Source of the DNA: a virus
Virus record (IMG/VR): IMGVR_UViG_3300025707_000006
Span: 1 to 64,000 of that record
Reading direction: 5' to 3' (one strand)
DNA length: 64,000 nucleotides
Of this stretch, positions 1-64,000 are shown in pieces. The position numbers were made by a program, and so were the translations under genes. Numbering within the stretch: position 1 is the first letter of the stretch; each line of letters starts with the position of its first letter. A model generated the notes under the pieces. It was not told the DNA's origin and searched no databases. It worked only from the letters and a program-made list of their open reading frames with translations.

Positions 1-189
1 GATACGCATTGCAGATTTCTCATCGCCTGCCCTAAGAGTCTTGTCGATGAGTTTGTCTTGTTCTTTAAGGACAGCTTGTAGGTCTTTAATCGACCCGATT
101 GACCCCTTTAATATGTCAGACTGACCAGACTCGTTGATCTCTTTAAGAACAGTTGAAAAAATGTCCGTTAACTCTGTAGTGTTAGCCAT
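1..189 (-). CDS. Start of a probable tape measure protein (partial)
   Basis: The first 63 codons of a gene that runs off the left edge. The ATG is preceded by a good AGAGAGGTAAGATC ribosome-binding region. The visible part is hydrophilic and helical (MANTTELTDIFSTVLKEI, then KDLQAVLKEQDKLIDKTL), as expected for a coiled-coil N-terminus. The gene order tube, chaperone, second chaperone-position protein, then this gene is the standard place for the tail tape measure protein. The assignment rests on position; the visible sequence alone does not identify a family. Confidence 0.5.
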   Translation of the reverse strand, partial: MANTTELTDIFSTVLKEINESGQSDILKGSIGSIKDLQAVLKEQDKLIDKTLRAGDEKSAMRI

Positions 190-193
190 GATC

Positions 194-1264
194 TTACCTC
201 TCTAACTTCGGTAAAGGTCTGTTCGCAATCTGCTCTTGCAAAGATGGCATCTTGCCACCAGGGACTTGTTGTGACTTAAAGTATCTCTTGGAAAGATGTT
301 CAGAGTATTCTTGACCTTCATCAAAGTTAATCGTGCTTCGTTCTCTTCCTTGAGTCATCTGAGCCACCTCTTCATCTGTGTATGCTCTAATAGGTGAACT
401 CATAGATAAACTATTCATCTCGTGAACTTGCATCGCCATTTCACGAGCTTCTTGTGCTTGACGACTAAGAAATCCTTTTCTTTTCTCCATGTGCTCCATC
501 ACTTGGGATTTATATTCTTTCACCGCTTTATCGTGATTGTCCTCTTTACCCTCAATCCAATCCCAATACTCGCCCTGTAGCTCCTCTACCGATTTCTCGG
601 CTTTGAGTTTTTCTTTCTTCTCATCATTTAAATCACCTTTATTCGCCTCCTCGATTAACCTCTCTCGATACTCCGATTCTTTCTTCTTTCGCCCTTCCCA
701 ATCCCTCTGTGCTTTTTGAACACCTTTAGGGTTCATTGAAGAAGCAATGAAGAACGCCCGACCCCATTCGTCTTCTATATCACCCTTCTTATCTTCTGCT
801 TCGTTATAGGCGATCCAACTCTTTTGTAAATCGGTGAGGGGAAAGCTCTGTGCTGTAAAAGTCATCCCGAACCGAGATGCTTGTTTCCACTCTTCCCACA
901 AAACACGAGACTGATGTGTATAGCAAAACGCTTCAAAGGAACTCGCAAAAGAGTGAGACTCCTTCACACAACACCAGTAATATCTTATGACTCTCGTAGT
1001 AAAACGAGGGCAAGATAGAAAGTGTTTTAAGACCTCAAACGAGACATCTTGAGAGACATCAAACCCCCCAATAGACTGCAAAGTCCTAGCCAAGATGAAA
1101 GAGCTTTTTTCGACCTCGTACTCAGCATAGTCATCACTACGATGTACATCTTCGAGCATAGGTAGTCGAAACCGAAGTGTATATCCCTTTTTAACAGAGA
1201 CTACTAAGCCTTGACCACCAGTCTTAATGTAGTCGTGTATGGCTTCATGGTACTTCTTTTTCAT
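194..1264 (-). CDS. Tail assembly protein in the chaperone position
   Basis: A 356-residue charged protein. The central part (about 180-280) is very rich in Lys and Glu and likely forms long helices; no membrane segment or enzyme motif is visible. It overlaps the 3' end of the upstream chaperone gene in a different frame, and the probable tape measure gene follows at once. In many tailed phages the second chaperone product is made at this place, either separately or by frameshift fusion. I chose the ATG at 1264; an in-frame TTG three codons earlier is less likely. Function is inferred from gene order. Confidence 0.55.
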   Translation of the reverse strand: MKKKYHEAIHDYIKTGGQGLVVSVKKGYTLRFRLPMLEDVHRSDDYAEYEVEKSSFILARTLQSIGGFDVSQDVSFEVLKHFLSCPRFTTRVIRYYWCCVKESHSFASSFEAFCYTHQSRVLWEEWKQASRFGMTFTAQSFPLTDLQKSWIAYNEAEDKKGDIEDEWGRAFFIASSMNPKGVQKAQRDWEGRKKKESEYRERLIEEANKGDLNDEKKEKLKAEKSVEELQGEYWDWIEGKEDNHDKAVKEYKSQVMEHMEKRKGFLSRQAQEAREMAMQVHEMNSLSMSSPIRAYTDEEVAQMTQGRERSTINFDEGQEYSEHLSKRYFKSQQVPGGKMPSLQEQIANRPLPKLER

Positions 1265-1784
1265 CGTTCTCAAGATTTTCTAACTTTTGAGAAACTTCAA
1301 GGTTTTCAATACGAGCTTTCAACTGCTCTTTTTCTACCTCTGTGTCCTCAATGTTTATCTTTAAACTCTCGTCTAGTCCTTGCTCTAGCTCCTCTGATAG
1401 AAGCCCATACTGCTCGAATAACTTAGATAGTACATACTTAGACCAACTGTCCATTACTTGAACAACTGCTTCTTCTTTAGAAACCTTAACTGCTTTACCA
1501 TTTGGTAATGTGTCGCCTGTCTCGATTTCTTTTAAACCACGCAAATCGAGATCACCTACTTGAATGATAGACCGAGCAAGTGTCTCTCTACGAAAGGTGT
1601 CCGCAAACTCAACAGCAGATGAACCCTCAAGTTCGGGCAACATTTTCTGTACCTCAAGCTCCTCTTTTGGAGTGAGGTGCTTGATGAAGACCTTAATACC
1701 TTTAAGGTCTACTTCTCTTTCTCTTTGACAGAGTTGAGTAAGAGGAGACATCAACTCAAAGAGTTGTGATAAATTGATTGTCAT
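1245..1784 (-). CDS. Tail assembly chaperone
   Basis: 179 residues, between the tail tube gene and the tape measure region. The first half has a compact acidic body (KVFIKHLTPKEELEVQKMLP, then FRRETLARSIIQVGDLDLRG) that resembles tail assembly chaperones of large myo- and siphophages; the last 50 residues are a Glu/Lys coiled coil. The end overlaps the next gene by 20 bases, with that gene one base further along (+1 relation). This could be simple translational coupling or a programmed frameshift. Family assignment is from remembered sequence character plus order. Confidence 0.55.
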   Translation of the reverse strand: MTINLSQLFELMSPLTQLCQREREVDLKGIKVFIKHLTPKEELEVQKMLPELEGSSAVEFADTFRRETLARSIIQVGDLDLRGLKEIETGDTLPNGKAVKVSKEEAVVQVMDSWSKYVLSKLFEQYGLLSEELEQGLDESLKINIEDTEVEKEQLKARIENLEVSQKLENLENDEKEVP

Positions 1785-1854
1785 TTTATTTTCATCCTGT
1801 CCGTTTATTTGTAGAGGGTACGGCTACCCTCATAGTACCATGTTAGGCTAAAGA

Positions 1855-2715
1855 TTATGCAGGTGCTTCAGGTGCTGGAGCTACACCTGAAGCAGACGCA
1901 CCTGCTGAACGACCCGTAGCAGTAGCCGCTCTCTCATTGTACAGGAGTGAACTGTTCTGACCAAGTGTTGGATCATTACCAGTAGCCATGAACTCACCAT
2001 AGGTAGAGTATAGGTCATGCACATCTGTGATCTGAGCTTCGATATTCTGCTGAATGATGCCACCATCGGCTGACATCTCACCATGATCCATCGAAGTGAT
2101 CCAACAACCCTCACAATAAGTGATGAGTGCTTTGTGTATTTGTGAACCCACTGTACCAGCTTCACCCTCGGCATTAGGTACAGCACCATCTCCTAATGCA
2201 TTATTTGAATTCAATCCTCCTGTCGCATTTTGCGATGAGAAATCGACATCAACAAGGCCATTGGGGCCAGTAGCAGGTGCTTCGGTGTCAGCAAGAGTTG
2301 AGAACACAAGCTGTTGCTCAATGTCGAAAGGCCATCTGTGATGTTGTAAAGTACGAACGGGTCCATCAACACCACCTGCAAAACCAAATGCTTGGTGAGC
2401 ATTTGAGAGATAAAGAAGGGTACGAACAAATGAAGCACTGTGAGGGTCTGAAACACCAGGTACGAGTTCAGCAATCTGATCCCCGAAACCTACACCACGA
2501 TATGGTTCTGCACCTCTTGAAGATCCAGAGATTGAGAATGAAGCAACCACACCGATCTGATATAGAAGTCCATCTGTACTTCCATAAGCAGGTGTGAGAA
2601 TACGACACTTTTGAGAAACAACGGCACGAGTGTTTGGGGATGAATTGAACTTATACAGGGCAGAAGTACCTGCGATACCTGCTTGTGGGTTCATATCTTT
2701 ATTATTTGCTGGCAT
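1855..2715 (-). CDS. Tail tube protein
   Basis: 286 residues, no signal peptide, rich in small and beta-forming residues. The stretch SFSISGSSRGAEPYRGVGFG followed by DQIAELVPGVSDP is characteristic of tail tube proteins of large marine-type phages, as is the later NIEAQITDVHDLYSTYGEF. The C-terminus is a low-complexity Ala/Pro/Gly tail (residues 265-286). A strong AGGAGG sits 5 bases before the ATG and a class I promoter lies upstream at 2778, fitting high late expression of a major virion protein. The two chaperone-position genes follow on the same strand. Confidence 0.65.
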   Translation of the reverse strand: MPANNKDMNPQAGIAGTSALYKFNSSPNTRAVVSQKCRILTPAYGSTDGLLYQIGVVASFSISGSSRGAEPYRGVGFGDQIAELVPGVSDPHSASFVRTLLYLSNAHQAFGFAGGVDGPVRTLQHHRWPFDIEQQLVFSTLADTEAPATGPNGLVDVDFSSQNATGGLNSNNALGDGAVPNAEGEAGTVGSQIHKALITYCEGCWITSMDHGEMSADGGIIQQNIEAQITDVHDLYSTYGEFMATGNDPTLGQNSSLLYNERAATATGRSAGASASGVAPAPEAPA

Positions 2716-2777
2716 AATGTCCTCCTAGATTGACATGAGAGCTAAGGGAAAGTTTTGTTATTCATTTATATTTGAAC

Positions 2778-2792
2778 TATAAACGAACTATT
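2778..2792 (-). promoter_or_regulatory. Class I promoter, tail tube operon
   Basis: Gene-sense AATAGTTCGTTTATA, 63 bases before the tail tube ATG. It differs from the recurring class I core AATAGTTTATTTATA at two central positions. Confidence 0.6.
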
Positions 2793-2815
2793 AAAGACTA
2801 TGTGAGGTTGTGTAT

Positions 2816-3565
2816 ATGTCATTTACATCAAATGAGAAATCTTATGGTGGGTATTCGTCTTTCTCTCCCATGCGTCACGCTGAACGAGAAGGCGATAAAA
2901 AAGAGAGAAACAAGAATGTACCCGCTTATGTTCATGATAAGGTAGAAGAGATCATGGAGAAGCAAAAAGATAAAGATGAGGGTAAGGCATGGGCTGTGGC
3001 GTGGTCGATTTATTGTAAATATAAGAAACCAGGATCGGATCACTGTAAAAAAGAGAAGGACGATTATTTCCCTAGTCGGAATAAAAAAGCCACATGGACA
3101 AAACAAGAGCAACGAGAGATCAGAAGAAGAACACTTAGGATCATGGGTAAATTAGATCAGCTCGTGAGTAAAGGTCTCCAACACATCACTAAGATCATTA
3201 AAGTGAACACGAATACAGAGCGTGAAGAACAACTTGTATGGCATATGTTAACCTACGGTAAGTTCCCTACCTATATGTTCAAAATATCTACCGAAGCTCG
3301 TATCTTAGGTAAGATTTCTGGCCTAATGCACCACGATAAGAAGGTGTCTGACATCACTTACCAAGAAGAGAAGGTGGCTTACAAAACACTCTATAAGATT
3401 TGTAAATACTGCCACATTTATTGGTCTAGTAAAGTGTGGTCAAAAGTATGGATTGCATCGGGCGACATTCCGATTCGTACTATTCGTGTTGAGTTTTTAA
3501 CGCTTCATAATGTTGAGTTCAATGTAGAATATACAAGATTGCTTAGGTACTTATTTGATAGCTGA
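2816..3565 (+). CDS. Conserved phage protein with AWAVAWSxYC motif
   Basis: 249 residues, starting at the ATG at 2816 with AGG eight bases upstream; a GTG two codons earlier is possible. Residues about 38-80 contain VEEIMEKQKDKDEGKAWAVA followed by WSIYCKYKKPGSDHC. This motif recurs in many large-phage proteins, usually next to structural or maturation genes; I know no proven function for it. The C-terminal 150 residues are basic and partly hydrophobic with no motif I recognise. It is the first gene of the rightward block and lies divergently from the tail tube gene. Confidence 0.55.
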   Translation: MSFTSNEKSYGGYSSFSPMRHAEREGDKKERNKNVPAYVHDKVEEIMEKQKDKDEGKAWAVAWSIYCKYKKPGSDHCKKEKDDYFPSRNKKATWTKQEQREIRRRTLRIMGKLDQLVSKGLQHITKIIKVNTNTEREEQLVWHMLTYGKFPTYMFKISTEARILGKISGLMHHDKKVSDITYQEEKVAYKTLYKICKYCHIYWSSKVWSKVWIASGDIPIRTIRVEFLTLHNVEFNVEYTRLLRYLFDS

Positions 3566-3585
3566 AATCATATAAAGTACATTCC

Positions 3586-3606
3586 ACACCCATAAAGGAG
3601 GGGTGT
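3586..3606 (+). promoter_or_regulatory. Hairpin with the SNF2 ribosome-binding site in its loop
   Basis: ACACCC and GGGTGT can pair as a 6-bp stem around the loop ATAAAGGAG. The loop holds the Shine-Dalgarno sequence for the ATG at 3613. It could present or mask that site. Pairing is read from the sequence; regulation is inference. Confidence 0.35.
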
Positions 3607-3612
3607 ACTCAT

Positions 3613-5214
3613 ATGGACAATAAGAAACTACTCGCTACGATTGAAAAGCTCAGAGAGATAAGAGTCAAAGAAGATCTTACCCCACCTGCTTGTAAGATGC
3701 TTAATACACATATGCCTAATGGTGGGGAGATAAAGCTAAGACAGTATCAGATACAAGGTGTGCTTCACCTTTTGGCAATGCCTAGATTCGTTCTAGGTGA
3801 TGATACAGGACTTGGGAAAACCCTACAAGTAATCGCAACACTCGCTTATTTATGGGAAAAACGACCCGATATACCAGCAATCATCTGCACGACTAAGAGT
3901 GCTGTTGGTCAATGGGAATCCGAGTTCGATAAGTTCACTACAGGAGTAACGATCTTCAAATGCTTGGGGACTAAAAAGAAAAGAGCGAAAATCCATGCCG
4001 AGTTTAAAGAATTTGTGGGACCAAAAGCTATGGTCATGGGATATAGAACAGCAGTAAATGACTTTCAATACCTTCAAAGCATGACGGGTCATGTAATGGT
4101 CTTCGATGAAGCGACTGCTTTTAAAAATGATCGTGCTCAAGTTCACCAAGTCTGTCTACACCTTGCAGGTTCAGCAGAGCGTGTATGGTCTTTATCTGCA
4201 ACCATCATTAAGAATAGACTCATGGAAGCATGGGCTATTTATAAGGTGACTGTCCCCCATATCTTTGGGAATAAAACTAACTTTATGCGTGAGTATTGTA
4301 TCACTAGAGATCAAACAATACCTGGTTCTCGTAGGCGTATTAAGATTGTGGTTGGACACCGTAAGCGTGATATAGAAGCCTTTCGTGAACACATTGATCC
4401 TTACTTTTTAGGTAGACCAAAACATGAAGTCGCTAAAGAGTTACCCCCACTGACAACTAAAGTCATCCACTGTGATTTGAGTAAACCTCAAAAGAATAAG
4501 TATGCCGAAGCCCTACAAGGTCTACTTGAATACACAGACCCCGAAACTGGCGAGGTGATGGAGCGAGAAGTCACGAAACTCACAGCAGTTACAGTTTGTC
4601 AGCAAATTGTAAACCACCCTGCACTTATCGACTGCGATGGGGAATCAGGTAAACTAGAGACTCTACTTGATGTTTTAGATAATGAACTTAACGGTGAAAA
4701 AGTGATTATCTTCTCTCGATTTAGGGGCATGATAGATATTCTTGAGGCAGAACTAGAAGCAAAGAAGATTAAAACCGTTCGTATCACTGGTACAGAGAAT
4801 GGTAATCAGCGTATGGCTAGTCAAAAGGCATTTCAAGATGAGAAAGATGAGACTAAAGTTTGTCTCATTACAATGGCGGCGGCTGAAGGTATTAATCTCC
4901 AACTCGCTAAAGCGGTTGTCTTTTATGACACCCCTTGGAGTGCTGGTGATTACTTGCAGATCATTGGTCGTATGATTCGTATTGGATCAATTCACGAGAA
5001 GGTATTCAGTTATCATATCTGTGCTCCTAAGACCATTGATGAGCGTGTAATGAAAACCCTAAAGGCTAAGATGGGTTTGATTGAAGCTGTCTTAGGAAAG
5101 CGTCTTAAAGAGGATGGGGAAGAAGACTCAATTCTTGAAGTCGGTCAATCCGAGATTGCTGATCTCTTTGATGGTCTACTTGACGATGCGAGGGACATTA
5201 TAAAAGTTAAGTAA
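3613..5214 (+). CDS. SNF2-family DNA helicase/translocase
   Basis: 533 residues with both RecA-like lobes of a superfamily 2 SNF2/Rad54-type ATPase. Lobe 1 has Walker A DDTGLGKT (63-70), motif Ia-like TTKSAVGQW, Walker B DEAT (165-168) and motif III SAT (195-197). Lobe 2 has VIIFSRFRGMIDILEAEL, the motif V-like MAAAEGINLQ and motif VI QIIGRMIRIG. It should couple ATP hydrolysis to translocation on duplex DNA. The absence of accessory domains is usual for phage versions. It begins a replication cluster (helicase loader, DnaB). The start has a strong AAAGGAG site inside a potential hairpin loop. Confidence 0.9.
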   Translation: MDNKKLLATIEKLREIRVKEDLTPPACKMLNTHMPNGGEIKLRQYQIQGVLHLLAMPRFVLGDDTGLGKTLQVIATLAYLWEKRPDIPAIICTTKSAVGQWESEFDKFTTGVTIFKCLGTKKKRAKIHAEFKEFVGPKAMVMGYRTAVNDFQYLQSMTGHVMVFDEATAFKNDRAQVHQVCLHLAGSAERVWSLSATIIKNRLMEAWAIYKVTVPHIFGNKTNFMREYCITRDQTIPGSRRRIKIVVGHRKRDIEAFREHIDPYFLGRPKHEVAKELPPLTTKVIHCDLSKPQKNKYAEALQGLLEYTDPETGEVMEREVTKLTAVTVCQQIVNHPALIDCDGESGKLETLLDVLDNELNGEKVIIFSRFRGMIDILEAELEAKKIKTVRITGTENGNQRMASQKAFQDEKDETKVCLITMAAAEGINLQLAKAVVFYDTPWSAGDYLQIIGRMIRIGSIHEKVFSYHICAPKTIDERVMKTLKAKMGLIEAVLGKRLKEDGEEDSILEVGQSEIADLFDGLLDDARDIIKVK

Positions 5215-5265
5215 TCTGTTCTTTATTGATCTCTTATTCATATAAGGTGTAGCAAAGGAGTCATT

Positions 5266-5964
5266 ATGGATAAATGTAAAAAATGTGGTGGTGTAGGCTA
5301 CACACAAAAAGATAATGGACACATGGGTATGCCTCAAGCTATCCAATGCGATTGTGTTATTGATAAAGCCCTAGATGAACAAGCAGAGAGGGCATGGACA
5401 CATTTAAGCGTAGCTCCCATTCGCAAGCGTTCTATGCTTAACGGTAAGGTTTCTAAGAACCTTGTCATCACAGCCACTACAGATCAGTTGAGATTACATC
5501 TTAGATCTGCGTTAGGAAATCTTAGGAATCCTAATGTGTTTGTCAAAGTCATTGGGGATCACACGCTCATGTCTTCTTGGCTAGGGTCTATGATGATTCA
5601 AGGGAAAGACATAGCAGACCCAGACTTTCAGAGAGACTTAAAAGTTTACTCTTTGGATGACCTTGCTGAAGCACCGTATCTCATGGTGATAAGGCTTGGT
5701 ACAAAAGTAGCACGAAATGCGGCTATGTCTGAGGTCGTTGTTGAAACGATTGAGATTCGAGAACATTTGAAGAAACCTACTTGGCTTATCATTGATCCCG
5801 ACAAACCACTTGAGGAAGGGCATATTGCATGGAGTCAATTATTAGAGGACACGATTCACCCTTGGGATCGTATAAACCTTAATGAAAATACTTCCTCAAG
5901 TCGTACCCGAACTTCAAAGAAAAGCGTATCTAATATGGGGCAACATAAGCGAGTGAAACTATGA
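5266..5964 (+). CDS. Probable helicase loader with N-terminal zinc ribbon
   Basis: 232 residues. The N-terminus CKKCGGVGY, about 15 residues, then CDC resembles the zinc-binding start of DnaI/DnaC-type helicase loaders. The middle has alternating beta/alpha content with VFVKVIGDHTLMSSWLG and PTWLIIDPDKPL, suggestive of a RecA/AAA-like fold, but I see no intact Walker A. The last 25 residues are Ser/Arg/Lys-rich and probably disordered. The stop overlaps the start of the DnaB-type helicase by four bases, so the two are probably co-translated. Loader function is inferred mainly from that pairing and the zinc motif. Confidence 0.5.
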   Translation: MDKCKKCGGVGYTQKDNGHMGMPQAIQCDCVIDKALDEQAERAWTHLSVAPIRKRSMLNGKVSKNLVITATTDQLRLHLRSALGNLRNPNVFVKVIGDHTLMSSWLGSMMIQGKDIADPDFQRDLKVYSLDDLAEAPYLMVIRLGTKVARNAAMSEVVVETIEIREHLKKPTWLIIDPDKPLEEGHIAWSQLLEDTIHPWDRINLNENTSSSRTRTSKKSVSNMGQHKRVKL

Positions 5965-7487
5965 GTGATATTTTAAGAAGCATACTCCCAGATGAGCCAA
6001 GAGGTGATGACCCTAAGCTCATGTTTCAAAACTACTGTTCTCTTAAGGAGTCTGTCTTACGCTTTGACTTACCCTCAGAAGTCAATGTGTTCGAGTATGT
6101 TGAGGACTTCACTCTCAAGCATGGTCATTTACCTTCGCAACAGGGAGTTAGAGAATACTTTGAAGAGAATCAATCCTTTGATGAAGCAGATCGTATTCAA
6201 CAGATCGCTAACCGACCAGTCTCTTATCGAGGTGACTTTGTATCCCTAATCGAAAGACGAGTTGAAGAAGGTCGGATGACTAAGTTAGCTTCTGTTATGG
6301 CTGACGCTAAAGTCATCGCTCGTACAGGGCTTGAGGTTAAAGAAGGTCGGACAAAGAAGATCATTAAGGGTTCAAGGGATGCGGGGAACTTCCTACTCAA
6401 TGAGATTGCTAAGATAAACACCCCTACCTTTGGCTCTCGTATCGGGGGAGAAATCTTAGGTGATGGTGAAGACTTTTGGAATGAGTATGAACGCACTTGT
6501 AATAAACAAACTGACATCCTCCCACAAACAGGGCTATCTATTATTGATAATGCTATCGGTGGGTTCAAGAGAAAAGAACTATACATCATGGCGGCTTTTA
6601 CAGGTCACCTTAAATCTACCTCAAGTTTAAATTGGGTTTACAATCAGTCTGTCTATGGAGGGACTGATACACTGTATTTCTCTCTTGAAATGCACTATAC
6701 TCAATGTAGACGCATCATCTATGTCTATCATTCTATGCACCCTAAGTTCCGAGATAAGCGTATCGCTTTGGGTATACAGCAGGGTCAAACAGATGCAGGT
6801 ATTGATCCAGACAAGATCAAAAAGGGAACACTTACAGAAGATGAGCGTTCTTACATGAGAGATGTCATTGAAGATCTCGACAACGGTATGAAACAAGGAA
6901 ATTATGGGTCAATCCACATTGAGGTTGCCGATCCCGATGTTCTTGACTTCACAGTTGAAAACATCCGTACTAGAGCCGAGCTACTTTATCAAAAGGCCCC
7001 TTTCAAGATGATGGTGGTAGACCATGCTTTATTGGTCTCCCCTCGTAAGTGGGTAGCGTCCACTACGGATCGGTTAAATGAGGTCATCAGAGATCTTAAA
7101 AAGACATCTCTTGGATTTAATCGTGGTGAAGGTATTCCTGTCTTATGTCTGTTTCAGATCAGTCGTGAGGGTTATAAGTCAGCCGAGAAAAACGGTGGGT
7201 CTTACAACCTCACTCACTTGAGTTATGCAAATGAAGCAGAGCGTTCTGCTGATCTTGTGATCTCAAGTTGGTATGGTGATGATAAGCGTGAGAACAGTTT
7301 GGTTAAATACCAATGCCTCAAGTCTCGTGACCAAGCCCCCTTTGAAGAGTTTGACGCACAAATCGCTTGGCCTTATGGTCGTATCCTCGATATGCCTTTA
7401 CAGTTCCAAACGAACACCTCTTATAAGAGCAAAGGTAAAAAGACTGAAGTGTTTGACGATCCTTTAGACGCTCTCATGGATCTGTAA
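5961..7487 (+). CDS. DnaB-type replicative helicase
   Basis: 508 residues with the RecA-like C-terminal domain of hexameric DnaB helicases: GLSIIDNAIGGFKRKELYIM leads into the P-loop AAFTGHLKST (211-220), then LYFSLEM, the Walker B-like MMVVDHALLV and later LCLFQISREG, YANEAERSADLVI. The P-loop is atypical because Leu stands where Gly normally precedes the Lys. The N-terminal 170 residues are helical and diverge from bacterial DnaB. It should unwind DNA at the phage fork. It overlaps the loader gene upstream and touches the methyltransferase gene downstream, linking the replication genes and the modification island in one transcription direction. Confidence 0.85.
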   Translation: MSDILRSILPDEPRGDDPKLMFQNYCSLKESVLRFDLPSEVNVFEYVEDFTLKHGHLPSQQGVREYFEENQSFDEADRIQQIANRPVSYRGDFVSLIERRVEEGRMTKLASVMADAKVIARTGLEVKEGRTKKIIKGSRDAGNFLLNEIAKINTPTFGSRIGGEILGDGEDFWNEYERTCNKQTDILPQTGLSIIDNAIGGFKRKELYIMAAFTGHLKSTSSLNWVYNQSVYGGTDTLYFSLEMHYTQCRRIIYVYHSMHPKFRDKRIALGIQQGQTDAGIDPDKIKKGTLTEDERSYMRDVIEDLDNGMKQGNYGSIHIEVADPDVLDFTVENIRTRAELLYQKAPFKMMVVDHALLVSPRKWVASTTDRLNEVIRDLKKTSLGFNRGEGIPVLCLFQISREGYKSAEKNGGSYNLTHLSYANEAERSADLVISSWYGDDKRENSLVKYQCLKSRDQAPFEEFDAQIAWPYGRILDMPLQFQTNTSYKSKGKKTEVFDDPLDALMDL

Positions 7488-8707
7488 TGTTCTTTGAAAT
7501 CGACAAACCTAAACTCCCACCCCTCAAGGAGCTGAACCTATTAGATAAGAACAACGAGTTCTCGATTCCGTCCGACCTGTGGGCTTCTATCTTAGACCAA
7601 TACACGAAGCAAGAAATCATCGAGCATTTTTCGGATCTTATTGAGAACACTCCTGTGCCTTTCCCCTATAGAGTCTACGGTCTTGGAAATGTCCGTAAGG
7701 ACTACCTAGAGCTTTGCTCTGATACAGTGAAATGGGAAGAAGAAAGATGGGAGGCACTAAGGACACCTAAAGACCTTCCTATGCTCTATAAGGACAGGCC
7801 GATACACCTCGATTACATAAGTAAAAAAGGACTGTCTGTGTCGGATATGTTCACACAAGAAATACGAATGGAGTGTGGACATAAGTCAAGCCCATCGCCC
7901 ACTCGACAATGGGATCGGGTTGGATATAAATCAAAAGTTAGACCCATCTTAAAAGTCTTGATGGGATTGAACTTAAGTAGAACACTGAGGAGTGGTGTGT
8001 ATAAGACTGCCATGTTTGATTGCCTCCGACTTGGTAGGTACATGGCGAGTCAGTTTAAGCCCTCTTGTGCTAAAGCTATCTACGATTTCTTTGGTGCAAA
8101 GAAAGTGTTAGACTTCAGTGCTGGTTGGGGTGATAGGCTGGTTGGCTTTCATGCCTCTGATGCCGAGTCTTACATCGGCATAGATCCAAATACTAGACTC
8201 CACATTCAGTATAAAAAGATCTCCTCATTCTGTAACACCGATAAGGAGGTTAGGTTCATCTGCTCTCCTGCTGAAGATGCAGACTTATCTGATGTTAAAG
8301 TAGACTTCATTTTTACAAGCCCTCCTTATTTTGATACCGAGAGATATAGCCAAGAAGGAACTCAGTCGTGGAAGAGATACCCGACAATGAATGGATGGTT
8401 GAGTGGATTTCTTTACCCTACCCTCAATAAGAGTTGGGAAGCGTTAGAGGAAGGGGGTCGGATAGCAATCAATATAACTGATGTTCTTGATGGGAGTCAT
8501 TACTTAGAAATCATCAAACCGATGATTGAGTACATGGAGGGCTTAGGTGCTACTTATGAAGGAGTAGTCGGATATAGGACGAAAAAGAGACCAGGCGAAA
8601 ATCAAGGGATTGTTGGAGGGAGCGTGTTCTGCGAACCTATCTTCATTTGGTCTAAGGGGGAAGCTCTCGAACCTAAGTGGCATCAAGATAACTACTTCGG
8701 AGTTTGA
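7487..8707 (+). CDS. SPPY-type DNA methyltransferase, paralogue 1
   Basis: 406 residues. The class I SAM-methyltransferase domain occupies the C-terminal half: SAM-binding motif LDFSAGWGDRLVGF (about 208-221), acidic GIDPN (231-235) and catalytic SPPY (278-281). SPPY is typical of N4-cytosine/N6-adenine amino methyltransferases. The N-terminal 180 residues form a family-specific region shared with the three paralogues (8805, 10040, 15111). It begins MFFEI and ends PKWHQDNYFGV, features shared across this island. The start overlaps the helicase stop by one base (TAATG). DNA as substrate is inferred from the SPPY motif; target specificity is unknown. Confidence 0.8.
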   Translation: MFFEIDKPKLPPLKELNLLDKNNEFSIPSDLWASILDQYTKQEIIEHFSDLIENTPVPFPYRVYGLGNVRKDYLELCSDTVKWEEERWEALRTPKDLPMLYKDRPIHLDYISKKGLSVSDMFTQEIRMECGHKSSPSPTRQWDRVGYKSKVRPILKVLMGLNLSRTLRSGVYKTAMFDCLRLGRYMASQFKPSCAKAIYDFFGAKKVLDFSAGWGDRLVGFHASDAESYIGIDPNTRLHIQYKKISSFCNTDKEVRFICSPAEDADLSDVKVDFIFTSPPYFDTERYSQEGTQSWKRYPTMNGWLSGFLYPTLNKSWEALEEGGRIAINITDVLDGSHYLEIIKPMIEYMEGLGATYEGVVGYRTKKRPGENQGIVGGSVFCEPIFIWSKGEALEPKWHQDNYFGV

Positions 8708-8709
8708 CT

Positions 8710-8796
8710 ATGAGACTCATTTATACTGTAGCCTTTATAAGTACAATACCTGTAAAGAACGCAGGGAAAGCCTGCCTCAATGCAGTCAATCTTTAG
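8710..8796 (+). CDS. Possible 28-residue peptide between methyltransferase genes
   Basis: A short frame, starting MRLIYTVAFISTIPVKNAG, that begins two bases after the methyltransferase 1 stop. It uses the GGAG inside that gene's Phe-Gly-Val codons as a ribosome-binding site. This is the same arrangement used by the larger genes downstream. It may be a real peptide, a translational relay to the next gene or the worn-down start of a lost gene. Evidence is limited to spacing and start signals. Confidence 0.25.
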   Translation: MRLIYTVAFISTIPVKNAGKACLNAVNL

Positions 8797-8804
8797 GAGA
8801 ATGA

Positions 8805-10010
8805 ATGTTTTTTGATTATGAAAAAAAAGCCAAAGATAAGATAGACGAATATGAGGTTGTAAGAGGACAAGAGATCTTCATACAACCTCATCAGTGGTCA
8901 GAGATGCTTGATAAGTTTACTCGTGATGAGATCATCACTTACTTATCAACTAAGATCGAAGGGATACCATTCCCATATACTAAATATACTCCTCAAGAGG
9001 TGCATCGTGATTGGTTAGATGTTCAGTCCGACTATATGACACCAGTGGCAGGAGAGTGGGGATTACCTCGATGTCAGTTAGAGGATGCTCATACTTACAA
9101 AGGTAGGTATCTTTACTTCGCACCTAATAACAAAGGACTCAAAGTCTCTAATCAGTTCACCGAGTTCGCAAGAGTATTAGTAGACCATCGAGAATATAAA
9201 AGTGCCATGACTCAATGGACTCGAATAGGTATGAAGGGCGATAAGAGATACTTCCTTAGACCCTTTTTCACCCTATACGACAGGTCTAAAGGGGTTAATA
9301 GGAAAATGCTCTTTAACGCTATAAATATGTCTTATTACATACCTGCTCAGTTCAAACCAACACTCTCCAAAGCCATGTATAACTTCTTCGGGGCAAAGAA
9401 GGTCTTAGATTTCTCTATGGGATGGGGTGATAGGCTAGTTGGTTTCCTCGCTTCTGACGCTCTGTCGTATGTTGGTATTGACCCTAATACAAAACTCCAT
9501 GAGCCTTATGGACAAATAGATTCGTACTGTAATGCAAACAAAGAAACTAAGTTCATTTGTTCTCCAGCTGAGGATGCTGACCTAACTGATGTTAAAGTAG
9601 ACTTTATCTTCACAAGCCCTCCTTACTTTGATACCGAGAAGTATAGCCAAGAAGATACTCAGAGTTGGAAGAGATACCCCAAAACAGATGACTGGCTCAA
9701 TGGATTTCTTTACCCGACACTCAAGAAATGTTGGGAGGTATTAGAAGACGGAGGACGGATCTGCGTCAATATCTCAGACAAGGTTTATGGTGATATACGA
9801 GTATGCCAACCCATGATTGAATACATGGAGTCATTAGGTGCTACTTACGAGGGAGTGATTGGTTATAGGATGTCCAAGAGACCAGGAAATCACCATTCAT
9901 TGAACGAGGATCTGTCTAAGGTAAGTGTTTTTTGCGAACCTATTTTCATTTGGAGTAAGGGAGAAGCCCCCGAACCTAAATGGAATCAAGATAACTTCTT
10001 TGGGGTATAA
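8805..10010 (+). CDS. SPPY-type DNA methyltransferase, paralogue 2
   Basis: 401 residues, closest to paralogue 3. Both begin MFFDYEK and share long runs such as FAPNNKGLKVSNQ and VLDFSMGWGDRLVGF. The SAM motif has Met where paralogues 1 and 4 have Ala. Catalytic TSPPYFDTEKYS is intact and the C-terminus is EPKWNQDNFFGV. The start has the site TTTAGGAGA and the first ATG is used. It probably methylates an exocyclic amino group in DNA. The reason for keeping several intact copies is not visible; different target sites or subunits of one complex are both possible. Confidence 0.8.
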   Translation: MFFDYEKKAKDKIDEYEVVRGQEIFIQPHQWSEMLDKFTRDEIITYLSTKIEGIPFPYTKYTPQEVHRDWLDVQSDYMTPVAGEWGLPRCQLEDAHTYKGRYLYFAPNNKGLKVSNQFTEFARVLVDHREYKSAMTQWTRIGMKGDKRYFLRPFFTLYDRSKGVNRKMLFNAINMSYYIPAQFKPTLSKAMYNFFGAKKVLDFSMGWGDRLVGFLASDALSYVGIDPNTKLHEPYGQIDSYCNANKETKFICSPAEDADLTDVKVDFIFTSPPYFDTEKYSQEDTQSWKRYPKTDDWLNGFLYPTLKKCWEVLEDGGRICVNISDKVYGDIRVCQPMIEYMESLGATYEGVIGYRMSKRPGNHHSLNEDLSKVSVFCEPIFIWSKGEAPEPKWNQDNFFGV

Positions 10011-10039
10011 TCCTATAAGGGTCTTGAAAGGATTTAAGT

Positions 10040-11272
10040 ATGTTCTTTGATTATGAAAAAACCAAAAAAGAGAACCTTGAAGAGTATGAGGTTTTGAGAG
10101 GGAATGAGATCTTTATCCCACCCCATCAGTGGCTAGAGATGGTAGATAGTTTTAGTAGAGATGAGATCACTGATTATCTGTCTGCAAAGATTGAAGATTT
10201 ACCTTACCCCTTCACTAAGTACACACCACAAGAGATCAAGAAAGATTGGTTAGAGGTTCAGTCCGATTACATGATCCCGATTGAGGGTGCTTGGGGATTG
10301 CCACGATGTCAGTTAGACGAAGACCATACTTACAAAGGTAGGTATATTTACTTCGCACCTAATAACAAAGGACTCAAAGTCTCTAATCAATATAGTGAAC
10401 CTATGCGTTTAGAGGTAGACCATAAGCAGTTCCCAAGTGCAATGAGACAATGGACACGAACTAACCTCAAGTCCAAAAAGAGAGCGTTCCTTAGACCTTT
10501 ATGGACATTGTATGATCCGTCAAAAGGTGTGAACAGCAAGATACTTGTAAACGCTATCGGTATGTCTGGTTATATCCCAGCACAGTTCAAACCTACTTTA
10601 GCTAAGGCGATGTATAACTTCTTCGGGGCTAAAAGAGTATTGGATTTCTCTATGGGATGGGGCGATAGATTAGTTGGATTCCTATCTTCTGATGCCGAGT
10701 CCTATGTAGGATTAGACCCTAATACAAAACTCCATGAGCCTTATCAGAAGATCGCTGATTATTGTTCTACGAGTAAGACCACTAGGTTCATCTGCTCTCC
10801 TGCCGAAGATGCAGACCTGTCTGATGTTAAAGTAGACTTCGTTTTCACGAGTCCACCTTATTTCGACACCGAGAAATATAGTCAGGAGGAGACTCAATCA
10901 TGGAAGCGTTATCCAGAGACTGATGATTGGCTGAATGGGTTTCTTTACCCAACCCTCAAGAAATGTTGGGATTGCTTAGAAGAGGGAGGGAGGATATGCG
11001 TAAACATCTCTGATAAAGTCAGAGGAAACATACGAGTGTGTCAGCCCATGATTGAGTATATGGAGTCATTAGGTGCTACTTATGAAGGCGTGATTGGTTA
11101 TCGGATGGCAAAGAGGCCAGGAAACCACCACTCTTTAAATGATGAGTTGTCCAAGATGGATGTTTTCTGTGAGCCGATTTTCATTTGGAGTAAGGGAGAA
11201 GCCCCCGAACCTAAATGGAATCAAGATACTTACTTTGGGGTGTGTGAGGTCGGTCATGTGGGGAAACCTTGA
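10040..11272 (+). CDS. SPPY-type DNA methyltransferase, paralogue 3
   Basis: 410 residues, a recent duplicate of paralogue 2. It has SAM motif LDFSMGWGDRLVGF, GLDPN and SPPYFDTEKYS, all intact. The shared C-terminal PKWNQDTYFGV is followed by nine extra residues (CEVGHVGKP), as if the ancestral stop after Val was lost. The extension overlaps the first 17 bases of the next gene. A GAAAGGATTT site precedes the ATG. Same inferred activity as its paralogues. Confidence 0.8.
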   Translation: MFFDYEKTKKENLEEYEVLRGNEIFIPPHQWLEMVDSFSRDEITDYLSAKIEDLPYPFTKYTPQEIKKDWLEVQSDYMIPIEGAWGLPRCQLDEDHTYKGRYIYFAPNNKGLKVSNQYSEPMRLEVDHKQFPSAMRQWTRTNLKSKKRAFLRPLWTLYDPSKGVNSKILVNAIGMSGYIPAQFKPTLAKAMYNFFGAKRVLDFSMGWGDRLVGFLSSDAESYVGLDPNTKLHEPYQKIADYCSTSKTTRFICSPAEDADLSDVKVDFVFTSPPYFDTEKYSQEETQSWKRYPETDDWLNGFLYPTLKKCWDCLEEGGRICVNISDKVRGNIRVCQPMIEYMESLGATYEGVIGYRMAKRPGNHHSLNDELSKMDVFCEPIFIWSKGEAPEPKWNQDTYFGVCEVGHVGKP

Positions 11273-12182
11273 TGTATCTAACTTAGATGTATTGACTCCA
11301 TACATCGAGTCTGCTTTAGAGAGAAATCTCCTGTATTACAATCTCAACCCTTTTGAATTCCTAGCCTTTAAAACAAAAGGCAACTTGTTCAAGATTGAAA
11401 ACAATACCTTACATTTTGGTTGGCATGGTGTAATCGGAGCGAGGTTCTTAAAGCTCTACTTCCCCCCTATTCACTTATACGGTGATGAAGAGATTGAAAG
11501 GGAATCTGTTTTAAAAGCTACAAATGAGGGATGCTCTTTGTGGATCGAAAAGGAGCACTCGAAGGCTTTAGGTGTCAAAGCCAAAACTATCTCGGAGTAT
11601 CGAGGAGCTTATCAGCCCATATACCATAGAGACTATCAACTAGCGGGTAAGAAATATAAAAATATGAGGAGAGATAGAAATATCCTCCATTCTCTCATTG
11701 AGAGTGGTGAGTTAGAGTTTGTATTTGACTACCCCTTAAAAGGTCTTACAGGACTCAATAATGCTTGGCTAAGTCAGACTGGTCGTAAAAGGTCTGTGTT
11801 TGACTTTTGTCTTCAGAACGAAAAGCACCTCACACACAGGATCAAAAACCTAACCCTACTTAACAGAGATGGTGAGCCTATCACATCCTCTCTGTACGCT
11901 ATATATTCACCAGATAAATGGCATTGTATAGGTGCGATCTCGGACTATGGGAAGATACCTATTGGTGGGTTGCAAAGACAGTCTGATCTGTATCTGTTTG
12001 AGTTGGAGGAAAAAGTCAACTTAGTGATGGTTGGTGGGTATAGCTATAAAGAGCTGAAGTTCTCTAAATTGGCATTACCACACAGTGTTTATAGGTTAGG
12101 CACACTACCTTCCAATATAACTGTGACCAAAGATATATGGGAGTCCTTTAGACCGAAGCCTCAGACCTATTTTGGAGTGTGA
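11256..12182 (+). CDS. DUF2156/FemAB-like acyltransferase candidate, copy 1
   Basis: 308 residues from the ATG at 11256 (GAGG eight bases upstream). Homologous to the next gene: both share FPPIHLYGDEE, GKKYKNMRRDRN (here) or GKKYAKRRGELN (there) and a C-terminal WESFxPKPxTYFGV. The stretch from YHRDYQLAGKKYKNMRRDRN to IESGELEF resembles the start of the DUF2156 fold of aminoacyl-lipid synthases and FemAB-like GNAT-fold transferases. If right, it may transfer an aminoacyl or acyl group. The substrate is unknown; its place among DNA methyltransferases suggests a modified base. Family call is by pattern memory only. Confidence 0.5.
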   Translation: MWGNLDVSNLDVLTPYIESALERNLLYYNLNPFEFLAFKTKGNLFKIENNTLHFGWHGVIGARFLKLYFPPIHLYGDEEIERESVLKATNEGCSLWIEKEHSKALGVKAKTISEYRGAYQPIYHRDYQLAGKKYKNMRRDRNILHSLIESGELEFVFDYPLKGLTGLNNAWLSQTGRKRSVFDFCLQNEKHLTHRIKNLTLLNRDGEPITSSLYAIYSPDKWHCIGAISDYGKIPIGGLQRQSDLYLFELEEKVNLVMVGGYSYKELKFSKLALPHSVYRLGTLPSNITVTKDIWESFRPKPQTYFGV

Positions 12183-12183
12183 A

Positions 12184-13107
12184 ATGTGGAACTACCTAAC
12201 CCCCAAAGACTTTGAGACATTGATACCTTACTTAAAGAGTGCAATACAACGAGGGTGGAAGTATTACGATCTCTGTGTGATAGATCGTATGTGGTGTTAT
12301 AATAATCAAATCCTCTTCAAGATAGAGAACGACATATTATATGTGTCTAGGTTGCACCGCTTCATTAATAACTTAATCCATAAGATGCAGTTCCCTCCAA
12401 TCCACTTGTACGGTGATGAGGAACTTGAAAAGAAAGCCTTGCTAGGAGCTTTGGAAATAGGTGTGTCCGTAAACGCCACAAAGCAAGTCGCAAAAGACCT
12501 CGGATTAAAATACACCTTAATGAGTCAATGGGATGGTGGGTGTGAAGTGGTCTATACAAAAGACCATCTCAAAATGGACGGTAAAAAATATGCAAAGCGA
12601 AGAGGTGAGTTAAACAAAATCAAAAGGTTGATTTCTAGCGGTCAACTCATGGTCAAACTCGATAGTGATTTAGATTCTTTGTACGGTCTGTTTCAAACAT
12701 GGAAAAGGCAACAAGGGTACAAAACAGGGATGTATGAATACCTCCTTAAAAACAAAGAATACTTACCCTACTTAAAAGTCTTTAGTGTGCGTAACTCTGA
12801 TAAGGTAGTGTTTGCATCTGTGTTCCTAAACATCGACAAATCGACTTGGATTTCCCCTTGCTCAATGACGGATTATGAAAATACAGTTAGTGGGTTTCAA
12901 AGACTCTCTAAGATCCTCCTGTTAGATATGCAGGAAGATTTAGAAACGATCATCGAAGGTGGGTGGGTCACAGAAGAAATCAAAAGAGGAAAGACATTGA
13001 TCCCTCACGAGATATGGAGGATCGCTAAAATCATAAGCCCCAAAAAGCTCTCGAAGATTGAGTGGGAGAGTTTTAAGCCAAAACCGAATACCTACTTTGG
13101 AGTTTAA
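12184..13107 (+). CDS. DUF2156/FemAB-like acyltransferase candidate, copy 2
   Basis: 307 residues, a diverged tandem copy of the preceding gene. It has MQFPPIHLYGDEELEKKAL, VYTKDHLKMDGKKYAKRRGE, KIKRLISSGQL, then WKRQQGYKTG, and ends WESFKPKPNTYFGV. The ATG at 12184 is used; a GGAGTG inside the final codons of the upstream gene provides its ribosome-binding site. The same trick links this gene to the next one. GNAT/DUF2156-fold acyl transfer is the working call. Which residues bind the acyl donor cannot be judged without a structure-based alignment. Confidence 0.5.
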   Translation: MWNYLTPKDFETLIPYLKSAIQRGWKYYDLCVIDRMWCYNNQILFKIENDILYVSRLHRFINNLIHKMQFPPIHLYGDEELEKKALLGALEIGVSVNATKQVAKDLGLKYTLMSQWDGGCEVVYTKDHLKMDGKKYAKRRGELNKIKRLISSGQLMVKLDSDLDSLYGLFQTWKRQQGYKTGMYEYLLKNKEYLPYLKVFSVRNSDKVVFASVFLNIDKSTWISPCSMTDYENTVSGFQRLSKILLLDMQEDLETIIEGGWVTEEIKRGKTLIPHEIWRIAKIISPKKLSKIEWESFKPKPNTYFGV

Positions 13108-13108
13108 T

Positions 13109-15121
13109 ATGTTATTTGAAACAACATTCAACGCTGAGAGTTTCTACAAGAAGTTTACACCAATCTTAAAAGAGATCTCTGTACCAGAAAACTTAGTGCC
13201 GTTTGCAGAGTGCTTATCCGAGTATCACGAACTAGACTTAGATATTTCCGTTGAGCCTAAAGTATTTGTAGATCCACAAGATGGTGGCGACCAAAAAAAA
13301 GCCATCGTTCTTTTATCTGGAGGGATTGATAGTGCTTGGTGTCTCTTATGGGCTTTAGAACAAGGTCTGAATCCACAACCTTTATTTGTGGATGGGCTGA
13401 ACGCTTCTCAAAACTCTCGTGAGCGTAAAGCTGTCCAAGTCTTATGTGATAAGCTAGACCTGCCCCTCATCACATATAAACACCCAACCCATCTCAAAAA
13501 GCTACATAAAGATCCGTCTAATATATTCAAGATACCAGAGAGCTTTGTGAAACTACAGTATGCTCTGATGGCAATCAAAGATGACATACGAAAAGAGGGC
13601 ATAGCAGGGGTCATTGTCACCTGCCCTACTAACCAACCCGAATACATTGACCCTACTGCACCTAAGAAAGAAAATGGGGAACCGCTGACATGGTTTCAAG
13701 ACTCAGAAGAGTCTATGGAAACTTTCTTACCGTTCCTCTCCGATTATATTGGGTGGGGTTTTAAAGGATACTACCCTGTCACCATGAAAGAGCAGAAGAT
13801 AAAAGCTCTAATGGACAAAGGGATCTTTGAAGATACCTGCTCGTGCGTATGCAATCCTATGTTCTTTTCGGGTCATCGTAAGAGATCAAAACCCAAGTAT
13901 TCCAATATGTGCGGCGTGTGTTGGAAGTGCAAAGAAAACCTAGCTTTCATCAGTAAACTTAACCGAGATGATGAAGTCGTTGAAGATGAGATGCCAGAAG
14001 AGCCTCAAATGAAACCTTGGCAAAAAGGATATGAGTTAGATTATCTTAAAAGCGTAGAGGGTCAGTTCAACGCTTTTAATGACCTGTGTATTTCCCCATT
14101 CCTACAGATGAAAAAAAATAAAGTCGCAGACCACTTACACGATGGCACTTTAATCCTTAAAGACGGATTTAGGTGCATCCTTAAAAAGTCTAAAACTAGA
14201 ACGAGTATAAAAGTGTACTCGAATAGGGATCACACCCTCGCTTATAAAGATGTAGGCGAGTTCGCTATGGGTAAGTTAGTCATTGATGATGTGAGTGAGT
14301 TTAAAGAATACTGCGATAAGATTGATCAGAACATTTGGGTCATCAGCTTTGACTCGATTGAGAAAGATCTTCTCTCATGCGGGTTTGTTAAGCTAGGATA
14401 TAAATACACCTCCTTTGGTGATGATCTCACTGTGTTCCTTTTGCAAAAGCAAATCGACTTTTTCGGTACGAACACAAATAGACTAATCTTTAATGACCCT
14501 TTAGAAAGAGCTACCTGTGTGAAACTCGACTCCAACTTTGAGGTTGAGTCCATCGCAGATAAGTTAGCCGCTTACGAATTTAAGAAGCACTACTCCAACT
14601 ACAATAGTGGTGGGTGGTCAGCTATCAGTCTAAGAGGGTTTAGCGATGACCCCTCCTTCATTATCAAACCAGAAGAGATGAATGATAAATGGACGGAGCA
14701 AAACTCAGAGACAGATTTCTATCTGAGAGACACCGAAGCGTATGAATATTTTAGCGAGGTAAGGGAGATCATAAACACAGTCGCCCCAAACCAAAAGATC
14801 GAGAGGGTGAGAATAATGAAGCTCTCTGAAGGATCTGAGATTAAAAAGCATACTGATCTAGTAGATCCAGATTGTGGTGTCGGGGTAGGAGAAACAGCAA
14901 GGTTTCATGTGCCGATTAAAACAAAAGATGCTGTCTTTGAGGTATGGGGACAAAATGGTAAAGAGTCATTCTCTTTAGAGAAGGGTTCTCTATGGTATCT
15001 CGACACAAGAAAACCACACCGAGTCATTAACCCAACCAGCGATAGATACCATCTTGTTTTTGATGTCTTTGTTGATCAAGAAATAAGAGAACTTATCAAG
15101 AGATGCTTAAATGTTCTTTGA
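13109..15121 (+). CDS. QueC-like PP-loop ATPase / GNAT-like / AspH-type oxygenase fusion
   Basis: 670 residues, at least two clear enzyme domains. Residues 60-290: N-type PP-loop ATPase with SGGIDS (70-75) and a QueC-like cysteine cluster (C244, C246, C248, then CxxCxxC at C268, C271, C274). Residues about 311-460 look GNAT-like at the end (CGFVKLGYKYTSFGDDLTVF). Residues 480-660: aspartyl/asparaginyl beta-hydroxylase type 2-oxoglutarate/Fe(II) oxygenase with H581xD583, H647 and R656. QueC makes preQ0 by converting a carboxylate to amide and nitrile; the oxygenase could hydroxylate the product or a base. No other queuosine genes are visible here. The combined role is inference; the domains are directly readable. 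Confidence 0.75.
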   Translation: MLFETTFNAESFYKKFTPILKEISVPENLVPFAECLSEYHELDLDISVEPKVFVDPQDGGDQKKAIVLLSGGIDSAWCLLWALEQGLNPQPLFVDGLNASQNSRERKAVQVLCDKLDLPLITYKHPTHLKKLHKDPSNIFKIPESFVKLQYALMAIKDDIRKEGIAGVIVTCPTNQPEYIDPTAPKKENGEPLTWFQDSEESMETFLPFLSDYIGWGFKGYYPVTMKEQKIKALMDKGIFEDTCSCVCNPMFFSGHRKRSKPKYSNMCGVCWKCKENLAFISKLNRDDEVVEDEMPEEPQMKPWQKGYELDYLKSVEGQFNAFNDLCISPFLQMKKNKVADHLHDGTLILKDGFRCILKKSKTRTSIKVYSNRDHTLAYKDVGEFAMGKLVIDDVSEFKEYCDKIDQNIWVISFDSIEKDLLSCGFVKLGYKYTSFGDDLTVFLLQKQIDFFGTNTNRLIFNDPLERATCVKLDSNFEVESIADKLAAYEFKKHYSNYNSGGWSAISLRGFSDDPSFIIKPEEMNDKWTEQNSETDFYLRDTEAYEYFSEVREIINTVAPNQKIERVRIMKLSEGSEIKKHTDLVDPDCGVGVGETARFHVPIKTKDAVFEVWGQNGKESFSLEKGSLWYLDTRKPHRVINPTSDRYHLVFDVFVDQEIRELIKRCLNVL

Positions 15122-16286
15122 ATATAAGACTGAACTTAACTCACTAGACGACATTGAATATATTAAAGATGGCTATCTTCACATACGCCCTAACGAATGG
15201 AGTATGCTTCGTGAGAAATATACTAAGGAAGATATCAAAGACCATATCGCACCCATCGTTGAGTCTTTACCTTATCCTTACTCTGAGTACACAACGGAGT
15301 CTGCAAAGAAGGACTTCATAAGCCTCAAAGCGAAAAAAGAGCCATTCGTATTTGATGAATGGGTAGCACCACGCCAAGCTACTCCCCTAGAGACTACTTA
15401 TCTAGGTAAGCACATTTACCTCAACAGCTATTACAAAGGTAAAGAGGTGTCTAACCTGTTCACTCAAGAACAGAGGATGAAATGTAGCTATCGCACACAA
15501 GGTAACTCACCTTATGACGAATGGGTCAACGCTAGTAAGAATAACTCGTTCCTACGATGCTTCTTCGGTATCTGTGAAAATGACATTTATGAGAGGGGTG
15601 GGGTCAATAAACAAACCCTTAGAAGAGCATTGAAGATGCACACATATATGGCTAGTCAGTTCAAAGCTGAGTCTGCTAAAGCTCTCTATGATCTGTTCCA
15701 ATCTAAAAGCGTCTTAGATTTCTCAGCAGGTTGGGGTGATAGGTTAGTAGGCTTCCTAGCTTCAAATGCCGACTCCTATATTGGGATTGATCCTAATACT
15801 AAGCTCCATGAACCATATCAGCAAATCGTCAACCTCTGTGATACAGGTAAAGAGGTTAGGTTTATTTGCTCACCTGCTGAAAATGCTGACCTCTCTGATG
15901 TCAAAGTAGACTTTATCTTTACGAGCCCACCATACTTTGACATCGAAAGGTACAGTACAGAGTCCACACAATCATGGAAGCGATACCCAGACCTTAAGGA
16001 TTGGGTCAATGATTTCTTACTCGCTACCCTCACCAAGTGCTGGTCTGCACTTAAAGATGGTGGCCGGATAGCCATCAACATTGCGGATAAAAAAGGAGAG
16101 GACATCTGCACTCCTATGCTTGAACACATGAAGAATTTAGGGGCTACATATGAAGGGGTGATAGGATATCGAATGTCTGAGCGTGGTGGTCAGAAAACAG
16201 ATTGCCCTACTTGTGAGCCGATCTTTATTTGGAGTAAGGGTTTAACACCCGAACCTAAATGGAATTATAATGAGTATTTTTTTTGA
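15111..16286 (+). CDS. SPPY-type DNA methyltransferase, paralogue 4
   Basis: 391 residues, the most diverged of the four. It begins MFFEYK and has LDFSAGWGDRLVGF, GIDPNTKLHEPY and SPPYFDIERYS. Its end, PKWNYNEYFF, is a variant of the island's YFGV tail. It overlaps the fusion gene upstream by 11 bases. It has the same family-specific N-terminal region as the others, including MASQFKAESAKALYDLF just before the SAM motif. Methyltransferase activity is well supported by motifs; the target is not. Confidence 0.8.
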   Translation: MFFEYKTELNSLDDIEYIKDGYLHIRPNEWSMLREKYTKEDIKDHIAPIVESLPYPYSEYTTESAKKDFISLKAKKEPFVFDEWVAPRQATPLETTYLGKHIYLNSYYKGKEVSNLFTQEQRMKCSYRTQGNSPYDEWVNASKNNSFLRCFFGICENDIYERGGVNKQTLRRALKMHTYMASQFKAESAKALYDLFQSKSVLDFSAGWGDRLVGFLASNADSYIGIDPNTKLHEPYQQIVNLCDTGKEVRFICSPAENADLSDVKVDFIFTSPPYFDIERYSTESTQSWKRYPDLKDWVNDFLLATLTKCWSALKDGGRIAINIADKKGEDICTPMLEHMKNLGATYEGVIGYRMSERGGQKTDCPTCEPIFIWSKGLTPEPKWNYNEYFF

Positions 16287-16295
16287 AGAGGTGTT

Positions 16296-17423
16296 ATGCA
16301 GTTATTTAACTACAAAAAAATAGGAGGTCAGACCCTTAAATCAAAAGTGGTCTTAGATCCTGTCGTTGAAAAAGTAGCAAGTGAGTCCGACTATAAGTTC
16401 AATGGTGAAACTTCATTTGTTGTACCTGAGTTTGATGTTCCTCCCGACTTCACATTAGGAGTGATATATGGGCCGAGTGGTTCGGGTAAGTCTACCCTCT
16501 TAAAAGAATTCGGAGAAGAAGCTGTTGGAGCATGGGATCAATCTTTAGCTATAGCTTCTCAAGTAGACCCAAACCTACTCTTGAGACTCGGATTATCGTC
16601 TATCCCCTCTCTTTGCAGACCATATCATGTCTTAAGCACAGGTGAGAAACATAGAGCTGATATAGCTAAAAACCTAACAAATGGATGTGTCATAGATGAG
16701 TTCACTTCTGTGTGTAATCGAGACTTCGCTCAATCAATCTCTGTGGGACTGAGGAAAGTCATAGATCATTACGGATATAAAAATGTGGTCATCGCTACCT
16801 GCCACGAAGATGTCATAAATTGGTTAGAACCAGATTGGGTTGCTAACACATTAACGAGGCGGCTCGTAGAAGGGAGGTCGGAAAGGCGATCTTCAACTTT
16901 TAGAGTTCTACCTTGCTCAGTCGAAGTCTGGTCAATCTTCAGCGACCATCATTATCTGAGTGGAGATCTCAACAAGGGTGCTCATTGTTGGCTACTCATC
17001 AACGAAAATAATACAATCTGTGGCTTCATGTCTGCGATTGCATTACCAGGAGGGAATGTACGCAATGCTTGGAGAACACATCGAACAGTAATCTTACCCG
17101 ACTTTCAAGGTATGGGATTAGGGTCAAGACTGTCTAATGCTATAGCTAAGATGTACTACGATAAAGGATGTCGATTCTTCGGTAAAACTGCACACCCAAA
17201 GCTCGGTGAACATCGAAACAACTCTGAACTATGGAAACCCACAAGGAATAATAGAGTCAGCAACAAGAGTATGTCCTATGAAAAAATGAAGGACTCCAAA
17301 TACTCTAAAAAGTTTCTGCAAAAGCACAACAATAGAGTATGTTATGCACATGAATATATTGGCGATGGAACTATGAACTTGAAAGGTCAAGAGCCAAAAA
17401 AAGAGCATACTCCATTCTTTTGA
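16296..17423 (+). CDS. ABC-ATPase fused to GNAT acetyltransferase domain
   Basis: 375 residues. The N-terminal half is an ABC-type ATPase without membrane segments: Walker A GPSGSGKST (59-67), signature LSTGE (113-117), Walker B CVIDE (131-135) and H-loop TCH (158-160). The C-terminal half starts near SDHHYLSGDLNKGAHCWLL and has the GNAT acetyl-CoA-binding pattern LPDFQGMGLGSRL (257-269), then GKTAHP. GNAT proteins of the Mu Mom type modify adenine in phage DNA, so a base-modifying role fits its neighbours. It begins MQLFNYKK, loosely like the MFFxY starts of the island. It is the last member of the run. Confidence 0.7.
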   Translation: MQLFNYKKIGGQTLKSKVVLDPVVEKVASESDYKFNGETSFVVPEFDVPPDFTLGVIYGPSGSGKSTLLKEFGEEAVGAWDQSLAIASQVDPNLLLRLGLSSIPSLCRPYHVLSTGEKHRADIAKNLTNGCVIDEFTSVCNRDFAQSISVGLRKVIDHYGYKNVVIATCHEDVINWLEPDWVANTLTRRLVEGRSERRSSTFRVLPCSVEVWSIFSDHHYLSGDLNKGAHCWLLINENNTICGFMSAIALPGGNVRNAWRTHRTVILPDFQGMGLGSRLSNAIAKMYYDKGCRFFGKTAHPKLGEHRNNSELWKPTRNNRVSNKSMSYEKMKDSKYSKKFLQKHNNRVCYAHEYIGDGTMNLKGQEPKKEHTPFF

Positions 17424-17453
17424 TTTCTTATAACCATAGTGAGGAGTGAGACT

Positions 17454-17801
17454 ATGAGTTTAGAAGAACTACTAAAAAGAAATCGGGTGCAACTGCAAAA
17501 GAAGCAGGGCGACTATCTGTACTTCATCCAGTCAAGCAAAACAGGGATGATAAAGATAGGTCGATCTAAACACCCTAAGAAGAGACTCAAACAACTTCAA
17601 ACAGGGAACTCAAATACGCTCCGTATTATCGCCTCATTTGAAGGTTTAGGGTGGAGGGAACCCCACCTACACGAAGACCTCAAAAAGTGGCGTATACGCC
17701 AAAATGGAGAGTGGTTTCACCATGATTGTGTCGGGTCGATCCCTACTGATCTATATGAGATGATCGAATGGGGAGCGTTTGATGACTGGTGGAAACCTTA
17801 A
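17454..17801 (+). CDS. T5orf172-type GIY-YIG-like protein
   Basis: 115 residues. YLYFIQSSKTGMIKIGRSKH, then PKKRLKQLQTGN, a C-terminal H-x-D-L and NGEWFH match the T5orf172/Mug113 domain, a diverged member of the GIY-YIG nuclease superfamily found widely in phages. The conserved IKIG-S-P-RL-LQTG core is intact. It could cut or bind DNA; cellular role is generally unknown for this family. The ATG at 17454 is used (GGAGTGAG upstream); an in-frame GTG lies five codons earlier. It ends 17 bases before the convergent lipoprotein gene. Confidence 0.75.
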   Translation: MSLEELLKRNRVQLQKKQGDYLYFIQSSKTGMIKIGRSKHPKKRLKQLQTGNSNTLRIIASFEGLGWREPHLHEDLKKWRIRQNGEWFHHDCVGSIPTDLYEMIEWGAFDDWWKP

Positions 17802-17818
17802 CGAGTAAAAAGAAACTA

Positions 17819-17965
17819 TTAACAATGATCCTCTTCTATTAAAGGTTGCGAATCTATCTTTCTCAACATCTCCTTTGGGTCAAGCTCATCAACAGAAGAA
17901 TTATTCTGCGAGATTGACCCACAAGAGAAAAGAAAAAAGAGGAATAAAGAAAAAAGAAGTCTCAT
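17819..17965 (-). CDS. Small lipoprotein
   Basis: 48 residues: MRLLFSLFLFFLFSCGS, then a short acidic hydrophilic tail. The hydrophobic run followed by LFSC is a lipoprotein signal with Cys15 as the lipidation site. The mature part is about 34 residues. A class I promoter at 18007 reads toward it. Small phage lipoproteins often act in superinfection exclusion or as outer spanins; the tail is too short and featureless to choose. It supports a Gram-negative host. Confidence 0.65.
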   Translation of the reverse strand: MRLLFSLFLFFLFSCGSISQNNSSVDELDPKEMLRKIDSQPLIEEDHC

Positions 17966-18006
17966 GTGTTGTACCCTAACTTATTATCAATATCTCTAAA
18001 AAAGGG

Positions 18007-18021
18007 TATAAAGAAACTACA
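18007..18021 (-). promoter_or_regulatory. Class I promoter, lipoprotein
   Basis: Gene-sense TGTAGTTTCTTTATA, 42 bases before the lipoprotein ATG. It belongs to the TGTAG variant also seen at 18515, 34034, 36983 and 51402. Confidence 0.6.
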
Positions 18022-18055
18022 AATCCTCGTCATATTCCTGTTGAGCGAGGATTAA
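18022..18055 (-). repeat. Short remnant of the actin gene 3' end
   Basis: 34 bases identical to the last codons of the actin-like gene (19144-19177) and to part of the longer fragment at 18532. It includes GAGGATT at the stop region and leads directly into a class I promoter. It follows the stop of the tag gene 18052-18468. It is the smallest of three copies of this 3' end. Confidence 0.7.
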
Positions 18056-18468
18056 GCCTCTTTTACTTCAATCTCTTTATGGTCATAGATAACTTGGAAA
18101 GTCATCTTATGAACATAATTTTCAACCCCAAAAAGTTGAAGTTTTCTGGGTCTATCCATCGTACACTTAACCTCAACTATTAGATCCCCAGCAAGATTAA
18201 TAGATCGATACCCAAGAACTTTAATGTCTAAGTCGTCTGGTGTGTCTTCGGGAATATCAAAATCAAAAAAACCCTCGATGCCCAAGAAAAAGTCATATAA
18301 AGCGTCTTCTACCCAGTTTGATCTAACTCTTGACCCCGATAGTTTGCTTAAATCTTTTGCTATCGTGGTGGATAGGCTCTTGAGGGTTTCTTCCCGACTT
18401 GATTGTTTTTCAAGTCTAGCGATTCTTGACTCAAGGTTACGGATAATTTCACTAGCTGATCTTCTCAT
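18052..18468 (-). CDS. Tag A protein (MRRSASE family)
   Basis: 138 residues. It begins with the tag MRRSASEIIRNLESRIARLE, a short basic head and amphipathic helix shared with about ten otherwise dissimilar proteins here. The body (SSREETLKSLSTTIAKDLSK onward) is a mixed alpha/beta segment with no recognised motif. It sits between two fragments of the actin gene end, each with its own class I promoter, so the locus looks like a repeated cassette. The tag may direct packaging, assembly or oligomerisation. Function unknown. Confidence 0.6.
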   Translation of the reverse strand: MRRSASEIIRNLESRIARLEKQSSREETLKSLSTTIAKDLSKLSGSRVRSNWVEDALYDFFLGIEGFFDFDIPEDTPDDLDIKVLGYRSINLAGDLIVEVKCTMDRPRKLQLFGVENYVHKMTFQVIYDHKEIEVKEA

Positions 18469-18514
18469 GGTTTACTCCAGTGGTTTAAGGTTAATGAGAT
18501 CACTTATGAGAAGA

Positions 18515-18529
18515 TATAAAGAAACTACA
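18515..18529 (-). promoter_or_regulatory. Class I promoter, tag A gene 18052
   Basis: Gene-sense TGTAGTTTCTTTATA, 47 bases before the ATG. The leader between promoter and ATG contains GTGATCTCATTAACCTTAA, conserved across tag A genes. Confidence 0.65.
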
Positions 18530-18531
18530 AA

Positions 18532-18667
18532 TCAATCCTCGTCATATTCCTGTTGAGCGAGGATTAACATACCCTTAGAGACAGCGTGAAGCGGGTCAGA
18601 AGCATGACGAACCTCTGAGATCTCGATAGGGGAACGCTTTTTCTTAGTCTCAAAGACCTCCCTAAAG
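18532..18667 (-). pseudogene. Duplicated 3' fragment of the actin-like gene
   Basis: 136 bases matching 19142-19277, the final 45 codons and stop of the actin-like gene, with six differences by my count (about 96%). The frame still reads through ISEVRHASDPLHAVSKGMLI to the stop but has no start. Five of the six differences are synonymous and one changes Phe to Ser. That pattern suggests the fragment diverged as part of a working gene before arriving here. Confidence 0.8.
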
Positions 18668-18677
18668 TTATTATTTT

Positions 18678-19067
18678 TTAACCAACAATGACAGTGTTAG
18701 GTCGATCAACCATGTTTGTTTGATACCTGTCCATTAACTCCGCATCAGTATCGAGGATGGCTTTGTTAATTTCTACTTCAACGCAAAAATGCACTTTGCT
18801 TGACGAGATTGTCTTTACATTAGAGACAATACCCATTTGCCGAAGGTTTACCATATCAGACATGAAAGAGGAAACTGCTGATTTTAGAGTAGATGGATAA
18901 AGGTGCGTGAAGCAATACTCATTAGCATGGGAGTTAAAATTCATTAAAATAACACATTCATCTCCGTCAATTATTCTGGTATTGTATGCCGCAGTTTTAC
19001 TTTTACCTTCAAGTCGTGCGATCCTAGACTCAAGATTTCTGATTACTTCACTAGCTGATCTTTTCAT
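18678..19067 (-). CDS. Tag A protein (MKRSASE variant)
   Basis: 129 residues from the ATG at 19067, preceded by AAATGGAGAACTATA. The frame stays open upstream through the leader (MISLTLTKWRTI), but that stretch is the conserved non-coding leader of the family. Tag MKRSASEVIRNLESRIARLE is followed by an alpha/beta body (YNTRIIDGDECVILMNFNSH and later VKTISSSKVHFCVEVEINKA). Its stop lies just before the actin gene fragment. No function recognised. Confidence 0.6.
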   Translation of the reverse strand: MKRSASEVIRNLESRIARLEGKSKTAAYNTRIIDGDECVILMNFNSHANEYCFTHLYPSTLKSAVSSFMSDMVNLRQMGIVSNVKTISSSKVHFCVEVEINKAILDTDAELMDRYQTNMVDRPNTVIVG

Positions 19068-19114
19068 TATAGTTCTCCATTTTGTTAAGGTTAAAGAGAT
19101 CACTTAAGACCAAT

Positions 19115-19129
19115 TATAAATAAACTATT
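19115..19129 (-). promoter_or_regulatory. Class I promoter, tag A gene 18678
   Basis: Gene-sense AATAGTTTATTTATA, the consensus, 48 bases before the ATG and 13 bases after the actin-like gene. The conserved leader follows. Confidence 0.7.
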
Positions 19130-19141
19130 AACCTTGACAGC

Positions 19142-20143
19142 TCAATCCTCGTCATATTCCTGTTGAGCGAGGATTAACATACCCTTAGAGACAGCATGGA
19201 GAGGGTCTGACGCATGACGAACCTCTGAGATCTCGATAGGGAAACGCTTTTTCTTAGTCTCAAAGACCTCCCTAAAGAAGTCCATGAATCCACCTGCGAG
19301 ACTTGTACCACCACCCACTACGATTGGAATGGGTTTGTTAAGGGTGAGGTGTCCACCTTTCATCACAAACTGCTGTGCGATGTTATCTAAAGCGTGTTCA
19401 ATAAGAGCCTTATAATAGAACGAGATCGCTTCTTCTTCTCTATTCTTAGGTGCTTTAAGGTCAATGCCCTTCTCTTTTACCGCACACATTTTAGAAGCTG
19501 TTGCACCTACTGATCGAGCCGCTCCTTGATCAATCCAATCACCACCACGAGCAACGGAGAAGGATAACCCCTCAATGGTGCTGATAGCGAGAGCGATATT
19601 GGTCATACCAGAACCGAAACTAATCCCGACACCAGAAAAACCTTCCTTTGCAGTCTCTGCGAAGACGATAGCCATAGCTTCGTTGGCGGGGTGTGCAGTA
19701 TATCCACATTCTTGAACGATGCGAGTGAATACACCCTTATGATAAACAACATCCATATTAGCGTCCACAGGAGCCGCAGGGATTGAGAAATAACAATGCT
19801 CTCCCTCATGGCTAGGGTCACCGAGAACATCTTTGACCATATGTCCGAGAACGGTAAGGGAGTCGATCTCATCAGCAGAGATAAGACCTGCTTTAAGGGG
19901 TCTACGACCTTCTCTACCGAACATATTAGCTACTTCCATAGCTTCATCCCCAAGTACAAGTAGATTGTCGTCAGCTTCGATGTATGACACCGAGCCGAGT
20001 TTGAGCATCTTTTTAGCCGAAGATGGGAGATCAATAAAGAGGTCACGCATCCTTCTTAGAGTTACTTCATTTTTCTTAGCACCACTCATGCGAGCAGACA
20101 CCAAGTTCATAGTTCCAATGTCAAGTCCTACACCTTTACTCAT
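19142..20143 (-). CDS. Actin-like ATPase (ParM/MreB fold)
   Basis: 333 residues with the actin/Hsp70/ParM nucleotide-binding signatures: phosphate-1 GLDIGTMNLV near the start, phosphate-2 VGISFGSGMTNIALA, and the adenosine motif PIPIVVGGGTSLAGGF. Phage relatives form filaments that move or centre DNA or replication compartments. Here the gene overlaps by four bases a gene with a repeated EKEVIV coiled coil and follows a neck-protein candidate, unlike the usual lone placement. A filament role is family knowledge. The 3' end has been copied twice downstream. Confidence 0.85.
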   Translation of the reverse strand: MSKGVGLDIGTMNLVSARMSGAKKNEVTLRRMRDLFIDLPSSAKKMLKLGSVSYIEADDNLLVLGDEAMEVANMFGREGRRPLKAGLISADEIDSLTVLGHMVKDVLGDPSHEGEHCYFSIPAAPVDANMDVVYHKGVFTRIVQECGYTAHPANEAMAIVFAETAKEGFSGVGISFGSGMTNIALAISTIEGLSFSVARGGDWIDQGAARSVGATASKMCAVKEKGIDLKAPKNREEEAISFYYKALIEHALDNIAQQFVMKGGHLTLNKPIPIVVGGGTSLAGGFMDFFREVFETKKKRFPIEISEVRHASDPLHAVSKGMLILAQQEYDED

Positions 20144-20808
20144 TGTTTATTTGCCTTTCTTAATGCTTTCAAAGCAGAGAGAGCATCCGAGAGTTCTTCA
20201 GAACCTTCGGATTTTGTTTCATTCGCCAGAGACTCTGAGGAGGCTATGGTCTTATTAGAGATAATGTTAGATGGGATAAAGGTCAATCCTTCATCGGCTG
20301 TTGTGTTCATATTACCCATAGGTTGATTGCTTTGAGCGTTATTGTTCACGACAACCTGTTGAGTGGGCATCTGTTTAGCGACAGCTTCAGCGATAGCTTC
20401 GGGAGAGATCATTGTCCCTAACTGTTGGATAAGGATATTAGCAAGAGCGTTCATGTCTAATTGTGGTTGCTCTGTTTGTTTCTCTACAATCACTTCCTTT
20501 TCTACTATCACTTCCTTTTCGACTATCACTTCCTTTTCGACTATCTTCTCAACCACTACAGGTCTTACTTCTTTAACTACCTTTGACTCATGAATGATTT
20601 TAAATCTGTTATTGCTGTTTACCCCTAGTCGAGAGGGAGATGGATTGCCTTTAACCTTGAGAGCGATCAATCCTGTGTTGACTAAAGTCTTTAGTTCTTG
20701 GTTTGAGTCATATTGGGATTTAGTGCAATCAAAGGTCTGCCCTTGTTTGAACTTGAGTCGAAGACTCTTAATCTCTATATCTTTAAGGCACTGTGCTACA
20801 TAAATCAT
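20140..20808 (-). CDS. Coiled-coil partner of the actin-like ATPase
   Basis: 222 residues. Residues 1-75 form a small basic domain (MIYVAQCLKDIEIKSLRLKF). Residues about 84-110 hold a tandem EKEVIV hexapeptide repeat, then an AMISPEAIAEAVAKQ-like helix, an Asn/Gln-rich linker and a final helix (SDALSALKALRKANK). The stop overlaps the actin start (ATGA), so co-translation is likely. That makes it a candidate filament adaptor analogous to ParR. No ribbon-helix-helix motif is clear, so the role is inferred from coupling only. Confidence 0.5.
   Translation of the reverse strand: MIYVAQCLKDIEIKSLRLKFKQGQTFDCTKSQYDSNQELKTLVNTGLIALKVKGNPSPSRLGVNSNNRFKIIHESKVVKEVRPVVVEKIVEKEVIVEKEVIVEKEVIVEKQTEQPQLDMNALANILIQQLGTMISPEAIAEAVAKQMPTQQVVVNNNAQSNQPMGNMNTTADEGLTFIPSNIISNKTIASSESLANETKSEGSEELSDALSALKALRKANKQ
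20491..20544. repeat. Three 18-bp tandem repeats inside the coiled-coil gene
   Basis: Three near-identical units of CACTTCCTTTTCGACTAT on the + strand encode the EKEVIV repeats on the - strand. The high nucleotide identity suggests recent slippage expansion. Confidence 0.85.
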
Positions 20809-21377
20809 TGTTCGCCCTTGCTCATACTTTTAGTAAGAAAGAAAGTAGCCTTTCGTATAGCTTTTATTCTACCCTTCTCAATCCCTTGCTCGATGAAGTT
20901 AAACTTATAAACTGATGGGTGTATCCATTTGTTTTCTGTTCTAAGAGGAAGATTTCTGAAAACTACTTCACCTGTTTTTGTCTTAATAGGTACGACCTTC
21001 CTTTCCATGTTAGAGTTACGAGTCAACCACCTCATTTCATAAGGATCTTTGCGTTCAAGATACTTTTTGACCCATTGCCACTCTGACTTGATCTTGATCG
21101 CCCCCCCTTTAGATATCTCATAATAAAAGGAGTCTAGGAAATCTTTGGTGCGAGGAATACCACTGCCGAGTCCTGATGCTCTTTTCGCTTCCTCTTTGAT
21201 TGCCTTTATTATCTCATCCCCGAAGATCTCTATGACCTTTTTAGAGATGTCTTTGCCTCTTAGGTCAACATTCTGGAACTGATTTTTACGCACCTTATAA
21301 GTACGGAGATCCCAAGGTCTATTTGGATCTCTGTTCTTTGGTGGGTTTCTTCGTGCTCGTCTAGGGTCAAACTTCAT
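20805..21377 (-). CDS. Neck / head-tail connector candidate (HK97 gp10-like)
   Basis: 190 residues, basic. KKVIEIFGDEIIKAIKEEAK near residue 45 and ENKWIHPSVYKFNFIEQGIE near the end resemble HK97 gp10-family tail completion proteins, which commonly carry a W-I-H-P-G motif followed by a helix. It is the first gene of a three-gene overlapping operon ending in the actin-like ATPase. Start ATG has the long purine site AGGAGGAGGTG. The call is moderate because the family is short and variable. Confidence 0.5.
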   Translation of the reverse strand: MKFDPRRARRNPPKNRDPNRPWDLRTYKVRKNQFQNVDLRGKDISKKVIEIFGDEIIKAIKEEAKRASGLGSGIPRTKDFLDSFYYEISKGGAIKIKSEWQWVKKYLERKDPYEMRWLTRNSNMERKVVPIKTKTGEVVFRNLPLRTENKWIHPSVYKFNFIEQGIEKGRIKAIRKATFFLTKSMSKGEQ

Positions 21378-21406
21378 ATCTACACCTCCTCCTCCTGTAG
21401 TGTGGA

Positions 21407-21420
21407 TATAAACAACTTAC
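21407..21420 (-). promoter_or_regulatory. Possible class I promoter, neck/actin operon
   Basis: Gene-sense GTAAGTTGTTTATA, one base shorter than the consensus, 30 bases before the gp10-like ATG. It abuts the divergent + strand copy at 21421. Confidence 0.4.
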
Positions 21421-21435
21421 AATAGTCTATTTATA
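21421..21435 (+). promoter_or_regulatory. Class I promoter, + strand
   Basis: AATAGTCTATTTATA, one mismatch to the consensus, upstream of the gene at 21509. It is the only clear + strand copy. Confidence 0.55.
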
Positions 21436-21508
21436 TTTGGTTTTTTGATAAAAACCCCTCCCTTATTAAAAGTAAGGACGGACAGATGTTCACTTTAAGG
21501 ATCAAAGC

Positions 21509-21802
21509 ATGAGTGGAGATAGTAAACCCCCCGAAGAAATAGACCCTATAGAAACAGAGATTAATCTCATCAATGAACTTATAGGAGATAATATAATTAT
21601 AGTACTCCATCAAAATGGTATGACTATTATGATGGATGAGGACATAGAATATAGGGCTGAAGAGCAACTGAAGATGTTTAGTCGTTTATATGTAGCCGCT
21701 AACCCCAGCTTTGTGTTGAGACTCTTTTTGATGCTTGAGGTGGGGATGCTTCTCGCATGGGACTACCTAGAAGATTCCTTCAATAAATATATTAAAAGAT
21801 AA
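21509..21802 (+). CDS. Small acidic protein with C-terminal hydrophobic helix
   Basis: 97 residues, not recognised. The first 60 residues are acidic (PIETEINLINELIGDNIIIV, later DEDIEYRAEEQLKMFSRLYV). Residues 69-86 (FVLRLFLMLEVGMLLAWDYL) could form a membrane-associated helix. It follows a + strand class I promoter and precedes the degenerate metallopeptidase gene. The start is the first ATG after AAGGATCAAAGC. Confidence 0.45.
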   Translation: MSGDSKPPEEIDPIETEINLINELIGDNIIIVLHQNGMTIMMDEDIEYRAEEQLKMFSRLYVAANPSFVLRLFLMLEVGMLLAWDYLEDSFNKYIKR

Positions 21803-21863
21803 TCTTATCCCCTCCTAAATTGTATAAGGTAAGTGTTCACATTAACCACAATGGAGGTCGCAC

Positions 21864-22328
21864 ATGAGCGATAAATGGAAAGCAGGACCTGAAGTCCAAG
21901 AGCAGATTAATCATCTCATCGGAAACGCACACCCACACTTGGCTGACATCATGAATGACATTGTAGTCATCTTTAAAGAGAAGTGTTCACGCAAGGGTGG
22001 TCGCCCTATTCTCGGTAAGACCTCAAAAGCACCAGGGATCTTGTCTGTCCTTGGGGATCACGCATACGAGTTTGTCATTGAGCTTGGGGCAGACTGTTGG
22101 AACAACCTTAAAGAGAATGAGCGTATGGCTCTACTTGACCATCTTCTCTGCTTCATCGGAGGTGAAGAAGACGAGAAATCGGGTGAGATGAAGTATTATC
22201 TCTCGACTCCCGATGTCTTTTATTTCTCTGAGGAAGTTGCTCGTAATGGGAGTTGGCGTGAGGAGATCCTACCCGATGGTGTACCCGAAGAGGGTTCAGA
22301 CGCACCTTTGTTAGACCCTATCGGTTAA
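21864..22328 (+). CDS. Degenerate phage metallopeptidase-like protein
   Basis: 154 residues. FVIELGADCWNNLKENERMA followed by LLDHLLCFIGG matches the putative phage metallopeptidase family, where the motif is normally LLDHELCHC, an HExxH zinc site. Here it reads HLLCF, so the Glu and second His are gone and zinc catalysis is unlikely. The rest of the fold appears kept, so a binding role may remain. Strong GGAGG before the ATG; a TATAAGGT element lies upstream. It overlaps the convergent tag A gene by four bases. Confidence 0.6.
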   Translation: MSDKWKAGPEVQEQINHLIGNAHPHLADIMNDIVVIFKEKCSRKGGRPILGKTSKAPGILSVLGDHAYEFVIELGADCWNNLKENERMALLDHLLCFIGGEEDEKSGEMKYYLSTPDVFYFSEEVARNGSWREEILPDGVPEEGSDAPLLDPIG

Positions 22329-22903
22329 AGGTCTAACCACCTTTTGAGTTCATTGCGATAGTTCTCACCCTTGTTGATGTAGTGGCTAACGATTTCATTA
22401 GACATGAACCTCATGTGGCATCCGATTGTCCAACGAAGATCACCCTTTCGATCAATCGAAGCATTTTCAAGTGTCAACATGAAATGGGGATCTTCAGACC
22501 CATCAAGAAGTGTTCCTGACTGTAGCACTCGCCGATAATCCCCACCGCTCAGTTTAAATGCCTTTCGTCTAGGGTCAAACTTTACATACTTTGGGAAAGT
22601 CTTATCAAAGGATTCTGATACGGTACCATCAGTATCGAGCTTATGTAGTGATGAAAGAATCTTCATAATATCTACAACTTCGTCATACAACTCGATATAC
22701 AACTCTTGGGTAGGGGTGGTTTCTTCTTCTTGTCCAAAGTAATCATCTTTAAAAATCTTTGAGTCATCTTCATAGTATGATCTCTCTGCGTCATACATAT
22801 TAGAGTCAAAATAACCTTGTGGGTATCCTGCTGTCCTTTGGTTTTCAAGACGAGCGATTCTTGACTCAAGGTTTCTGATTACTTCTGATGCTGATCTTCT
22901 CAT
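22325..22903 (-). CDS. Tag A protein (MRRSASE family)
   Basis: 192 residues. After the tag comes a Tyr/Asp-rich linker (YPQGYFDSNMYDAERSYYED), then an alpha/beta body ending in YINKGENYRNELKRWLDL. The body is not similar to other tag A bodies that I can see. Consensus promoter and GGAACAG leader lie upstream. Function unknown. Confidence 0.6.
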   Translation of the reverse strand: MRRSASEVIRNLESRIARLENQRTAGYPQGYFDSNMYDAERSYYEDDSKIFKDDYFGQEEETTPTQELYIELYDEVVDIMKILSSLHKLDTDGTVSESFDKTFPKYVKFDPRRKAFKLSGGDYRRVLQSGTLLDGSEDPHFMLTLENASIDRKGDLRWTIGCHMRFMSNEIVSHYINKGENYRNELKRWLDL

Positions 22904-22956
22904 GGGCTGTTCCTTTCATATAAGAACAATGGTATAAAAACACACCTAATGTTAAT

Positions 22957-22971
22957 TATAGGTAAACTATT
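22957..22971 (-). promoter_or_regulatory. Class I promoter, tag A gene 22325
   Basis: Gene-sense AATAGTTTACCTATA, two mismatches to the consensus, 54 bases before the ATG. Confidence 0.55.
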
Positions 22972-22987
22972 AAAAAGGAGTATTGAT

Positions 22988-23473
22988 ATGAAGTACGCAA
23001 AATTTGAAAAGATTGATGGAAAAGATCAACTTGTCGTTGTGACCCGTGATGAACTCATTCATTTGGTTGGGTCAGAAGAAGTGGATCAATACATCTTTGA
23101 TAATGGGTATACAGACCACTCTGACGAGACATTCAATAACTACCAAGAGATGACCGCACAGACTGCAAAGTACCCCCCATCTCAAGCTCTTGAGTACCTT
23201 TCACTCGGTATTGCATCTGAGGCGGGAGAGGTAGCAGGTAAGATGAAGAAATGGATTCGAGATGATTCCAAACTTTGGGAGATTGAAAAAGAGGAGGCTA
23301 AACAAAAGTGGGTTCAAGCGATGTCATCAGAGATTGGGGATGTTCTCTGGTATTGTGCCCGACTCGCAGATGAGCTTGGTCTAAGTCTCTCTCAGATTGC
23401 AGAAGAGAATATGGAGAAGCTCTTAGATCGAAAGGCTCGTGGTGTTATCGGTGGTAGTGGGGATAACCGATGA
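22988..23473 (+). CDS. mazG: MazG-like nucleotide pyrophosphohydrolase
   Basis: 161 residues from the ATG at 22988 (AAAAAGGAG upstream). The all-alpha MazG core is clear: YLSLGIASEAGEVAGKMKKW (first metal-binding ExxE pair) and SSEIGDVLWYCARLADELGL (ExxD). These enzymes hydrolyse (d)NTPs to monophosphates and PPi. Phage copies may cleanse unusual nucleotides or adjust host alarmones. A single domain is present, as usual in phages. It is followed by a metallophosphoesterase gene. Confidence 0.9.
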   Translation: MKYAKFEKIDGKDQLVVVTRDELIHLVGSEEVDQYIFDNGYTDHSDETFNNYQEMTAQTAKYPPSQALEYLSLGIASEAGEVAGKMKKWIRDDSKLWEIEKEEAKQKWVQAMSSEIGDVLWYCARLADELGLSLSQIAEENMEKLLDRKARGVIGGSGDNR

Positions 23474-23476
23474 GGT

Positions 23477-23493
23477 TTATAAACTGTTTATAA
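23477..23493 (+). promoter_or_regulatory. Palindrome TTATAAAC-T-GTTTATAA
   Basis: Perfect 8-bp arms around one base, 35 bases before the phosphoesterase ATG and just after the mazG stop. Both halves contain the TTTATA of class I promoters. It could be an operator or part of a promoter. Confidence 0.35.
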
Positions 23494-23527
23494 TCTCCTT
23501 TAGTTATAAAAACTGAGGTTAGTTTAT

Positions 23528-24211
23528 ATGAGACTAGTTTGCATTTCAGACACACACAACCAGCACGATAAACTTGAGTTGCCCGATGGGGATGTTCTAA
23601 TCCACGCAGGAGATTGGACAGGTACAGGTACGCAAAAGCAAGTTATCTCATTTATAAGATGGTTTGCGAATCAGCCACATAAACATAAAGTCTTGATTGC
23701 AGGAAATCATGAGGTGACTCTTGACTCACCTTTTTATCGTACTAACTGGCCTAGATTCCACCCTCAACAACCCCACAGTTCACATGATATCTCTAACTAT
23801 GTGTTGAGAGAAGAGGGCATCCACTACCTTGAGGATACAGAGGTGGTTATAGAGGGTGTTAAGTTTTACGGTAGTCCATGTCAGCCCTCTTTTGGTGGTT
23901 GGGCTTTTAATGTAGACAGGGGTTTACCGATACGATCTGTATGGGGGAATATACCCGATGACACTGATGTCTTGATAACTCATGGGCCTCCACATGGATA
24001 TGGAGATAAGTTAGCTTGTGGAGAGCGTGTGGGCTGTAAAGATTTACTTGATGAGGTAACGACAAGAATCAAGCCCAAAGTCCATATTTACGGACATATA
24101 CATGAAGGGTATGGCACATACGACTTAGAGGGTATAAAGCTAATTAACCCTTCTAGTTGTAATGAGCATTATAAGATTACAAATAAGCCTATCATATATG
24201 ACTTAGAATAA
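23528..24211 (+). CDS. Calcineurin-like metallophosphoesterase
   Basis: 227 residues with all metal-binding motifs of the calcineurin-like fold: CISDTHNQHD (5-14), HAGDWTGTG, IAGNHE, LITHGPPHG and YGHIHEGYG. The family cleaves phosphomonoesters or diesters, including nucleic acids or cyclic nucleotides; the substrate cannot be told. It resembles single-domain YfcE/MPPED-type proteins in length. The last nine bases overlap the relic tag sequence on the other strand. Confidence 0.9.
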   Translation: MRLVCISDTHNQHDKLELPDGDVLIHAGDWTGTGTQKQVISFIRWFANQPHKHKVLIAGNHEVTLDSPFYRTNWPRFHPQQPHSSHDISNYVLREEGIHYLEDTEVVIEGVKFYGSPCQPSFGGWAFNVDRGLPIRSVWGNIPDDTDVLITHGPPHGYGDKLACGERVGCKDLLDEVTTRIKPKVHIYGHIHEGYGTYDLEGIKLINPSSCNEHYKITNKPIIYDLE

Positions 24212-24264
24212 CTTGTTTTCAAGTCGTGCTATTCTTGATTCGAGTCTGAAGCTGATCTTTTCAT
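24203..24264 (-). pseudogene. Relic tag A cassette
   Basis: Begins ATGAAAAGATCAGCTTC (MKRSAS) and then lacks the segment encoding the EIIRN part. The remaining tag codons, for RLESRIARLENKLF and a stop, lie in a shifted frame. The promoter and conserved leader upstream are intact. Nothing of a protein body follows, so this is a deleted cassette reduced to its tag. Confidence 0.7.
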
Positions 24265-24312
24265 AATGGTTTCTCCATTTGGTTAAGGTTAAAGAGATCA
24301 CTTAAGATCAAG

Positions 24313-24327
24313 TATAAATAAACTATC
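24313..24327 (-). promoter_or_regulatory. Class I promoter before the relic tag
   Basis: Gene-sense GATAGTTTATTTATA with the full leader (TTAAGTGATCTCTTTAACCT) downstream. It is still well conserved although the gene is broken. Confidence 0.6.
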
Positions 24328-24331
24328 AAAC

Positions 24332-25342
24332 CTAGTATGGCTCTCTGAAATCTAGGTTTTCTCCCTCAAGGAGATGAGCAATAAAATTAAGCTCCTTCTT
24401 ACTTAGACCTCTAAAAGTAAGAGTTGTTTCTAGGTGTCCAGACTCATTTAAGACAGCTTCTGTGAAATGATCCTCTACACCCCAAGCATATCCAGCATAA
24501 ACGGAAGAACTATCTTGCTCAAGTACTATTGAAGAGGGTTTGACCTCGACAGACATTAAACCCTCTATTTCACCAAACTCACTCTTAACTGCTTCCTCAA
24601 TGTCTTCCCCCCTCAACTGACCCTTATCTTCCCAAGTAGCGATTATATCCCTATCATCCATAAGTTTGTGGGTGAGTGTGTAGGTAGTATTTATTCGAGC
24701 TGTCTTGTTTTCAAGTCGAGCGACTCTTGATTCAAGACTGTTAATTATTTCACTAGCTGATCTTCTCATCCCTGCGATCTCCATATCTTTGAGTATTCTA
24801 TTTAGAACTTTCTTGACTCTACGATCTCTAGTCAAAGAGAGGGCTTTTTCAAAGTCTCCGCTCCATAGTGCGTCATATTTTTCAGACATTTCATCTCTAA
24901 ACTCTGGGTCATAGATATAAAGCATTGGTTCATGCTTTTCGATAGCCTCGATTAAGAGATGTTTTACGGACGAGTGTCTTTTCATGATGTATTCACTTTG
25001 TTTGCTTGTGGATGGAAAAGGGGTTGGGTTATATTTAGCCGCCATATCAACCATCTCACGATCTTCATGTGTGAGTCTTTGTCGATACCAGTCAGAACCC
25101 ATAGTGATAAGTGCATAATTAGTACGGTCTAAAGATCTCTCCATTTTAGAGAGGTGCTTAGGGATGGCTTCAAAGTTATCCCCACAACGCTTGTATACTT
25201 CTTCTGCGAGTTGCGGGTGTTCTTTGATAGCTTCTACCATCTGGTTGACATGACTACGAACAATGTGAGCTTCTACACGAGAGGCTGAGACACCTTCAGA
25301 TAAAATAGACCAAGATGCTTGGCTTGAAGATTTCTTTTTCAT
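24332..25342 (-). CDS. Fusion: helical N-terminal protein plus internal tag A protein
   Basis: 336 residues from the ATG at 25342. Residues 1-190 are helical and charged (SASRVEAHIVRSHVNQMVEA, later LDRTNYALITMGSDWYRQRL) and unrecognised. An internal tag, MRRSASEIINSLESRVARLE, begins near residue 192 and is followed by a 120-residue alpha/beta body. The codons before it (ATGGAGATCGCAGGGATG) look like the standard leader Shine-Dalgarno, so the internal ATG may also be used. It appears to be two former genes joined in frame. Confidence 0.6.
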   Translation of the reverse strand: MKKKSSSQASWSILSEGVSASRVEAHIVRSHVNQMVEAIKEHPQLAEEVYKRCGDNFEAIPKHLSKMERSLDRTNYALITMGSDWYRQRLTHEDREMVDMAAKYNPTPFPSTSKQSEYIMKRHSSVKHLLIEAIEKHEPMLYIYDPEFRDEMSEKYDALWSGDFEKALSLTRDRRVKKVLNRILKDMEIAGMRRSASEIINSLESRVARLENKTARINTTYTLTHKLMDDRDIIATWEDKGQLRGEDIEEAVKSEFGEIEGLMSVEVKPSSIVLEQDSSSVYAGYAWGVEDHFTEAVLNESGHLETTLTFRGLSKKELNFIAHLLEGENLDFREPY

Positions 25343-25376
25343 TATTATCCCCCTTGTCTTTTGTTCTAACGACAAT

Positions 25377-25391
25377 AATAGAAGAACTATT
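25377..25391 (-). promoter_or_regulatory. Class I promoter, fused tag gene
   Basis: Gene-sense AATAGTTCTTCTATT, 35 bases before the ATG. It overlaps the last two bases of the upstream gene 25390-25854. Confidence 0.45.
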
Positions 25392-25854
25392 ACTCAAGCT
25401 CTTCTGGTATATCGAAGCGTATCGTTCTTCTATATTTATCTCGATACCCAATTTTAGCTTCTACTTGATGCTTACAAGGGATCATCTTTCCTGTCTTGAT
25501 CTTGTGTAAGATTAACTCGTAATCCATGAGATCACCAGGCAATGCCATAATGATATATGGGTTAGCTATATCAGTTGGTAGGTCTTTAGGGTCAACTACA
25601 AGCACAATCGCAGTTGGAGTAGAAATCCAACCTTTAATGTGGATCGTCTGTTTGGTAGCAAGTATTGAGGTGTATGGCTTTAAGTCGATTACAGATCCGT
25701 TTGATCCGAATGACTTAAGGACAGCAACAGACCCTTTTTTAGTCCAATAAGATGGAATAGGGGGTGTGTTGAGTTCACTCCTCCACCAGAGTAAAAGTTC
25801 TTCGGGTTCTCTTATACAAGCAACGAGACTAGATATTTTTGTGATTAGATCCAT
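25390..25854 (-). CDS. Hypothetical protein, beta-rich
   Basis: 154 residues, not recognised. The N-terminus MDLITKISSLVACIREPEEL is an amphipathic helix comparable to other virion-gene starts here. The middle is beta-rich (IHIKGWISTPTAIVLVVDPK). The C-terminus is basic (KIGYRDKYRRTIRFDIP). It lies two bases after the metallopeptidase gene stop on the same strand and is probably in its operon. Confidence 0.45.
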   Translation of the reverse strand: MDLITKISSLVACIREPEELLLWWRSELNTPPIPSYWTKKGSVAVLKSFGSNGSVIDLKPYTSILATKQTIHIKGWISTPTAIVLVVDPKDLPTDIANPYIIMALPGDLMDYELILHKIKTGKMIPCKHQVEAKIGYRDKYRRTIRFDIPEELE

Positions 25855-25856
25855 GA

Positions 25857-27686
25857 TTACTGCCCTTTGATTTTAAACTTAGTTTTCCAGTTAGGTGAGT
25901 AAGTGTCCAAGACACTTCTGTTCACCCTAGAGACTAAGTTAGGTTCAAGCACATTAGCGATCAAAGCATTGGTTTTAGGTGTTCGAGAGCTTTTGGGCAT
26001 ATAGATGTTTCCGTTAGTCTTATCTATAAATGCCACAGCGTGTTTAGACCCTAACTCCAAGTTATCGTAGACTAGTTTAATCATAGAATTGCCTACTCTA
26101 GCTTCTAAGTCTAAAGCATTCGCTATTCCCCTACTCGCTTCTGTGATCGCATCTAAATTACTTTCTGGAGTAGTTGGTCTTGTCGGTTCGGGTGTTTGAT
26201 CCACGATTTCTGTTGGAGGAGGTGTTGTATTCCCCTCCGTTATCATGTTCATTGTTCTCCAACGAGGCTTTAAGCTACTCATTCTCTCATGTCCTACACA
26301 AACATCTAAGTTATTGTCTGTAATGTTTGCGAGGTTGACATTTAGGTTTGGTTTAGACTTATTCTTAGGTGCAAACAAGTTACCTGTCGCATAGTCAATG
26401 AACATATATGCGTGTGTAGATCCAATAGCTTGATTGGTGTAGATAAAGAGTCCATACTTACGCCCCTTCTTAAAGAACAGTCCAAGACGACTCGCCAAGG
26501 ACTCAGAGGTCTGTATCATTTGTTGTTTACTTGGGAGTGTTTCTTCAACCTGCGTTGTGGGAACATTCTCTTCTGGTGTAAATTCTTCCGTAAAGTCAGT
26601 CATGTTTGGAGTGTACTCTTGACCGTCTATTACAATGCTATTAAACGCATCTAAAGACTTCGGATGTAGCTTCCCTACTGCTTTGTAAGCTAAGGCTTCG
26701 CAGAAATGCTCTTCTACATCAGAGGTAGCATAATTAGTAGGGAACAGACCAGACCGAGACTTGAGGTGGTCTTTAATGTACTTTGCTTTGTACGCACCGA
26801 CTTCGCTTCCATCTGGCAATACAAGGTAAACACCACCTCTTGGGTGAGTCCGAGAAAGCGTAGTTGGAACACCATGACTCGGATTTGAACTTATAGTTGT
26901 CTTAGTACGATTCTTTTTGGCATATAAACCGATGTCTTTACCCACAAAGTCATTGAGATTTACTCTGTGTCCCATATGACATCGGGAGTCATATCTTCTC
27001 CATAAACTCTTTTTCTCCCTAGATAGATTCTTCCTGTAATATCTATGTCCAATTTCATGGATGAATGTCTTCATGAACTCTTCTTGATCTCGACCCATGT
27101 GCTTTAGGGTGACTTCATCTTTAGCAGAGTTGTACCACGCATACCAACTAGCCCTACCTAGCTTTTCGACTAACACCACATCACCATAAAGTGCTTGAGT
27201 AAAGTTGGGTGCAAGCGAGTTTGTGCAGTAAGTAAGTGCTTTAGTACAAGCCTCTACCATCTCTTCAACTTTATCGCCACTGAGGTTGATTGGGTTCTGC
27301 AAAGTAAAAGGACCAACATCAACTGTGTTTTCACCTTCTTCTCTTAATGGATGTTTCAGAAGATCAAAGATATCCTTAATATGTGATCTTCTATCAGAAA
27401 ACCATTTAGCTGGACTGAATCTTGATCTAGGCATCTTAACCTTGTTTTTTATGGCTCGGACTCTCCTAGATTTATCTTCGGGAAACTTGATCTTATGGAA
27501 CAAGAAATCGGCTAGATGCACTGTGTGTACTACTGCCGTAGTATCTAAACTCTGAAGATGCAGATGATCTTCAATGTAGTCGAGAGCATCGGTTACTTTT
27601 ATATTGAACTGACTACCTCTTACGAGTCCTTGCCAGTCGCCTAGTTTACATCTACTTAAATGATTATAACTAGCGTACTTTTTCAT
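25857..27686 (-). CDS. HExxH metallopeptidase with C-terminal repeat domains
   Basis: 609 residues from the ATG at 27686 (AGGTGGTAAAA upstream). The zinc peptidase motif HEIGH is at 200-204 and a downstream VEEHFCEALAYKAVG could supply a third ligand. The C-terminus holds two diverged copies of about 85 residues (near 390-475 and 520-605), each with a G-S-x-H-A-x-x-F-I-D-x-x-x-G-N-x-(F/Y)-x-P-K core. A Pro/Thr linker separates them. It sits among virion-like genes. Release or maturation cleavage and cell-wall penetration are both possible. Confidence 0.65.
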   Translation of the reverse strand: MKKYASYNHLSRCKLGDWQGLVRGSQFNIKVTDALDYIEDHLHLQSLDTTAVVHTVHLADFLFHKIKFPEDKSRRVRAIKNKVKMPRSRFSPAKWFSDRRSHIKDIFDLLKHPLREEGENTVDVGPFTLQNPINLSGDKVEEMVEACTKALTYCTNSLAPNFTQALYGDVVLVEKLGRASWYAWYNSAKDEVTLKHMGRDQEEFMKTFIHEIGHRYYRKNLSREKKSLWRRYDSRCHMGHRVNLNDFVGKDIGLYAKKNRTKTTISSNPSHGVPTTLSRTHPRGGVYLVLPDGSEVGAYKAKYIKDHLKSRSGLFPTNYATSDVEEHFCEALAYKAVGKLHPKSLDAFNSIVIDGQEYTPNMTDFTEEFTPEENVPTTQVEETLPSKQQMIQTSESLASRLGLFFKKGRKYGLFIYTNQAIGSTHAYMFIDYATGNLFAPKNKSKPNLNVNLANITDNNLDVCVGHERMSSLKPRWRTMNMITEGNTTPPPTEIVDQTPEPTRPTTPESNLDAITEASRGIANALDLEARVGNSMIKLVYDNLELGSKHAVAFIDKTNGNIYMPKSSRTPKTNALIANVLEPNLVSRVNRSVLDTYSPNWKTKFKIKGQ

Positions 27687-27688
27687 TT

Positions 27689-28420
27689 TTACCACCTGAT
27701 CTTGAACTTGACTTTAAGTTGTAAATCTTCGTTAATGACTTCTTCTGGAGGTCTTGTGTCATAAGAATAGTTAAACTCATTAATGATAGAGAAGAACTTA
27801 TCTACCTTGAACTCTAATGAACCTGTCCCCAGAATACGATAATCAGAAGGAGTCATAAAGAGAGGCTGATAATAGGCTATTATTTTCCCCTCTACTGTGT
27901 CCTTCCACTTTTTACCTAGTCTGATATAGGAAGTACCTCTAGCGTCTAACCTACCCTCTTTTAAGCCTTCAATTTGTTCATAGTCTGACATACCCCCTAG
28001 ACCTATGGCTAGATGGTCTTCAAAAGCAGTAAATCTAATTCCAAATCCAGTTAGTTGTCTGAGTTGAAGAAGTCTGAACTCATCTTTTTGGTTTTGGGTG
28101 AACATTTCTGTTCCTATGTGGTTGAACCACATAGCTGTCCACCTTAAATGAGAATACGCAGTGTTGTTAAAAGACTCTCCGTCTTCTTCTCCGTAGGAAA
28201 CAGATCCTATAAGTAAGTTATGGTGTACGCCACTAATGTGATCTAACCTCAAACCTGCTTGGTATTGGAATACTTCCACATTTCCTCTTTGAAGAGAAAC
28301 TCCTACTTCGGTAGAACCATGTAATCCTTGCTTATTTCCACTTCGGTCAGACTCGATGTTTACAACCTGTCCCCATGCCATAAGAGGGGGCATCAACAGA
28401 AAGATAAGCAAGGCTCTCAT
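27689..28420 (-). CDS. Outer-membrane beta-barrel candidate (DUF481-like)
   Basis: 243 residues. The ATG at 28420 gives a clean signal peptide, MRALLIFLLMPPLMAWGQVV, cleaved near AWG-Q. The mature part is rich in alternating beta strands (GSTEVGVSLQRGNVEVFQYQ, GFGIRFTAFEDHLAIGLGGM) and ends in LKVKFKIRW, an aromatic-terminated barrel signature. It resembles the DUF481/YdiY outer-membrane family. The start overlaps the upstream stop (TAATG). A phage-encoded barrel could alter host receptors, exclude other phages or weaken the envelope at lysis. Confidence 0.6.
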   Translation of the reverse strand: MRALLIFLLMPPLMAWGQVVNIESDRSGNKQGLHGSTEVGVSLQRGNVEVFQYQAGLRLDHISGVHHNLLIGSVSYGEEDGESFNNTAYSHLRWTAMWFNHIGTEMFTQNQKDEFRLLQLRQLTGFGIRFTAFEDHLAIGLGGMSDYEQIEGLKEGRLDARGTSYIRLGKKWKDTVEGKIIAYYQPLFMTPSDYRILGTGSLEFKVDKFFSIINEFNYSYDTRPPEEVINEDLQLKVKFKIRW

Positions 28421-29829
28421 TACAGAATCTCTACAGGGTAGTTCTCCAATAGGAGTTTTGTAAGAGGACATCGCTTTTTCTTAGCGTGTGTTTGTAGGTA
28501 CGGGATATGATCACTACTCTTATTGTGGAGAGTGTGAGCAATAGTTCCTGTATAAAGAATGAGATCAGAGATCGCCTTATGTGCAGACTTTGCACAAGAG
28601 GGTTTAAATCCTAAAGGGCCTGATAACACACGCTTTGGTTTCTGATTGAGCAAGCAAGCACCACTAAGAGCTTTACTAGCATGACAGTTTGATCCTTGGC
28701 ATCGAGTGCTGAAATAAGTACCCGCTTCTGGGTGTTTTGTTTCAACAAACCGAGCGAGGGTATTTACCTTTTTCTCCAGTTTACGCAGAGCAACCTCTAC
28801 ATCACTCTGGACTCGCTTGGTGAAGCCATAGTTCCCACTAGCCGCAGTCTTGGTTGCCATTCGACTCATGCCTCGGTAGATTTCCATAGCCATCGCATTG
28901 TTGGTGGCCGCATACTCAAAAAGCCTTTCAGCATCTTGATCTACCAACTCTTCTTCGATCTCACGAACGGAAACCCCATAGTGATCTGCGATATGCTTCA
29001 GGATCTGAGCCTTCTTTGCAGGGGGGATGCTGTTCAGATACTTTGCGTTCTCAGCACCCGAACCAGCGATCTTGTTCATATATTGAGAAGCCACTCTACT
29101 AGACTGTACTGAGTTAGCAATCAAGTCAGCTATTTGCTGACCTAATTGTTTCGCAGATGACCCATTAAGGTTCTTGATCAAATCCCTACCTACCCAAAGA
29201 GAAGTCGCAATCTCATTTGATTTTCCAGATCCCTCAGTTGAGTTTTGAAAAAAGATAGTAGTATTTAAAGAAGATATCTCCATTTTGACTGAATAAAAAG
29301 GTTTACCTCTTAACCTTGCATGGGTACTGACCTTAATCTCAGTGATCTTAATGTCTCCTTTAATATTCTGGGCATCAAGCCAAGTTTCAAGTTTCATTAC
29401 AAAAGCATAGAGTTTGCTTCGGACATCTTCTTCATCAATGAGTTTAGCGACCTCAGTCAAAGACTTTCCAGTATTTGAATTAAACAACTCTTTTGGTGAG
29501 TACATTGCTTGACGCAAAGTAGACCTAGACTTAGTAATCAAGTCATCAACTTCTTTTTTGAGTCGTTTGATGTTCTTGTCGGCTTTTTCCATAGCTCTGT
29601 TATAGTGTTCAAAGCTAGGTGTATAAGCATCACGACCATGTGTATTTACTAGATCTTGTTCATTTTGTTCAGCTCTCTCCCAGTTCTGATAGATCCTACG
29701 ATCAATCATACCTAGATCAAGAAGCCCTTTGATGTCCATGCTATCAATACACTTTTCAGCTTGGTCAATTTTCTCTTGAAAGAGCAAAGATTTTTCAATC
29801 AGATTTTCGGATATTTCATGCCTACTCAT
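28420..29829 (-). CDS. Large virion-type protein with internal tag B
   Basis: 469 residues from the ATG at 29829 (TTGGAGTGG upstream), not recognised as an enzyme. Residues 1-110 are coiled coil, followed by a beta segment. At about 262-275 comes SSRVASQYMNKIAG, the tag B motif, followed by LNSIPPAKKAQILKHIADHY and a helical region. The C-terminal 90 residues have several Cys and His (FSTRCQGSNCHASKALSGAC). It is probably co-expressed with the DDIGLGR repeat protein upstream and the barrel protein downstream. A structural or ejected protein is likely. Confidence 0.5.
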   Translation of the reverse strand: MSRHEISENLIEKSLLFQEKIDQAEKCIDSMDIKGLLDLGMIDRRIYQNWERAEQNEQDLVNTHGRDAYTPSFEHYNRAMEKADKNIKRLKKEVDDLITKSRSTLRQAMYSPKELFNSNTGKSLTEVAKLIDEEDVRSKLYAFVMKLETWLDAQNIKGDIKITEIKVSTHARLRGKPFYSVKMEISSLNTTIFFQNSTEGSGKSNEIATSLWVGRDLIKNLNGSSAKQLGQQIADLIANSVQSSRVASQYMNKIAGSGAENAKYLNSIPPAKKAQILKHIADHYGVSVREIEEELVDQDAERLFEYAATNNAMAMEIYRGMSRMATKTAASGNYGFTKRVQSDVEVALRKLEKKVNTLARFVETKHPEAGTYFSTRCQGSNCHASKALSGACLLNQKPKRVLSGPLGFKPSCAKSAHKAISDLILYTGTIAHTLHNKSSDHIPYLQTHAKKKRCPLTKLLLENYPVEIL

Positions 29830-29830
29830 A

Positions 29831-31009
29831 TCACCACTCCAAGTCGTCAATGATGTCATAGTATCGAGCTTTTTTACCCATTTCATCTCTGTTTTTTTCA
29901 ACAAGACTAGGGTCTGGAGCTTGCCCTGGAGAAGTTACTGATCCTTCATACTCTAAAAAATCTTCTGGTACATCTCCATCTCTTCTAGCATTTGCGTACT
30001 CCTCTTGACCTTTTTCTCCCTTAGAATATTTTGATTCTTTATCGAAATCAGCCATGAACCCCATATCATCAATAATGTCCTCTGAACCTTGTTGGTCATC
30101 ATCTCTATATCCACGATAACGAGCAACATCATTCATAGCAGAGTAAGACTGAGAAATCTTGTCCTCGACCCAATCATCAAGATCTTCCAGACCAATGTCA
30201 TCAACGATGAAATCAGCCATGTCGCTCATCTCTCGTAGATTCTGTCGGCTCATGTATGAACCAGAGTCTTCGTGGTCTTTAGCAGTTCGACCAAGACCAA
30301 TGTCATCAATAATCTCATCGTCTGAAGCGAACATAGGTCTGTGTGTTACTTGAGAGCCACCTTTTTCAGCAAGCATTACCGTAACATCATATCCCTTTAT
30401 TCTTTTACGAGTGCCTTTTTGGAAATGTGCCTGTGCCATCTCCTGTGCTTCAAACTTCGAGTCCGCGTAGACTTCAACTTTTTCACGATTCCACATGGCG
30501 ATATACCCATTAGAACCAGATCCGATTTGTTGACCCCCAGCCATGCGACCAAGACCCATGTCATCAATAATCTCATCGTCTGCTGACTTCATCTTTTCAT
30601 TCATCTCTTCCTCAGAGTGAACTACTTCATCTTCAAACTTTTCAGCAACTTCAGGGTTGTCTTTTTTCCATTGTGCGACCGCTGTATCAACAACTTTATC
30701 TGAGTTATGCTTACGACTAGGTAAACGAGACTCTTTCCAAAAGTCGGACATACGACCAAGACCAATGTCATCGACAATCTCGAATCCTTCAAGTTCATCA
30801 GCCTCAAAGTCATCAGCGACAACATCATCTATATAGTTGCCTGGTCCACTTTTAAGGTCGCCATATCCCGTGTTGAGTTGTACCGTCTTTTCCCCCAAGA
30901 AATCGGCGGCATTTCTTTCACCATAGTCGGGCTGTAGGCGAAGGGGTTGTTGTGGTTGGCGAAGCTCCATGTGCTTCTGAGCGATTTTCTTTGCGAGTCT
31001 TTTAAACAT
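29831..31009 (-). CDS. Protein with repeated DDIGLGR short motifs
   Basis: 392 residues, acidic and largely disordered. The motif [ED]I[IV]DD[IM]GLGR occurs at 77-86, 146-155 and 232-241, with shorter forms at 267-274, 311-317 and a final YDIIDDLEW at the very C-terminus. Between them lies a small folded domain (166-224: SNGYIAMWNREKVEVYADSK, then YDVTVMLAEKGG) of a type I have seen in other large-phage virion proteins. It begins MFKRLAKKIAQKHMEL, a basic helix. The repeats look like docking or cleavage sites for a partner; that is inference. Confidence 0.55.
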   Translation of the reverse strand: MFKRLAKKIAQKHMELRQPQQPLRLQPDYGERNAADFLGEKTVQLNTGYGDLKSGPGNYIDDVVADDFEADELEGFEIVDDIGLGRMSDFWKESRLPSRKHNSDKVVDTAVAQWKKDNPEVAEKFEDEVVHSEEEMNEKMKSADDEIIDDMGLGRMAGGQQIGSGSNGYIAMWNREKVEVYADSKFEAQEMAQAHFQKGTRKRIKGYDVTVMLAEKGGSQVTHRPMFASDDEIIDDIGLGRTAKDHEDSGSYMSRQNLREMSDMADFIVDDIGLEDLDDWVEDKISQSYSAMNDVARYRGYRDDDQQGSEDIIDDMGFMADFDKESKYSKGEKGQEEYANARRDGDVPEDFLEYEGSVTSPGQAPDPSLVEKNRDEMGKKARYYDIIDDLEW

Positions 31010-31047
31010 TTCTGTTCTCCTTAAGAGGGTTCATCTTTAATAGTGGT

Positions 31048-31062
31048 AATAGATAAACTATT
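31048..31062 (-). promoter_or_regulatory. Class I promoter, DDIGLGR operon
   Basis: Gene-sense AATAGTTTATCTATT, 39 bases before the ATG. It overlaps the stop of the upstream peptidase gene. Confidence 0.5.
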
Positions 31063-32947
31063 AAATAGAGGGTAGTCCTACGAGGTACTTAACAACATCA
31101 CCCTTACCCTCTAGGTTTCGGGTGTAGCATTTTCTATCATCATCCCACTCAAGAGGTTTATTGATGATTGTCCTTACTTGATCTTCATCTTGAACATGGT
31201 TGACACCGAGTCTCTTCTTTAAGAGTCGGGCGAACCTTGCGTCAACCTCTGCGTACCAACCTCTCTTTAAGAGAAGTTCAGCACCTTTCATCAACATAGC
31301 GTTCCTACCTTCACTTGTTCCGTCAGATCCGATGAGTCCAATCTTCTTTCCGAAAGGAGTAGATGAGTAGCTGACGAAAGCGTCTATCTCATCATCACCT
31401 TCTACATCTACAACCCAGAAGGTGTCGTAGTTGCTCATAAGATCCGACTTGGAGCTTATGTGTTTCCCTACTTTGGAGTATGACAGATCATAAATAGTCC
31501 AAAGTTGTTCTTGTTGATCTTGATCAAACTGTCGAGGGGGTGCTTCAACCCACTTTTTACGCTCAAGATGAACACGAGCGATACGACTAGCCATTCTTTG
31601 ATGGGTGTTAAAGATCATCTTATATGCTTCGCCCACAGCTTTCTTATATTTGCCTTTGGCGTATCTTTTAAGAGTGTGAAAAAAGCTATTTGGGCTTGTG
31701 GATCTCGTCCATTTAGATTTTGACCCGACACCAGTTAAAGCTTTGAATACCTCTAATTTATCTTTTTCTGTGAAAGTCTCATATTCAGAAAATCGCTTTA
31801 GATCAGACATTATTGTTCTAATGTTATCTCTAAGATCAGTATAAAACTCACCATCGTCAAGATAGTGGAGTTCCTTTTTATCTCTTACGCTTAGACTTTT
31901 GGGGTCTCCATGTTGGTTATATTCAGGGGTTTGGATTTTCTTTGAGGGCATACCAGCTTCATTCTTATACGCCCTAAAATTGTCTGTTATTTTCTTACCC
32001 ACGAAAGTTAATATAGATTGACCAACATGAGTCATTTCATGGATTACAGAAGTATGCACTGCTCTTATTACATTACGCACAGTAGGATGGTAATCAAAAG
32101 ACTGAAGAATCTTTTTCCCATAGTCAGGGATAGCGATTGTGACTTCTTTTTTAGTAAAAGACCAACTACTGTTTGTTGCATCTACCTCGATCTTTACTTT
32201 GATCTTGTCAAAATACTCCCAAGTACGGCTCATGTCTGACATACTTTTTTTTAAGGACTCAACCATCATTTCATAGTTTTCAATGAGGTCCTCGAACTCA
32301 GGGTTGTTTTTCTTTTTCGCCTTCTCAATTATTTGAGAATACTCCACGATTTGACCCTTGGCTTTTTCCCGCATCATTTCTTGATGTTCTTCTAATGAGT
32401 TTTGGTCGAGATACCAGTCACCAAAATAAATAGGGAACTCTTTAATAATCACCTGCCCCATTTTCATGGGTTTTAATTTTACTCGGATGACTTTCTTAAA
32501 TTCTTTTATCTCCCCTTTAAGTTTCTTTGTCTCTCTTTCGCCCCAAGATAAGTAACTCTCCAATTCGATCTCGGTTTTCGCTATGCTTTCTTCAACGACT
32601 ACTCTTATCTGTTCTCTTTTGGCGGGGTCTTTTACTCCAGAGAAGTATCTCTGTTTTAAATGCATAGATGCATAACCATATCCAAAGTACCCTGTGGACA
32701 ATGAAGAAAAATCTTTATAACTATTGAAAAGACCACGAGTCCCATCCTTCCTTAACGATTCTCTAAGGGAGACAATGGAGTCTGAGAGGGCGGATAGACG
32801 GGTTTCTTGCTCTCCTCGGTAGTTTTTATAACTTTTAATCTTCTCTTGTAGGGCTTTGACGATATTAGTAGCTACTTGAGAGAGTGCAAAACCATAAACA
32901 TCTTGAGTCATCATTTCTGGTGGCTTCATTAGTCCTGCGTATTTCAT
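31061..32947 (-). CDS. HExxH metallopeptidase with tag B and C-terminal domain
   Basis: 628 residues. The N-terminal 240 residues are long helices. HEMTH at 303-307 is a zincin active-site motif. After it, QRMASRIARVHLERK (about 449-463) is a tag B motif in mid-protein, acting as a linker to a compact C-terminal domain (LWTIYDLSYSKVGKHISSKS, DTFWVVDVEGDDEIDAFVSY, GIGSDG-like). The start has the strong site AGGGGGTAAAA. A second zincin lies in the next operon. It may act in virion maturation, ejection or wall degradation. Confidence 0.6.
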   Translation of the reverse strand: MKYAGLMKPPEMMTQDVYGFALSQVATNIVKALQEKIKSYKNYRGEQETRLSALSDSIVSLRESLRKDGTRGLFNSYKDFSSLSTGYFGYGYASMHLKQRYFSGVKDPAKREQIRVVVEESIAKTEIELESYLSWGERETKKLKGEIKEFKKVIRVKLKPMKMGQVIIKEFPIYFGDWYLDQNSLEEHQEMMREKAKGQIVEYSQIIEKAKKKNNPEFEDLIENYEMMVESLKKSMSDMSRTWEYFDKIKVKIEVDATNSSWSFTKKEVTIAIPDYGKKILQSFDYHPTVRNVIRAVHTSVIHEMTHVGQSILTFVGKKITDNFRAYKNEAGMPSKKIQTPEYNQHGDPKSLSVRDKKELHYLDDGEFYTDLRDNIRTIMSDLKRFSEYETFTEKDKLEVFKALTGVGSKSKWTRSTSPNSFFHTLKRYAKGKYKKAVGEAYKMIFNTHQRMASRIARVHLERKKWVEAPPRQFDQDQQEQLWTIYDLSYSKVGKHISSKSDLMSNYDTFWVVDVEGDDEIDAFVSYSSTPFGKKIGLIGSDGTSEGRNAMLMKGAELLLKRGWYAEVDARFARLLKKRLGVNHVQDEDQVRTIINKPLEWDDDRKCYTRNLEGKGDVVKYLVGLPSI

Positions 32948-32949
32948 TT

Positions 32950-33996
32950 TTACCCCCTGTTTAGATATGAAGAAGCAACACGACTAGCCCTGCGTTTATT
33001 GATGTCTCTTAATACGAGATCGACCACGCTTAGTTGAGCCGATGGTTTGACATTGGGCAACAGACCTGCAATCTCAATCGCTAACTCTTTTCTCGACAAC
33101 CCGCTTTGAGCGAGGTTTAAGATTTGAGATACCTGTTCATCTGAAACATCTGTCTCTGACTGCAAGCAAGGCAGTAAGGAAGCCATTTTAGAGGTTGTTG
33201 AGGGTAAGTGTCTGATGATCTCTGGGAATGTGGAGATACCTTTACAAGTACGGATTAAGTCAGCCCCCTCAAACAAGAACGCAGTACATTCTCCTTGAGC
33301 GTTCTTTTCAAAATCAAGGGAATACTGTCCAACACCTGGAACTGAGACTTTGTAAACAAGATATATCCCGTCCACATCTGCTTTACATGACCACTTATCA
33401 AGCATGGTCATGTAGCCTAAGTGCTTCACACTTGATACGATCTCTTTTACAGAGCTTACAAAGTCATCTCTAGTAGCCATGATTTGTCTCCCATCTTCTG
33501 TTATTTCACGCTCAATCATAAGAGCAGGTCTGCGAACTAAGTAGTTAGGCCACTTCTCGTACCACTTAGCATAGAAGTCATCTTCGGAGACTTCACGAGT
33601 GGTCTTGTCGGGGTTGGGTAGATTCGGGTCAGCCACATGAACTACATAGCTTCCTTTTTCACCTGTAACATCAAAGATCAAACTAGCATGACTCCAATCC
33701 CTACCTTCGGGATTCCATGCAATAAGTACAGGCTTACCCTCATCTGTCCACGCTTTTACTTGGGTCAAAGTAGCTGGTGTAGTGAGGGTAGCTCGACACC
33801 CAAAATACTGAGCACAAGCTAAGACTTCTTCCCACCTAGCCCCTTGCATAGGTTTTGCACCAATCACTTGATTGACTTGATCCTCGTTGCACTTAACGCC
33901 AACAGCATTTAGAGCCATACAGGTGGAGGTCGCCACACAACTAAACTGTGAACGCTGTCGTATTGGGCTCACATCTGCTTTTGCTGATCTTCTCAT
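32950..33996 (-). CDS. C39-like cysteine peptidase with C-terminal tag B
   Basis: 348 residues. The N-terminal 165 residues match a papain-fold C39 peptidase: RQRSQFSCVATSTCMAL with Cys20, DWSHASLIFDV with His103 and HVADPN with Asp123 form the catalytic triad. The C-terminus ends RRASRVASSYLNRG, a tag B motif at the extreme end. The first residues MRRSAKADVS recall tag A. C39 peptidases cut after double-Gly leaders in bacteriocin export; here a virion-maturation or lysis role is more likely. Two bases separate it from the zincin gene. Confidence 0.75.
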   Translation of the reverse strand: MRRSAKADVSPIRQRSQFSCVATSTCMALNAVGVKCNEDQVNQVIGAKPMQGARWEEVLACAQYFGCRATLTTPATLTQVKAWTDEGKPVLIAWNPEGRDWSHASLIFDVTGEKGSYVVHVADPNLPNPDKTTREVSEDDFYAKWYEKWPNYLVRRPALMIEREITEDGRQIMATRDDFVSSVKEIVSSVKHLGYMTMLDKWSCKADVDGIYLVYKVSVPGVGQYSLDFEKNAQGECTAFLFEGADLIRTCKGISTFPEIIRHLPSTTSKMASLLPCLQSETDVSDEQVSQILNLAQSGLSRKELAIEIAGLLPNVKPSAQLSVVDLVLRDINKRRASRVASSYLNRG

Positions 33997-34033
33997 GATA
34001 GGTATCCCTTTCTATTGTTAGAAAAGGCACACC

Positions 34034-34048
34034 TATAAAGAGACTACA
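34034..34048 (-). promoter_or_regulatory. Class I promoter, C39 peptidase operon
   Basis: Gene-sense TGTAGTCTCTTTATA, 38 bases before the ATG. Confidence 0.6.
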
Positions 34049-34059
34049 AATCTACTGTC

Positions 34060-34821
34060 TTATCTTCTCTTAAACTTCGCTTTATTGAGGTGAATCTGAA
34101 TGTGTCCTTTTTCTCCTATACCAATATCATAGTCCTTATCGTAGCCCGATTTGAGCTTTTGAAATATGGGGTACTTTCTTGTTAGGAGTTTATTAAGATC
34201 ATTGGTTAGAGGTCCAGCCCACTCATCCCACCAACCTTCTTCATCCCAACCTTCTGGATCACAGTCATCATCCCAATCCTCATCACAGTCATAATTCTCT
34301 CCAACATAATGGTCGAGTCTATGTCTATTCATAGGTTCTATCCATAGGAACCAGGTATCTCCATCGTCACTTAGATCCATACCACTCATACGACTGCCAT
34401 TCGGGGTCCTTGATCTAATCAAGAAATCGTATACCTCTTGAGCTGTCGGTAGTTGTTCTTCAACTGTAGGTCGAGATCGAGGTGTTGATCTAGTAGGTGT
34501 TGGTTGTCGAACAGCTCTTGCACTTGGAACAGAGGGTTGTCTACCTGTTGGGTTGGATCTAAATGAGTCAGCCAAGTCAGATGCGTTGTTTCTGTGCATC
34601 ATCTTTCTGATGTTTTTTAGATCACGATCACTAAGATCTCCACCGTCTTTGAGGATCTGAAGGTATCCTCCAAGTTCAATGACCATTCTCGTGTCAGTTC
34701 GGTTTTGAGCTATGAAACCCCTAAGAACTTCATAAGCCTCTGTCTTAGTAGTCGCTTGTTTTTCAAGCCTTGCAATCCTCATCTCAAGACTTCTGATTAT
34801 TTCTGAGGCTGATCTTCTCAT
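34060..34821 (-). CDS. Tag A protein with acidic C-terminal domain
   Basis: 253 residues. The tag has Met for Ser at position 14 (NLEMR-type). A helical segment follows, then a Pro/Arg/Ser/Thr linker (about 95-120). The C-terminal domain contains the very acidic run YDCDEDWDDDCDPEGWDEEG, then WWDEWAGPLTNDLNKLL. The acidic loop could bind divalent metal. Function unknown. Promoter at 34859 and standard leader upstream. Confidence 0.6.
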   Translation of the reverse strand: MRRSASEIIRSLEMRIARLEKQATTKTEAYEVLRGFIAQNRTDTRMVIELGGYLQILKDGGDLSDRDLKNIRKMMHRNNASDLADSFRSNPTGRQPSVPSARAVRQPTPTRSTPRSRPTVEEQLPTAQEVYDFLIRSRTPNGSRMSGMDLSDDGDTWFLWIEPMNRHRLDHYVGENYDCDEDWDDDCDPEGWDEEGWWDEWAGPLTNDLNKLLTRKYPIFQKLKSGYDKDYDIGIGEKGHIQIHLNKAKFKRR

Positions 34822-34858
34822 AAGTGTTCTCCATTGATTTAGGTTAGTTAAGATCTAG

Positions 34859-34873
34859 TATAATGAAACTATT
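34859..34873 (-). promoter_or_regulatory. Class I promoter, tag A gene 34060
   Basis: Gene-sense AATAGTTTCATTATA. It overlaps the stop region of the upstream tag A gene (34872). Confidence 0.6.
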
Positions 34874-35774
34874 AAAAGCGATCTCTATCAAAAGAATCGC
34901 TATCAAAGTCTGCAATCACATCATATTCAATTTGAGCAACGACAATAACAGTTAAATATCTGTCATCATCTCGAAAGATGTCTCTAACTTCATAATCATA
35001 CTCGATCACTTCGATTTGAGAGATGTTATGATAGCTAGGGAGTCTCTGTTTTATCTCATATTCAACTTCACCAAAAGCTAAGTCAATTTCTTCTGATCCC
35101 ATATTTCTCAAGATGTTGTTCTCAATGTTCTTAGTGAGAGCATCACACAAGATTTTAGTAGATTTATCTTCTGGAGGATAGAAGTCATCTAAGTTCATCT
35201 TAGCTAGTTTCTCAAGGTCTTTTAAGTCAACTTTGAGCTTCATCTTGGTCTTTGATCCTACGACACCCGAAACTGTGTCCAATTCGGGATAAGCTGGATT
35301 GCTAGGGTGTAGCATAGAGTTTGATTCAACTTCGATCTCACCTTTCATAAGTTTTTCATTCTTATTGATGACTTCACCATCAAGAATAGAAGCAGACAAA
35401 GCATGGAGGAAATGATTTGCTTGTCGATCAGAAACACCTGGCATCATTGCTTGAACAGACTTTAATCCTGTACCTGCTTGTTTCAGACTCGCATTACGAT
35501 AACTCGATGTTATCCGATCTGCATCACGATCTGACAGATACATATCTGTATCCCGATCATAATACTTGCCTGCTTTCGGGTCGTAGTAAAGAACTTCACC
35601 ACCTTTAAACATGAAAGGCCCTTCAAGACCTTGATTGGAAAGATCTGTGTACCGATCACGATCAAGACGGGGCAGACGATGTTTAGCCATCATTTCTTCA
35701 TGGTGTCTCTTTGCAGAGGATCTCTTCTCAAGGTTCGCAATACGCACCTCAAGATTTCTGATTGTATCTTTCAT
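34872..35774 (-). CDS. Diverged tag A protein
   Basis: 300 residues from the ATG at 35774 (AATGGAGATACTA). Its tag is shorter, MKDTIRNLEVRIANLEKRSS, lacking the RRSAS head but keeping the helix. An Asp/Arg/Tyr-rich region (GGEVLYYDPKAGKYYDRDTD) follows; the C-terminal 160 residues are alpha/beta (LKVDLKDLEKLAKMNLDDFY). The ending DFDSDSFDRDRF is acidic. Not recognised otherwise. Confidence 0.55.
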   Translation of the reverse strand: MKDTIRNLEVRIANLEKRSSAKRHHEEMMAKHRLPRLDRDRYTDLSNQGLEGPFMFKGGEVLYYDPKAGKYYDRDTDMYLSDRDADRITSSYRNASLKQAGTGLKSVQAMMPGVSDRQANHFLHALSASILDGEVINKNEKLMKGEIEVESNSMLHPSNPAYPELDTVSGVVGSKTKMKLKVDLKDLEKLAKMNLDDFYPPEDKSTKILCDALTKNIENNILRNMGSEEIDLAFGEVEYEIKQRLPSYHNISQIEVIEYDYEVRDIFRDDDRYLTVIVVAQIEYDVIADFDSDSFDRDRF

Positions 35775-35808
35775 TAGTATCTCCATTTATTTGGTAGGGT
35801 TAATGATC

Positions 35809-35823
35809 TAAAATTTGACTATC
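35809..35823 (-). promoter_or_regulatory. Weak class I promoter, diverged tag A gene
   Basis: Gene-sense GATAGTCAAATTTTA, ten of fifteen matches to the consensus, in the expected place and overlapping the upstream stop. Confidence 0.35.
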
Positions 35824-36934
35824 TAAGAGAGACTGCTTCCATTTTATAAGTCAAATAAGTGATTGCAGGGTATCGACTCGCTGTCTTACCCTCTACCATC
35901 TCATCATATTCGTCAGTATTAACCACCCAGCGATACATCGCTTTCTCTAAGAGAGCTAAAAACCCTGTTATGATGAGTGGTGCAAAACTACCTATGTTTT
36001 GTTTTAGATAATCCTTAACCTGATCTGCATTTAAACTGATCGGTTGGTATTGAGATATTGGAGTCTCTATCGTTGTATGCTCAATTTGAAGGAAGTTATT
36101 ATCTGAAGCAGGGATAGCGTCTAATGTAAGATCTCCTTTTGACATTGCTACTTCCATTTTTTTAGCAAGGTCTTGGGCTTCTTCTATCGTGGGGAGCTGT
36201 GTGGTCGGAGGAACTTCTTGAACAATACGAACCCTTGTATTTTGACTCAAAGCGGTATACTCAGTCATATCTGCTAAAGTGGTTCTTAACCCAGAGGCTT
36301 GGACAATCAAACGAGCTAACATCACAATGATCGTGGTCACTACTGTGCCTTTTAAAGCCATTATCCCCACTACCCCTATGAGAGATGTGAAAAAACGATA
36401 AAGTACCTTAGAATACCTTTTAAGAGCGTTCATGAATATCTTAAAGCTATCCCCTTCACTAATCTTCTTAGGGTTAAGGATATGCTTAAAGTCTGAATAC
36501 CATGAAAGGTATGCACTTTTCATCCTCGTTTGGTTTTCGCCCACATACTTTTTAACAAGGTCTTTTAAAGGAATCTTTTTATCCTCTGCCTTACCCCCTG
36601 TGAAGATAGATTTCAAAGGGTCTGAAGGATTAAAGGAAACGATCTTAGGTAAGCCAGCTCTTGTGGTTGTCACACCTGCCATAGCTCTAAAAATCCTTGA
36701 ACCCAACAACGCCCCTAAAGAGTCGTTAATCTTGGATTTATTTCCCTCAACTTCAAGATTGACCGTATTGTATATGTCAGCAAATCCATTGATGATCTTC
36801 TTAACAATGTTCTTAGGGATATTAACAAGACCTTTAAATGTACTTGAAATATCATCTATGAACCCTGCTTGACGCTCTAAGTTTGCGACTCTAATTTCAA
36901 GCTCTCTTATGGTTTCACTGGCAGATCTTCTCAT
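35819..36934 (-). CDS. Tag A membrane protein
   Basis: 371 residues. Tag MRRSASETIRELEIRVANLE is followed by helical segments. A strong membrane region lies near 180-215 (FFTSLIGVVGIMALKGTVVT, then TIIVMLARLIVQASG) and another near 325-345 (SFAPLIITGFLALLEKAMY). So a tag A protein can be membrane-embedded. The end, KTASRYPAITYLTYKMEA, resembles tag B. It could be delivered to the envelope at infection; that is inference. Confidence 0.6.
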   Translation of the reverse strand: MRRSASETIRELEIRVANLERQAGFIDDISSTFKGLVNIPKNIVKKIINGFADIYNTVNLEVEGNKSKINDSLGALLGSRIFRAMAGVTTTRAGLPKIVSFNPSDPLKSIFTGGKAEDKKIPLKDLVKKYVGENQTRMKSAYLSWYSDFKHILNPKKISEGDSFKIFMNALKRYSKVLYRFFTSLIGVVGIMALKGTVVTTIIVMLARLIVQASGLRTTLADMTEYTALSQNTRVRIVQEVPPTTQLPTIEEAQDLAKKMEVAMSKGDLTLDAIPASDNNFLQIEHTTIETPISQYQPISLNADQVKDYLKQNIGSFAPLIITGFLALLEKAMYRWVVNTDEYDEMVEGKTASRYPAITYLTYKMEAVSLR

Positions 36935-36982
36935 AAGATTTCTCCATTTGATTTAAGGTTAATGAGATCACTTATGAGAACC

Positions 36983-36997
36983 TATAAAGAGATTACA
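36983..36997 (-). promoter_or_regulatory. Class I promoter, tag A membrane gene
   Basis: Gene-sense TGTAATCTCTTTATA, 49 bases before the ATG. It overlaps the stop of the acetyltransferase-like gene. Confidence 0.6.
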
Positions 36998-37427
36998 AAT
37001 CTATCACCACACAAAGACCAGAGCTAGGGTACTTCCTTTTAAGAGAATCCCACACCCTCATGGCTTGGTCGCTAGTAGAACCCGATATGCTACATTTTTC
37101 GGGTATGATGACAAAGGGTTTCCTCACCCTTTTCGACCAACCCTCTATGAGCCTTTGATAAATCTCTGACCCGATTCTCTTGCCATGATAGTCTTTACTA
37201 AGACTAACCACAGTTACTTCAAGAATTCGTATCTCCTCACCCTCCATGACTTGAGGGTATTCATAACTGATGTCAATGAGGTCATCAGAACAGTGGTAGG
37301 TATGTACTACTTCCATCATAGAGATAGAGTCTCCATAAGCCCTAGCAAGCCCGATGACATTACCTTGATCTTTAACCTCTACAAAAACAGAGGTTGGTGT
37401 GGTTTTGACAGAGAACTCTAACATCAT
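36993..37427 (-). CDS. GNAT-type acetyltransferase-like protein
   Basis: 144 residues. RILEVTVVSLSKDYHGKRIG followed by SEIYQRLIEGW matches the beta4-alpha3 acetyl-CoA-binding part of GNAT enzymes (V-x-x-x-x-x-G-x-x-I-G), and IDISYEYP...EIRI fits the preceding strands. Substrate unknown. It follows the capsid-type gene by one base. The sequence has two consecutive ATGs; the first at 37427 is taken. Confidence 0.6.
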   Translation of the reverse strand: MMLEFSVKTTPTSVFVEVKDQGNVIGLARAYGDSISMMEVVHTYHCSDDLIDISYEYPQVMEGEEIRILEVTVVSLSKDYHGKRIGSEIYQRLIEGWSKRVRKPFVIIPEKCSISGSTSDQAMRVWDSLKRKYPSSGLCVVIDL

Positions 37428-37428
37428 C

Positions 37429-37989
37429 TTAGTATTTGAGATCTAGTCCGAGTTTGCCATCCGTACCTGGTACTTTACAGCAGATACCTACGACTGTTGG
37501 GTCAACACCTAAATTGGCGTTAAGATTAGCGTCTGGGTCATTACATAACAACCCATTTTCGCTTATTTTGAGAGGGTCATTAAGGTTATATGTAATAGGG
37601 CCAGCGTTGCGAACGCCATTAACTGCTAAGGCTGTTGTTTCAAACTCTTTGAACAGAACTCTAGCACCCCCATTAATGAGAGTCAGAACAGCCGCACCCG
37701 AAGCTGAAGCTAATGCACCCGTGTTCTGATAGGATGTGAAGTTTCTGTATGTGGATTGTCTAGCGTCAGCGTAGTTTTCTGATCCATAGAGAACGAAACC
37801 CGCTACATATTGACCATTGGATTTTTCAACGGTAAATTCAGCCACGCTATTTTCGTTTTCTACATAGTGAACCCAAGTGCCACCTTTCCAACCTGTTTGA
37901 CGCATGATCTGTCCTGCGGTGCAAGGTGTTTTATCGCCATTTTTTAAGACATCAATGTCATCCATAGTTAAATTAAGATCTATTGACAT
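37429..37989 (-). CDS. Probable head decoration / virion surface protein
   Basis: 186 residues, no signal peptide, beta-rich, Gly/Asn/Ala-rich. TAGQIMRQTGWKGGTWVHYV, SENYADARQSTYRNFTSYQN and NDPLKISENGLLCNDPDAN followed by VVGICCKVPG resemble a conserved structural protein of large marine phages that I associate with capsid decoration. The assignment is by sequence memory. It overlaps the coiled-coil gene upstream by one base and should be highly expressed from the class I promoter at 38526. Confidence 0.5.
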   Translation of the reverse strand: MSIDLNLTMDDIDVLKNGDKTPCTAGQIMRQTGWKGGTWVHYVENENSVAEFTVEKSNGQYVAGFVLYGSENYADARQSTYRNFTSYQNTGALASASGAAVLTLINGGARVLFKEFETTALAVNGVRNAGPITYNLNDPLKISENGLLCNDPDANLNANLGVDPTVVGICCKVPGTDGKLGLDLKY

Positions 37990-38492
37990 TAGACTTCACC
38001 TTTGTCTTTTTTATCTTGTAAGACCTTCTTGACTGCTTTAGCCATTTCTTTCTTGTCTAAGTGTCTTTCAACAACCTTCTTTACAAGATCCTTTTTCACC
38101 TCAGATTTGGTCTGTACTTTGGGTGTAGGGGGTTTAGCTTTAGCTAACTCATCAAATGAATTAGGTACACCCTTAATCGGTTCTTCTGTTTTCACAATGA
38201 ACTGATTGAGGGTACTGAACTCTTTACCTCCAGGTCTCTTGACGATCTCATCGGGAGGAGGGGGTGCAATCACAGATTCGCTTTGGATGAGATCGTCATC
38301 TTTTTTCATCTCACCCGACTGTATCGCTTTTTCGGCTGTGTCTACTTTGTTTGTGATAGCTTTCGACTCTGCTAAGTTCCTCACTGATCTTTTGGTTGGG
38401 TTGTCAAAGAAAACAGACTCGGCTGACTGTGCCTGTTCAAGCTCTGCTACTCTCCTCATCAATGAGGCTATTTTATATCTAAGATTGCTCAT
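37989..38492 (-). CDS. Coiled-coil virion-type protein
   Basis: 167 residues. The N-terminus LRYKIASLMRRVAELEQAQS is an amphipathic helix resembling both tag types (R-I-A-x-L-E). The middle is a Pro/Lys/Glu-rich disordered stretch and the end is a basic helix (KKVVERHLDKKEMAKAVKKV). It is co-translated with the decoration-type gene. A scaffold or internal head protein would fit; not proven. Confidence 0.5.
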   Translation of the reverse strand: MSNLRYKIASLMRRVAELEQAQSAESVFFDNPTKRSVRNLAESKAITNKVDTAEKAIQSGEMKKDDDLIQSESVIAPPPPDEIVKRPGGKEFSTLNQFIVKTEEPIKGVPNSFDELAKAKPPTPKVQTKSEVKKDLVKKVVERHLDKKEMAKAVKKVLQDKKDKGEV

Positions 38493-38525
38493 ACTAAACT
38501 CCTTGAGGCTTTAGTGTACGCAATT

Positions 38526-38540
38526 TATAAATAAACTATT
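38526..38540 (-). promoter_or_regulatory. Class I promoter, decoration operon
   Basis: Gene-sense AATAGTTTATTTATA, the exact consensus, 34 bases before the ATG. Confidence 0.7.
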
Positions 38541-38545
38541 ACTTT

Positions 38546-38674
38546 TTACCTATAGCGTGGGGAATCAAAACTTTTTAGATTCAACTCTATTTCCTGTTTA
38601 GGGGCTAAGTTAGGGTCTTGAGTAAACTCGTGCCACAGGTTGATCTTGACCCATGTCGGGTATATGATTAAGGG
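38546..38674 (-). other. Open stretch without a start, possible gene remnant
   Basis: 42 codons open on the - strand, reading TWVKINLWHEFTQDP, then KQEIELNLKSFDSPRYR and a stop. The amino-acid composition looks protein-like, but no ATG, GTG or TTG with a ribosome-binding site exists in frame. It may be the worn 3' end of a lost gene. Apart from this and the promoter, the gap 38493-38693 shows nothing. Confidence 0.25.
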
Positions 38675-38693
38675 TCATACGGTATTCGACAGG

Positions 38694-39320
38694 CTAGAGG
38701 GTGCTACGAAGCCTAATGTTCGCTCGAATATCCCAGTAGGCTTTAGAGATCTCCATTTGAGCCTCATACTCCTCTTGGGTCATGGAGGTCTCTGTGCCAC
38801 CACTCAAGTTGTTGTAGTTAGCGTGTAGAGCGTTAGGGGTGATGGGAGGTGCTTCCATATTGTCGTCCTCACTTGCGTTGATGCTCACAAGTTCCCAGTT
38901 ATCGGGAGACAACTCCATGATATTATCTCCATCTTGGGCGAGAGCCACACTATTATAAAACACCAAGTCCACAACCTTTGCGACAGGCTTAAAAGAACGC
39001 ACTACCTCCCGAAAGGGTCGGGGATCTTCCCCCTCGACTCGACTGCGAAACCCCTCGATCACTTGCTCTCCCTCTCTGATGAGAGTGATGGCACTGAAGA
39101 ACTGATCCATTACTTGCTCCTCTGTAAGACGAGCGAGGATCACTCGTCCACCTTGATTATAAGAGGCAGGCTTGTAGCCTTCGGACAAGTTCTCCTCCTC
39201 GACCTTGTGGAGAAGGAGAGCGACCTCCTCAAAACTGAGGCTTGAGTGAGAGTAAGGACTCTCAGCTGTTTGGCGTTGGCAGAAAGGATTTACTGTAGCT
39301 GAGTTGATTGTGATGTTCAT
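38694..39320 (-). CDS. Hypothetical protein under a class II promoter
   Basis: 208 residues, acidic, not recognised. LSFEEVALLLHKVEEENLSE is a likely helix; GGRVILARLTEEQVMDQFFS and FRSRVEGEDPRPFREVVRSF follow. No signal peptide or membrane helix. The ATG has AAAGGGAGAACAAG and a leader containing ATCATCATCAACC, close to the class II leader. Class II genes are mostly small accessory proteins, so an early or host-takeover role is possible. Confidence 0.45.
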   Translation of the reverse strand: MNITINSATVNPFCQRQTAESPYSHSSLSFEEVALLLHKVEEENLSEGYKPASYNQGGRVILARLTEEQVMDQFFSAITLIREGEQVIEGFRSRVEGEDPRPFREVVRSFKPVAKVVDLVFYNSVALAQDGDNIMELSPDNWELVSINASEDDNMEAPPITPNALHANYNNLSGGTETSMTQEEYEAQMEISKAYWDIRANIRLRSTL

Positions 39321-39364
39321 CTTGTTCTCCCTTTCGTGGAGTTTGGTTGATGATGATGTTTTGT

Positions 39365-39382
39365 AATAAATAAAGGGTTACG
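39365..39382 (-). promoter_or_regulatory. Class II promoter, gene 38694
   Basis: Gene-sense CGTAACCCTTTATTTATT, 44 bases before the ATG. Two mismatches to GTAACCCCTTATCTAT. Confidence 0.55.
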
Positions 39383-39403
39383 ACTTAGGACAACAACTTA
39401 GTT

Positions 39404-39568
39404 TTAGCCTAGCTCGTTCTCTTCAATCTCATGCTGAATCTCACATTGTGTGAAGCCGATAATCTCATTACGAGCCTTCTCTCGCATCTCTGCTATAGTG
39501 AAAGATTCACGAGTATGGAAAAGGAAAAGTCTTACTAGTGCGTTTATCTGTGTGATTGTGTATGTCAT
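39404..39568 (-). CDS. 54-residue acidic peptide
   Basis: MTYTITQINALVRLFLFHTR, then an Arg/Glu helix and an acidic end (HEIEENELG). A class II promoter lies at 39629, and the leader has CAATGGAGAACCCT before the ATG. Not recognised. The codon pattern, promoter and ribosome-binding site support a real gene although it is short. Confidence 0.5.
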   Translation of the reverse strand: MTYTITQINALVRLFLFHTRESFTIAEMREKARNEIIGFTQCEIQHEIEENELG

Positions 39569-39628
39569 AGGGTTCTCCATTGGGAGTAAGTTATTGAGGA
39601 GTGAATGTCAGCCCCTCTACACAACACT

Positions 39629-39646
39629 AATAAATAAGGGGTTACG
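39629..39646 (-). promoter_or_regulatory. Class II promoter, gene 39404
   Basis: Gene-sense CGTAACCCCTTATTTATT. It is divergent from the + strand copy at 39720; the 70 bases between them hold no gene. Confidence 0.6.
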
Positions 39647-39719
39647 GTTTGGTTTTTATTAAGTAAATCAAACACTTATGTCTGAAGATGGTTCTTACAG
39701 TTTGGGTTCAACAGATAAG

Positions 39720-39736
39720 CGTAACCCCTTATCTAT
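39720..39736 (+). promoter_or_regulatory. Class II promoter, transglycosylase
   Basis: CGTAACCCCTTATCTAT, the consensus, 50 bases before the ATG. The leader ends CCAATGGAGAACCAAC. Confidence 0.65.
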
Positions 39737-39786
39737 GTACCTAACATAAGGGCAACCAAGCCCAACACTCCCAATGGAGAACCAAC

Positions 39787-40422
39787 ATGGACGCAACAAC
39801 AATCCTTTATATAATCCTTAGTCTGCTTCGTGCAGACAACGCAACGAACTTGGACACCCCAGTGGTTCACAATCACTTGGTCGAGGTGAGCCAATCGATT
39901 GAAGCTCACGCTTCACGCACAGTACCTGCTGTGAGACTTATCTCGTTAGCATATAACGAGAGTCGCTTCGGCTATCGCCATGTTCAAAAGGGTAAGTACC
40001 CTAAGTCAAGTTGGGGTGCTTGCGGTATATACCAACAAGTAGTGAAATACAGCAAGATTAAAACTACCTGTAAGAAACTAGGGACTGATGTTGATCATGC
40101 GACACAGGCGGCTGTGGCTTACCTCTCCTACATGATTGATCGTTGGTCAATCCGAGGTAGTAGTCGTATGGACGAGCGTATGTGTCATTATTTCAGTGGT
40201 AATGACTGCGATGACAATAAAGATGGGAAGTTGAACCTTAAAGATGACGCTATGCAATACGCATCACGACATCGTAAGATACGCTTAAAGGCTCATAAAC
40301 TACGCTCTAAGGCTAGTAGGTCTTTGAAACCACGCACTACTACTCGCAGAGCTAGAAAAGCTCGTAAGATCACATTAGAGAGCCTTTTCGCAGGTGTTCG
40401 CAAAAAGTCCCGTGAAGACTAG
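39787..40422 (+). CDS. Lytic transglycosylase (SLT-like)
   Basis: 211 residues. ISLAYNESRFG with catalytic Glu58, followed by SSWGACGIYQQ and AVAYLSYMID, matches the goose-lysozyme/SLT fold that cleaves peptidoglycan glycan strands. Residues 4-15 are weakly hydrophobic but no clear signal peptide is present. The C-terminal 50 residues are strongly basic (RSLKPRTTTRRARKARK), likely wall- or nucleic-acid-binding. The class II promoter sets it apart from the virion genes. A D-x-D-x-D-G loop (DCDDNKDGKL) resembles a calcium-binding EF-hand. Confidence 0.75.
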   Translation: MDATTILYIILSLLRADNATNLDTPVVHNHLVEVSQSIEAHASRTVPAVRLISLAYNESRFGYRHVQKGKYPKSSWGACGIYQQVVKYSKIKTTCKKLGTDVDHATQAAVAYLSYMIDRWSIRGSSRMDERMCHYFSGNDCDDNKDGKLNLKDDAMQYASRHRKIRLKAHKLRSKASRSLKPRTTTRRARKARKITLESLFAGVRKKSRED

Positions 40423-40501
40423 ATATATGACGCAGGTATATTAACTGTTCTTTTGCTTTGGTTTGTAGACTGTTAAGAACCTTAATCTAAAAGGCATGAA
40501 G

Positions 40502-40915
40502 ATGTATACGAAAAAAGTAGGATCACAGAGAGGGATGAAAAAGATTGAGGATTGGTATGGGGTCAATAAGAGCACCCCAGATCAGTGGTTTCATCGTTGG
40601 GAGCAGTTCTTAGTATCGTTAATGTCCGAGTTGGGCTATCAGTGCGTGGGGAATGAGTCTGTAAAAAAGCCGAAGGGGAAGCATTGGTCTAAGACGATGA
40701 AGTTCACCCACTCTAGCCTAGACGATATTATCCTTTACCTTAGTCGTAATCGTAGACAGGAAGGTGGTAGTCTCTGCCTTGTGTATGATACCTACGAAGC
40801 TACTATTGAAACATTAAGTGATGAGGTTATGTCGAGGCAAAAAGTCGGGGGCCAGATCTTAGGTCATATCCGAGAGGGATGGTCTAAGAGCAAAAATGTT
40901 AACCAAGAAGATTAA
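40502..40915 (+). CDS. Hypothetical protein, tandem paralogue 1
   Basis: 137 residues, basic. The ATG at 40502 has AAAGG eight bases upstream; an in-frame ATG two codons earlier is less well spaced. It and the next gene share TKKxxGxRxM, a VNKxTPxxWFxxxExFL block, ELGY and a W-S near the end, so they are tandem duplicates. No function recognised. Confidence 0.5.
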   Translation: MYTKKVGSQRGMKKIEDWYGVNKSTPDQWFHRWEQFLVSLMSELGYQCVGNESVKKPKGKHWSKTMKFTHSSLDDIILYLSRNRRQEGGSLCLVYDTYEATIETLSDEVMSRQKVGGQILGHIREGWSKSKNVNQED

Positions 40916-41300
40916 GGGCAAGAGAGTAATGAGAGTTCTCCCTGTGTGGAGATGCGTCAATAAAACCACCCCTTTTATCTGGTTTGAGAAATATGAAAGG
41001 TTCTTAACTGATCTAGGATATGAGCTTGGTTTTATCTCTATAGAGATCAGTGGAGTACAAACCATAAGCGATAGCTTCTACCTCACGATGACTTTTCGCC
41101 ATATTGAGGGTAAAACTTTTATGTTTATGCTCATGAGGAGCAAACAGTTTTTTGGTGGTGGGATAACACTCAAACAAGACGGTGTGAAAACCGATTTCTT
41201 TATGACTGCTACTCCCTCACATGGGTCATTTCAAGAGTCTAGGACTGACATCGGGAACTGGTTTATTGAGCAGATCCGAGACTCTTGGAGTTTATTCTAG
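40896..41300 (+). CDS. Hypothetical protein, tandem paralogue 2
   Basis: 134 residues, a diverged copy of the preceding gene and overlapping it by 20 bases. It has WRCVNKTTPFIWFEKYERFL and YELGFISIEISG; the C-terminal half is more hydrophobic (FMFMLMRSKQFFGGG). It overlaps the convergent thymidine kinase by nine bases. No function recognised. Confidence 0.5.
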   Translation: MLTKKIKGKRVMRVLPVWRCVNKTTPFIWFEKYERFLTDLGYELGFISIEISGVQTISDSFYLTMTFRHIEGKTFMFMLMRSKQFFGGGITLKQDGVKTDFFMTATPSHGSFQESRTDIGNWFIEQIRDSWSLF

Positions 41301-41873
41301 TCCAAACTTTTTACGAGATACTGGGAGAAATCCGAACCCAGGTGATATGGAGTCTCCTGTTGAGATTTGATTTCCCTTATCATCGACTTTCATATTAAAG
41401 GTCGCCTTCTCTACAGTTCCTGGAGAAAAGGTAGCGACTTCTTCAATATGGTCAGCCCATGCGAGGAGATACCGACTACCTTCAAATGGTTCACCCTTAA
41501 AGTCGGTTCGTAGTCCATAAGCAAACACAGGTATTTCGAGCAAGTCAACGACCTTTGTTAGACCGAGAACTTGCTCACGACTAAAGAACTGAGCTTCGTC
41601 AACAAAGACGACTTGGATACCCTCTGATCCGACATCTTTTCTGAAGATCACCTCTTGCATAATGAGGTTGTAGGGATCTTCACTTGTTCCGACTGTGGTA
41701 GCTTTCTGCTCAAAGCCGATCCTTGAGGCGACTTTTGATTTCCCATCCCGACCTTGTGCCACTTCTGGTACAAGGATACGAAACTCTATTTCTCGCTCTT
41801 TACAGGAATGTGCTCTCATGATGAGGTTAGCAGATTTACCTGCGTTGACAGTGGAGTAGATAAAGTTTAACAA
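41292..41873 (-). CDS. tdk: Thymidine kinase lacking the zinc cysteines
   Basis: 193 residues of the type II thymidine kinase family: P-loop STVNAGKSA (7-15), DEAQFF (92-97), substrate lasso YGLRTDFKGEPF (119-130). It makes dTMP from thymidine. In bacterial Tdk the next segment carries a zinc-binding CxxC, and another two Cys/His lie near the C-terminus. Here that segment reads EEVATFSPGTVEKATFNMKV with no Cys, and none appears later. The structural zinc has been lost. It overlaps the sigma-like gene by seven bases. Confidence 0.88.
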   Translation of the reverse strand: MLNFIYSTVNAGKSANLIMRAHSCKEREIEFRILVPEVAQGRDGKSKVASRIGFEQKATTVGTSEDPYNLIMQEVIFRKDVGSEGIQVVFVDEAQFFSREQVLGLTKVVDLLEIPVFAYGLRTDFKGEPFEGSRYLLAWADHIEEVATFSPGTVEKATFNMKVDDKGNQISTGDSISPGFGFLPVSRKKFGLE

Positions 41874-42472
41874 GGTAATAAATCCTCTCGTTCAAGTAAG
41901 TAAGCGACCTTTTCACGCACCTGCTTTACATACTTATTAACGAGTCTAATTTCCCAACCATATTCACGACTGATATGGGCTTTCTTTAGTCCGTTTATAA
42001 GGGCATCATACACTTTGAGTAAAACTCCTGAAAAACTGGCTCTGATTTCTTCTGCGAAGATTGCGTCTGAGGGGTCTTCCTCATAAGACGCATTATATGA
42101 ACAAGCCACATCCTCTTCCACACCAGGTACAAATCTATCACCCACACGATTAAATTTGTTCATGAAGTTCATGGTGATGCAATCAACCACCATAACAATA
42201 TAAGTAGACAACGCAGATTTATCTGGGTCATAAGGACATGACCCTCTATTTCGGATGAGTAGCCCTTTGTATACCTCTTGTAGTACCTCTTCGGTATCGA
42301 CTCCCGTTTTCATCAAATTCACCCCTTGTCTTTTGTAGAACAGCTTTTTGATGTCTTCTTTGTGTTTCCCTATATCAATACCCAGTGCTTTTACTTTGAA
42401 AGTATATGAAAAAATAGTAGGTAATCCCTCTTGCCACTTATATTTGGGCGAGAGGTCAGTATAATCATACAT
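41867..42472 (-). CDS. Sigma-factor-like protein (region 2)
   Basis: 201 residues. TEEVLQEVYKGLLIRNRGSC, PYDPDKSALSTYI, then VVDCITMNFMNKFNR matches sigma region 2 (core binding, DLxQE-x; STY-x helix for -10 recognition) as seen in ECF sigmas and phage late sigmas. The C-terminal 50 residues (LKKAHISREYGWEIRLVNKY) could hold the helix-turn-helix of region 4. It is a candidate to direct host RNA polymerase to class I or class II promoters. Short length is normal for phage sigmas. The call depends on motif memory. Confidence 0.55.
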   Translation of the reverse strand: MYDYTDLSPKYKWQEGLPTIFSYTFKVKALGIDIGKHKEDIKKLFYKRQGVNLMKTGVDTEEVLQEVYKGLLIRNRGSCPYDPDKSALSTYIVMVVDCITMNFMNKFNRVGDRFVPGVEEDVACSYNASYEEDPSDAIFAEEIRASFSGVLLKVYDALINGLKKAHISREYGWEIRLVNKYVKQVREKVAYLLEREDLLPC

Positions 42473-42530
42473 TAAGCCCCCTTTGCGTTTGGTCGGTAGA
42501 TGTACTCTTCATGTAGAAAGGTTGTTGTCA

Positions 42531-43517
42531 ATGAAAAAGACATTTCAAATCGAAATACTACATTGGGCTAAGACAAAGCACAATGTAGACACTAAATATA
42601 TACATAAATCTTTATCTGACAAGGATTTTAATAGTCTTTGCTTACTTTTGCACAAAAATAGGGGTATTGGCTCGGTGGTAGACACCAAAGAGATGGTGAG
42701 CGAGTACCTCAAAGAACATGGCATACAGTATATACCTCAATCTTTTAACGGGGTCGATGTAGATCTAAACTTCTTCTTCAACACCCACCCTCTCCAAGAA
42801 GATGGCTCGATTGAAGTTGATCTGTACCATATACTCTTACATTCGTGGTGTAAACCGAGTAGGATAAACTACAGAATACTTAAAAAACATCTTAAAGAAC
42901 TAGGGTATGGTTTAAAAACTTCATCTCCTACCTATTCTAATCACACAGAAAACTGCGTAGTTTCTCTTAAAACCAACTACCCTTTAAGTTTACCAAAGAC
43001 TCTGACACGCAATACCAAATCTATTAAGTGGTATGCAGAAGTACACCGTTGGATTTATTTGGAGTCCCCTAAAATCGAACTGAATGGCGAAACCTATACT
43101 TTGAATAGTATAGGTGAGAGGTGGGAAGCGTACTTTACAAAGCGTTTAATCGATCTTTTTGTCATGTCTGAAACTCCTTATCTACATAAGCACCCTCAAG
43201 TGAGAGGTGCTTACGAAAACGCCCCCCCTGTTCTTGCCCTGTGTGAACTGACACTTCGAGATGTTTTTAAGCCGACTAAGTTAAAAGACTGGGTAAATAC
43301 AGCTTTAAGGACTTCTGACCTTGAGACTTACGGTAAAGAGTCGGAGGTAGATGAGGTCTTTTTAGATACTGTTTATGATGAGGTTTGTGGCAAACTATCT
43401 AAAACTATGATAAAAGGCAACCCCATTAAAAGTTTTGATGTCGTTGGGGGTTGGATTTCTATAATAGTGATTGCTTACCTCAATGATATTTTGAGTGAAT
43501 ACCGATCACTATTATAA
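42531..43517 (+). CDS. Hypothetical protein
   Basis: 328 residues from the ATG at 42531 (GAAAGG upstream), not recognised. It starts KKTFQIEILHWAKTKHNVDT. Basic and helical; contains YRILKKHLKELGYGLKT and IKWYAEVHRWIYLESPK. No membrane span or P-loop. It precedes a transglycosylase and a primase on the same strand, which suggests a replication or accessory role only by neighbourhood. Confidence 0.4.
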   Translation: MKKTFQIEILHWAKTKHNVDTKYIHKSLSDKDFNSLCLLLHKNRGIGSVVDTKEMVSEYLKEHGIQYIPQSFNGVDVDLNFFFNTHPLQEDGSIEVDLYHILLHSWCKPSRINYRILKKHLKELGYGLKTSSPTYSNHTENCVVSLKTNYPLSLPKTLTRNTKSIKWYAEVHRWIYLESPKIELNGETYTLNSIGERWEAYFTKRLIDLFVMSETPYLHKHPQVRGAYENAPPVLALCELTLRDVFKPTKLKDWVNTALRTSDLETYGKESEVDEVFLDTVYDEVCGKLSKTMIKGNPIKSFDVVGGWISIIVIAYLNDILSEYRSLL

Positions 43518-43525
43518 GGAACAAG

Positions 43526-44320
43526 ATGAATCTACTGATATTTTTAGGACTCTCTTTTCAGTGTATGTTGAACCATATGTCTTATGCGTCCTCTATCCAC
43601 ATAAGACCTGGATGGGATGTGGTTCAATCAAGACCAGCTTCAGAGAGGCAACTTAAGAGGTTTCTAAGAGAACTGACAAAGAACGAAGAAGAATATATTG
43701 ACCCTCGCATCCTAGCCTTATCTTGGGTTGAGTCTCGTATACGACCAAGAGTACGAAGAGGAGATCGTGGTAAAGCCTGTGGGATGTTTCAAATCCATGC
43801 TCGCTACTCTTATCCCATGTTCAGAAGACGAAGGGGATTCAACGGTTGGGTCGAGGAAGAACAAAAAGAGGTGATTGGTAAGGAATGTCGCAAACTCGAA
43901 TCTATAAGGTACTCTGTAAAGACCGTAGAGAAACTTTTAGGTATGATGGATAAGAGAGACTTACACCCTTGTCATCATAACAGTGGCTTCTATGGTCGGT
44001 GTAATACATGGTATAAACAACGAGTAGATTACTGGACTGCGTACTTTAAATTCGCCAACTTTATATGCAATGAAAGGATAGTGAAGATTATGGCTATGAT
44101 GAGAACAGGAAATCCCATACCCACAGCACCCGCTACAATGATACAAGGATACCTAGACGCTATGGGAGGTAAAGAACCCCATAGCGAAGATACGACTTAT
44201 AAGTCGGGGTATGATCTAGCCAAACTCGTACAAGAGGGGAAGGCTCAAGCACCCTCTTGGGCGACTGAAGACTCAAACAGCACCTCGACAACAAGCGAGG
44301 GAACTGAGCGTGAGGGATGA
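43526..44320 (+). CDS. Exported lytic transglycosylase (SLT-like)
   Basis: 264 residues. A signal peptide (MNLLIFLGLSFQCMLNHMSY, cleaved near YASS) precedes the catalytic domain. RILALSWVESRI carries catalytic Glu69, followed by ACGMFQIHARYS and a Cys-rich HPCHHNSGFYGRCN. The C-terminal 60 residues are Ser/Thr/Glu-rich and disordered. It should cleave peptidoglycan from the periplasm without needing a holin. It overlaps the primase gene by 11 bases. It is a second such enzyme in the window, with a different architecture from that at 39787. Confidence 0.75.
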   Translation: MNLLIFLGLSFQCMLNHMSYASSIHIRPGWDVVQSRPASERQLKRFLRELTKNEEEYIDPRILALSWVESRIRPRVRRGDRGKACGMFQIHARYSYPMFRRRRGFNGWVEEEQKEVIGKECRKLESIRYSVKTVEKLLGMMDKRDLHPCHHNSGFYGRCNTWYKQRVDYWTAYFKFANFICNERIVKIMAMMRTGNPIPTAPATMIQGYLDAMGGKEPHSEDTTYKSGYDLAKLVQEGKAQAPSWATEDSNSTSTTSEGTEREG

Positions 44321-44981
44321 TTGGATAAGGCAAGGATTAATAGGGACACACCCTATACACCTACCTTATCTAGTATCAAGAGGGGTGAATGAAAGTTGTC
44401 TAGTAGATTTCTACTCATGGCAACCCCACACCAATGTTCAATGTCCAAAGTTTAAAGCTAACTTTGGACATTCAGGTGAGCGTATTAAAGACTCACTCAT
44501 AATCCCTATTACTTCCCCACGAGGGGAGATCTTAGGGATGGAAACACGCAGGATCAACGAGGACGGGTCTAAAAGAGTACATCAGTACCGAACCCTCAAT
44601 GCTCAATGGAATCCTTATGCTTTAGGTGCAGAGGAAGGTTTTAAGGCATTGTGGGAACTAGGAGATTTATGGGTTGTTGAGGGGATCTTTGATAAGATCT
44701 CTCTCGATAAGGTCATACCTAGTTGTGATGCCTGTATCTCAACCTTGAGGGCTGGTATGGATGCTATCACAATGGACATGATAGAGCGTTTCTACACACC
44801 TGCCTCAACCATATACATCTGTTATGATAATGATGAGACAGGTCAGAAGAAATCATATTGGCTTCAGCGTGAGATGAAGAAGCGAGGTATGAGGGCTGTT
44901 ATCTGGAAGTATCGAGGGAAAGACCCTAACGATGTGTGGACACAAGGAGGAGATCAAGCTCTAAGGAGAATGTTCCTGTAA
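44310..44981 (+). CDS. TOPRIM primase (DnaG-type core)
   Basis: 223 residues. DSLIIPITSPRGEILGMETR, WVVEGIFD with Glu124 and YICYDNDETGQKKS with Asp173/Asp175 are DnaG TOPRIM motifs, and KDPNDVW (204-210) is the typical end. It makes RNA primers for the DnaB-type helicase replisome. There is no N-terminal zinc finger (DnaG and T7 gp4 have one) and no helicase fusion; a zinc-finger protein may act in trans. It overlaps the convergent tag A gene by 28 bases. Confidence 0.8.
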   Translation: MRDDWIRQGLIGTHPIHLPYLVSRGVNESCLVDFYSWQPHTNVQCPKFKANFGHSGERIKDSLIIPITSPRGEILGMETRRINEDGSKRVHQYRTLNAQWNPYALGAEEGFKALWELGDLWVVEGIFDKISLDKVIPSCDACISTLRAGMDAITMDMIERFYTPASTIYICYDNDETGQKKSYWLQREMKKRGMRAVIWKYRGKDPNDVWTQGGDQALRRMFL

Positions 44982-46255
44982 TCTTCTTCAATATCTCTTA
45001 CTTCTAAATCCATGATTGCGTAAGAAAGCCCATCAACACCTCTCTTACTTTCATTTAGATTTATAGTAAAGTGTTTAGTTCCTGTTGTGATGTCCTCATC
45101 TTCTTCATTCTCAAAATATTCAATAACACATTGAATGTCCAAACGAAAATCTTCTTCATCGAAGAAAATCTTATCCCTTTCGAGATAATAATCGGAAAGC
45201 TCATATACCTCTCTACCTAGTTCAGTGCTTATCCACCTATCCACAACCTTAATCAAATGTTTTAATGCTTTCCCACTTCTATCTATTAAGTTAAGATTAA
45301 TCGCCTTACGAGCGTTACCGTAGGATTGTTTTTCGAGTCTTGCGATCCTCATCTCAAGAGGATTAATGATTTCTGATGCTGATCTTCGGTTAGAGGTACT
45401 TTTCAGATGTTTTACCACTTCTTTACGATCATGCTTTCCATCTACACTCCCTACTTCAACCCCGACAGGTTTTGCATCGGGAGAGCTAAAGTAAATGTAA
45501 GCCAAAAAGTGTTCATCAACCATACCCTTCTCTTCACAAAAGTCATCATAGCATATTTCTTTCTTTTGACCCTTATCAATCAAAAGCTCATAAAGACCCT
45601 GCTCGGATTTGATTTGCACAGCTTTGAGAATCTTTGGTCTGCTTTTGAAACCTTTGATAAATTTGGCTCTTTCAGCGGCTTTAATGACTTCTGTCTCCGT
45701 TAAACCAAAAGAGTCTTTTACCCATCTTTGAGAGAAGAAGTCTTTAACATCTTTAAAGTTAAATGCTTGTTTTTCAAGTCTAGCGATACGACCCTGTTTA
45801 CGAAGCCTATCTCGCTCTTGGTTGACCATTTTTTGATGCTCCTCTACTTCTTTACGAGCACTCTCTTGACCTACACGATAAATAACTTGATCAACGACTC
45901 GTTTAATGAAGTTTCTTTCGCTCATCTTTGAGTCATTTGCACCACTCAGTTCAAAGTCTACTTGTCTAAAGTCTCTGTTTCCACCTGTGATCTTGTACTC
46001 AGCAGTATCTTTCCCTTCTCTTTTTAGAGAGACTTGGTACACCTCACCTTCAAATTTGAACTTCCCTGATAACCGATTGTCCTTATCCATTTTCACATCA
46101 GAATTGACTGCTCTGTTGTCTTTTAGTCCTTTTAAAAACCACCCATGTACCGTATCTAGGGGGTTTTTTTCAAAAAGTCCAAAGATTGCTTGTTTTTCAA
46201 GACGAGCAATCCTCATCTGAAGGTTATTAATAATTTCACTGGCAGATCTTCTCAT
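44954..46255 (-). CDS. Triple-module tag A fusion protein
   Basis: 433 residues from the ATG at 46255. Three tag segments occur in one chain: MRRSASEIINNLQMRIARLE at the N-terminus, a partial GRIARLEKQAFNFKD near 160 and NRRSASEIINPLEMRIARLE near 296. Each precedes its own unrelated body. The third tag has Asn in place of Met, so there is no internal start. This looks like three cassettes joined after loss of stops and starts. If the tags are cut, it is a polyprotein; if not, they are linkers. Confidence 0.65.
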   Translation of the reverse strand: MRRSASEIINNLQMRIARLEKQAIFGLFEKNPLDTVHGWFLKGLKDNRAVNSDVKMDKDNRLSGKFKFEGEVYQVSLKREGKDTAEYKITGGNRDFRQVDFELSGANDSKMSERNFIKRVVDQVIYRVGQESARKEVEEHQKMVNQERDRLRKQGRIARLEKQAFNFKDVKDFFSQRWVKDSFGLTETEVIKAAERAKFIKGFKSRPKILKAVQIKSEQGLYELLIDKGQKKEICYDDFCEEKGMVDEHFLAYIYFSSPDAKPVGVEVGSVDGKHDRKEVVKHLKSTSNRRSASEIINPLEMRIARLEKQSYGNARKAINLNLIDRSGKALKHLIKVVDRWISTELGREVYELSDYYLERDKIFFDEEDFRLDIQCVIEYFENEEDEDITTGTKHFTINLNESKRGVDGLSYAIMDLEVRDIEEDYRNILLRA

Positions 46256-46302
46256 AATGGTTCTCCATTTGATTAAGGTTAGACTGATCACTTATGAGAA
46301 CC

Positions 46303-46317
46303 TATAAATAAACTATT
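46303..46317 (-). promoter_or_regulatory. Class I promoter, triple tag A gene
   Basis: Gene-sense AATAGTTTATTTATA, the exact consensus, 48 bases before the ATG, with the conserved leader. Confidence 0.7.
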
Positions 46318-46321
46318 AAAG

Positions 46322-46654
46322 TCACCACCATGAGAGGTAAACGATCTCATACCCATCGTCTATTGCCTGTATAGCCGATTCTATGAACCTCCCTGTTTGA
46401 GTCTCCTCATATTTGCCACTCACTCCCCAAAAAGACCCTTTCGCTGTTTGTAAATTTTGATATTCATCTTTGAGTCTTAACAAGTCATCTTTGTCTAGGG
46501 AAAGCTCAACGCAGTTGAAACTCTCAGCGTTACCTCCTTTGGCATAGTATAACTCAGACATCCAGCCTTCAAGGTTGGCGTGTTTACGCCACTGTATGAT
46601 GTAGGTGTCTTCTTCGTCTTGTCGTCTTGTGAACGCATATTGATCTAATCCCAT
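46322..46654 (-). CDS. Conserved phage protein (MGLDQY family)
   Basis: 110 residues. MGLDQYAFTRRQDEEDTYII, then WRKHANLEGWMSELYYAKGG, matches a small conserved family found in many phages and bacteria, with an invariant W-R-K-H-x-x-L-x-G-W-M core. No function is established to my knowledge. The ATG has GAGGAGCAATAA. It is the last gene of the class II operon that starts near 47368, or co-transcribed with it. Confidence 0.55.
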   Translation of the reverse strand: MGLDQYAFTRRQDEEDTYIIQWRKHANLEGWMSELYYAKGGNAESFNCVELSLDKDDLLRLKDEYQNLQTAKGSFWGVSGKYEETQTGRFIESAIQAIDDGYEIVYLSWW

Positions 46655-46670
46655 TTATTGCTCCTCTGTG

Positions 46671-46931
46671 TTATGGTTCATTTCTATCAAAGTATTTGGG
46701 TAAGTCTATGATCTCGATAACTAAGATACCCTCTTGATCCGTAGTTAAACCCAAGCGTTTTGAGGGGTCATAAGCCTCAACCAAATGGTACTCTTTTTCA
46801 GGTCTGCTCATGTCGTAGTAAAGGCTTATTCCGTATCCGTCATAGGTCTTTGCTAGCCAGCTATAGTTGTGTTGACCATTGGGTTTTGGGTCTTTGCCTA
46901 TCAGATAGCTGATAGTTTCGATCTCTCTCAT
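46671..46931 (-). CDS. Small hypothetical protein
   Basis: 86 residues from the ATG at 46931, which overlaps the stop of the 25-residue peptide upstream (ATGA). A strong GGAGGT precedes it. MREIETISYLIGKDPKPNGQ, then a beta-rich acidic body (HLVEAYDPSKRLGLTT). Not recognised. Confidence 0.45.
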   Translation of the reverse strand: MREIETISYLIGKDPKPNGQHNYSWLAKTYDGYGISLYYDMSRPEKEYHLVEAYDPSKRLGLTTDQEGILVIEIIDLPKYFDRNEP

Positions 46932-47005
46932 GATGACCTCCAAGTTTTCACTAAGGCGACAATAATAGCCACCTCAATGAGTCCACAGATTAAAGCGTAT
47001 GCCAT
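46928..47005 (-). CDS. 25-residue single-span membrane peptide
   Basis: MAYALICGLIEVAIIVALVK, then TWRSS. The ATG follows the upstream stop directly (TAAATG) and its stop overlaps the next ATG, so it sits tightly coupled in a three-gene run. The peptide is one hydrophobic helix with a basic end. Such small membrane peptides are often lysis or host-takeover factors in phages; role unknown here. Confidence 0.5.
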   Translation of the reverse strand: MAYALICGLIEVAIIVALVKTWRSS

Positions 47006-47368
47006 TTATTTGTCCTTTCGAGTCCAAGAGCCTGTCCAACTAGACTCTGTTGAGTTAAAGCCCCATTGGGGTGTTCCCAAAACAGGTGCAGGAGCTACGG
47101 TTTTACCGAGAGCTTTACGCTCCACCTCCCAAGACGATGCTCCTGTCTCATCACAGATGTACTTGAAGCTCACATAGCGATGCTTTTGACCCTTCTTGAT
47201 GTTGAACTTAGGGTGGTCTTTACGAGCGACCACCACTTTGTTAACAAAGGTGGCGTACCAATAACCATCCTCGTACTCGTACCCACTACAAGTGAGATGA
47301 CCACGATTCAAGCCGTCATAACCTTCTTCAGCCATGTAGTCGTTGTATCTGTCCATTGCTAAACTCAT
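47006..47368 (-). CDS. Small hypothetical protein, class II operon
   Basis: 120 residues from the ATG at 47368 (AAGGAGAACAAC). MDRYNDYMAEEGYDGLNRGH is acidic and helical; KVVVARKDHPKFNIKKGQKH and YVSFKYICDETGASSWEVER form a beta body. It ends in a Ser/Thr/Trp tail (STESSWTGSWTRKDK). Not recognised. The frame is open further upstream through the leader, but the conserved leader and ribosome site select this ATG. Confidence 0.5.
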   Translation of the reverse strand: MSLAMDRYNDYMAEEGYDGLNRGHLTCSGYEYEDGYWYATFVNKVVVARKDHPKFNIKKGQKHRYVSFKYICDETGASSWEVERKALGKTVAPAPVLGTPQWGFNSTESSWTGSWTRKDK

Positions 47369-47422
47369 GTTGTTCTCCTTAGTGGAGTCTTGGTTGATGA
47401 GGTTCATTCCTCATGTAGTCTT

Positions 47423-47439
47423 ATAGATAAGGGGTTACA
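47423..47439 (-). promoter_or_regulatory. Class II promoter, gene 47006 operon
   Basis: Gene-sense TGTAACCCCTTATCTAT, 54 bases before the ATG, followed by the leader CATCAACCAAGACTCCACTA. Confidence 0.65.
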
Positions 47440-47449
47440 GTTTCACCCC

Positions 47450-48010
47450 TTAGTCCTCATCTTCCTCCTCTCGCTCCTGCTCCTCACGATCAGCGGTACA
47501 CCATTTACAAAGAGCTTCATCATGGTATTCGTACTCGCTGATCTCATTCCCACAGTCCTCACACTCGTACTCCTCTTCGGGATCAGTCTCGATCTCAAGA
47601 GCACCCTCTGAGGTGTAGAAGGTGAAAGTACCATCATAGTAGTCAGCTCTACTAACTTGATCTTTTGTCATGGACACTGCTTTGACCCCACTGTCTTTGA
47701 GTTTCTCTTGGACTACCTCGTCCTCGATAAGCTCGACAGGGATTGCCCCAATGAGTCCTGCGTCAACAGGATAAGAGCGTCCGTCAGACCCCACATAAAA
47801 TCCATCGCCATGAGCTGTGGAATGCACAAAGATGGGATGACCCATGTAAGTGAGGTGTCCGTCAAAGTCCTCTTTGGACTCTGCCTTTTCAAGATCCTCG
47901 CAGAAGTTATTAACCCAAAGAGCATCGTTAGTCGCCCCTCCTGCCTCGATGGTGTGGAGGAAATAACAAGGATCTCCGATAAAGTGTGTTGGTGTTGGTG
48001 TCGCAGTCAT
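47450..48010 (-). CDS. Acidic protein with C-terminal zinc ribbon
   Basis: 186 residues from the ATG at 48010 (ACGGAGAATAAA). MTATPTPTHFIGDPCYFLHT and GHPIFVHSTAHGDGFYVGSD resemble a conserved phage family starting with F-I-G-D-P-C-Y; function unknown to me. The end has CEDCGNEI and CKWC, a probable four-Cys zinc ribbon, followed by a Glu-rich tail. Class II promoter at 48067. Confidence 0.55.
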   Translation of the reverse strand: MTATPTPTHFIGDPCYFLHTIEAGGATNDALWVNNFCEDLEKAESKEDFDGHLTYMGHPIFVHSTAHGDGFYVGSDGRSYPVDAGLIGAIPVELIEDEVVQEKLKDSGVKAVSMTKDQVSRADYYDGTFTFYTSEGALEIETDPEEEYECEDCGNEISEYEYHDEALCKWCTADREEQEREEEDED

Positions 48011-48059
48011 TTTTATTCTCCGTTTGGGGGAGTGATGAGGTAGTGATTCTGCCTCCATA

Positions 48060-48293
48060 CTAGGCAATAGATAAGGGGTTACAATCACACATTCGGGATT
48101 GGTTCTCCATATATAGACGAGCAGACTTAGAGATCTCAACGACATCAATCCTTGCTGTCTTTAAGTGGTTTGCTTGATCCACCTTCTCGGCTTCGATTTC
48201 TGCCACGATGCGTAGCGAATATACCTTCTCTACCTTGCCTTTGTGCGTGTAGTAGAGTGGCTGTCCTGTAGCTTTATTCTGAACATAATACAT
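48060..48293 (-). CDS. Small hypothetical protein
   Basis: 77 residues from the ATG at 48293. MYYVQNKATGQPLYYTHKGK, then a helix (VAEIEAEKVDQANHLKTA). Not recognised. It overlaps the class II promoter of the downstream gene at its 3' end. Its own ribosome site (AGGGGTTACAGTT) includes the reversed class II sequence, so it may lack a separate promoter. Confidence 0.4.
   Translation of the reverse strand: MYYVQNKATGQPLYYTHKGKVEKVYSLRIVAEIEAEKVDQANHLKTARIDVVEISKSARLYMENQSRMCDCNPLSIA
48067..48083 (-). promoter_or_regulatory. Class II promoter, gene 47450
   Basis: Gene-sense TTGTAACCCCTTATCTA core, 57 bases before the ATG, lying within the 3' end of gene 48060. Confidence 0.6.
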
Positions 48294-48296
48294 AAC

Positions 48297-48313
48297 TGTA
48301 ACCCCTAACCTAT
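48297..48313 (+). promoter_or_regulatory. Class II promoter, DUF2325-like operon
   Basis: TGTAACCCCTAACCTAT, two mismatches to the consensus. The leader CATCAACCAAGACTCCATGA, close to that at 47400, precedes the ATG at 48421. Confidence 0.55.
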
Positions 48314-48420
48314 AAGAGATTGTGAGCGATCTCACTTGAAAGGATATTATACATGAAAATCTTAGAACAGAATAATATAACTACACTATCCATCAACCAA
48401 GACTCCATGAAAGGGGTAGC

Positions 48421-49632
48421 ATGAATCAGAACACATTTGTTATAGGAGGTGAATCTAAGTTCGCCTCTAAGTTTGTTGAACGCCTTAACAAACGCTTTGG
48501 TGATGAGTTGAAACTCATCATATCTAATCACAAGACATGGGATCAATCAGGAGATCGCAGAGAGGACATCCCCTCTGGCACCGACTTGGTTCTTGTCCTC
48601 AAGTCCAACTGCAACCACTCTTTACGAAACTGGGCAAAACAAGAGACCCTAAAAGAGGACATCAAGTTCATCGAATGTTCACACAAGACTGCCATAGCTG
48701 AGATGGACATAAGACACTGTTATCAACTACCCATGAATACAAACCTTGATACGACTCAAGAAGAACTTGATCTGTATGAGACTTGGGGTAGTTTCTTGGG
48801 TGAGCGTATCTTTATCCTTCCCCTTCTCGGCATGGAAGACGAAGGAATCTTTAATGGAAGAGATGCTTATGAGCGTATGCCTTGGGTGAAGACAGGTAAG
48901 AAAAAGATGGTAGCCAAGTGGGATCGTCTTTGGGTGTCTTACTCGAAGGATAGCTCGGAGGGTCTTCGTGCGATTCTCAATCGTGTTGCGAAAACTGAGG
49001 GTAGAAAAGCAACTCTTGAACCTCTCCATTTAATGAATAAGGGTAAGTCTCCTTACTTCAAACTCATTGAGATCTTTAAGTCCTTTAAAGATGGTAGCTT
49101 AGGTCGAGGTCAAGTAAATATGGTCGCTGATCAATGGGTTCGTGATGCGTATCTTGGCACAAACCTAAGAGACTTTCAAAGCAAGTCCAATCTCAAATAT
49201 GCCTTAAACTTAATCTTTGGTGCAGGTCTTGATGGGTTATCGCCCGAAACCTTAGAGGTCGTAGAAGAACACTTCCCTAAGCGTGGTAGACCAAAGGCTA
49301 AGAAGAGTTTGAAGACATCCACTCCAGTGGTTGAAACTACAGAGCAGGATCAAAACGAGACTCTAACCCCTATCCTTACTCAAGAGGATTGGGATGACTA
49401 TGTGGCACAAAACCCAATCATCGAAGAGGAGATTGAGCAACCTGTTGAACAACCTGTATCGGTAGACTCTCATGTACTTCTTGGTACTCTTAAACTCACA
49501 CCTAACGATAATGTGATCTGTATTGGTGAGGTACATCTTGAGGGGGATGTTCACATTTATGGTGACATCTCTCTTGAAGTTGATCGCATTGAAAATAACA
49601 CCCTATATGGTGTTAAAATCAAGAAAGGCTAA
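48421..49632 (+). CDS. DUF2325-like protein with shared C-terminal beta domain
   Basis: 403 residues. The N-terminus NTFVIGGESKFASKF, SGTDLVLVLKSNCNHSLRNW and IKFIECSH resembles the DUF2325 domain (I-x-G-G, then a D-L-V-V motif), a Rossmann-like fold of unknown function. The middle is helical. A Pro/Glu linker leads to a 55-residue beta domain (HVLLGTLKLTPNDNVICIGE ... LYGVKIKKG) also present at the end of the next protein. AAAGGGG before the ATG. Confidence 0.5.
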   Translation: MNQNTFVIGGESKFASKFVERLNKRFGDELKLIISNHKTWDQSGDRREDIPSGTDLVLVLKSNCNHSLRNWAKQETLKEDIKFIECSHKTAIAEMDIRHCYQLPMNTNLDTTQEELDLYETWGSFLGERIFILPLLGMEDEGIFNGRDAYERMPWVKTGKKKMVAKWDRLWVSYSKDSSEGLRAILNRVAKTEGRKATLEPLHLMNKGKSPYFKLIEIFKSFKDGSLGRGQVNMVADQWVRDAYLGTNLRDFQSKSNLKYALNLIFGAGLDGLSPETLEVVEEHFPKRGRPKAKKSLKTSTPVVETTEQDQNETLTPILTQEDWDDYVAQNPIIEEEIEQPVEQPVSVDSHVLLGTLKLTPNDNVICIGEVHLEGDVHIYGDISLEVDRIENNTLYGVKIKKG

Positions 49633-49636
49633 ATGA

Positions 49637-50221
49637 ATGAAATTGTCGTCAATGGCGAAACTAATTTTACTGGACCCCATGAAGTTCCTTGATCTCGATC
49701 ATGGACAAAAGAACCCAGTAGATGCAAAGCACATTTGGACTGTTAAACACGAACAGGACAGTGCTGTCAGCGAAGGACTCTTTGTTGACGCACTAAAGTC
49801 TATCCGTAAGTTTGCTTCACAAAGGGGAGGCAAAGGTGAAGAAAAAGCCCTTATCCATAGATCCATTATCGAATACTCTGACCTTGTGTGGTCTAGGTTC
49901 GGTTCAGTTAATCAACTGAACTATCACCTCAAGGGTCTTTACGGTTGTGAACTGCCGAAAGTGTTTAGAGACCATATGCGACATCTTTTCTCAAATGCTC
50001 CTCAAGACACCATCGAAGAAGACCCGATTGAGGAGGTCTTAGAAGATCAGCCAAACATCTCACAAATCAGCCTTTGTGGTGTGAGTTTCAATCTCACCAC
50101 AGGGTCTAGTCTCATCATCGGTGAACTGGCTACGAAGTCGCTCAATTTGAAAGGGATGAGGTCGATTAATATCGACAAGGTGTCTGAGGGTCGTTTGTTT
50201 GGGGTTAGCCTTAAAGCCTAA
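49637..50221 (+). CDS. Partner protein sharing the C-terminal beta domain
   Basis: 194 residues. The N-terminal 125 residues are helical and basic (LIHRSIIEYSDLVWSRFGSV). The C-terminal domain (ISLCGVSFNLTTGSSLIIGE ... RLFGVSLKA) is homologous in pattern to that of the upstream protein, ending in a similar G-V-x-x-K. The shared domain suggests the two bind the same partner or each other. Four bases separate the genes. Confidence 0.45.
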   Translation: MKLSSMAKLILLDPMKFLDLDHGQKNPVDAKHIWTVKHEQDSAVSEGLFVDALKSIRKFASQRGGKGEEKALIHRSIIEYSDLVWSRFGSVNQLNYHLKGLYGCELPKVFRDHMRHLFSNAPQDTIEEDPIEEVLEDQPNISQISLCGVSFNLTTGSSLIIGELATKSLNLKGMRSINIDKVSEGRLFGVSLKA

Positions 50222-50302
50222 GACTATCTTATGTGTCTCGGTTTCGTATACAGAGTAGTCGGGGTCTACCTCTTTAATAGCAAAAACCTGTCGAGTGGAC
50301 GC

Positions 50303-50758
50303 TTAGTATTCCTTACCTTTGGGTTCTTTTGTGATGTCTCTACGCCTATCTTTTAAACCCGCTTCACTAGCTTGAAGAACTAAGAATTTTTGAATGTCTC
50401 TCTTAGGGATATTTTTGTCTACACCAGTAGCTGTGACAACCGCAAACAGATCTGCCATCGAATTTTTATGCTCTCCTTGCTGATACAAATTCATTGCCAC
50501 TGATACTTTAATTTTATCACCATTATGTTCAATAATGGCTGTGTTCTTTGAACCCATGCCTAGCCTTTTTTGTATTTCTGCGTACCCTATCCCATACATA
50601 GGGTTACCATGAAACCAAAGTGATGCGGTATCAAACTTGGGCCTCTTTTTTTGTTCTCTTTCAGGTTCTTTAAATAAGTCCAAGATAGCACCTAAAAAAC
50701 CTTCTTTTTGCATATATCTGTACGCAACTCTACTAGCCATCTTATTACGAGTTCTCAT
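50303..50758 (-). CDS. Tag B protein
   Basis: 151 residues. It begins MRTRNKMASRVAYRYMQKEG, a clear N-terminal tag B, followed by a hydrophobic stretch (FLGAILDLF) and an alpha/beta body (NTAIIEHNGDKIKVSVAMNL). Consensus-type class I promoter upstream. Not recognised beyond the tag. The downstream gap 50222-50302 shows no gene. Confidence 0.55.
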   Translation of the reverse strand: MRTRNKMASRVAYRYMQKEGFLGAILDLFKEPEREQKKRPKFDTASLWFHGNPMYGIGYAEIQKRLGMGSKNTAIIEHNGDKIKVSVAMNLYQQGEHKNSMADLFAVVTATGVDKNIPKRDIQKFLVLQASEAGLKDRRRDITKEPKGKEY

Positions 50759-50797
50759 GGTTTATTTCCTTTGTCTGAGAGTCTCTATATGACTGCC

Positions 50798-50812
50798 TAT
50801 AAAAGAACTATT
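50798..50812 (-). promoter_or_regulatory. Class I promoter, tag B gene 50303
   Basis: Gene-sense AATAGTTCTTTTATA, 40 bases before the ATG. Confidence 0.6.
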
Positions 50813-50816
50813 ACAC

Positions 50817-51368
50817 TTAGTCCCAATCCTCCCAATCATCCTCTTCTTCCAAAGAAGGGTAAGACTCATTGTCCTTAATATCGTTCTCTACCTCAGTAAC
50901 ACCTTTAAAGGCACTCGAACCCCAAATACAACCACTACCTACATCCCAAGGGTAGTACCAATGGACTCTCAGTCTCTCACTCGATTGAAAGGGGCAGATT
51001 TCTATACCATCATAATCTTTTGAGACAGCAACCCAATCTATCGCATCTTCCCCACCTATTTCTATGCCATACTTCCCTGTAAACATCCATAATTCTTGTT
51101 TTATTCGTATTACACACATACGATTAAGATTTACTTCAAGTAAATATTTATGTTGGTATCCCGAAGCCCAACTAGGGTTCCGACTTTGCACCCACTCTTT
51201 CCAATCCTTATCGCAAGCATACCAAAGACCCTTTGGTTTTTGGAGGGCACTTATAGTCTTGTCCTGTCGAACATTCCGAAATGACCCCATTGGTCTTGGA
51301 GAATACACCATACGATCATAGCTTTTCGCTTGAATGTGTAGAGTTGCGATTTTTCTGATTACATCCAT
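50817..51368 (-). CDS. Hypothetical phage protein (GLWYACDKDW family)
   Basis: 183 residues. KPKGLWYACDKDWKEWVQSR, LLEVNLNRMCVIRIKQELWM and YDGIEICPF then WYYPWDVGSGCIW match a phage family I have met without a known function; the layout faintly recalls ADP-ribosyltransferase-like folds. The N-terminus MDVIRKIATLHIQAKSYDRM is a tag-like amphipathic helix. The C-terminus is acidic (LEEEDDWEDWD). Class I promoter at 51402. Confidence 0.5.
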   Translation of the reverse strand: MDVIRKIATLHIQAKSYDRMVYSPRPMGSFRNVRQDKTISALQKPKGLWYACDKDWKEWVQSRNPSWASGYQHKYLLEVNLNRMCVIRIKQELWMFTGKYGIEIGGEDAIDWVAVSKDYDGIEICPFQSSERLRVHWYYPWDVGSGCIWGSSAFKGVTEVENDIKDNESYPSLEEEDDWEDWD

Positions 51369-51401
51369 GATACTCTCCTATATAATATATGTAAGAGATT
51401 A

Positions 51402-51416
51402 GATAAAGGAACTACA
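51402..51416 (-). promoter_or_regulatory. Class I promoter, gene 50817
   Basis: Gene-sense TGTAGTTCCTTTATC, 34 bases before the ATG, lying in the divergent gap before the GIY-YIG gene. Confidence 0.55.
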
Positions 51417-51419
51417 AAT

Positions 51420-51764
51420 ATGAGTGAATGGGTCGTATATGTCATCCAGAGTCAGCAGATCAGACGCTCTGCTAAGACAGGTAAAGAACTACCTGGTTTC
51501 TTCTATGTAGGTTGCACCACAGATGTTAACCGTAGGCTGAGACAGCATCAGGGTTTCATCAAAGGAGGCGGGAAATACACTGCAAAGCACCGACCTTGGA
51601 AGCTCATGTGTACTTATGGCACATACGCTAATAGATCAGAAGCCATGAAAGCTGAGATGGCTCTAAAGAAAAAGCGTGGTAAGGCTAGGCTCTATTGGAC
51701 AGAGCAAGAGTCTAAATGGTGTCGAGGTCGTAAAGAAATAGGACTTAAAAACGACTGTATTTAG
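51420..51764 (+). CDS. GIY-YIG endonuclease
   Basis: 114 residues. WVVYVIQSQ and FYVGCTTDVNRRLRQHQ form the GIY-YIG core with the catalytic Arg; KYTAKHRPWKLMCTY and later EMALKKKRGK complete the UPF0213-type fold. It likely nicks or cuts DNA. It may be a free-standing homing-type or repair nuclease. The first ATG is used, with AAAGGAACTACAAAT upstream. It overlaps the convergent tag A gene by 20 bases. Confidence 0.85.
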   Translation: MSEWVVYVIQSQQIRRSAKTGKELPGFFYVGCTTDVNRRLRQHQGFIKGGGKYTAKHRPWKLMCTYGTYANRSEAMKAEMALKKKRGKARLYWTEQESKWCRGRKEIGLKNDCI

Positions 51765-52083
51765 CTATGTCTGAATCCATCTGTTCATTCATCATCCCAT
51801 GAGGCGGGTTTCCAATATCTAAAGCGTCACCCGTAGATGTTGTCATAAGAATATGATGATACTTTGAGTAGTTTATTTCTACACCATTAGAAAGAGAGAT
51901 AGAAACCATCTCTCGACCTGTAGGGTCCTTCCCTCTTTGCACATCAACAACATTTCTGTTTGATAGTTTTTGCTCGGCAAGATCGTGAACATAACGCAGA
52001 TCTACGGCCTCACTAGCAAACCTTTCAAGTTTCGCAATCCTAGTCTCAAGGTTTCTAAGGATTTCTGATGCAGATCTTCTCAT
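51745..52083 (-). CDS. Tag A protein (MRRSASE family)
   Basis: 112 residues, one of the shortest full members. Tag MRRSASEILRNLETRIAKLE is followed by a beta-rich body (RNVVDVQRGKDPTGREMVSI). Class I promoter and leader upstream. It shows that the body can be small while the tag stays constant. Function unknown. Confidence 0.6.
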   Translation of the reverse strand: MRRSASEILRNLETRIAKLERFASEAVDLRYVHDLAEQKLSNRNVVDVQRGKDPTGREMVSISLSNGVEINYSKYHHILMTTSTGDALDIGNPPHGMMNEQMDSDIAKYSRF

Positions 52084-52131
52084 AAGGGTTTCTCCATTTG
52101 ATTAAGGTTAAGATGATCACTTAAGAGAACC

Positions 52132-52146
52132 TATAAATAAACTATT
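52132..52146 (-). promoter_or_regulatory. Class I promoter, tag A gene 51745
   Basis: Gene-sense AATAGTTTATTTATA, the exact consensus, 49 bases before the ATG. Confidence 0.7.
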
Positions 52147-52179
52147 AAAGTTATGGTGTCGAGGTAGAGAACCTAGATT

Positions 52180-52569
52180 TTAGAGCCTGCGAAGAACCCT
52201 CTTAGACTCCTTGAGGAAGTCTGCCTTAACAGAGTCAGAGTCTGGTCCAACCTCGACACGACCAATGGTCAGTCTACCCTGGTTTCCTTCAGACACATCA
52301 ACTAAAATGAGATATCCATTCTTCAAGTCTTCTTCATACACGACATTAACATGATTCATATAGCCATTTGTCCACCTTAACGCTCCTGTAGGCGAAGACT
52401 CAAGAGTATAACCTAACAATTTAGTTCCCGCTAACCTTCTCACAGATTGCATGGGGGACGAGGCGAGGCTGTGTCGGATGCGATAGAGGGGATCAGGTGT
52501 AGATTGTCTTTCAAGACGAGCGACCCTAGTCTCAAGGTTACGGATGATTTCTGATGCTGATCTTCTCAT
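52180..52569 (-). CDS. Tag A protein (MRRSASE family)
   Basis: 129 residues from the ATG at 52569 (ATGGAGAACTCCT). Tag MRRSASEIIRNLETRVARLE, then a beta-rich body (LKNGYLILVDVSEGNQGRLT). It is adjacent to another tag A gene, each with its own promoter and leader, so these are independent cassettes. Function unknown. Confidence 0.6.
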   Translation of the reverse strand: MRRSASEIIRNLETRVARLERQSTPDPLYRIRHSLASSPMQSVRRLAGTKLLGYTLESSPTGALRWTNGYMNHVNVVYEEDLKNGYLILVDVSEGNQGRLTIGRVEVGPDSDSVKADFLKESKRVLRRL

Positions 52570-52616
52570 AGGAGTTCTCCATTTTGTTAAGGTTAATGAG
52601 ATCACTTAAGATCATT

Positions 52617-52631
52617 TATAAATAAACTATT
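52617..52631 (-). promoter_or_regulatory. Class I promoter, tag A gene 52180
   Basis: Gene-sense AATAGTTTATTTATA, the exact consensus. It overlaps the stop codon of gene 52630. Confidence 0.7.
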
Positions 52632-52917
52632 AAAGTTTAAGGAAAGACTCTACAAGCACCTCTGCGAGATCTTCCCCCTCAACCCCATGTGAACTTACCC
52701 ATACCTCCCCATCTCTCCTTACAGACCCATTATTGAGTGCGTATAGGTGGTGGAGGTACGCAAGGGTAACCGTGTCCTCAAAGTCGGGCAACCATGTTTC
52801 ACTAGTAAGAGTGTATCTAACTTTTTGTTTAGGTTTGAAGTGAGGGAAAACTAGGATGCCAGTCACGCAGACCCACTTAGGGTGTTTAACTAAAAGCCTA
52901 AGACGATCAATATCCAC
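52630..52917 (-). CDS. Small hypothetical protein
   Basis: 95 residues, not recognised. MDIDRLRLLVKHPKWVCVTG then ILVFPHFKPKQKVRYTL looks beta-rich; the C-terminus is a helix (GEDLAEVLVESFLKL). It overlaps the zinc-ribbon gene by 11 bases and belongs to a three-gene operon from 53343. Confidence 0.4.
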   Translation of the reverse strand: MDIDRLRLLVKHPKWVCVTGILVFPHFKPKQKVRYTLTSETWLPDFEDTVTLAYLHHLYALNNGSVRRDGEVWVSSHGVEGEDLAEVLVESFLKL

Positions 52918-53089
52918 CAGAGTTAAACCAACCCTCTCCCTTTAATACGAAGCTACTCTTTGAGATAAGTTTCTGGGGGTCTTCTGTCTTACATTTAGGA
53001 CAAGGAGGTGATGGGTCATTCATTTTATGTGTGGCTTCAAAGTCATGTTTACATTCTTCTTGTTTACATCTGTAGTTGTAAGTCGGCAT
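52907..53089 (-). CDS. FmdB-type zinc ribbon protein
   Basis: 60 residues. MPTYNYRCKQEECKHDFEAT, PPCPKCKTEDPQKL and the ending LKGEGWFNSGGY match the FmdB/zinc_ribbon_8 family almost end to end. Cys8 (extended by EE), Cys13 and a CPKC pair bind zinc. The family is called regulatory but its action is not known. It overlaps its neighbours by one and eleven bases. Confidence 0.85.
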   Translation of the reverse strand: MPTYNYRCKQEECKHDFEATHKMNDPSPPCPKCKTEDPQKLISKSSFVLKGEGWFNSGGY

Positions 53090-53343
53090 TATTTTTTATC
53101 ACTTTCTTGTTTGAGTCTTTCTTCACGCTGTCTTCTTCGAGCTTGACTCTCTAAAGATTGCACATACTCTAGTAATCTACCAAGCTCTCGATCTACTTGC
53201 TTGAGGTTTTTAGCCAAATCTTTATCGGAACATACCTTATCGTCTTTTCTATAAGTACAATAAGAAATAACCGATCTGACAGCCTCCTTGCTTGTGAGGA
53301 GTTTTTGTTGGATAGCCCTAGCAGACCTTAATGGAGTTGACAT
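53089..53343 (-). CDS. Small coiled-coil protein
   Basis: 84 residues, helical throughout, with a final basic/acidic coiled coil (YVQSLESQARRRQREERLKQ). Not recognised. It starts two bases from the divergent start at 53342, so the two genes share or overlap their 5' ends. Confidence 0.45.
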   Translation of the reverse strand: MSTPLRSARAIQQKLLTSKEAVRSVISYCTYRKDDKVCSDKDLAKNLKQVDRELGRLLEYVQSLESQARRRQREERLKQESDKK

Positions 53344-53797
53344 GAATATATCCCCTTTTGACTTTCATAATGAAGCCTACAATATGATAAACACAACCGT
53401 GTCTGGTGCTAAAGAGAACGGTCTTGATATATCTACATTACCTCCTCATTTATCCATAATGACAAGTGAGGAGGTACTTCATGGAAAAAAAGTTATACTT
53501 GGATTCTCTTTACCAGAGATCCTTCAAGATGTAAGCCCTAGTTTATGGTCTTTCATTGCACATCAAAAAATGCAAGAGGAAACAAACAGTATAGGGTTCG
53601 TTTTTTGGTGCTTGGTTGAAGATTCTAAGTGTGGTGGACAATCTGTCTTTGGTATGTCCTACTTTAAAGAAGAAGGATTCAAAGGATTTATCTCGGACAT
53701 CGAGTTTCAATATGAACCCGAACTTCTAACAGACCCTCATCAAATTGTTCCCTCTTTCTTAGACTACGACTTTGAAAATGAATATCTGGTTCATTAA
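53342..53797 (+). CDS. Hypothetical protein
   Basis: 151 residues from the ATG at 53342 (AATGGAGTTGAC). Acidic, alpha/beta (MNISPFDFHNEAYNMINTTV, later FVFWCLVEDSKCGGQSVFGM). No motif recognised. The next gene's ATG follows its stop directly (TAAATG), indicating coupling. Confidence 0.45.
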   Translation: MNISPFDFHNEAYNMINTTVSGAKENGLDISTLPPHLSIMTSEEVLHGKKVILGFSLPEILQDVSPSLWSFIAHQKMQEETNSIGFVFWCLVEDSKCGGQSVFGMSYFKEEGFKGFISDIEFQYEPELLTDPHQIVPSFLDYDFENEYLVH

Positions 53798-54118
53798 ATG
53801 AGTTATTTAATCCCAGTTATTCTCTTGTGCCTCGCTGAACTCATTTTTTGGTTTAAGGGTAACTCAAAGGCTCTCTATGGGATAGATTGGGGACCTTTAA
53901 AATGGTGGCTCTATACAAGTTTATTCACAAACTACCTATGCCTATATGCTTGGTGGAAGCTAATAGAAATCGGAGATGTTTGGAAGGCCGGCGTAACTTG
54001 GGGGTTGTGTAGTTTCACTATAGAACTTATTCTTAACTGCTACTTTTTCGGGTTCAACTGGAAAGGTGTTGTCGCATTATGCCTATGTGCATTAGCCACA
54101 GTCATCGTACACACTTAA
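53798..54118 (+). CDS. Four-span membrane protein
   Basis: 106 residues with about four hydrophobic helices: LIPVILLCLAELIFWF, WWLYTSLFTNYLCLYAWW, AGVTWGLCSFTIELILNCYF and VVALCLCALATVIV. Short loops and a C-terminal His-Thr. Size and layout resemble small multidrug-type or holin-like proteins, but no conserved transporter residues stand out. It is coupled to the genes on both sides. Confidence 0.55.
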   Translation: MSYLIPVILLCLAELIFWFKGNSKALYGIDWGPLKWWLYTSLFTNYLCLYAWWKLIEIGDVWKAGVTWGLCSFTIELILNCYFFGFNWKGVVALCLCALATVIVHT

Positions 54119-54130
54119 AAGGAACGCAAT

Positions 54131-54592
54131 ATGAAAGCTCTTTATTTCGCTTATGGTCTTTGTCTTGAAGAACACACAATGGTTGACTACCACCCTAGTG
54201 CTAGGTTTCACCTGTTCGCAACCTTGAGGGGTTTTAAACTCATCTTCTCTGGTGATGGAGTATGTTCCATAGATAAAGGGTCATTTAATGACATTGTTGA
54301 GGGCGTTTTATACACCGTAGATCATCAAGAGTTATCCGAACCCAGAGAGGGTTCTTCACTGTCGATACTCGACATTATGGGTCATGACGGAAACTATGTC
54401 TCAGCTCATGTTTATTATACGAACCGAAAAGATCTGGTAGCCCCAACTCAAGATTATCTTATGAGAGTACATAAAAAGTATCAAGATTATGGCTTTAACA
54501 TGACACCCTTAGAGAACGCACTTGATAAATCAAACTATCAAGATACAGAGCAAGAGGAGGACACAGTATGTGGGCCATTGCTGTCTTTATAA
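54131..54592 (+). CDS. Gamma-glutamylcyclotransferase-like protein
   Basis: 153 residues. LYFAYGLCLEEHTM (substrate loop Y-x-x-Y-G-x-x-L), FKLIFSGDGVCSIDKG, VEGVLYTVDHQELSEPREG and a C-terminal helix match the GGCT/AIG2-like beta-barrel family. The catalytic Glu probably lies in REG. The family releases 5-oxoproline from gamma-glutamyl amines; gamma-glutamylamine bonds also occur in some phage modified bases, which makes this a possible partner of the enzyme island, but that is speculative. Confidence 0.6.
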   Translation: MKALYFAYGLCLEEHTMVDYHPSARFHLFATLRGFKLIFSGDGVCSIDKGSFNDIVEGVLYTVDHQELSEPREGSSLSILDIMGHDGNYVSAHVYYTNRKDLVAPTQDYLMRVHKKYQDYGFNMTPLENALDKSNYQDTEQEEDTVCGPLLSL

Positions 54593-54636
54593 CCTCCCTA
54601 ATTCTCCTATATGTGATCGCAGAATATGTAGCCTAA
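54568..54636 (+). CDS. 22-residue single-span membrane peptide
   Basis: MWAIAVFITSLILLYVIAEY then VA. Strong AGGAGG eight bases before the ATG, which overlaps the end of the cyclotransferase-like gene. A pure hydrophobic helix without loops. Together with the peptide at 46928 it shows that this phage makes several tiny membrane peptides. Role unknown. Confidence 0.5.
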   Translation: MWAIAVFITSLILLYVIAEYVA

Positions 54637-54733
54637 ACAAGCACTTCCAAATAAAAGCAAATACACATCATAAGCTCTTCTGAGTAGATACAATCCATCA
54701 TATTAACTTGTCTTTTTGTATGTTATATCGCAT

Positions 54734-54774
54734 ATCAGCCACCTTATAAGTTTAGTTCCTATAAGGTGACTGAT
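54734..54774. terminator. Inverted repeat between convergent genes
   Basis: ATCAGCCACCTTATAAG pairs with CTATAAGGTGACTGAT (one mismatch and one bulge) around an eight-base loop. It lies between the convergent ends of the 54568 and 54795 genes, a natural place for a bidirectional terminator. It lacks a T-tract, so termination is inferred. The rest of the 54637-54794 gap shows nothing. Confidence 0.5.
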
Positions 54775-54794
54775 AATAAATAAGGTATTAAGAT

Positions 54795-55106
54795 CTATCC
54801 GTTCGACACAAAGTCATTCAACTTCTTTGCAATAGTTAAAACTTCGTCAACACCCATAGGGGGCATCTTCAACCCCTCGATGTTTTCTTTCGCAGATGTA
54901 ATCAACTCAGCGGCTGCAACACCAATCGTATCTTCATGTCGATCATAAAAGCTACCTGCAATGTCACCTTGTGTGTGCATATACTGAATTTGCTTTTCTA
55001 CACTGTCTTCAACGATATGTTGAGCGAGATGTAAAATCTCTACACGAAGCTCATAGGGGGTCTTGTTTGGTTTAGGTGCAAGGTCACCTTTTAGACTTGA
55101 CGACAT
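54795..55106 (-). CDS. Hypothetical phage protein (PYELR family)
   Basis: 103 residues, helical and acidic. TPYELRVEILHLAQHIVEDS is a start I associate with a small conserved family in large phages; function unknown. The end AKKLNDFVSNG is a helix. Strong AAGGATGA before the ATG. Confidence 0.45.
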   Translation of the reverse strand: MSSSLKGDLAPKPNKTPYELRVEILHLAQHIVEDSVEKQIQYMHTQGDIAGSFYDRHEDTIGVAAAELITSAKENIEGLKMPPMGVDEVLTIAKKLNDFVSNG

Positions 55107-55186
55107 AAGTCATCCTTTCTCTGTGTGTGTGTTACCCAAATGGGCGTTTATACTTTCGACTCTCTAATAATGAGAGTCAATAGAAA

Positions 55187-55372
55187 TTAATCGCTATTTC
55201 TAGCTTCAAGAACCGCCTTACGAATCTCTTTAGACTGAGCGACTACATCTTGTAGTGATTTACGGACTCGTGTCCCTGCGGCTTTGTTTCCATCGTCAAC
55301 TTTAGAAGCGTCTGATTCGAGGTCTGCGATTACTTGTTTAAGGGTAGCGATGCGATCTGAGATAGTACTCAT
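55187..55372 (-). CDS. Histone H1-like (Hc1-type) nucleoid peptide
   Basis: 61 residues. LKQVIADLESDASKVDDGNK followed by AAGTRVRKSLQDVVAQSKEI matches the N-terminal helical domain of Hc1/histone H1-like proteins (the GNKAAGTRVRK core). The Lys/Ala-rich DNA-binding tail of Hc1 is missing. It may bind or compact phage or host DNA. A class I-like promoter is not evident. Confidence 0.55.
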   Translation of the reverse strand: MSTISDRIATLKQVIADLESDASKVDDGNKAAGTRVRKSLQDVVAQSKEIRKAVLEARNSD

Positions 55373-55435
55373 ATTGATTTCTCCGAAGAAGGAAAAGGTT
55401 GGTTAATTGTATAGGGGTATCCTAAACAATACTTA

Positions 55436-55804
55436 TTATACTATGGGATTCTCTATTTCAGACCTTTTTTTAAGCTCTTCAAACATTTCTTTGCGTGTCC
55501 AACCCTCTCTAGTCACCCTTTGTAGAAGCTCAGTGCTAACTCTCAAAACCTGTTTTTTTAACCAATTTTTACGATGTATTTTATCAGTACCTATATACAC
55601 ACGATTGTCTTTACCTAGATAAACACTCTCATTACCGTAGGCTTCTCCAAGCGTAAATAATATGGTTAACCCATTCTTAGAGAGCCAAGCCTCAATCTCT
55701 TTAAGGATCTGAGCATCTTGTTCATAATAGCCTCTTATAAGGTCGGGAGGTAGGATTTTAGAAGGCTTAACAAGACGCTCATATTTCAAAGATAATCTCG
55801 CCAT
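55436..55804 (-). CDS. Hypothetical protein
   Basis: 122 residues, basic, alpha/beta, not recognised. ILPPDLIRGYYEQDAQILKE, then LGKDNRVYIGTDKIHRKNWL. It overlaps the preceding gene by 19 bases and is the last of a run of small genes downstream of the DNA polymerase. Confidence 0.4.
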   Translation of the reverse strand: MARLSLKYERLVKPSKILPPDLIRGYYEQDAQILKEIEAWLSKNGLTILFTLGEAYGNESVYLGKDNRVYIGTDKIHRKNWLKKQVLRVSTELLQRVTREGWTRKEMFEELKKRSEIENPIV

Positions 55805-55989
55805 AATGAACGATCTTCGCTTGAAGCAGAGACCCAGCCGACAAACTTGATCTTATCATTAGGGTTTAACTCGGAAGGGCTAGATACAACACCTTTAGAA
55901 TACTTAGGTAATATTTGTACATTCATGCTTTTAGGTAACACGACAATGTACCCATTACGAATATGATTACAAATGACTAGTTCTATCAT
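55786..55989 (-). CDS. Small beta-rich protein
   Basis: 67 residues from the ATG at 55989. MIELVICNHIRNGYIVVLPK, then LNPNDKIKFVGWVSA, looks like a small SH3- or OB-like barrel. Not recognised. Its start lies one base after the stop of the zinc-finger gene. Confidence 0.4.
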   Translation of the reverse strand: MIELVICNHIRNGYIVVLPKSMNVQILPKYSKGVVSSPSELNPNDKIKFVGWVSASSEDRSLWRDYL

Positions 55990-55990
55990 T

Positions 55991-56584
55991 TTATTTTCCC
56001 ATCTTAAACTTTCCACCCACAGGCAGAGTTTCGGTTACAGCCCAAGAATCTGATTGATACCTCTTAGGTCGAGATTGTGGTTGAGTAGGCTTGGGTGCTT
56101 CACCTATCGTGATTTCTTGAGGTGGCGTATTCAGTGGGTTCTGATACACCTGTGGATTAGGTAATCCGACTTTAGGTGCTGAGGTCTTCACTGAACTCTC
56201 TTCTTCTCCTTCAAACTCTGGTGTATCCACTGGAGGTGCAGGGAGCGTATCTTCTTCCCCCCTATCTATGACACCACCTATAATCAAAGGGGATTGTGGC
56301 AGTTCTTCTGGGACTCCCCAAACCTCTATCACTTGTGGTTCTTGAAAACCTTCAAAGTCTGAAACACCCTCCCATCTGCTACCATCTGCTTGAAGCACAA
56401 TGTTAGGGTTTTCAAGGAGTCGGTCTACTTGACTGAGTATACGCCTATCCCAAGAGCTAAAAGCCATCCCTGCACGAACACACTCTCTATTTTTACATTG
56501 GTTACAAAAGGTACGCTCGAACTCTGGTGGACTCATCATCCCACCCTCATTACAATCTACAAAGAAATCTTTATTAGGCTTCAT
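55991..56584 (-). CDS. Cys-cluster protein with Pro-rich tail
   Basis: 197 residues. ERTFCNQCKNRECVRA is a short CxxCx4C cluster, then FSSWDRRILSQVDRLLENPN. The last 90 residues are Pro/Glu/Thr-rich and disordered. A similar F-C-x-x-C-x-N-x-x-C start is found in conserved phage proteins encoded near polymerase genes; role unknown. It directly follows the DNA polymerase gene. Confidence 0.45.
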   Translation of the reverse strand: MKPNKDFFVDCNEGGMMSPPEFERTFCNQCKNRECVRAGMAFSSWDRRILSQVDRLLENPNIVLQADGSRWEGVSDFEGFQEPQVIEVWGVPEELPQSPLIIGGVIDRGEEDTLPAPPVDTPEFEGEEESSVKTSAPKVGLPNPQVYQNPLNTPPQEITIGEAPKPTQPQSRPKRYQSDSWAVTETLPVGGKFKMGK

Positions 56585-56594
56585 ATAACTGCTC

Positions 56595-59330
56595 TCATTC
56601 TAACAAGGTACTAATACTTCGTCCTTCATAGACTACATCATACCCTCCTTCTTGCACCTTAATCCACTCGGCAAGATCTTTTGCAATCTCTTCAGTTAGT
56701 TCCTCTACACAAAAAGTAGGAAGAACGGGGGTTTTCTGAACGGGTTCTTCTACGACCTTCTTTTTAACTATGTTATCGGGGTTTACTCCATAGTCTACAT
56801 AAAGTTGTTCTGTCTGCCTTTTGATCTTGGCGATGAATTCCTCTGTGTAATCACATTTAATATTGCTAGATCCACAGTGCATACAAACGGTTGGGCTAGG
56901 ATCACGAGGTGTTTTCCCATCACAACCTACCTCTTTGCACTTGTAAGGTGCATTGATGATCTTATCTCCAGCCTCTCCTGCAATCACATCTTTCACATCA
57001 AAAGGCACTGTCCAATCTTTACCCAGCTCAACATCGACAAGTAAAGGCACACGCCACCCTAAACGCTTAATGACTTTGTTGCGAGTCATTAATTCAGAAA
57101 TGATGTCAATCGCTTCTTTCAAGATTGATTTGTGAATCTCAAAAACGATTTCGTCATGTACTGTTAAGACCATCATCAGTTTGTCTTGCCAGCCACGCTT
57201 CTTAGTCTCTTGATAGATGAAGCTCATCGCCAACTTAGTCACATCAGCACTTGTACCTTGAACTGGTCCATTCACTGCCTTACGCTCATCTTTGGACTTG
57301 AACCTAAAGTCATCAGATTTGATGTCGGGTAAAGGCTGAACACGACCCATTCCTGTCTTTACATAACCATGTTTACGACCAAAATTGTGTTGCTTAGACC
57401 ACCATTTAGTCAACTCACTATAAGTTGCTGTAAACTTCTTAAACTTCTCGTCTGCTTCTTCCGAAGTGCAACCAATAGTACGCTGAACAGCTTTACCTGT
57501 ACCCCCATAGGATAGAGCAAAGTTGCACCCCTTACCATTGCCCCTCAACGCTTTCCAATCATCACGCTTCTTAGCTCCCTCACCATAAAATGCAACTGCT
57601 GTGATTGTATGTAAGTCTCCAATCTTGTCCGACCCACAACCAGTACAGTTTGAAGGTGGTGCTTTAGCGAATCCATCCTCTTGGAATTCTTGTGGGTAAG
57701 CTGTGCCACATTCAGAACATTCAAAGAAAGCCTTGATCCATTTAGGCTCAAGACTAAGATTGGTTACTAACCGAAGCTCTACACCTGCATAGTCAATGGC
57801 CGCTAACCACCAATCATCATCTCGTACAGACACACATGAACGCATCTTAGAAATCGCTTCGGGTTTGTTTGGATCATAGGTAGCAGGTATGCCTTGAAAG
57901 GGTACACGACACCCTCCATCTTTGACCTTCCAAGGCTTGCTATTCGTCTTACAGGAAAAACGACCTGTGTCAGCGGCGAACTGATCAAACTTAGGTTTAA
58001 GCGTACCATCTGGTCCAACATCTTCTACAAATGGAATGAGATACTGACCCATTGCCTTCCCAAGCTCTCGAAAGGTCTTAACCTTAGCCATAAAAGGAAA
58101 GTCTTCAGCCGCATTTTTAATCACATCTTCAAGAATGTCCTTAGAAGTCACGACCTGACCCGACTTTTCACTCGCCTTAAGCCCTGGTACACTCAACTCT
58201 CTAAATAACAGACCGAGCTTTTGAGGAGATAAAATGTCATAGGTTAATGGAAACTCAATCTCTTCTGTACCTACACTCTTACCGAGAACCGTTACAGCCT
58301 TAGTAACAAAACCCTTTTCATCGGGATAAAGTCGGAGTGCTTCTTTACGAGCTTCATCAACACGAGTTTTATAACTCATGCCTTCTACTTCCATGTGATT
58401 AAACTTATTCTCTCCTTTAAGAGCACCCTTAAGGACACGCACATAGTTAGGGGTGATGTCTCTCCCTAAAATATCTTTCGCACCGTTGTAAACTTCAATC
58501 AAAGAGTCAAACCATAGCTTCTGACCTTGCTGACTATATTTCAATGCAGTATCTCGATCTATGTAAACACGATTTCTGTGCATCCACCGAGTCGCAAGTA
58601 AACACATACGCTCTAAAACATACATCGAGTTAGTGTGTTCTTTAGCTTCACTGTACTTCTTATACAAAACTTCCCACAGCCCAAGCGTACACATTGCATC
58701 ACTAGCGGCATACCAAACACAGGGTTCCCAGCTCACATCAAGTTTAGAGTAGTTTTTGTCGGGAGCATCGGGCATGAGGTCTGATAACTCAATCATCTCA
58801 CGATCAAGGTGAACATTGGTTAAATGCTTTAGTCCTCGACCACCTTTTTCACGAGGGTTCAAGAGATACTGAATGATGTAAGTGTCATGCCACTTGAAGG
58901 AGTCCCATCGAGCTTCACCGAGTCCTTTTTTATACTCGTTAAACTCCAAGAACTCTTGATCAAAACCTGCGTTATGGAAGATAGGTTGTGCTTCTACTCT
59001 TGGGTCAAGTAATCGCTCTAGTGCAGGATACATTAAACGCCAAGGAATGTTATGCTCAACACCTTCTTGATGACCAACAGGGAAATAATAGCCTTTATCT
59101 TTGTGTGCTGAGAGGCATACACCCACAATCGTATCTCTCGTGCGACCATTAAACACACGATTATCAAGACCTGTTGTCTCAAGGTCAAGCCCATAGGCAA
59201 CGCTGTTAATACACTCGTCAATGCACTCATCAAGGTTCTCTTTCGTACCTAAGATCAGTTCGGTGTCTTTCATCCACAACTTGGGTTTGATATTTGGTCG
59301 TCTTAATGATTCAAGCATATCTGCAAACAT
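56595..59330 (-). CDS. polA: Family A DNA polymerase with zinc-ribbon insertions
   Basis: 911 residues. The 3'-5' exonuclease starts at GLDLETTGL (47-55). Polymerase motif A is AAIDYAGVELRLV, motif B RGNGKGCNFALSYGGTG, motif C LTVHDEIVFEI. Between motifs A and B lies a four-Cys ribbon (CSECGTAYP ... CTGCGSDKIG), and a second (CKEVGCDG ... CMHCGSSNIKC) follows motif C. Motif A has Ala-Gly where most enzymes have Ser-Gln. It is the replicative polymerase. The ATG at 59330 follows AAGGAGG; the GTG three codons earlier is less likely. Confidence 0.93.
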   Translation of the reverse strand: MFADMLESLRRPNIKPKLWMKDTELILGTKENLDECIDECINSVAYGLDLETTGLDNRVFNGRTRDTIVGVCLSAHKDKGYYFPVGHQEGVEHNIPWRLMYPALERLLDPRVEAQPIFHNAGFDQEFLEFNEYKKGLGEARWDSFKWHDTYIIQYLLNPREKGGRGLKHLTNVHLDREMIELSDLMPDAPDKNYSKLDVSWEPCVWYAASDAMCTLGLWEVLYKKYSEAKEHTNSMYVLERMCLLATRWMHRNRVYIDRDTALKYSQQGQKLWFDSLIEVYNGAKDILGRDITPNYVRVLKGALKGENKFNHMEVEGMSYKTRVDEARKEALRLYPDEKGFVTKAVTVLGKSVGTEEIEFPLTYDILSPQKLGLLFRELSVPGLKASEKSGQVVTSKDILEDVIKNAAEDFPFMAKVKTFRELGKAMGQYLIPFVEDVGPDGTLKPKFDQFAADTGRFSCKTNSKPWKVKDGGCRVPFQGIPATYDPNKPEAISKMRSCVSVRDDDWWLAAIDYAGVELRLVTNLSLEPKWIKAFFECSECGTAYPQEFQEDGFAKAPPSNCTGCGSDKIGDLHTITAVAFYGEGAKKRDDWKALRGNGKGCNFALSYGGTGKAVQRTIGCTSEEADEKFKKFTATYSELTKWWSKQHNFGRKHGYVKTGMGRVQPLPDIKSDDFRFKSKDERKAVNGPVQGTSADVTKLAMSFIYQETKKRGWQDKLMMVLTVHDEIVFEIHKSILKEAIDIISELMTRNKVIKRLGWRVPLLVDVELGKDWTVPFDVKDVIAGEAGDKIINAPYKCKEVGCDGKTPRDPSPTVCMHCGSSNIKCDYTEEFIAKIKRQTEQLYVDYGVNPDNIVKKKVVEEPVQKTPVLPTFCVEELTEEIAKDLAEWIKVQEGGYDVVYEGRSISTLLE

Positions 59331-59390
59331 TGGTTGCACCTCCTTATAAGTATCGCTCTCTCCCTCCTATTATATGAGAGACACACAAAG

Positions 59391-59407
59391 CGTAACCCCT
59401 TATCTAT
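59391..59407 (+). promoter_or_regulatory. Class II promoter, gene 59466
   Basis: CGTAACCCCTTATCTAT, the consensus, 58 bases before the ATG. The leader ends CTCCTCAAGGAGAACCAA. Confidence 0.65.
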
Positions 59408-59465
59408 AGAATAGTGTAAGAGGTTCAGAATCATCACGAACCCCACACTCCTCAAGGAGAACCAA

Positions 59466-59807
59466 ATGACAGCCAAGAAGATCAAAACCAAGAAGGTCAA
59501 CACCCTCCGCCATCAGCCCGATGAGCACACCGTCCTCGCTTACACTCCCTTTGAGGATGGGTGTGATGAAGGGTGGTACGAGCCTGTCGGTAATGTGCGA
59601 AAGTTTGACGCACACTACTCAGCGACCCCACTCTGCCTTGAGGAAGATCCTCGTAGGATGACTCAGAGGAAGCAGTTCAAGACACGCAAGCTCGCTTGTG
59701 AGTGGCTTCTCAAAGTCCGAAATCTCTCTTATTGGGATGAGCGTGATGCCGTCCTTGGAGAGTACGGAATGGATTCTGACGAGTTCCGTCAAATCGACAG
59801 CCCATGA
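59466..59807 (+). CDS. Small hypothetical protein, class II
   Basis: 113 residues, mixed charge. MTAKKIKTKKVNTLRHQPDE is a basic start; GCDEGWYEPVGNVRKFDAHY and LACEWLLKVRNLSYWDERDA follow. No membrane span. Not recognised. Strong AAGGAGAACCAA. Confidence 0.5.
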   Translation: MTAKKIKTKKVNTLRHQPDEHTVLAYTPFEDGCDEGWYEPVGNVRKFDAHYSATPLCLEEDPRRMTQRKQFKTRKLACEWLLKVRNLSYWDERDAVLGEYGMDSDEFRQIDSP

Positions 59808-59817
59808 AAAGATGGGG

Positions 59818-59834
59818 CGTAACCCCTTAAGTAT
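59818..59834 (+). promoter_or_regulatory. Class II promoter, gene 59880
   Basis: CGTAACCCCTTAAGTAT, two mismatches to the consensus, followed by the leader TCATCAACCAAAACTCTCTT. Confidence 0.6.
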
Positions 59835-59879
59835 ACCCTTATGTCATCAACCAAAACTCTCTTGGAAGGAGAACCTAAT

Positions 59880-60272
59880 ATGACTATCGCATCAATCCTC
59901 AAAACACCAACTACTCGTGTAGTCCTCAGTTCGGCTTTCAGCAATCGTATGCTAGCCGAGAACGCTCTTGTCCACAAGATCGACCTTGATGTCGATCAAG
60001 CTAAGGCTATCATCTCTCTCGCAGAGATGGCAAGCAACATCACCTTCGAGAACGCTATCAATCCACGCCACGAGTCCACTGTGGCTCTCGCTCAAGGACT
60101 TACCAAGTCCGAGTGTGTCGGTGGCAATGTGAGTCTCAACGATGGTGATGTGGTGGTCATCATTCAGCCCTCAGCATCGAGTCGAAACGACACCGAGTTC
60201 GAGGTCGAACACTTTAACGAGTGTATCTTCCAAGTCCTTCAATGTCTACCCCTCTCAATGCTCCAGAGTTAA
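59880..60272 (+). CDS. Small hypothetical protein, class II
   Basis: 130 residues from the ATG at 59880 (GAAGGAGAACCTAAT); the frame is open further upstream through the leader. RVVLSSAFSNRMLAENALVH, then GNVSLNDGDVVVIIQPSASS. A G-D-V-V-V-I-I-Q-P-S strand resembles a class of small phage beta proteins, but I cannot name it. Not recognised otherwise. Confidence 0.5.
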   Translation: MTIASILKTPTTRVVLSSAFSNRMLAENALVHKIDLDVDQAKAIISLAEMASNITFENAINPRHESTVALAQGLTKSECVGGNVSLNDGDVVVIIQPSASSRNDTEFEVEHFNECIFQVLQCLPLSMLQS

Positions 60273-60283
60273 AGGGAGGGTGT

Positions 60284-60511
60284 ATGTTGATCTACACAGA
60301 TGTGGATCAGTGTGGCTTATTCGGAGCTAAATACTTTGGTCTTAACGAGATGCTTGTCTGCTCTGCTGATGCTCTCTTACGCTCCAAAGGTGGCGATGGA
60401 TACGACAAAGAACACCGAGACTTTCTTGAGCCACTAGGTTCACAAACCTTAGTCCTCCAGCGTACTGAACAATGTAGTCCAGGTTGGTGGGAACTTATCA
60501 AAACACTTTAA
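60284..60511 (+). CDS. Small hypothetical protein
   Basis: 75 residues from the ATG at 60284 (AGGGAGGGTGT). MLIYTDVDQCGLFGAKYFGL, then DYDKEHRDFLEPL-like acidic helix. An earlier in-frame ATG (60242) lies inside the preceding gene and has no ribosome site. Not recognised. Confidence 0.4.
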   Translation: MLIYTDVDQCGLFGAKYFGLNEMLVCSADALLRSKGGDGYDKEHRDFLEPLGSQTLVLQRTEQCSPGWWELIKTL

Positions 60512-60526
60512 AAAAGGAGAATGGAT

Positions 60527-60718
60527 ATGCCTTATAAACGAATGGAAAATGGAGAACGAGTATGGGTCGAAGTCGGTGGTCGTTATAACAACGAAGTCAC
60601 CTATCACAGCCGACCCCCAGCACCCGCCCCTATGCCTGTCTTTCGGGTTCGTGAGAACATCGACTACAACACAGGTAAGACAACACGAGAGATCGTAATC
60701 GTAGAAGATAAAGAATAG
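60527..60718 (+). CDS. Small hypothetical protein
   Basis: 63 residues from the ATG at 60527, seven bases after AAGGAG. MPYKRMENGERVWVEVGGRY, a Pro-rich turn (RPPAPAPMPVFRVR) and an acidic end. Not recognised. Confidence 0.45.
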   Translation: MPYKRMENGERVWVEVGGRYNNEVTYHSRPPAPAPMPVFRVRENIDYNTGKTTREIVIVEDKE

Positions 60719-60750
60719 CCTGTCAGCAACCACTCTGAAAGGATACCTCT

Positions 60751-61074
60751 ATGTTAAATTCAAGAACCCTTAAAGTTAATACGATGCAAGATCGTAGTTT
60801 TAACGAGCTACTGGGTGAGTTTACTCTACACTGCCGAGATCTACTCGAAGAATATAACTTCAACAGAGTAGATGTATCAACTCTCATACCACCATACCAA
60901 GTACATGACGGTGGTTATGTTGAGTTTACTGTCGCAGATCATTTCGATCAAGTTAAGTTTGAGCGTATCCAAGATGAGATTGCTCGAAAACTACACCTAA
61001 CAGCTCAAAAGATAAAACTAGGTGGGTGCTACTTTATAGGAAAGACTTACACACTACGAGTGTTTGCTCACTAA
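60751..61074 (+). CDS. Small hypothetical protein
   Basis: 107 residues, alpha/beta, not recognised. FNELLGEFTLHCRDLLEEYN, then KLHLTAQKIKLGGCYFIGKT. A GAAAGGATACCTCT site precedes the ATG. It belongs to the run of small genes after 59466. Confidence 0.45.
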   Translation: MLNSRTLKVNTMQDRSFNELLGEFTLHCRDLLEEYNFNRVDVSTLIPPYQVHDGGYVEFTVADHFDQVKFERIQDEIARKLHLTAQKIKLGGCYFIGKTYTLRVFAH

Positions 61075-61103
61075 CACTCCACATCTCTTGAAAGGAGAAC
61101 AAA

Positions 61104-61253
61104 ATGGACACAATCAAAGACTTAAAGGCACTAAGGTTGAGTGATAATGAGAACCATAATAGTGGCTTGTCTTTGCTTCGTGTGTTTAAACACACAAACC
61201 TAAAGTATATTTTAATCTTTGTGCATGGGCAAGGCAGAACAAATAAGAGTTAG
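61104..61253 (+). CDS. 49-residue peptide
   Basis: MDTIKDLKALRLSDNENHNS, then LLRVFKHTNLKYILIFVHGQ. Excellent GAAAGGAGAACAAA before the ATG. The gene contains the perfect 16-bp palindrome at 61180. Not recognised; its ribosome site and position in the run of small genes support it. Confidence 0.45.
   Translation: MDTIKDLKALRLSDNENHNSGLSLLRVFKHTNLKYILIFVHGQGRTNKS
61180..61195. repeat. Perfect 16-bp palindrome GTGTGTTTAAACACAC
   Basis: Eight-base self-complementary arms with no spacer, inside the 49-residue peptide gene. It contains GTTTAAAC. It could be a dimeric protein-binding site or chance. Confidence 0.4.
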
Positions 61254-61318
61254 AAGTCTCATTCGTTTGCTTCATGTAGTATGGTATAGTATCTCCATCT
61301 AAACAAAGGAGATTAACT

Positions 61319-62407
61319 ATGTCTGAACTATACTTTAAATACGCCCTGTATGGACTTGCAAGCCTCTTTCTTGTATCGGTGGGGGGTAATGCTTGGACTG
61401 TCTATAAAATGCAACGAATGGACGCTACAATACAAGATCAGATTGCAGGTGTTCTTAGTGAGAACGCTACAAAGATAACCAATATGAATGAGACTTTAGG
61501 TACTGTGAAATCTCAGATGGTTGATCGTGCCACGCTTGAACAAAGAGCAAAAGAAATCATTAGTGGACTTGACCAAAAGACCCAAGACGCTATAGGGAAG
61601 TATACTTCTGAAACGGGAGCAAAAGTAGACTCAATCAGCAAACGCTTTGTTAGAATGGAAGCAAGACTCGATCAAGGGATCTCTCGCATAGGTAAAAAAG
61701 TAGATCGCCAAAGAAAAACCCCTCCACCACCTAAAAGCTGGAAAGGTGTGAGTGGACAAGATCAAACCCGATGTGCAGACCACCCAGAGAGATGTGAAAC
61801 ATTTGAGTTTAGCTGGCACTCACCTTTCTCTCTAAAAGGTAGACCCATATATACTTTCTCAAGTAGAAATATATGGGAAGGAAAAGGGAGTCTCGATCTC
61901 AACTTAGCATTTAAGGTGGTGGCGATCACTTATGGTGAGGACCAATCCAAACTCGGTTCGGGTGCAGTTCAAAATCAAGGTATGCACATTTATGGTGGGT
62001 ACTTTGATGAACAAGGAGAGTTTGTGGAGATAGAGGGTCTTGAGAGTAAACTCATGAAAGGAGATAAAAACTTAGATCCTAGACTGATTTATGTCCCAAA
62101 GGTTGATGCACCTATTGGGCGTTTAGGGTTAAGTTTGTTTGAACCAAGTTTACTTGTAGGCTCAACATATCAAGCTGGAGATTTTGGTCTGTCTATTGGA
62201 GGTAGCTTTTTGAATCTCCGTAAAGGGGAGTATCGGTTAGGTGGGAACTTTGCCCTTACAGAATCTAATCAGTATCTAGGACTGATGGGAACATGGCATC
62301 CATATATAGCGGGTAAGAACCTCAACATCGCTCCTGGTCTTGGTTGGGTATTAGGTGCAGATGGTTCTAACACATGGTCGTTGGGAGTCCACTTTCAAGT
62401 TTGGTGA
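61319..62407 (+). CDS. Inner-membrane / coiled-coil / beta-domain envelope protein
   Basis: 362 residues. One N-terminal membrane helix (FKYALYGLASLFLVSVGGNA) is followed by a long coiled coil to about residue 130 (AGVLSENATKITNMNETLGT) and a Pro linker (RKTPPPPKSW). A 200-residue beta domain (LNLAFKVVAITYGED, FGLSIGGSFLNLRKGEYRLG) ends in SLGVHFQVW, an aromatic end typical of outer-membrane barrels. The layout would span the periplasm from inner to outer membrane, like a giant spanin. That function is inference; topology is read from sequence. Confidence 0.5.
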   Translation: MSELYFKYALYGLASLFLVSVGGNAWTVYKMQRMDATIQDQIAGVLSENATKITNMNETLGTVKSQMVDRATLEQRAKEIISGLDQKTQDAIGKYTSETGAKVDSISKRFVRMEARLDQGISRIGKKVDRQRKTPPPPKSWKGVSGQDQTRCADHPERCETFEFSWHSPFSLKGRPIYTFSSRNIWEGKGSLDLNLAFKVVAITYGEDQSKLGSGAVQNQGMHIYGGYFDEQGEFVEIEGLESKLMKGDKNLDPRLIYVPKVDAPIGRLGLSLFEPSLLVGSTYQAGDFGLSIGGSFLNLRKGEYRLGGNFALTESNQYLGLMGTWHPYIAGKNLNIAPGLGWVLGADGSNTWSLGVHFQVW

Positions 62408-62408
62408 G

Positions 62409-62783
62409 TTAAAGTCGGTAAAACTTTTTAAACCCTCTCCAATCTTTGGGGTGCATCTCACTAAACATACTTGGGATCTTAGAAATCAAGATCCATTCCC
62501 ATTCAGTATGCTCATGGTCTAAAACAGGTTCTATCTCTGTTTTACATACTCCGACATACATGGTGTAAATCCTGTCCTCAACATGATCGACTACCTTGTA
62601 TTGGTCGGGAGTTATACCAGTCTCTTCTTCAGTCTCCCTAAGAGCTGTCTGATAAGTCGTTTCATTTGGTTCGCCCTGTCCTCCTGGGAAGTCCCAATAA
62701 CTCGACCATTTATCATATTTATAATGTGTTCTTTTCATTATGAGGGTCTTATTACCGCATAATAGCATTATTCCAGCACCCAT
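62409..62783 (-). CDS. Nudix hydrolase
   Basis: 124 residues. The Nudix box is complete: GGQGEPNETTYQTALRETEEETGI (G-x5-E-x7-REUxEExGU, split here as GGQGEP and RETEEETG). MGAGIMLLCGNKTLIMKRTH and YWDFPGGQ are the usual flanking strands. It cleaves nucleoside diphosphates linked to another moiety, e.g. damaged or modified NTPs. AAAAGGAGAACCACT before the ATG. It ends two bases from the convergent envelope gene. Confidence 0.9.
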   Translation of the reverse strand: MGAGIMLLCGNKTLIMKRTHYKYDKWSSYWDFPGGQGEPNETTYQTALRETEEETGITPDQYKVVDHVEDRIYTMYVGVCKTEIEPVLDHEHTEWEWILISKIPSMFSEMHPKDWRGFKKFYRL

Positions 62784-62846
62784 AGTGGTTCTCCTTTTGT
62801 AATTTGTTTATTAGTACCTCTACTGTACTTATTAAAGGAGTATAAA

Positions 62847-62897
62847 ATGAAGCCGAACCAACAAGTAGCTTTGAGATTAGGGGCAACCCATGAGTGA
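62847..62897 (+). CDS. Leader peptide overlapping the holin start
   Basis: 16 codons, MKPNQQVALRLGATHE, with a strong TAAAGGAG ribosome site. Its TGA lies inside the first codons of the holin-like gene (ATG at 62890). Such an upstream frame could couple or throttle holin translation and so set lysis timing. Regulation is inference. Confidence 0.4.
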   Translation: MKPNQQVALRLGATHE

Positions 62898-63393
62898 TGG
62901 AAACATATCAGGCACTACACCATTACCTGAACACTGTCACTTTGTTGGCAGTGATAAGATAATCTGCTCGGACAACGATGGCGTTGATCGAGAATGTGAA
63001 TTTTTCGAGGGTGAATTAGGATGCAAGGTGACAGCACAACTTGTGGATGTAAACCCAACAGGTGCGGAGATGAAAGATGTCTTTATAGGTCATGCTTATC
63101 TTGTAGTGGTTGTCGCTATTTTGAGTTTAGCCTTAACTCAAATCATTAAACCTTTCATTTGGAAAACCTGCACCGAAAAGTCGGATGCTGTGATTAGACT
63201 ATTTGCGATACTCACGGGTGCGGGTATTGCCTACCATTTATCAAACCCACTTAAGATGATTGATGTCTATATGGGAGCAAGTGCGGGAGCTATCAATGCT
63301 TTCGTGATAAAAATGTTTAAAGCTAAAGTCAAGAAATCACTAGGTGTTGAATCAACACCAGACCCACAAGATAAGGAAAAAGAAGATGAATAA
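62890..63393 (+). CDS. Holin-like membrane protein 1
   Basis: 167 residues. A Cys-rich N-terminal region (C17, C26, C36, C45) is followed by two hydrophobic segments: HAYLVVVVAILSLALTQIIK and VIRLFAILTGAGIAYHLS, a third weaker segment and a basic/acidic tail. T-x-x-I-K-P-F and the R-L-F-A-x-x-x-G-A pattern match phage holin families. It is homologous to the gene at 63770. It should form lesions in the inner membrane. It overlaps the tag B gene by eight bases. Confidence 0.6.
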   Translation: MSDGNISGTTPLPEHCHFVGSDKIICSDNDGVDRECEFFEGELGCKVTAQLVDVNPTGAEMKDVFIGHAYLVVVVAILSLALTQIIKPFIWKTCTEKSDAVIRLFAILTGAGIAYHLSNPLKMIDVYMGASAGAINAFVIKMFKAKVKKSLGVESTPDPQDKEKEDE

Positions 63394-63742
63394 ATCAGTA
63401 CAACGAGTTGCTTCAAAATATATGGAAGCAAGATTATTTGGAATACTTAGTACTCCTGTTAGCAATCAGGAAATAAGAAGAGCAGTTAAAAGATTACAAT
63501 GGGCTTTCCCAAAAGGTGAATACAAAGTCATGTCCATTATGGGGCAAGACAGGAAGAAAGTGATTAGGACTACTACACCAGATGGTTTCTTGTCTGAGAT
63601 TACTGGTCTTGAAATGGACAAAAAAGGGAATCTATCTTATCGGGTCTTAACTGTGTCTAACCCTCATGGCAGAGACATTAAAGTTGATAGTTTAGACGAA
63701 GCGACAGATACTGTATATAGATTATTAAAGAATCACTTGTAA
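63386..63742 (+). CDS. Tag B protein between holin genes
   Basis: 118 residues from the ATG at 63386. MNKSVQRVASKYMEARLFGI is an N-terminal tag B. The body is alpha/beta (EIRRAVKRLQWAFPKGEYKV, later ITGLEMDKKGNLSYRV). It overlaps the first holin-like gene and precedes the second. Not recognised beyond the tag. Confidence 0.55.
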   Translation: MNKSVQRVASKYMEARLFGILSTPVSNQEIRRAVKRLQWAFPKGEYKVMSIMGQDRKKVIRTTTPDGFLSEITGLEMDKKGNLSYRVLTVSNPHGRDIKVDSLDEATDTVYRLLKNHL

Positions 63743-63769
63743 GGATGCTTTGAAAACCATAGGAGGCTT

Positions 63770-64000
63770 ATGAGTAACGAGACTAAAAAAACTGAAACGA
63801 CCGAGACTCTGATGGGACCGCCTGCTCCTAAAATAGAAAAATATGATCATATTGGTCATGTGTATCTTATAGTCGTGGCGGCTATTGTTAGTTATGCAGT
63901 CACTGAAATTGTAAAACCTTTCATCTTCAAAACCTGTGCAGAAAAATCTGAGGCTGTTATTCGCCTCTTTGCTGTTATTACAGGAGCGATTGTAGGGTAC
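63770..64000 (+). CDS. Holin-like membrane protein 2 (partial)
   Basis: The first 77 codons of a gene that runs off the right edge; AGGAGG precedes the ATG. After a Thr/Glu-rich start, HVYLIVVAAIVSYAVTEIVK, then PFIFKTCAEKSEAVIRLFAV, closely parallels holin-like protein 1, with the Cys-rich N-terminus replaced. Tandem holin paralogues may act as holin and antiholin or form mixed oligomers. Confidence 0.6.
   Translation, partial: MSNETKKTETTETLMGPPAPKIEKYDHIGHVYLIVVAAIVSYAVTEIVKPFIFKTCAEKSEAVIRLFAVITGAIVGY

Follow-up and report, generated by a model that had tools for sequence, protein, structure and literature searches.

What does a viral protein do that carries, in one chain, a PP-loop ATPase domain resembling QueC, a GNAT-like domain, and an oxygenase domain of the AspH type, and how did such a chain come about? 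The gene that raises this question lies in the window, which covers the opening 64 kb of a viral contig of 107,480 bases (IMGVR_UViG_3300025707_000006), a metagenomic fragment with no cultured host. The protein, which belongs to a bacterial virus, most likely helps to build an unusual chemical decoration on the viral DNA, because its two halves occur in other viruses as separate genes that nearly always lie near DNA-modifying enzymes.

The Fusion Gene

The fusion is encoded by an intact frame of 670 amino acids (13109..15121; the operon genes, domains, and motifs of the window described below all lie on the + strand). Its ATG follows the stop of the preceding gene by 1 base, and its 3' end overlaps the next gene. 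The QueC-like PP-loop domain spans residues 1–288 (13109..13972) and is followed by a linker (13973..14008), a GNAT-fold middle domain of residues 301–480 (14009..14548), and an AspH-type 2OG/Fe(II) oxygenase domain of residues 490–670 (14576..15118).

The three-domain fusion is real. The original prediction, which had named these folds from the sequence, is borne out by Pfam matches above their cut-offs, by AlphaFold2, and by Foldseek. AlphaFold2, run on an alignment of 26 rows, modelled residues 300–670 with high confidence, residues 60–120 with a confidence of about 70, and much of the remaining N-terminal part with low confidence; only one homologue in the alignment covered that part. The jelly-roll fold of the oxygenase is thus predicted confidently and the PP-loop fold moderately so. 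Searched together with Foldseek, the last two domains align with gp4 of the phage LilMcDreamy across 379 columns (E 6e-27).

The PDB, NCBIfam, PHROGs, PADLOC, phage records, and the open literature yielded no characterised or described protein in which these domains are combined; an earlier mention of GNAT-AspH is possible. The fusion is a new combination inside a known kind of system.

The Oxygenase and Middle Domains

The C-terminal domain matches Asp_Arg_Hydrox (PF05118) at residues 491–653 with 37.3 bits, above the curated Pfam cut-off of 22.6. Foldseek relates it to L-proline cis-4-hydroxylase (E 2e-10), to a nucleoside-antibiotic hydroxylase (7v4m, E 4e-8), and to AspH; the solved folds nearest to it belong to enzymes of amino acids or of nucleoside-antibiotic synthesis. 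The HxD...H...R signature is intact. It consists of the metal ligands H581 and D583 (HTD at residues 581–583, 14849..14857), the metal ligand H637, and R646 for the 2OG carboxylate (the last two within 15017..15046). The original prediction had placed the second pair at 647 and 656, which are Y and D, through a miscount by ten; its first pair was correct. Close homologues have not lost the triad: the AspH sequences aligned in A4 retain it throughout. Fold and conserved residues together strongly imply hydroxylation with Fe(II) and 2-oxoglutarate. Fold, signature, and a score above the cut-off are shared with the PF05118 oxygenases, from which GNAT-AspH proteins differ in their fixed N-terminal GNAT-fold domain and their phage DNA-modification context.

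The middle domain, modelled alone, reached a pLDDT of 82.6. All 50 of its top 50 Foldseek matches in the PDB belong to the GNAT superfamily, at weak scores (best E 2e-3), and the order of its secondary structures fits the GNAT fold. The acyl-CoA loop Q/RxxGxG/A is missing from the fusion and from 22 of 23 homologues, the remaining one having an out-of-place match; as a positive control, the loop is found as QGMGLG in an ABC-ATPase/GNAT protein of the same operon. Because of the GNAT-only matches and the missing loop, the domain is called a degenerate GNAT fold. The GNAT-like assignment therefore stands for the fold and fails for the CoA loop, and a middle domain dependent on acetyl-CoA is disfavoured.

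The QueC-Like Domain

The N-terminal domain matches QueC (PF06508) at residues 64–121 with 24.1 bits, above the curated Pfam cut-off of 22. Its PP-loop, SGGIDS, occupies residues 70–75 (13316..13333), and its predicted zinc ligands are C246, C268, C271, and C274 (13844..13930), the last three within CGVCWKC at residues 268–274. S70, G72, D74, S75, the four cysteines, K148, Q150, and D198 are invariant in all three QueC-like homologues.

Of these three the fusion itself keeps SGGxDS, and its two relatives have SSGxDS (SSGIDS or SSGVDS). The SSGxDS form is also found in PP-loop enzymes of the asparagine-synthetase type, so the change does not by itself indicate loss of activity.

Independent Halves in Other Viruses

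The halves of the fusion can be observed as independent polypeptides in related viruses. One locus (L065) encodes a stand-alone GNAT-AspH protein of 376 residues with 46% identity, whose own residue 1 aligns with residue 301 of the fusion and whose operon also encodes three proteins related to the methyltransferase-like ones of the window. Another (L003, 8001–8879) encodes a stand-alone QueC-like protein of 292 residues, 53% identical to the QueC-like half of the fusion; there, and in L004 and L062, the QueC-like gene alone closes an operon of the same type as that of the window. Finally, a 196-kb viral contig (L137) that also carries the SPPY methyltransferase-like family has a GNAT-AspH gene (7989–9125) overlapping by 4 bases a QueC-like gene (9122–9922), whose product is 40% identical to the QueC-like domain of the fusion.

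Because the halves adjoin elsewhere as separate genes, the fusion joins two proteins that are already linked there. The fused form itself was found only in the window; GNAT-AspH stood alone at every one of the 80 loci that the last scan covered. Chance joining or a random assembly chimera is an unlikely origin, since relatives of the same operon encode the halves separately, codon differences are concentrated at third positions, and the joint coincides exactly with residue 1 of the stand-alone relative. An in-frame ATG at 14009, following AGAAGAG, may serve as an internal start for a separate GNAT-AspH product.

The overlapping genes of L137 also bear on the proposal that one protein activates a carboxylate with ATP and then hydroxylates the product. 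Their context supports a single pathway; the carboxylate, the PP-loop chemistry, the order of the steps, and the substrate are what we infer.

The GNAT-AspH Family

GNAT-AspH is common: one scan of IMG/VR confirmed 282 stretches, and one member belongs to a sequenced phage, LilMcDreamy, which is cultivated on Mycobacterium smegmatis mc2 155. It is a large phage family with two contexts. In a first set of 35 loci, TET/JBP, amino acid:DNA transferase (ADDT), and/or P-loop kinase genes accompany it in 20, and the SPPY methyltransferase-like family in 14 others. The second set comprised 80 loci, counted without removal of duplicates and with flanks of at most 8 kb; a PLP enzyme is present in 57, the SPPY family in 51, and at least one of the two in 72.

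An example of the ParB-TET/JBP-ADDT-kinase context can be found in LilMcDreamy, where gp1 to gp5 are, in order, ParB-like, Tet_JBP, ADDT (PF18724, E 3e-12, 47.3 bits), GNAT-AspH, and the kinase Ploopntkinase3 (PF18751, E 1e-71, 240 bits). The first is annotated as ParB-like and is homologous to a ParB_N protein. The second (L005, 855–1787) is labelled a queuine tRNA-ribosyltransferase in its record; since its sole Pfam match is a weak Tet_JBP (17.7 bits), with no TGT family, the label was dropped as evidence for deazaguanine.

PP-loop proteins of another kind, resembling PAPS reductase, are brought in by a bacterial bin and by an Erythrobacter phage, and one lies inside the cassette at L048. 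In the Erythrobacter phage, ZS04, a single protein (gp7; L052, 2326–4764) combines ParB-like, DNA methylase, and PLP-enzyme domains. In Gordonia phage Jace, an aspartate decarboxylase (gp87; L012, 5110–5535; PF02261, E 2e-33) adjoins ParB and ABC-GNAT genes, a hint that beta-alanine may supply the acyl group.

The Operon and Its Exchangeable Slot

Upstream of the fusion lie three SPPY methyltransferase-like paralogues: the first (7487..8707) ends in a QDNYFGV tag, the second (8805..10010; PF01555, 38.1 bits) in QDNFFGV, and the third (10040..11272) in a tag followed by 9 extra residues. They are followed by a pair of paralogues, A (11256..12182, QTYFGV tag) and B (12184..13107, NTYFGV tag). 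B resembles FemX by a weak match to PF09924 (18.7 bits, cut-off 27.5), and A is FemX/LPG-synthase-like only via its homology to B; no relatives of the pair were found in IMG/VR. Downstream follow a fourth SPPY paralogue (15111..16286, NEYFF tag) and, 1.2 kb from the fusion, the ABC-ATPase/GNAT gene with the QGMGLG loop (16296..17423; phrog_11143), which matches Tenacibaculum phage pT24 with E 3e-54. For this ABC-GNAT family, acylation of a DNA base was predicted by Iyer and Aravind (PMC7824862).

Operon proteins of different folds share starts of the form M[F/L]F[D/E] or [QD]LF[ND]Y (genes beginning at 7487, 8805, 10040, 13109, 15111, and 16296). These starts are partly ancestral to the methyltransferase-like family and are also found on the ABC-GNAT and QueC-like proteins of the lineage.

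Among the sister contigs, L060 and L061 are the nearest, with a methyltransferase-like protein at 93% and 87% identity. In both, and in L063, the FemX-like pair and the fusion give way to a cassette that encodes a thymidylate-synthase-like protein (PF00303), a PP-loop protein resembling asparagine synthase (PF00733), and a PLP enzyme (L060 11635–14045; L061 12612–15022; L063 6577–8997). These swaps show that the slot repeatedly holds a PP-loop ATPase, with varying partners.

No TET/JBP, ADDT, or PLP gene was found on the window's contig, so that the upstream chemistry here appears unlike that of both better-populated contexts. The full combination that marks amino-acid DNA hypermodification, an ADDT, a DNA kinase, and a 5hmU/5hmC source in one operon, is likewise absent from this operon.

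A Probable Tailoring Enzyme for DNA Bases

The reading best able to account for these observations, to which we assign a probability of roughly 0.6, is that the fusion acts as a tailoring enzyme in a pathway by which the phage hypermodifies DNA bases and whose product would lie in DNA. The four SPPY paralogues, together with the ABC-GNAT protein and the FemX-like pair, would equip a base with an amino-acid-like group, most likely at an exocyclic amine. The AspH domain would hydroxylate this group using Fe(II), O2, and 2-oxoglutarate. The QueC-like domain would use ATP to adenylate the carboxylate of the group, after which ammonia or an amine would form an amide; its superfamily and its replacement in the slot by an asparagine-synthase-like protein point to this chemistry. 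The degenerate GNAT domain would act as a substrate-binding scaffold or have a structural role, most likely with no use of acetyl-CoA. The steps may run in either order, on whichever base is the target, and tailoring could come before or after transfer to DNA.

This reading is favoured by the linkage of GNAT-AspH to TET/JBP, ADDT, kinase, SPPY, and PLP genes, by the gene overlap in L137, and by the presence in the same operon type of the QueC-like protein alone (L003, L062) and of GNAT-AspH alone (L065). The slot swaps, the solved relatives of the AspH domain, and the predicted acylation by ABC-GNAT point the same way. Counting against it are the SSGxDS form in two of three homologues, the modest PP-loop model, the missing TET/JBP, ADDT, and PLP genes, and the absence from the fusion of a C-terminal tag described below.

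Phage thymidine hypermodifications are amino acids that are added to 5hmdU within DNA and subsequently remodelled. A hydroxylase and an amide-forming enzyme would fit this logic. The 5hmdU DNA kinase chemistry has been described (PMC6449724).

In the pathways of M6, ViI, and phiW-14, which proceed through 5hmdU, a DNA kinase, amino acid transfer, and tailoring, GNAT-AspH would correspond to the tailoring position, as judged from the actinophage operons exemplified by LilMcDreamy gp1–gp5; the present contig differs from them in having SPPY methyltransferase-like enzymes in place of TET/JBP and ADDT. To our knowledge, neither an AspH-type oxygenase nor a PP-loop ATPase has been described in those pathways, and we know of no enzyme of the AspH or QueC-like type shown to tailor DNA bases. 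A search of the open literature found no AspH in phage DNA modification. The predicted ABC-ATPase/GNAT acyl-modification system of pT24 and other phages is represented near the fusion by the same ABC-GNAT family, and no report of that system with QueC-like or AspH proteins was found in the open literature.

A broader proposal is more tentative, with somewhat less than an even chance of being right. SPPY, PLP, GNAT-AspH, and PP-loop genes (QueC-, asparagine-synthase-, or PAPS-reductase-like) may together form a widespread DNA hypermodification pathway that amidates and hydroxylates an amino-acid-like base group and whose DNA-acting enzymes reach the replication fork through tails that bind the sliding clamp.

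Clamp-Like Tags and the Site of Action

The tags at the ends of the operon proteins were defined as an aromatic or aliphatic residue plus F inside the last five residues; examples are QDNFFGV, QDNYFGV, QLDLFGL, QVDLFGI, and TQEYFF. QLDLF is the bacterial beta-clamp consensus. Across nine related loci, 33 of the 36 enzymes that act on DNA carry the tag (the methyltransferase-like, ABC-GNAT, and FemX-like enzymes and other DNA methylases), compared with 15 of the 199 remaining proteins (Fisher p 3e-25, a value that overstates independence because the pattern was set post hoc and the paralogues are related). It is common to several unrelated folds, and in other phages the termini of ABC-GNAT proteins read QISLF and LDFMFGI. 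The tags suggest a possible coupling of post-replicative modification to replication.

Among the fusion, the stand-alone forms of its halves, and the proteins of the slot (PP-loop, thymidylate-synthase-like, PLP), the tag is present in 0 of 12 cases. The fusion would therefore work either on DNA without the clamp or on a precursor. In the latter case, which we consider rather unlikely, the pathway would be the same and the fusion would make a soluble donor, either an amino acid or a nucleotide that has been hydroxylated and amidated (or amino-acylated), for the tagged enzymes to place on DNA. The distribution of the tag agrees with such a division of labour, as does the action of the solved oxygenases nearest to the AspH domain on free proline. 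However, DNA as the substrate is also compatible with a missing tag, the neighbouring TET/JBP-ADDT-kinase steps occur on DNA by the logic of the 5hmdU kinase and by what is known of these families, and the fusion begins with MLFE, like the methyltransferase-like proteins.

Relation to QueC and Deazaguanine

Canonical QueC has the motifs SGGxDS, C(x)8CxxCxxC, YxQxHxxE, VPxRN, and YPDC (PMC13329287). The last three, the substrate motifs, are not at the aligned positions of the QueC-like domain, near which a KxQ and an [FY]xD are conserved instead. The four cysteines of the predicted zinc site are present with a far wider first gap, C(x)21CxxCxxC, and the domain scores 16.1 bits against the NCBIfam QueC equivalog TIGR00364, whose cut-off is 150.3. 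Across the whole 107-kb contig, which is possibly incomplete, no FolE, QueD/PTPS, radical SAM (QueE), or TGT gene was found; the absence of FolE, QueD, QueE, and Tgt/DpdA genes first remarked for the window thus extends to all of it, and supports the earlier view that the protein does not have to act on a 7-deazaguanine. By its motifs, the equivalog cut-off, and the absent pathway genes, the domain is ruled out as a canonical preQ0 synthase and is best described as a QueC-like enzyme that is not QueC.

Improbable, on the same grounds, is a role in which the domain takes 7-carboxy-7-deazaguanine from the host, the compound on which QueC, Cap9, and QatC act, and the fusion attaches or decorates deazaguanine on DNA or protein. 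It draws on the Pfam score above the cut-off and on the nearest solved structures by profile, which are Cap9 (the best match) and QueC, both matching residues 56–126 only. Cap9 and QatC also provide a precedent, being QueC scaffolds repurposed for deazaguanylation (PMC13329287), and the zinc-site spacing of the fusion is like the long spacing of QatC. With all three proteins the fusion shares the PP-loop signature and a predicted zinc site of four cysteines; it differs in its score, spacing, and lack of the substrate motifs, in being fused to GNAT-AspH, and in the absence of partner pathway genes.

Two other lines were abandoned. A match to phrog_1550 was dropped as proof of QueC identity, since it occurs in 14 of 14 control genomes, and PADLOC offered for a defence system only a generic QueC match at the PP-loop (35.6 bits).

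Animal AspH hydroxylates proteins, and enzymes of the AspH and FemX-like types are able to use tRNA or protein as substrates (the FemX-like pair would use aminoacyl-tRNA, by its weak PF09924 match), but an operon directed not at DNA but at the tRNA or protein of host or phage is highly improbable given the repeated linkage to DNA methyltransferase-like, TET/JBP, ADDT, ParB, ABC-GNAT, and replication genes and the clamp-like tags on the partner enzymes.

Other Shared Termini

About ten otherwise different proteins of the window and of L006–L008 start with MRRSASEIIRNLESRIARLE(K/R)Q or a near form, among them those of the window at 18052–18468, 18678–19103, 22325–22903, 34060–34821, 35819–36934, 44954–46291, and 51745–52605. 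This start is perhaps a capsid-targeting or ejection tag. Other proteins carry a motif resembling RVASRYL.
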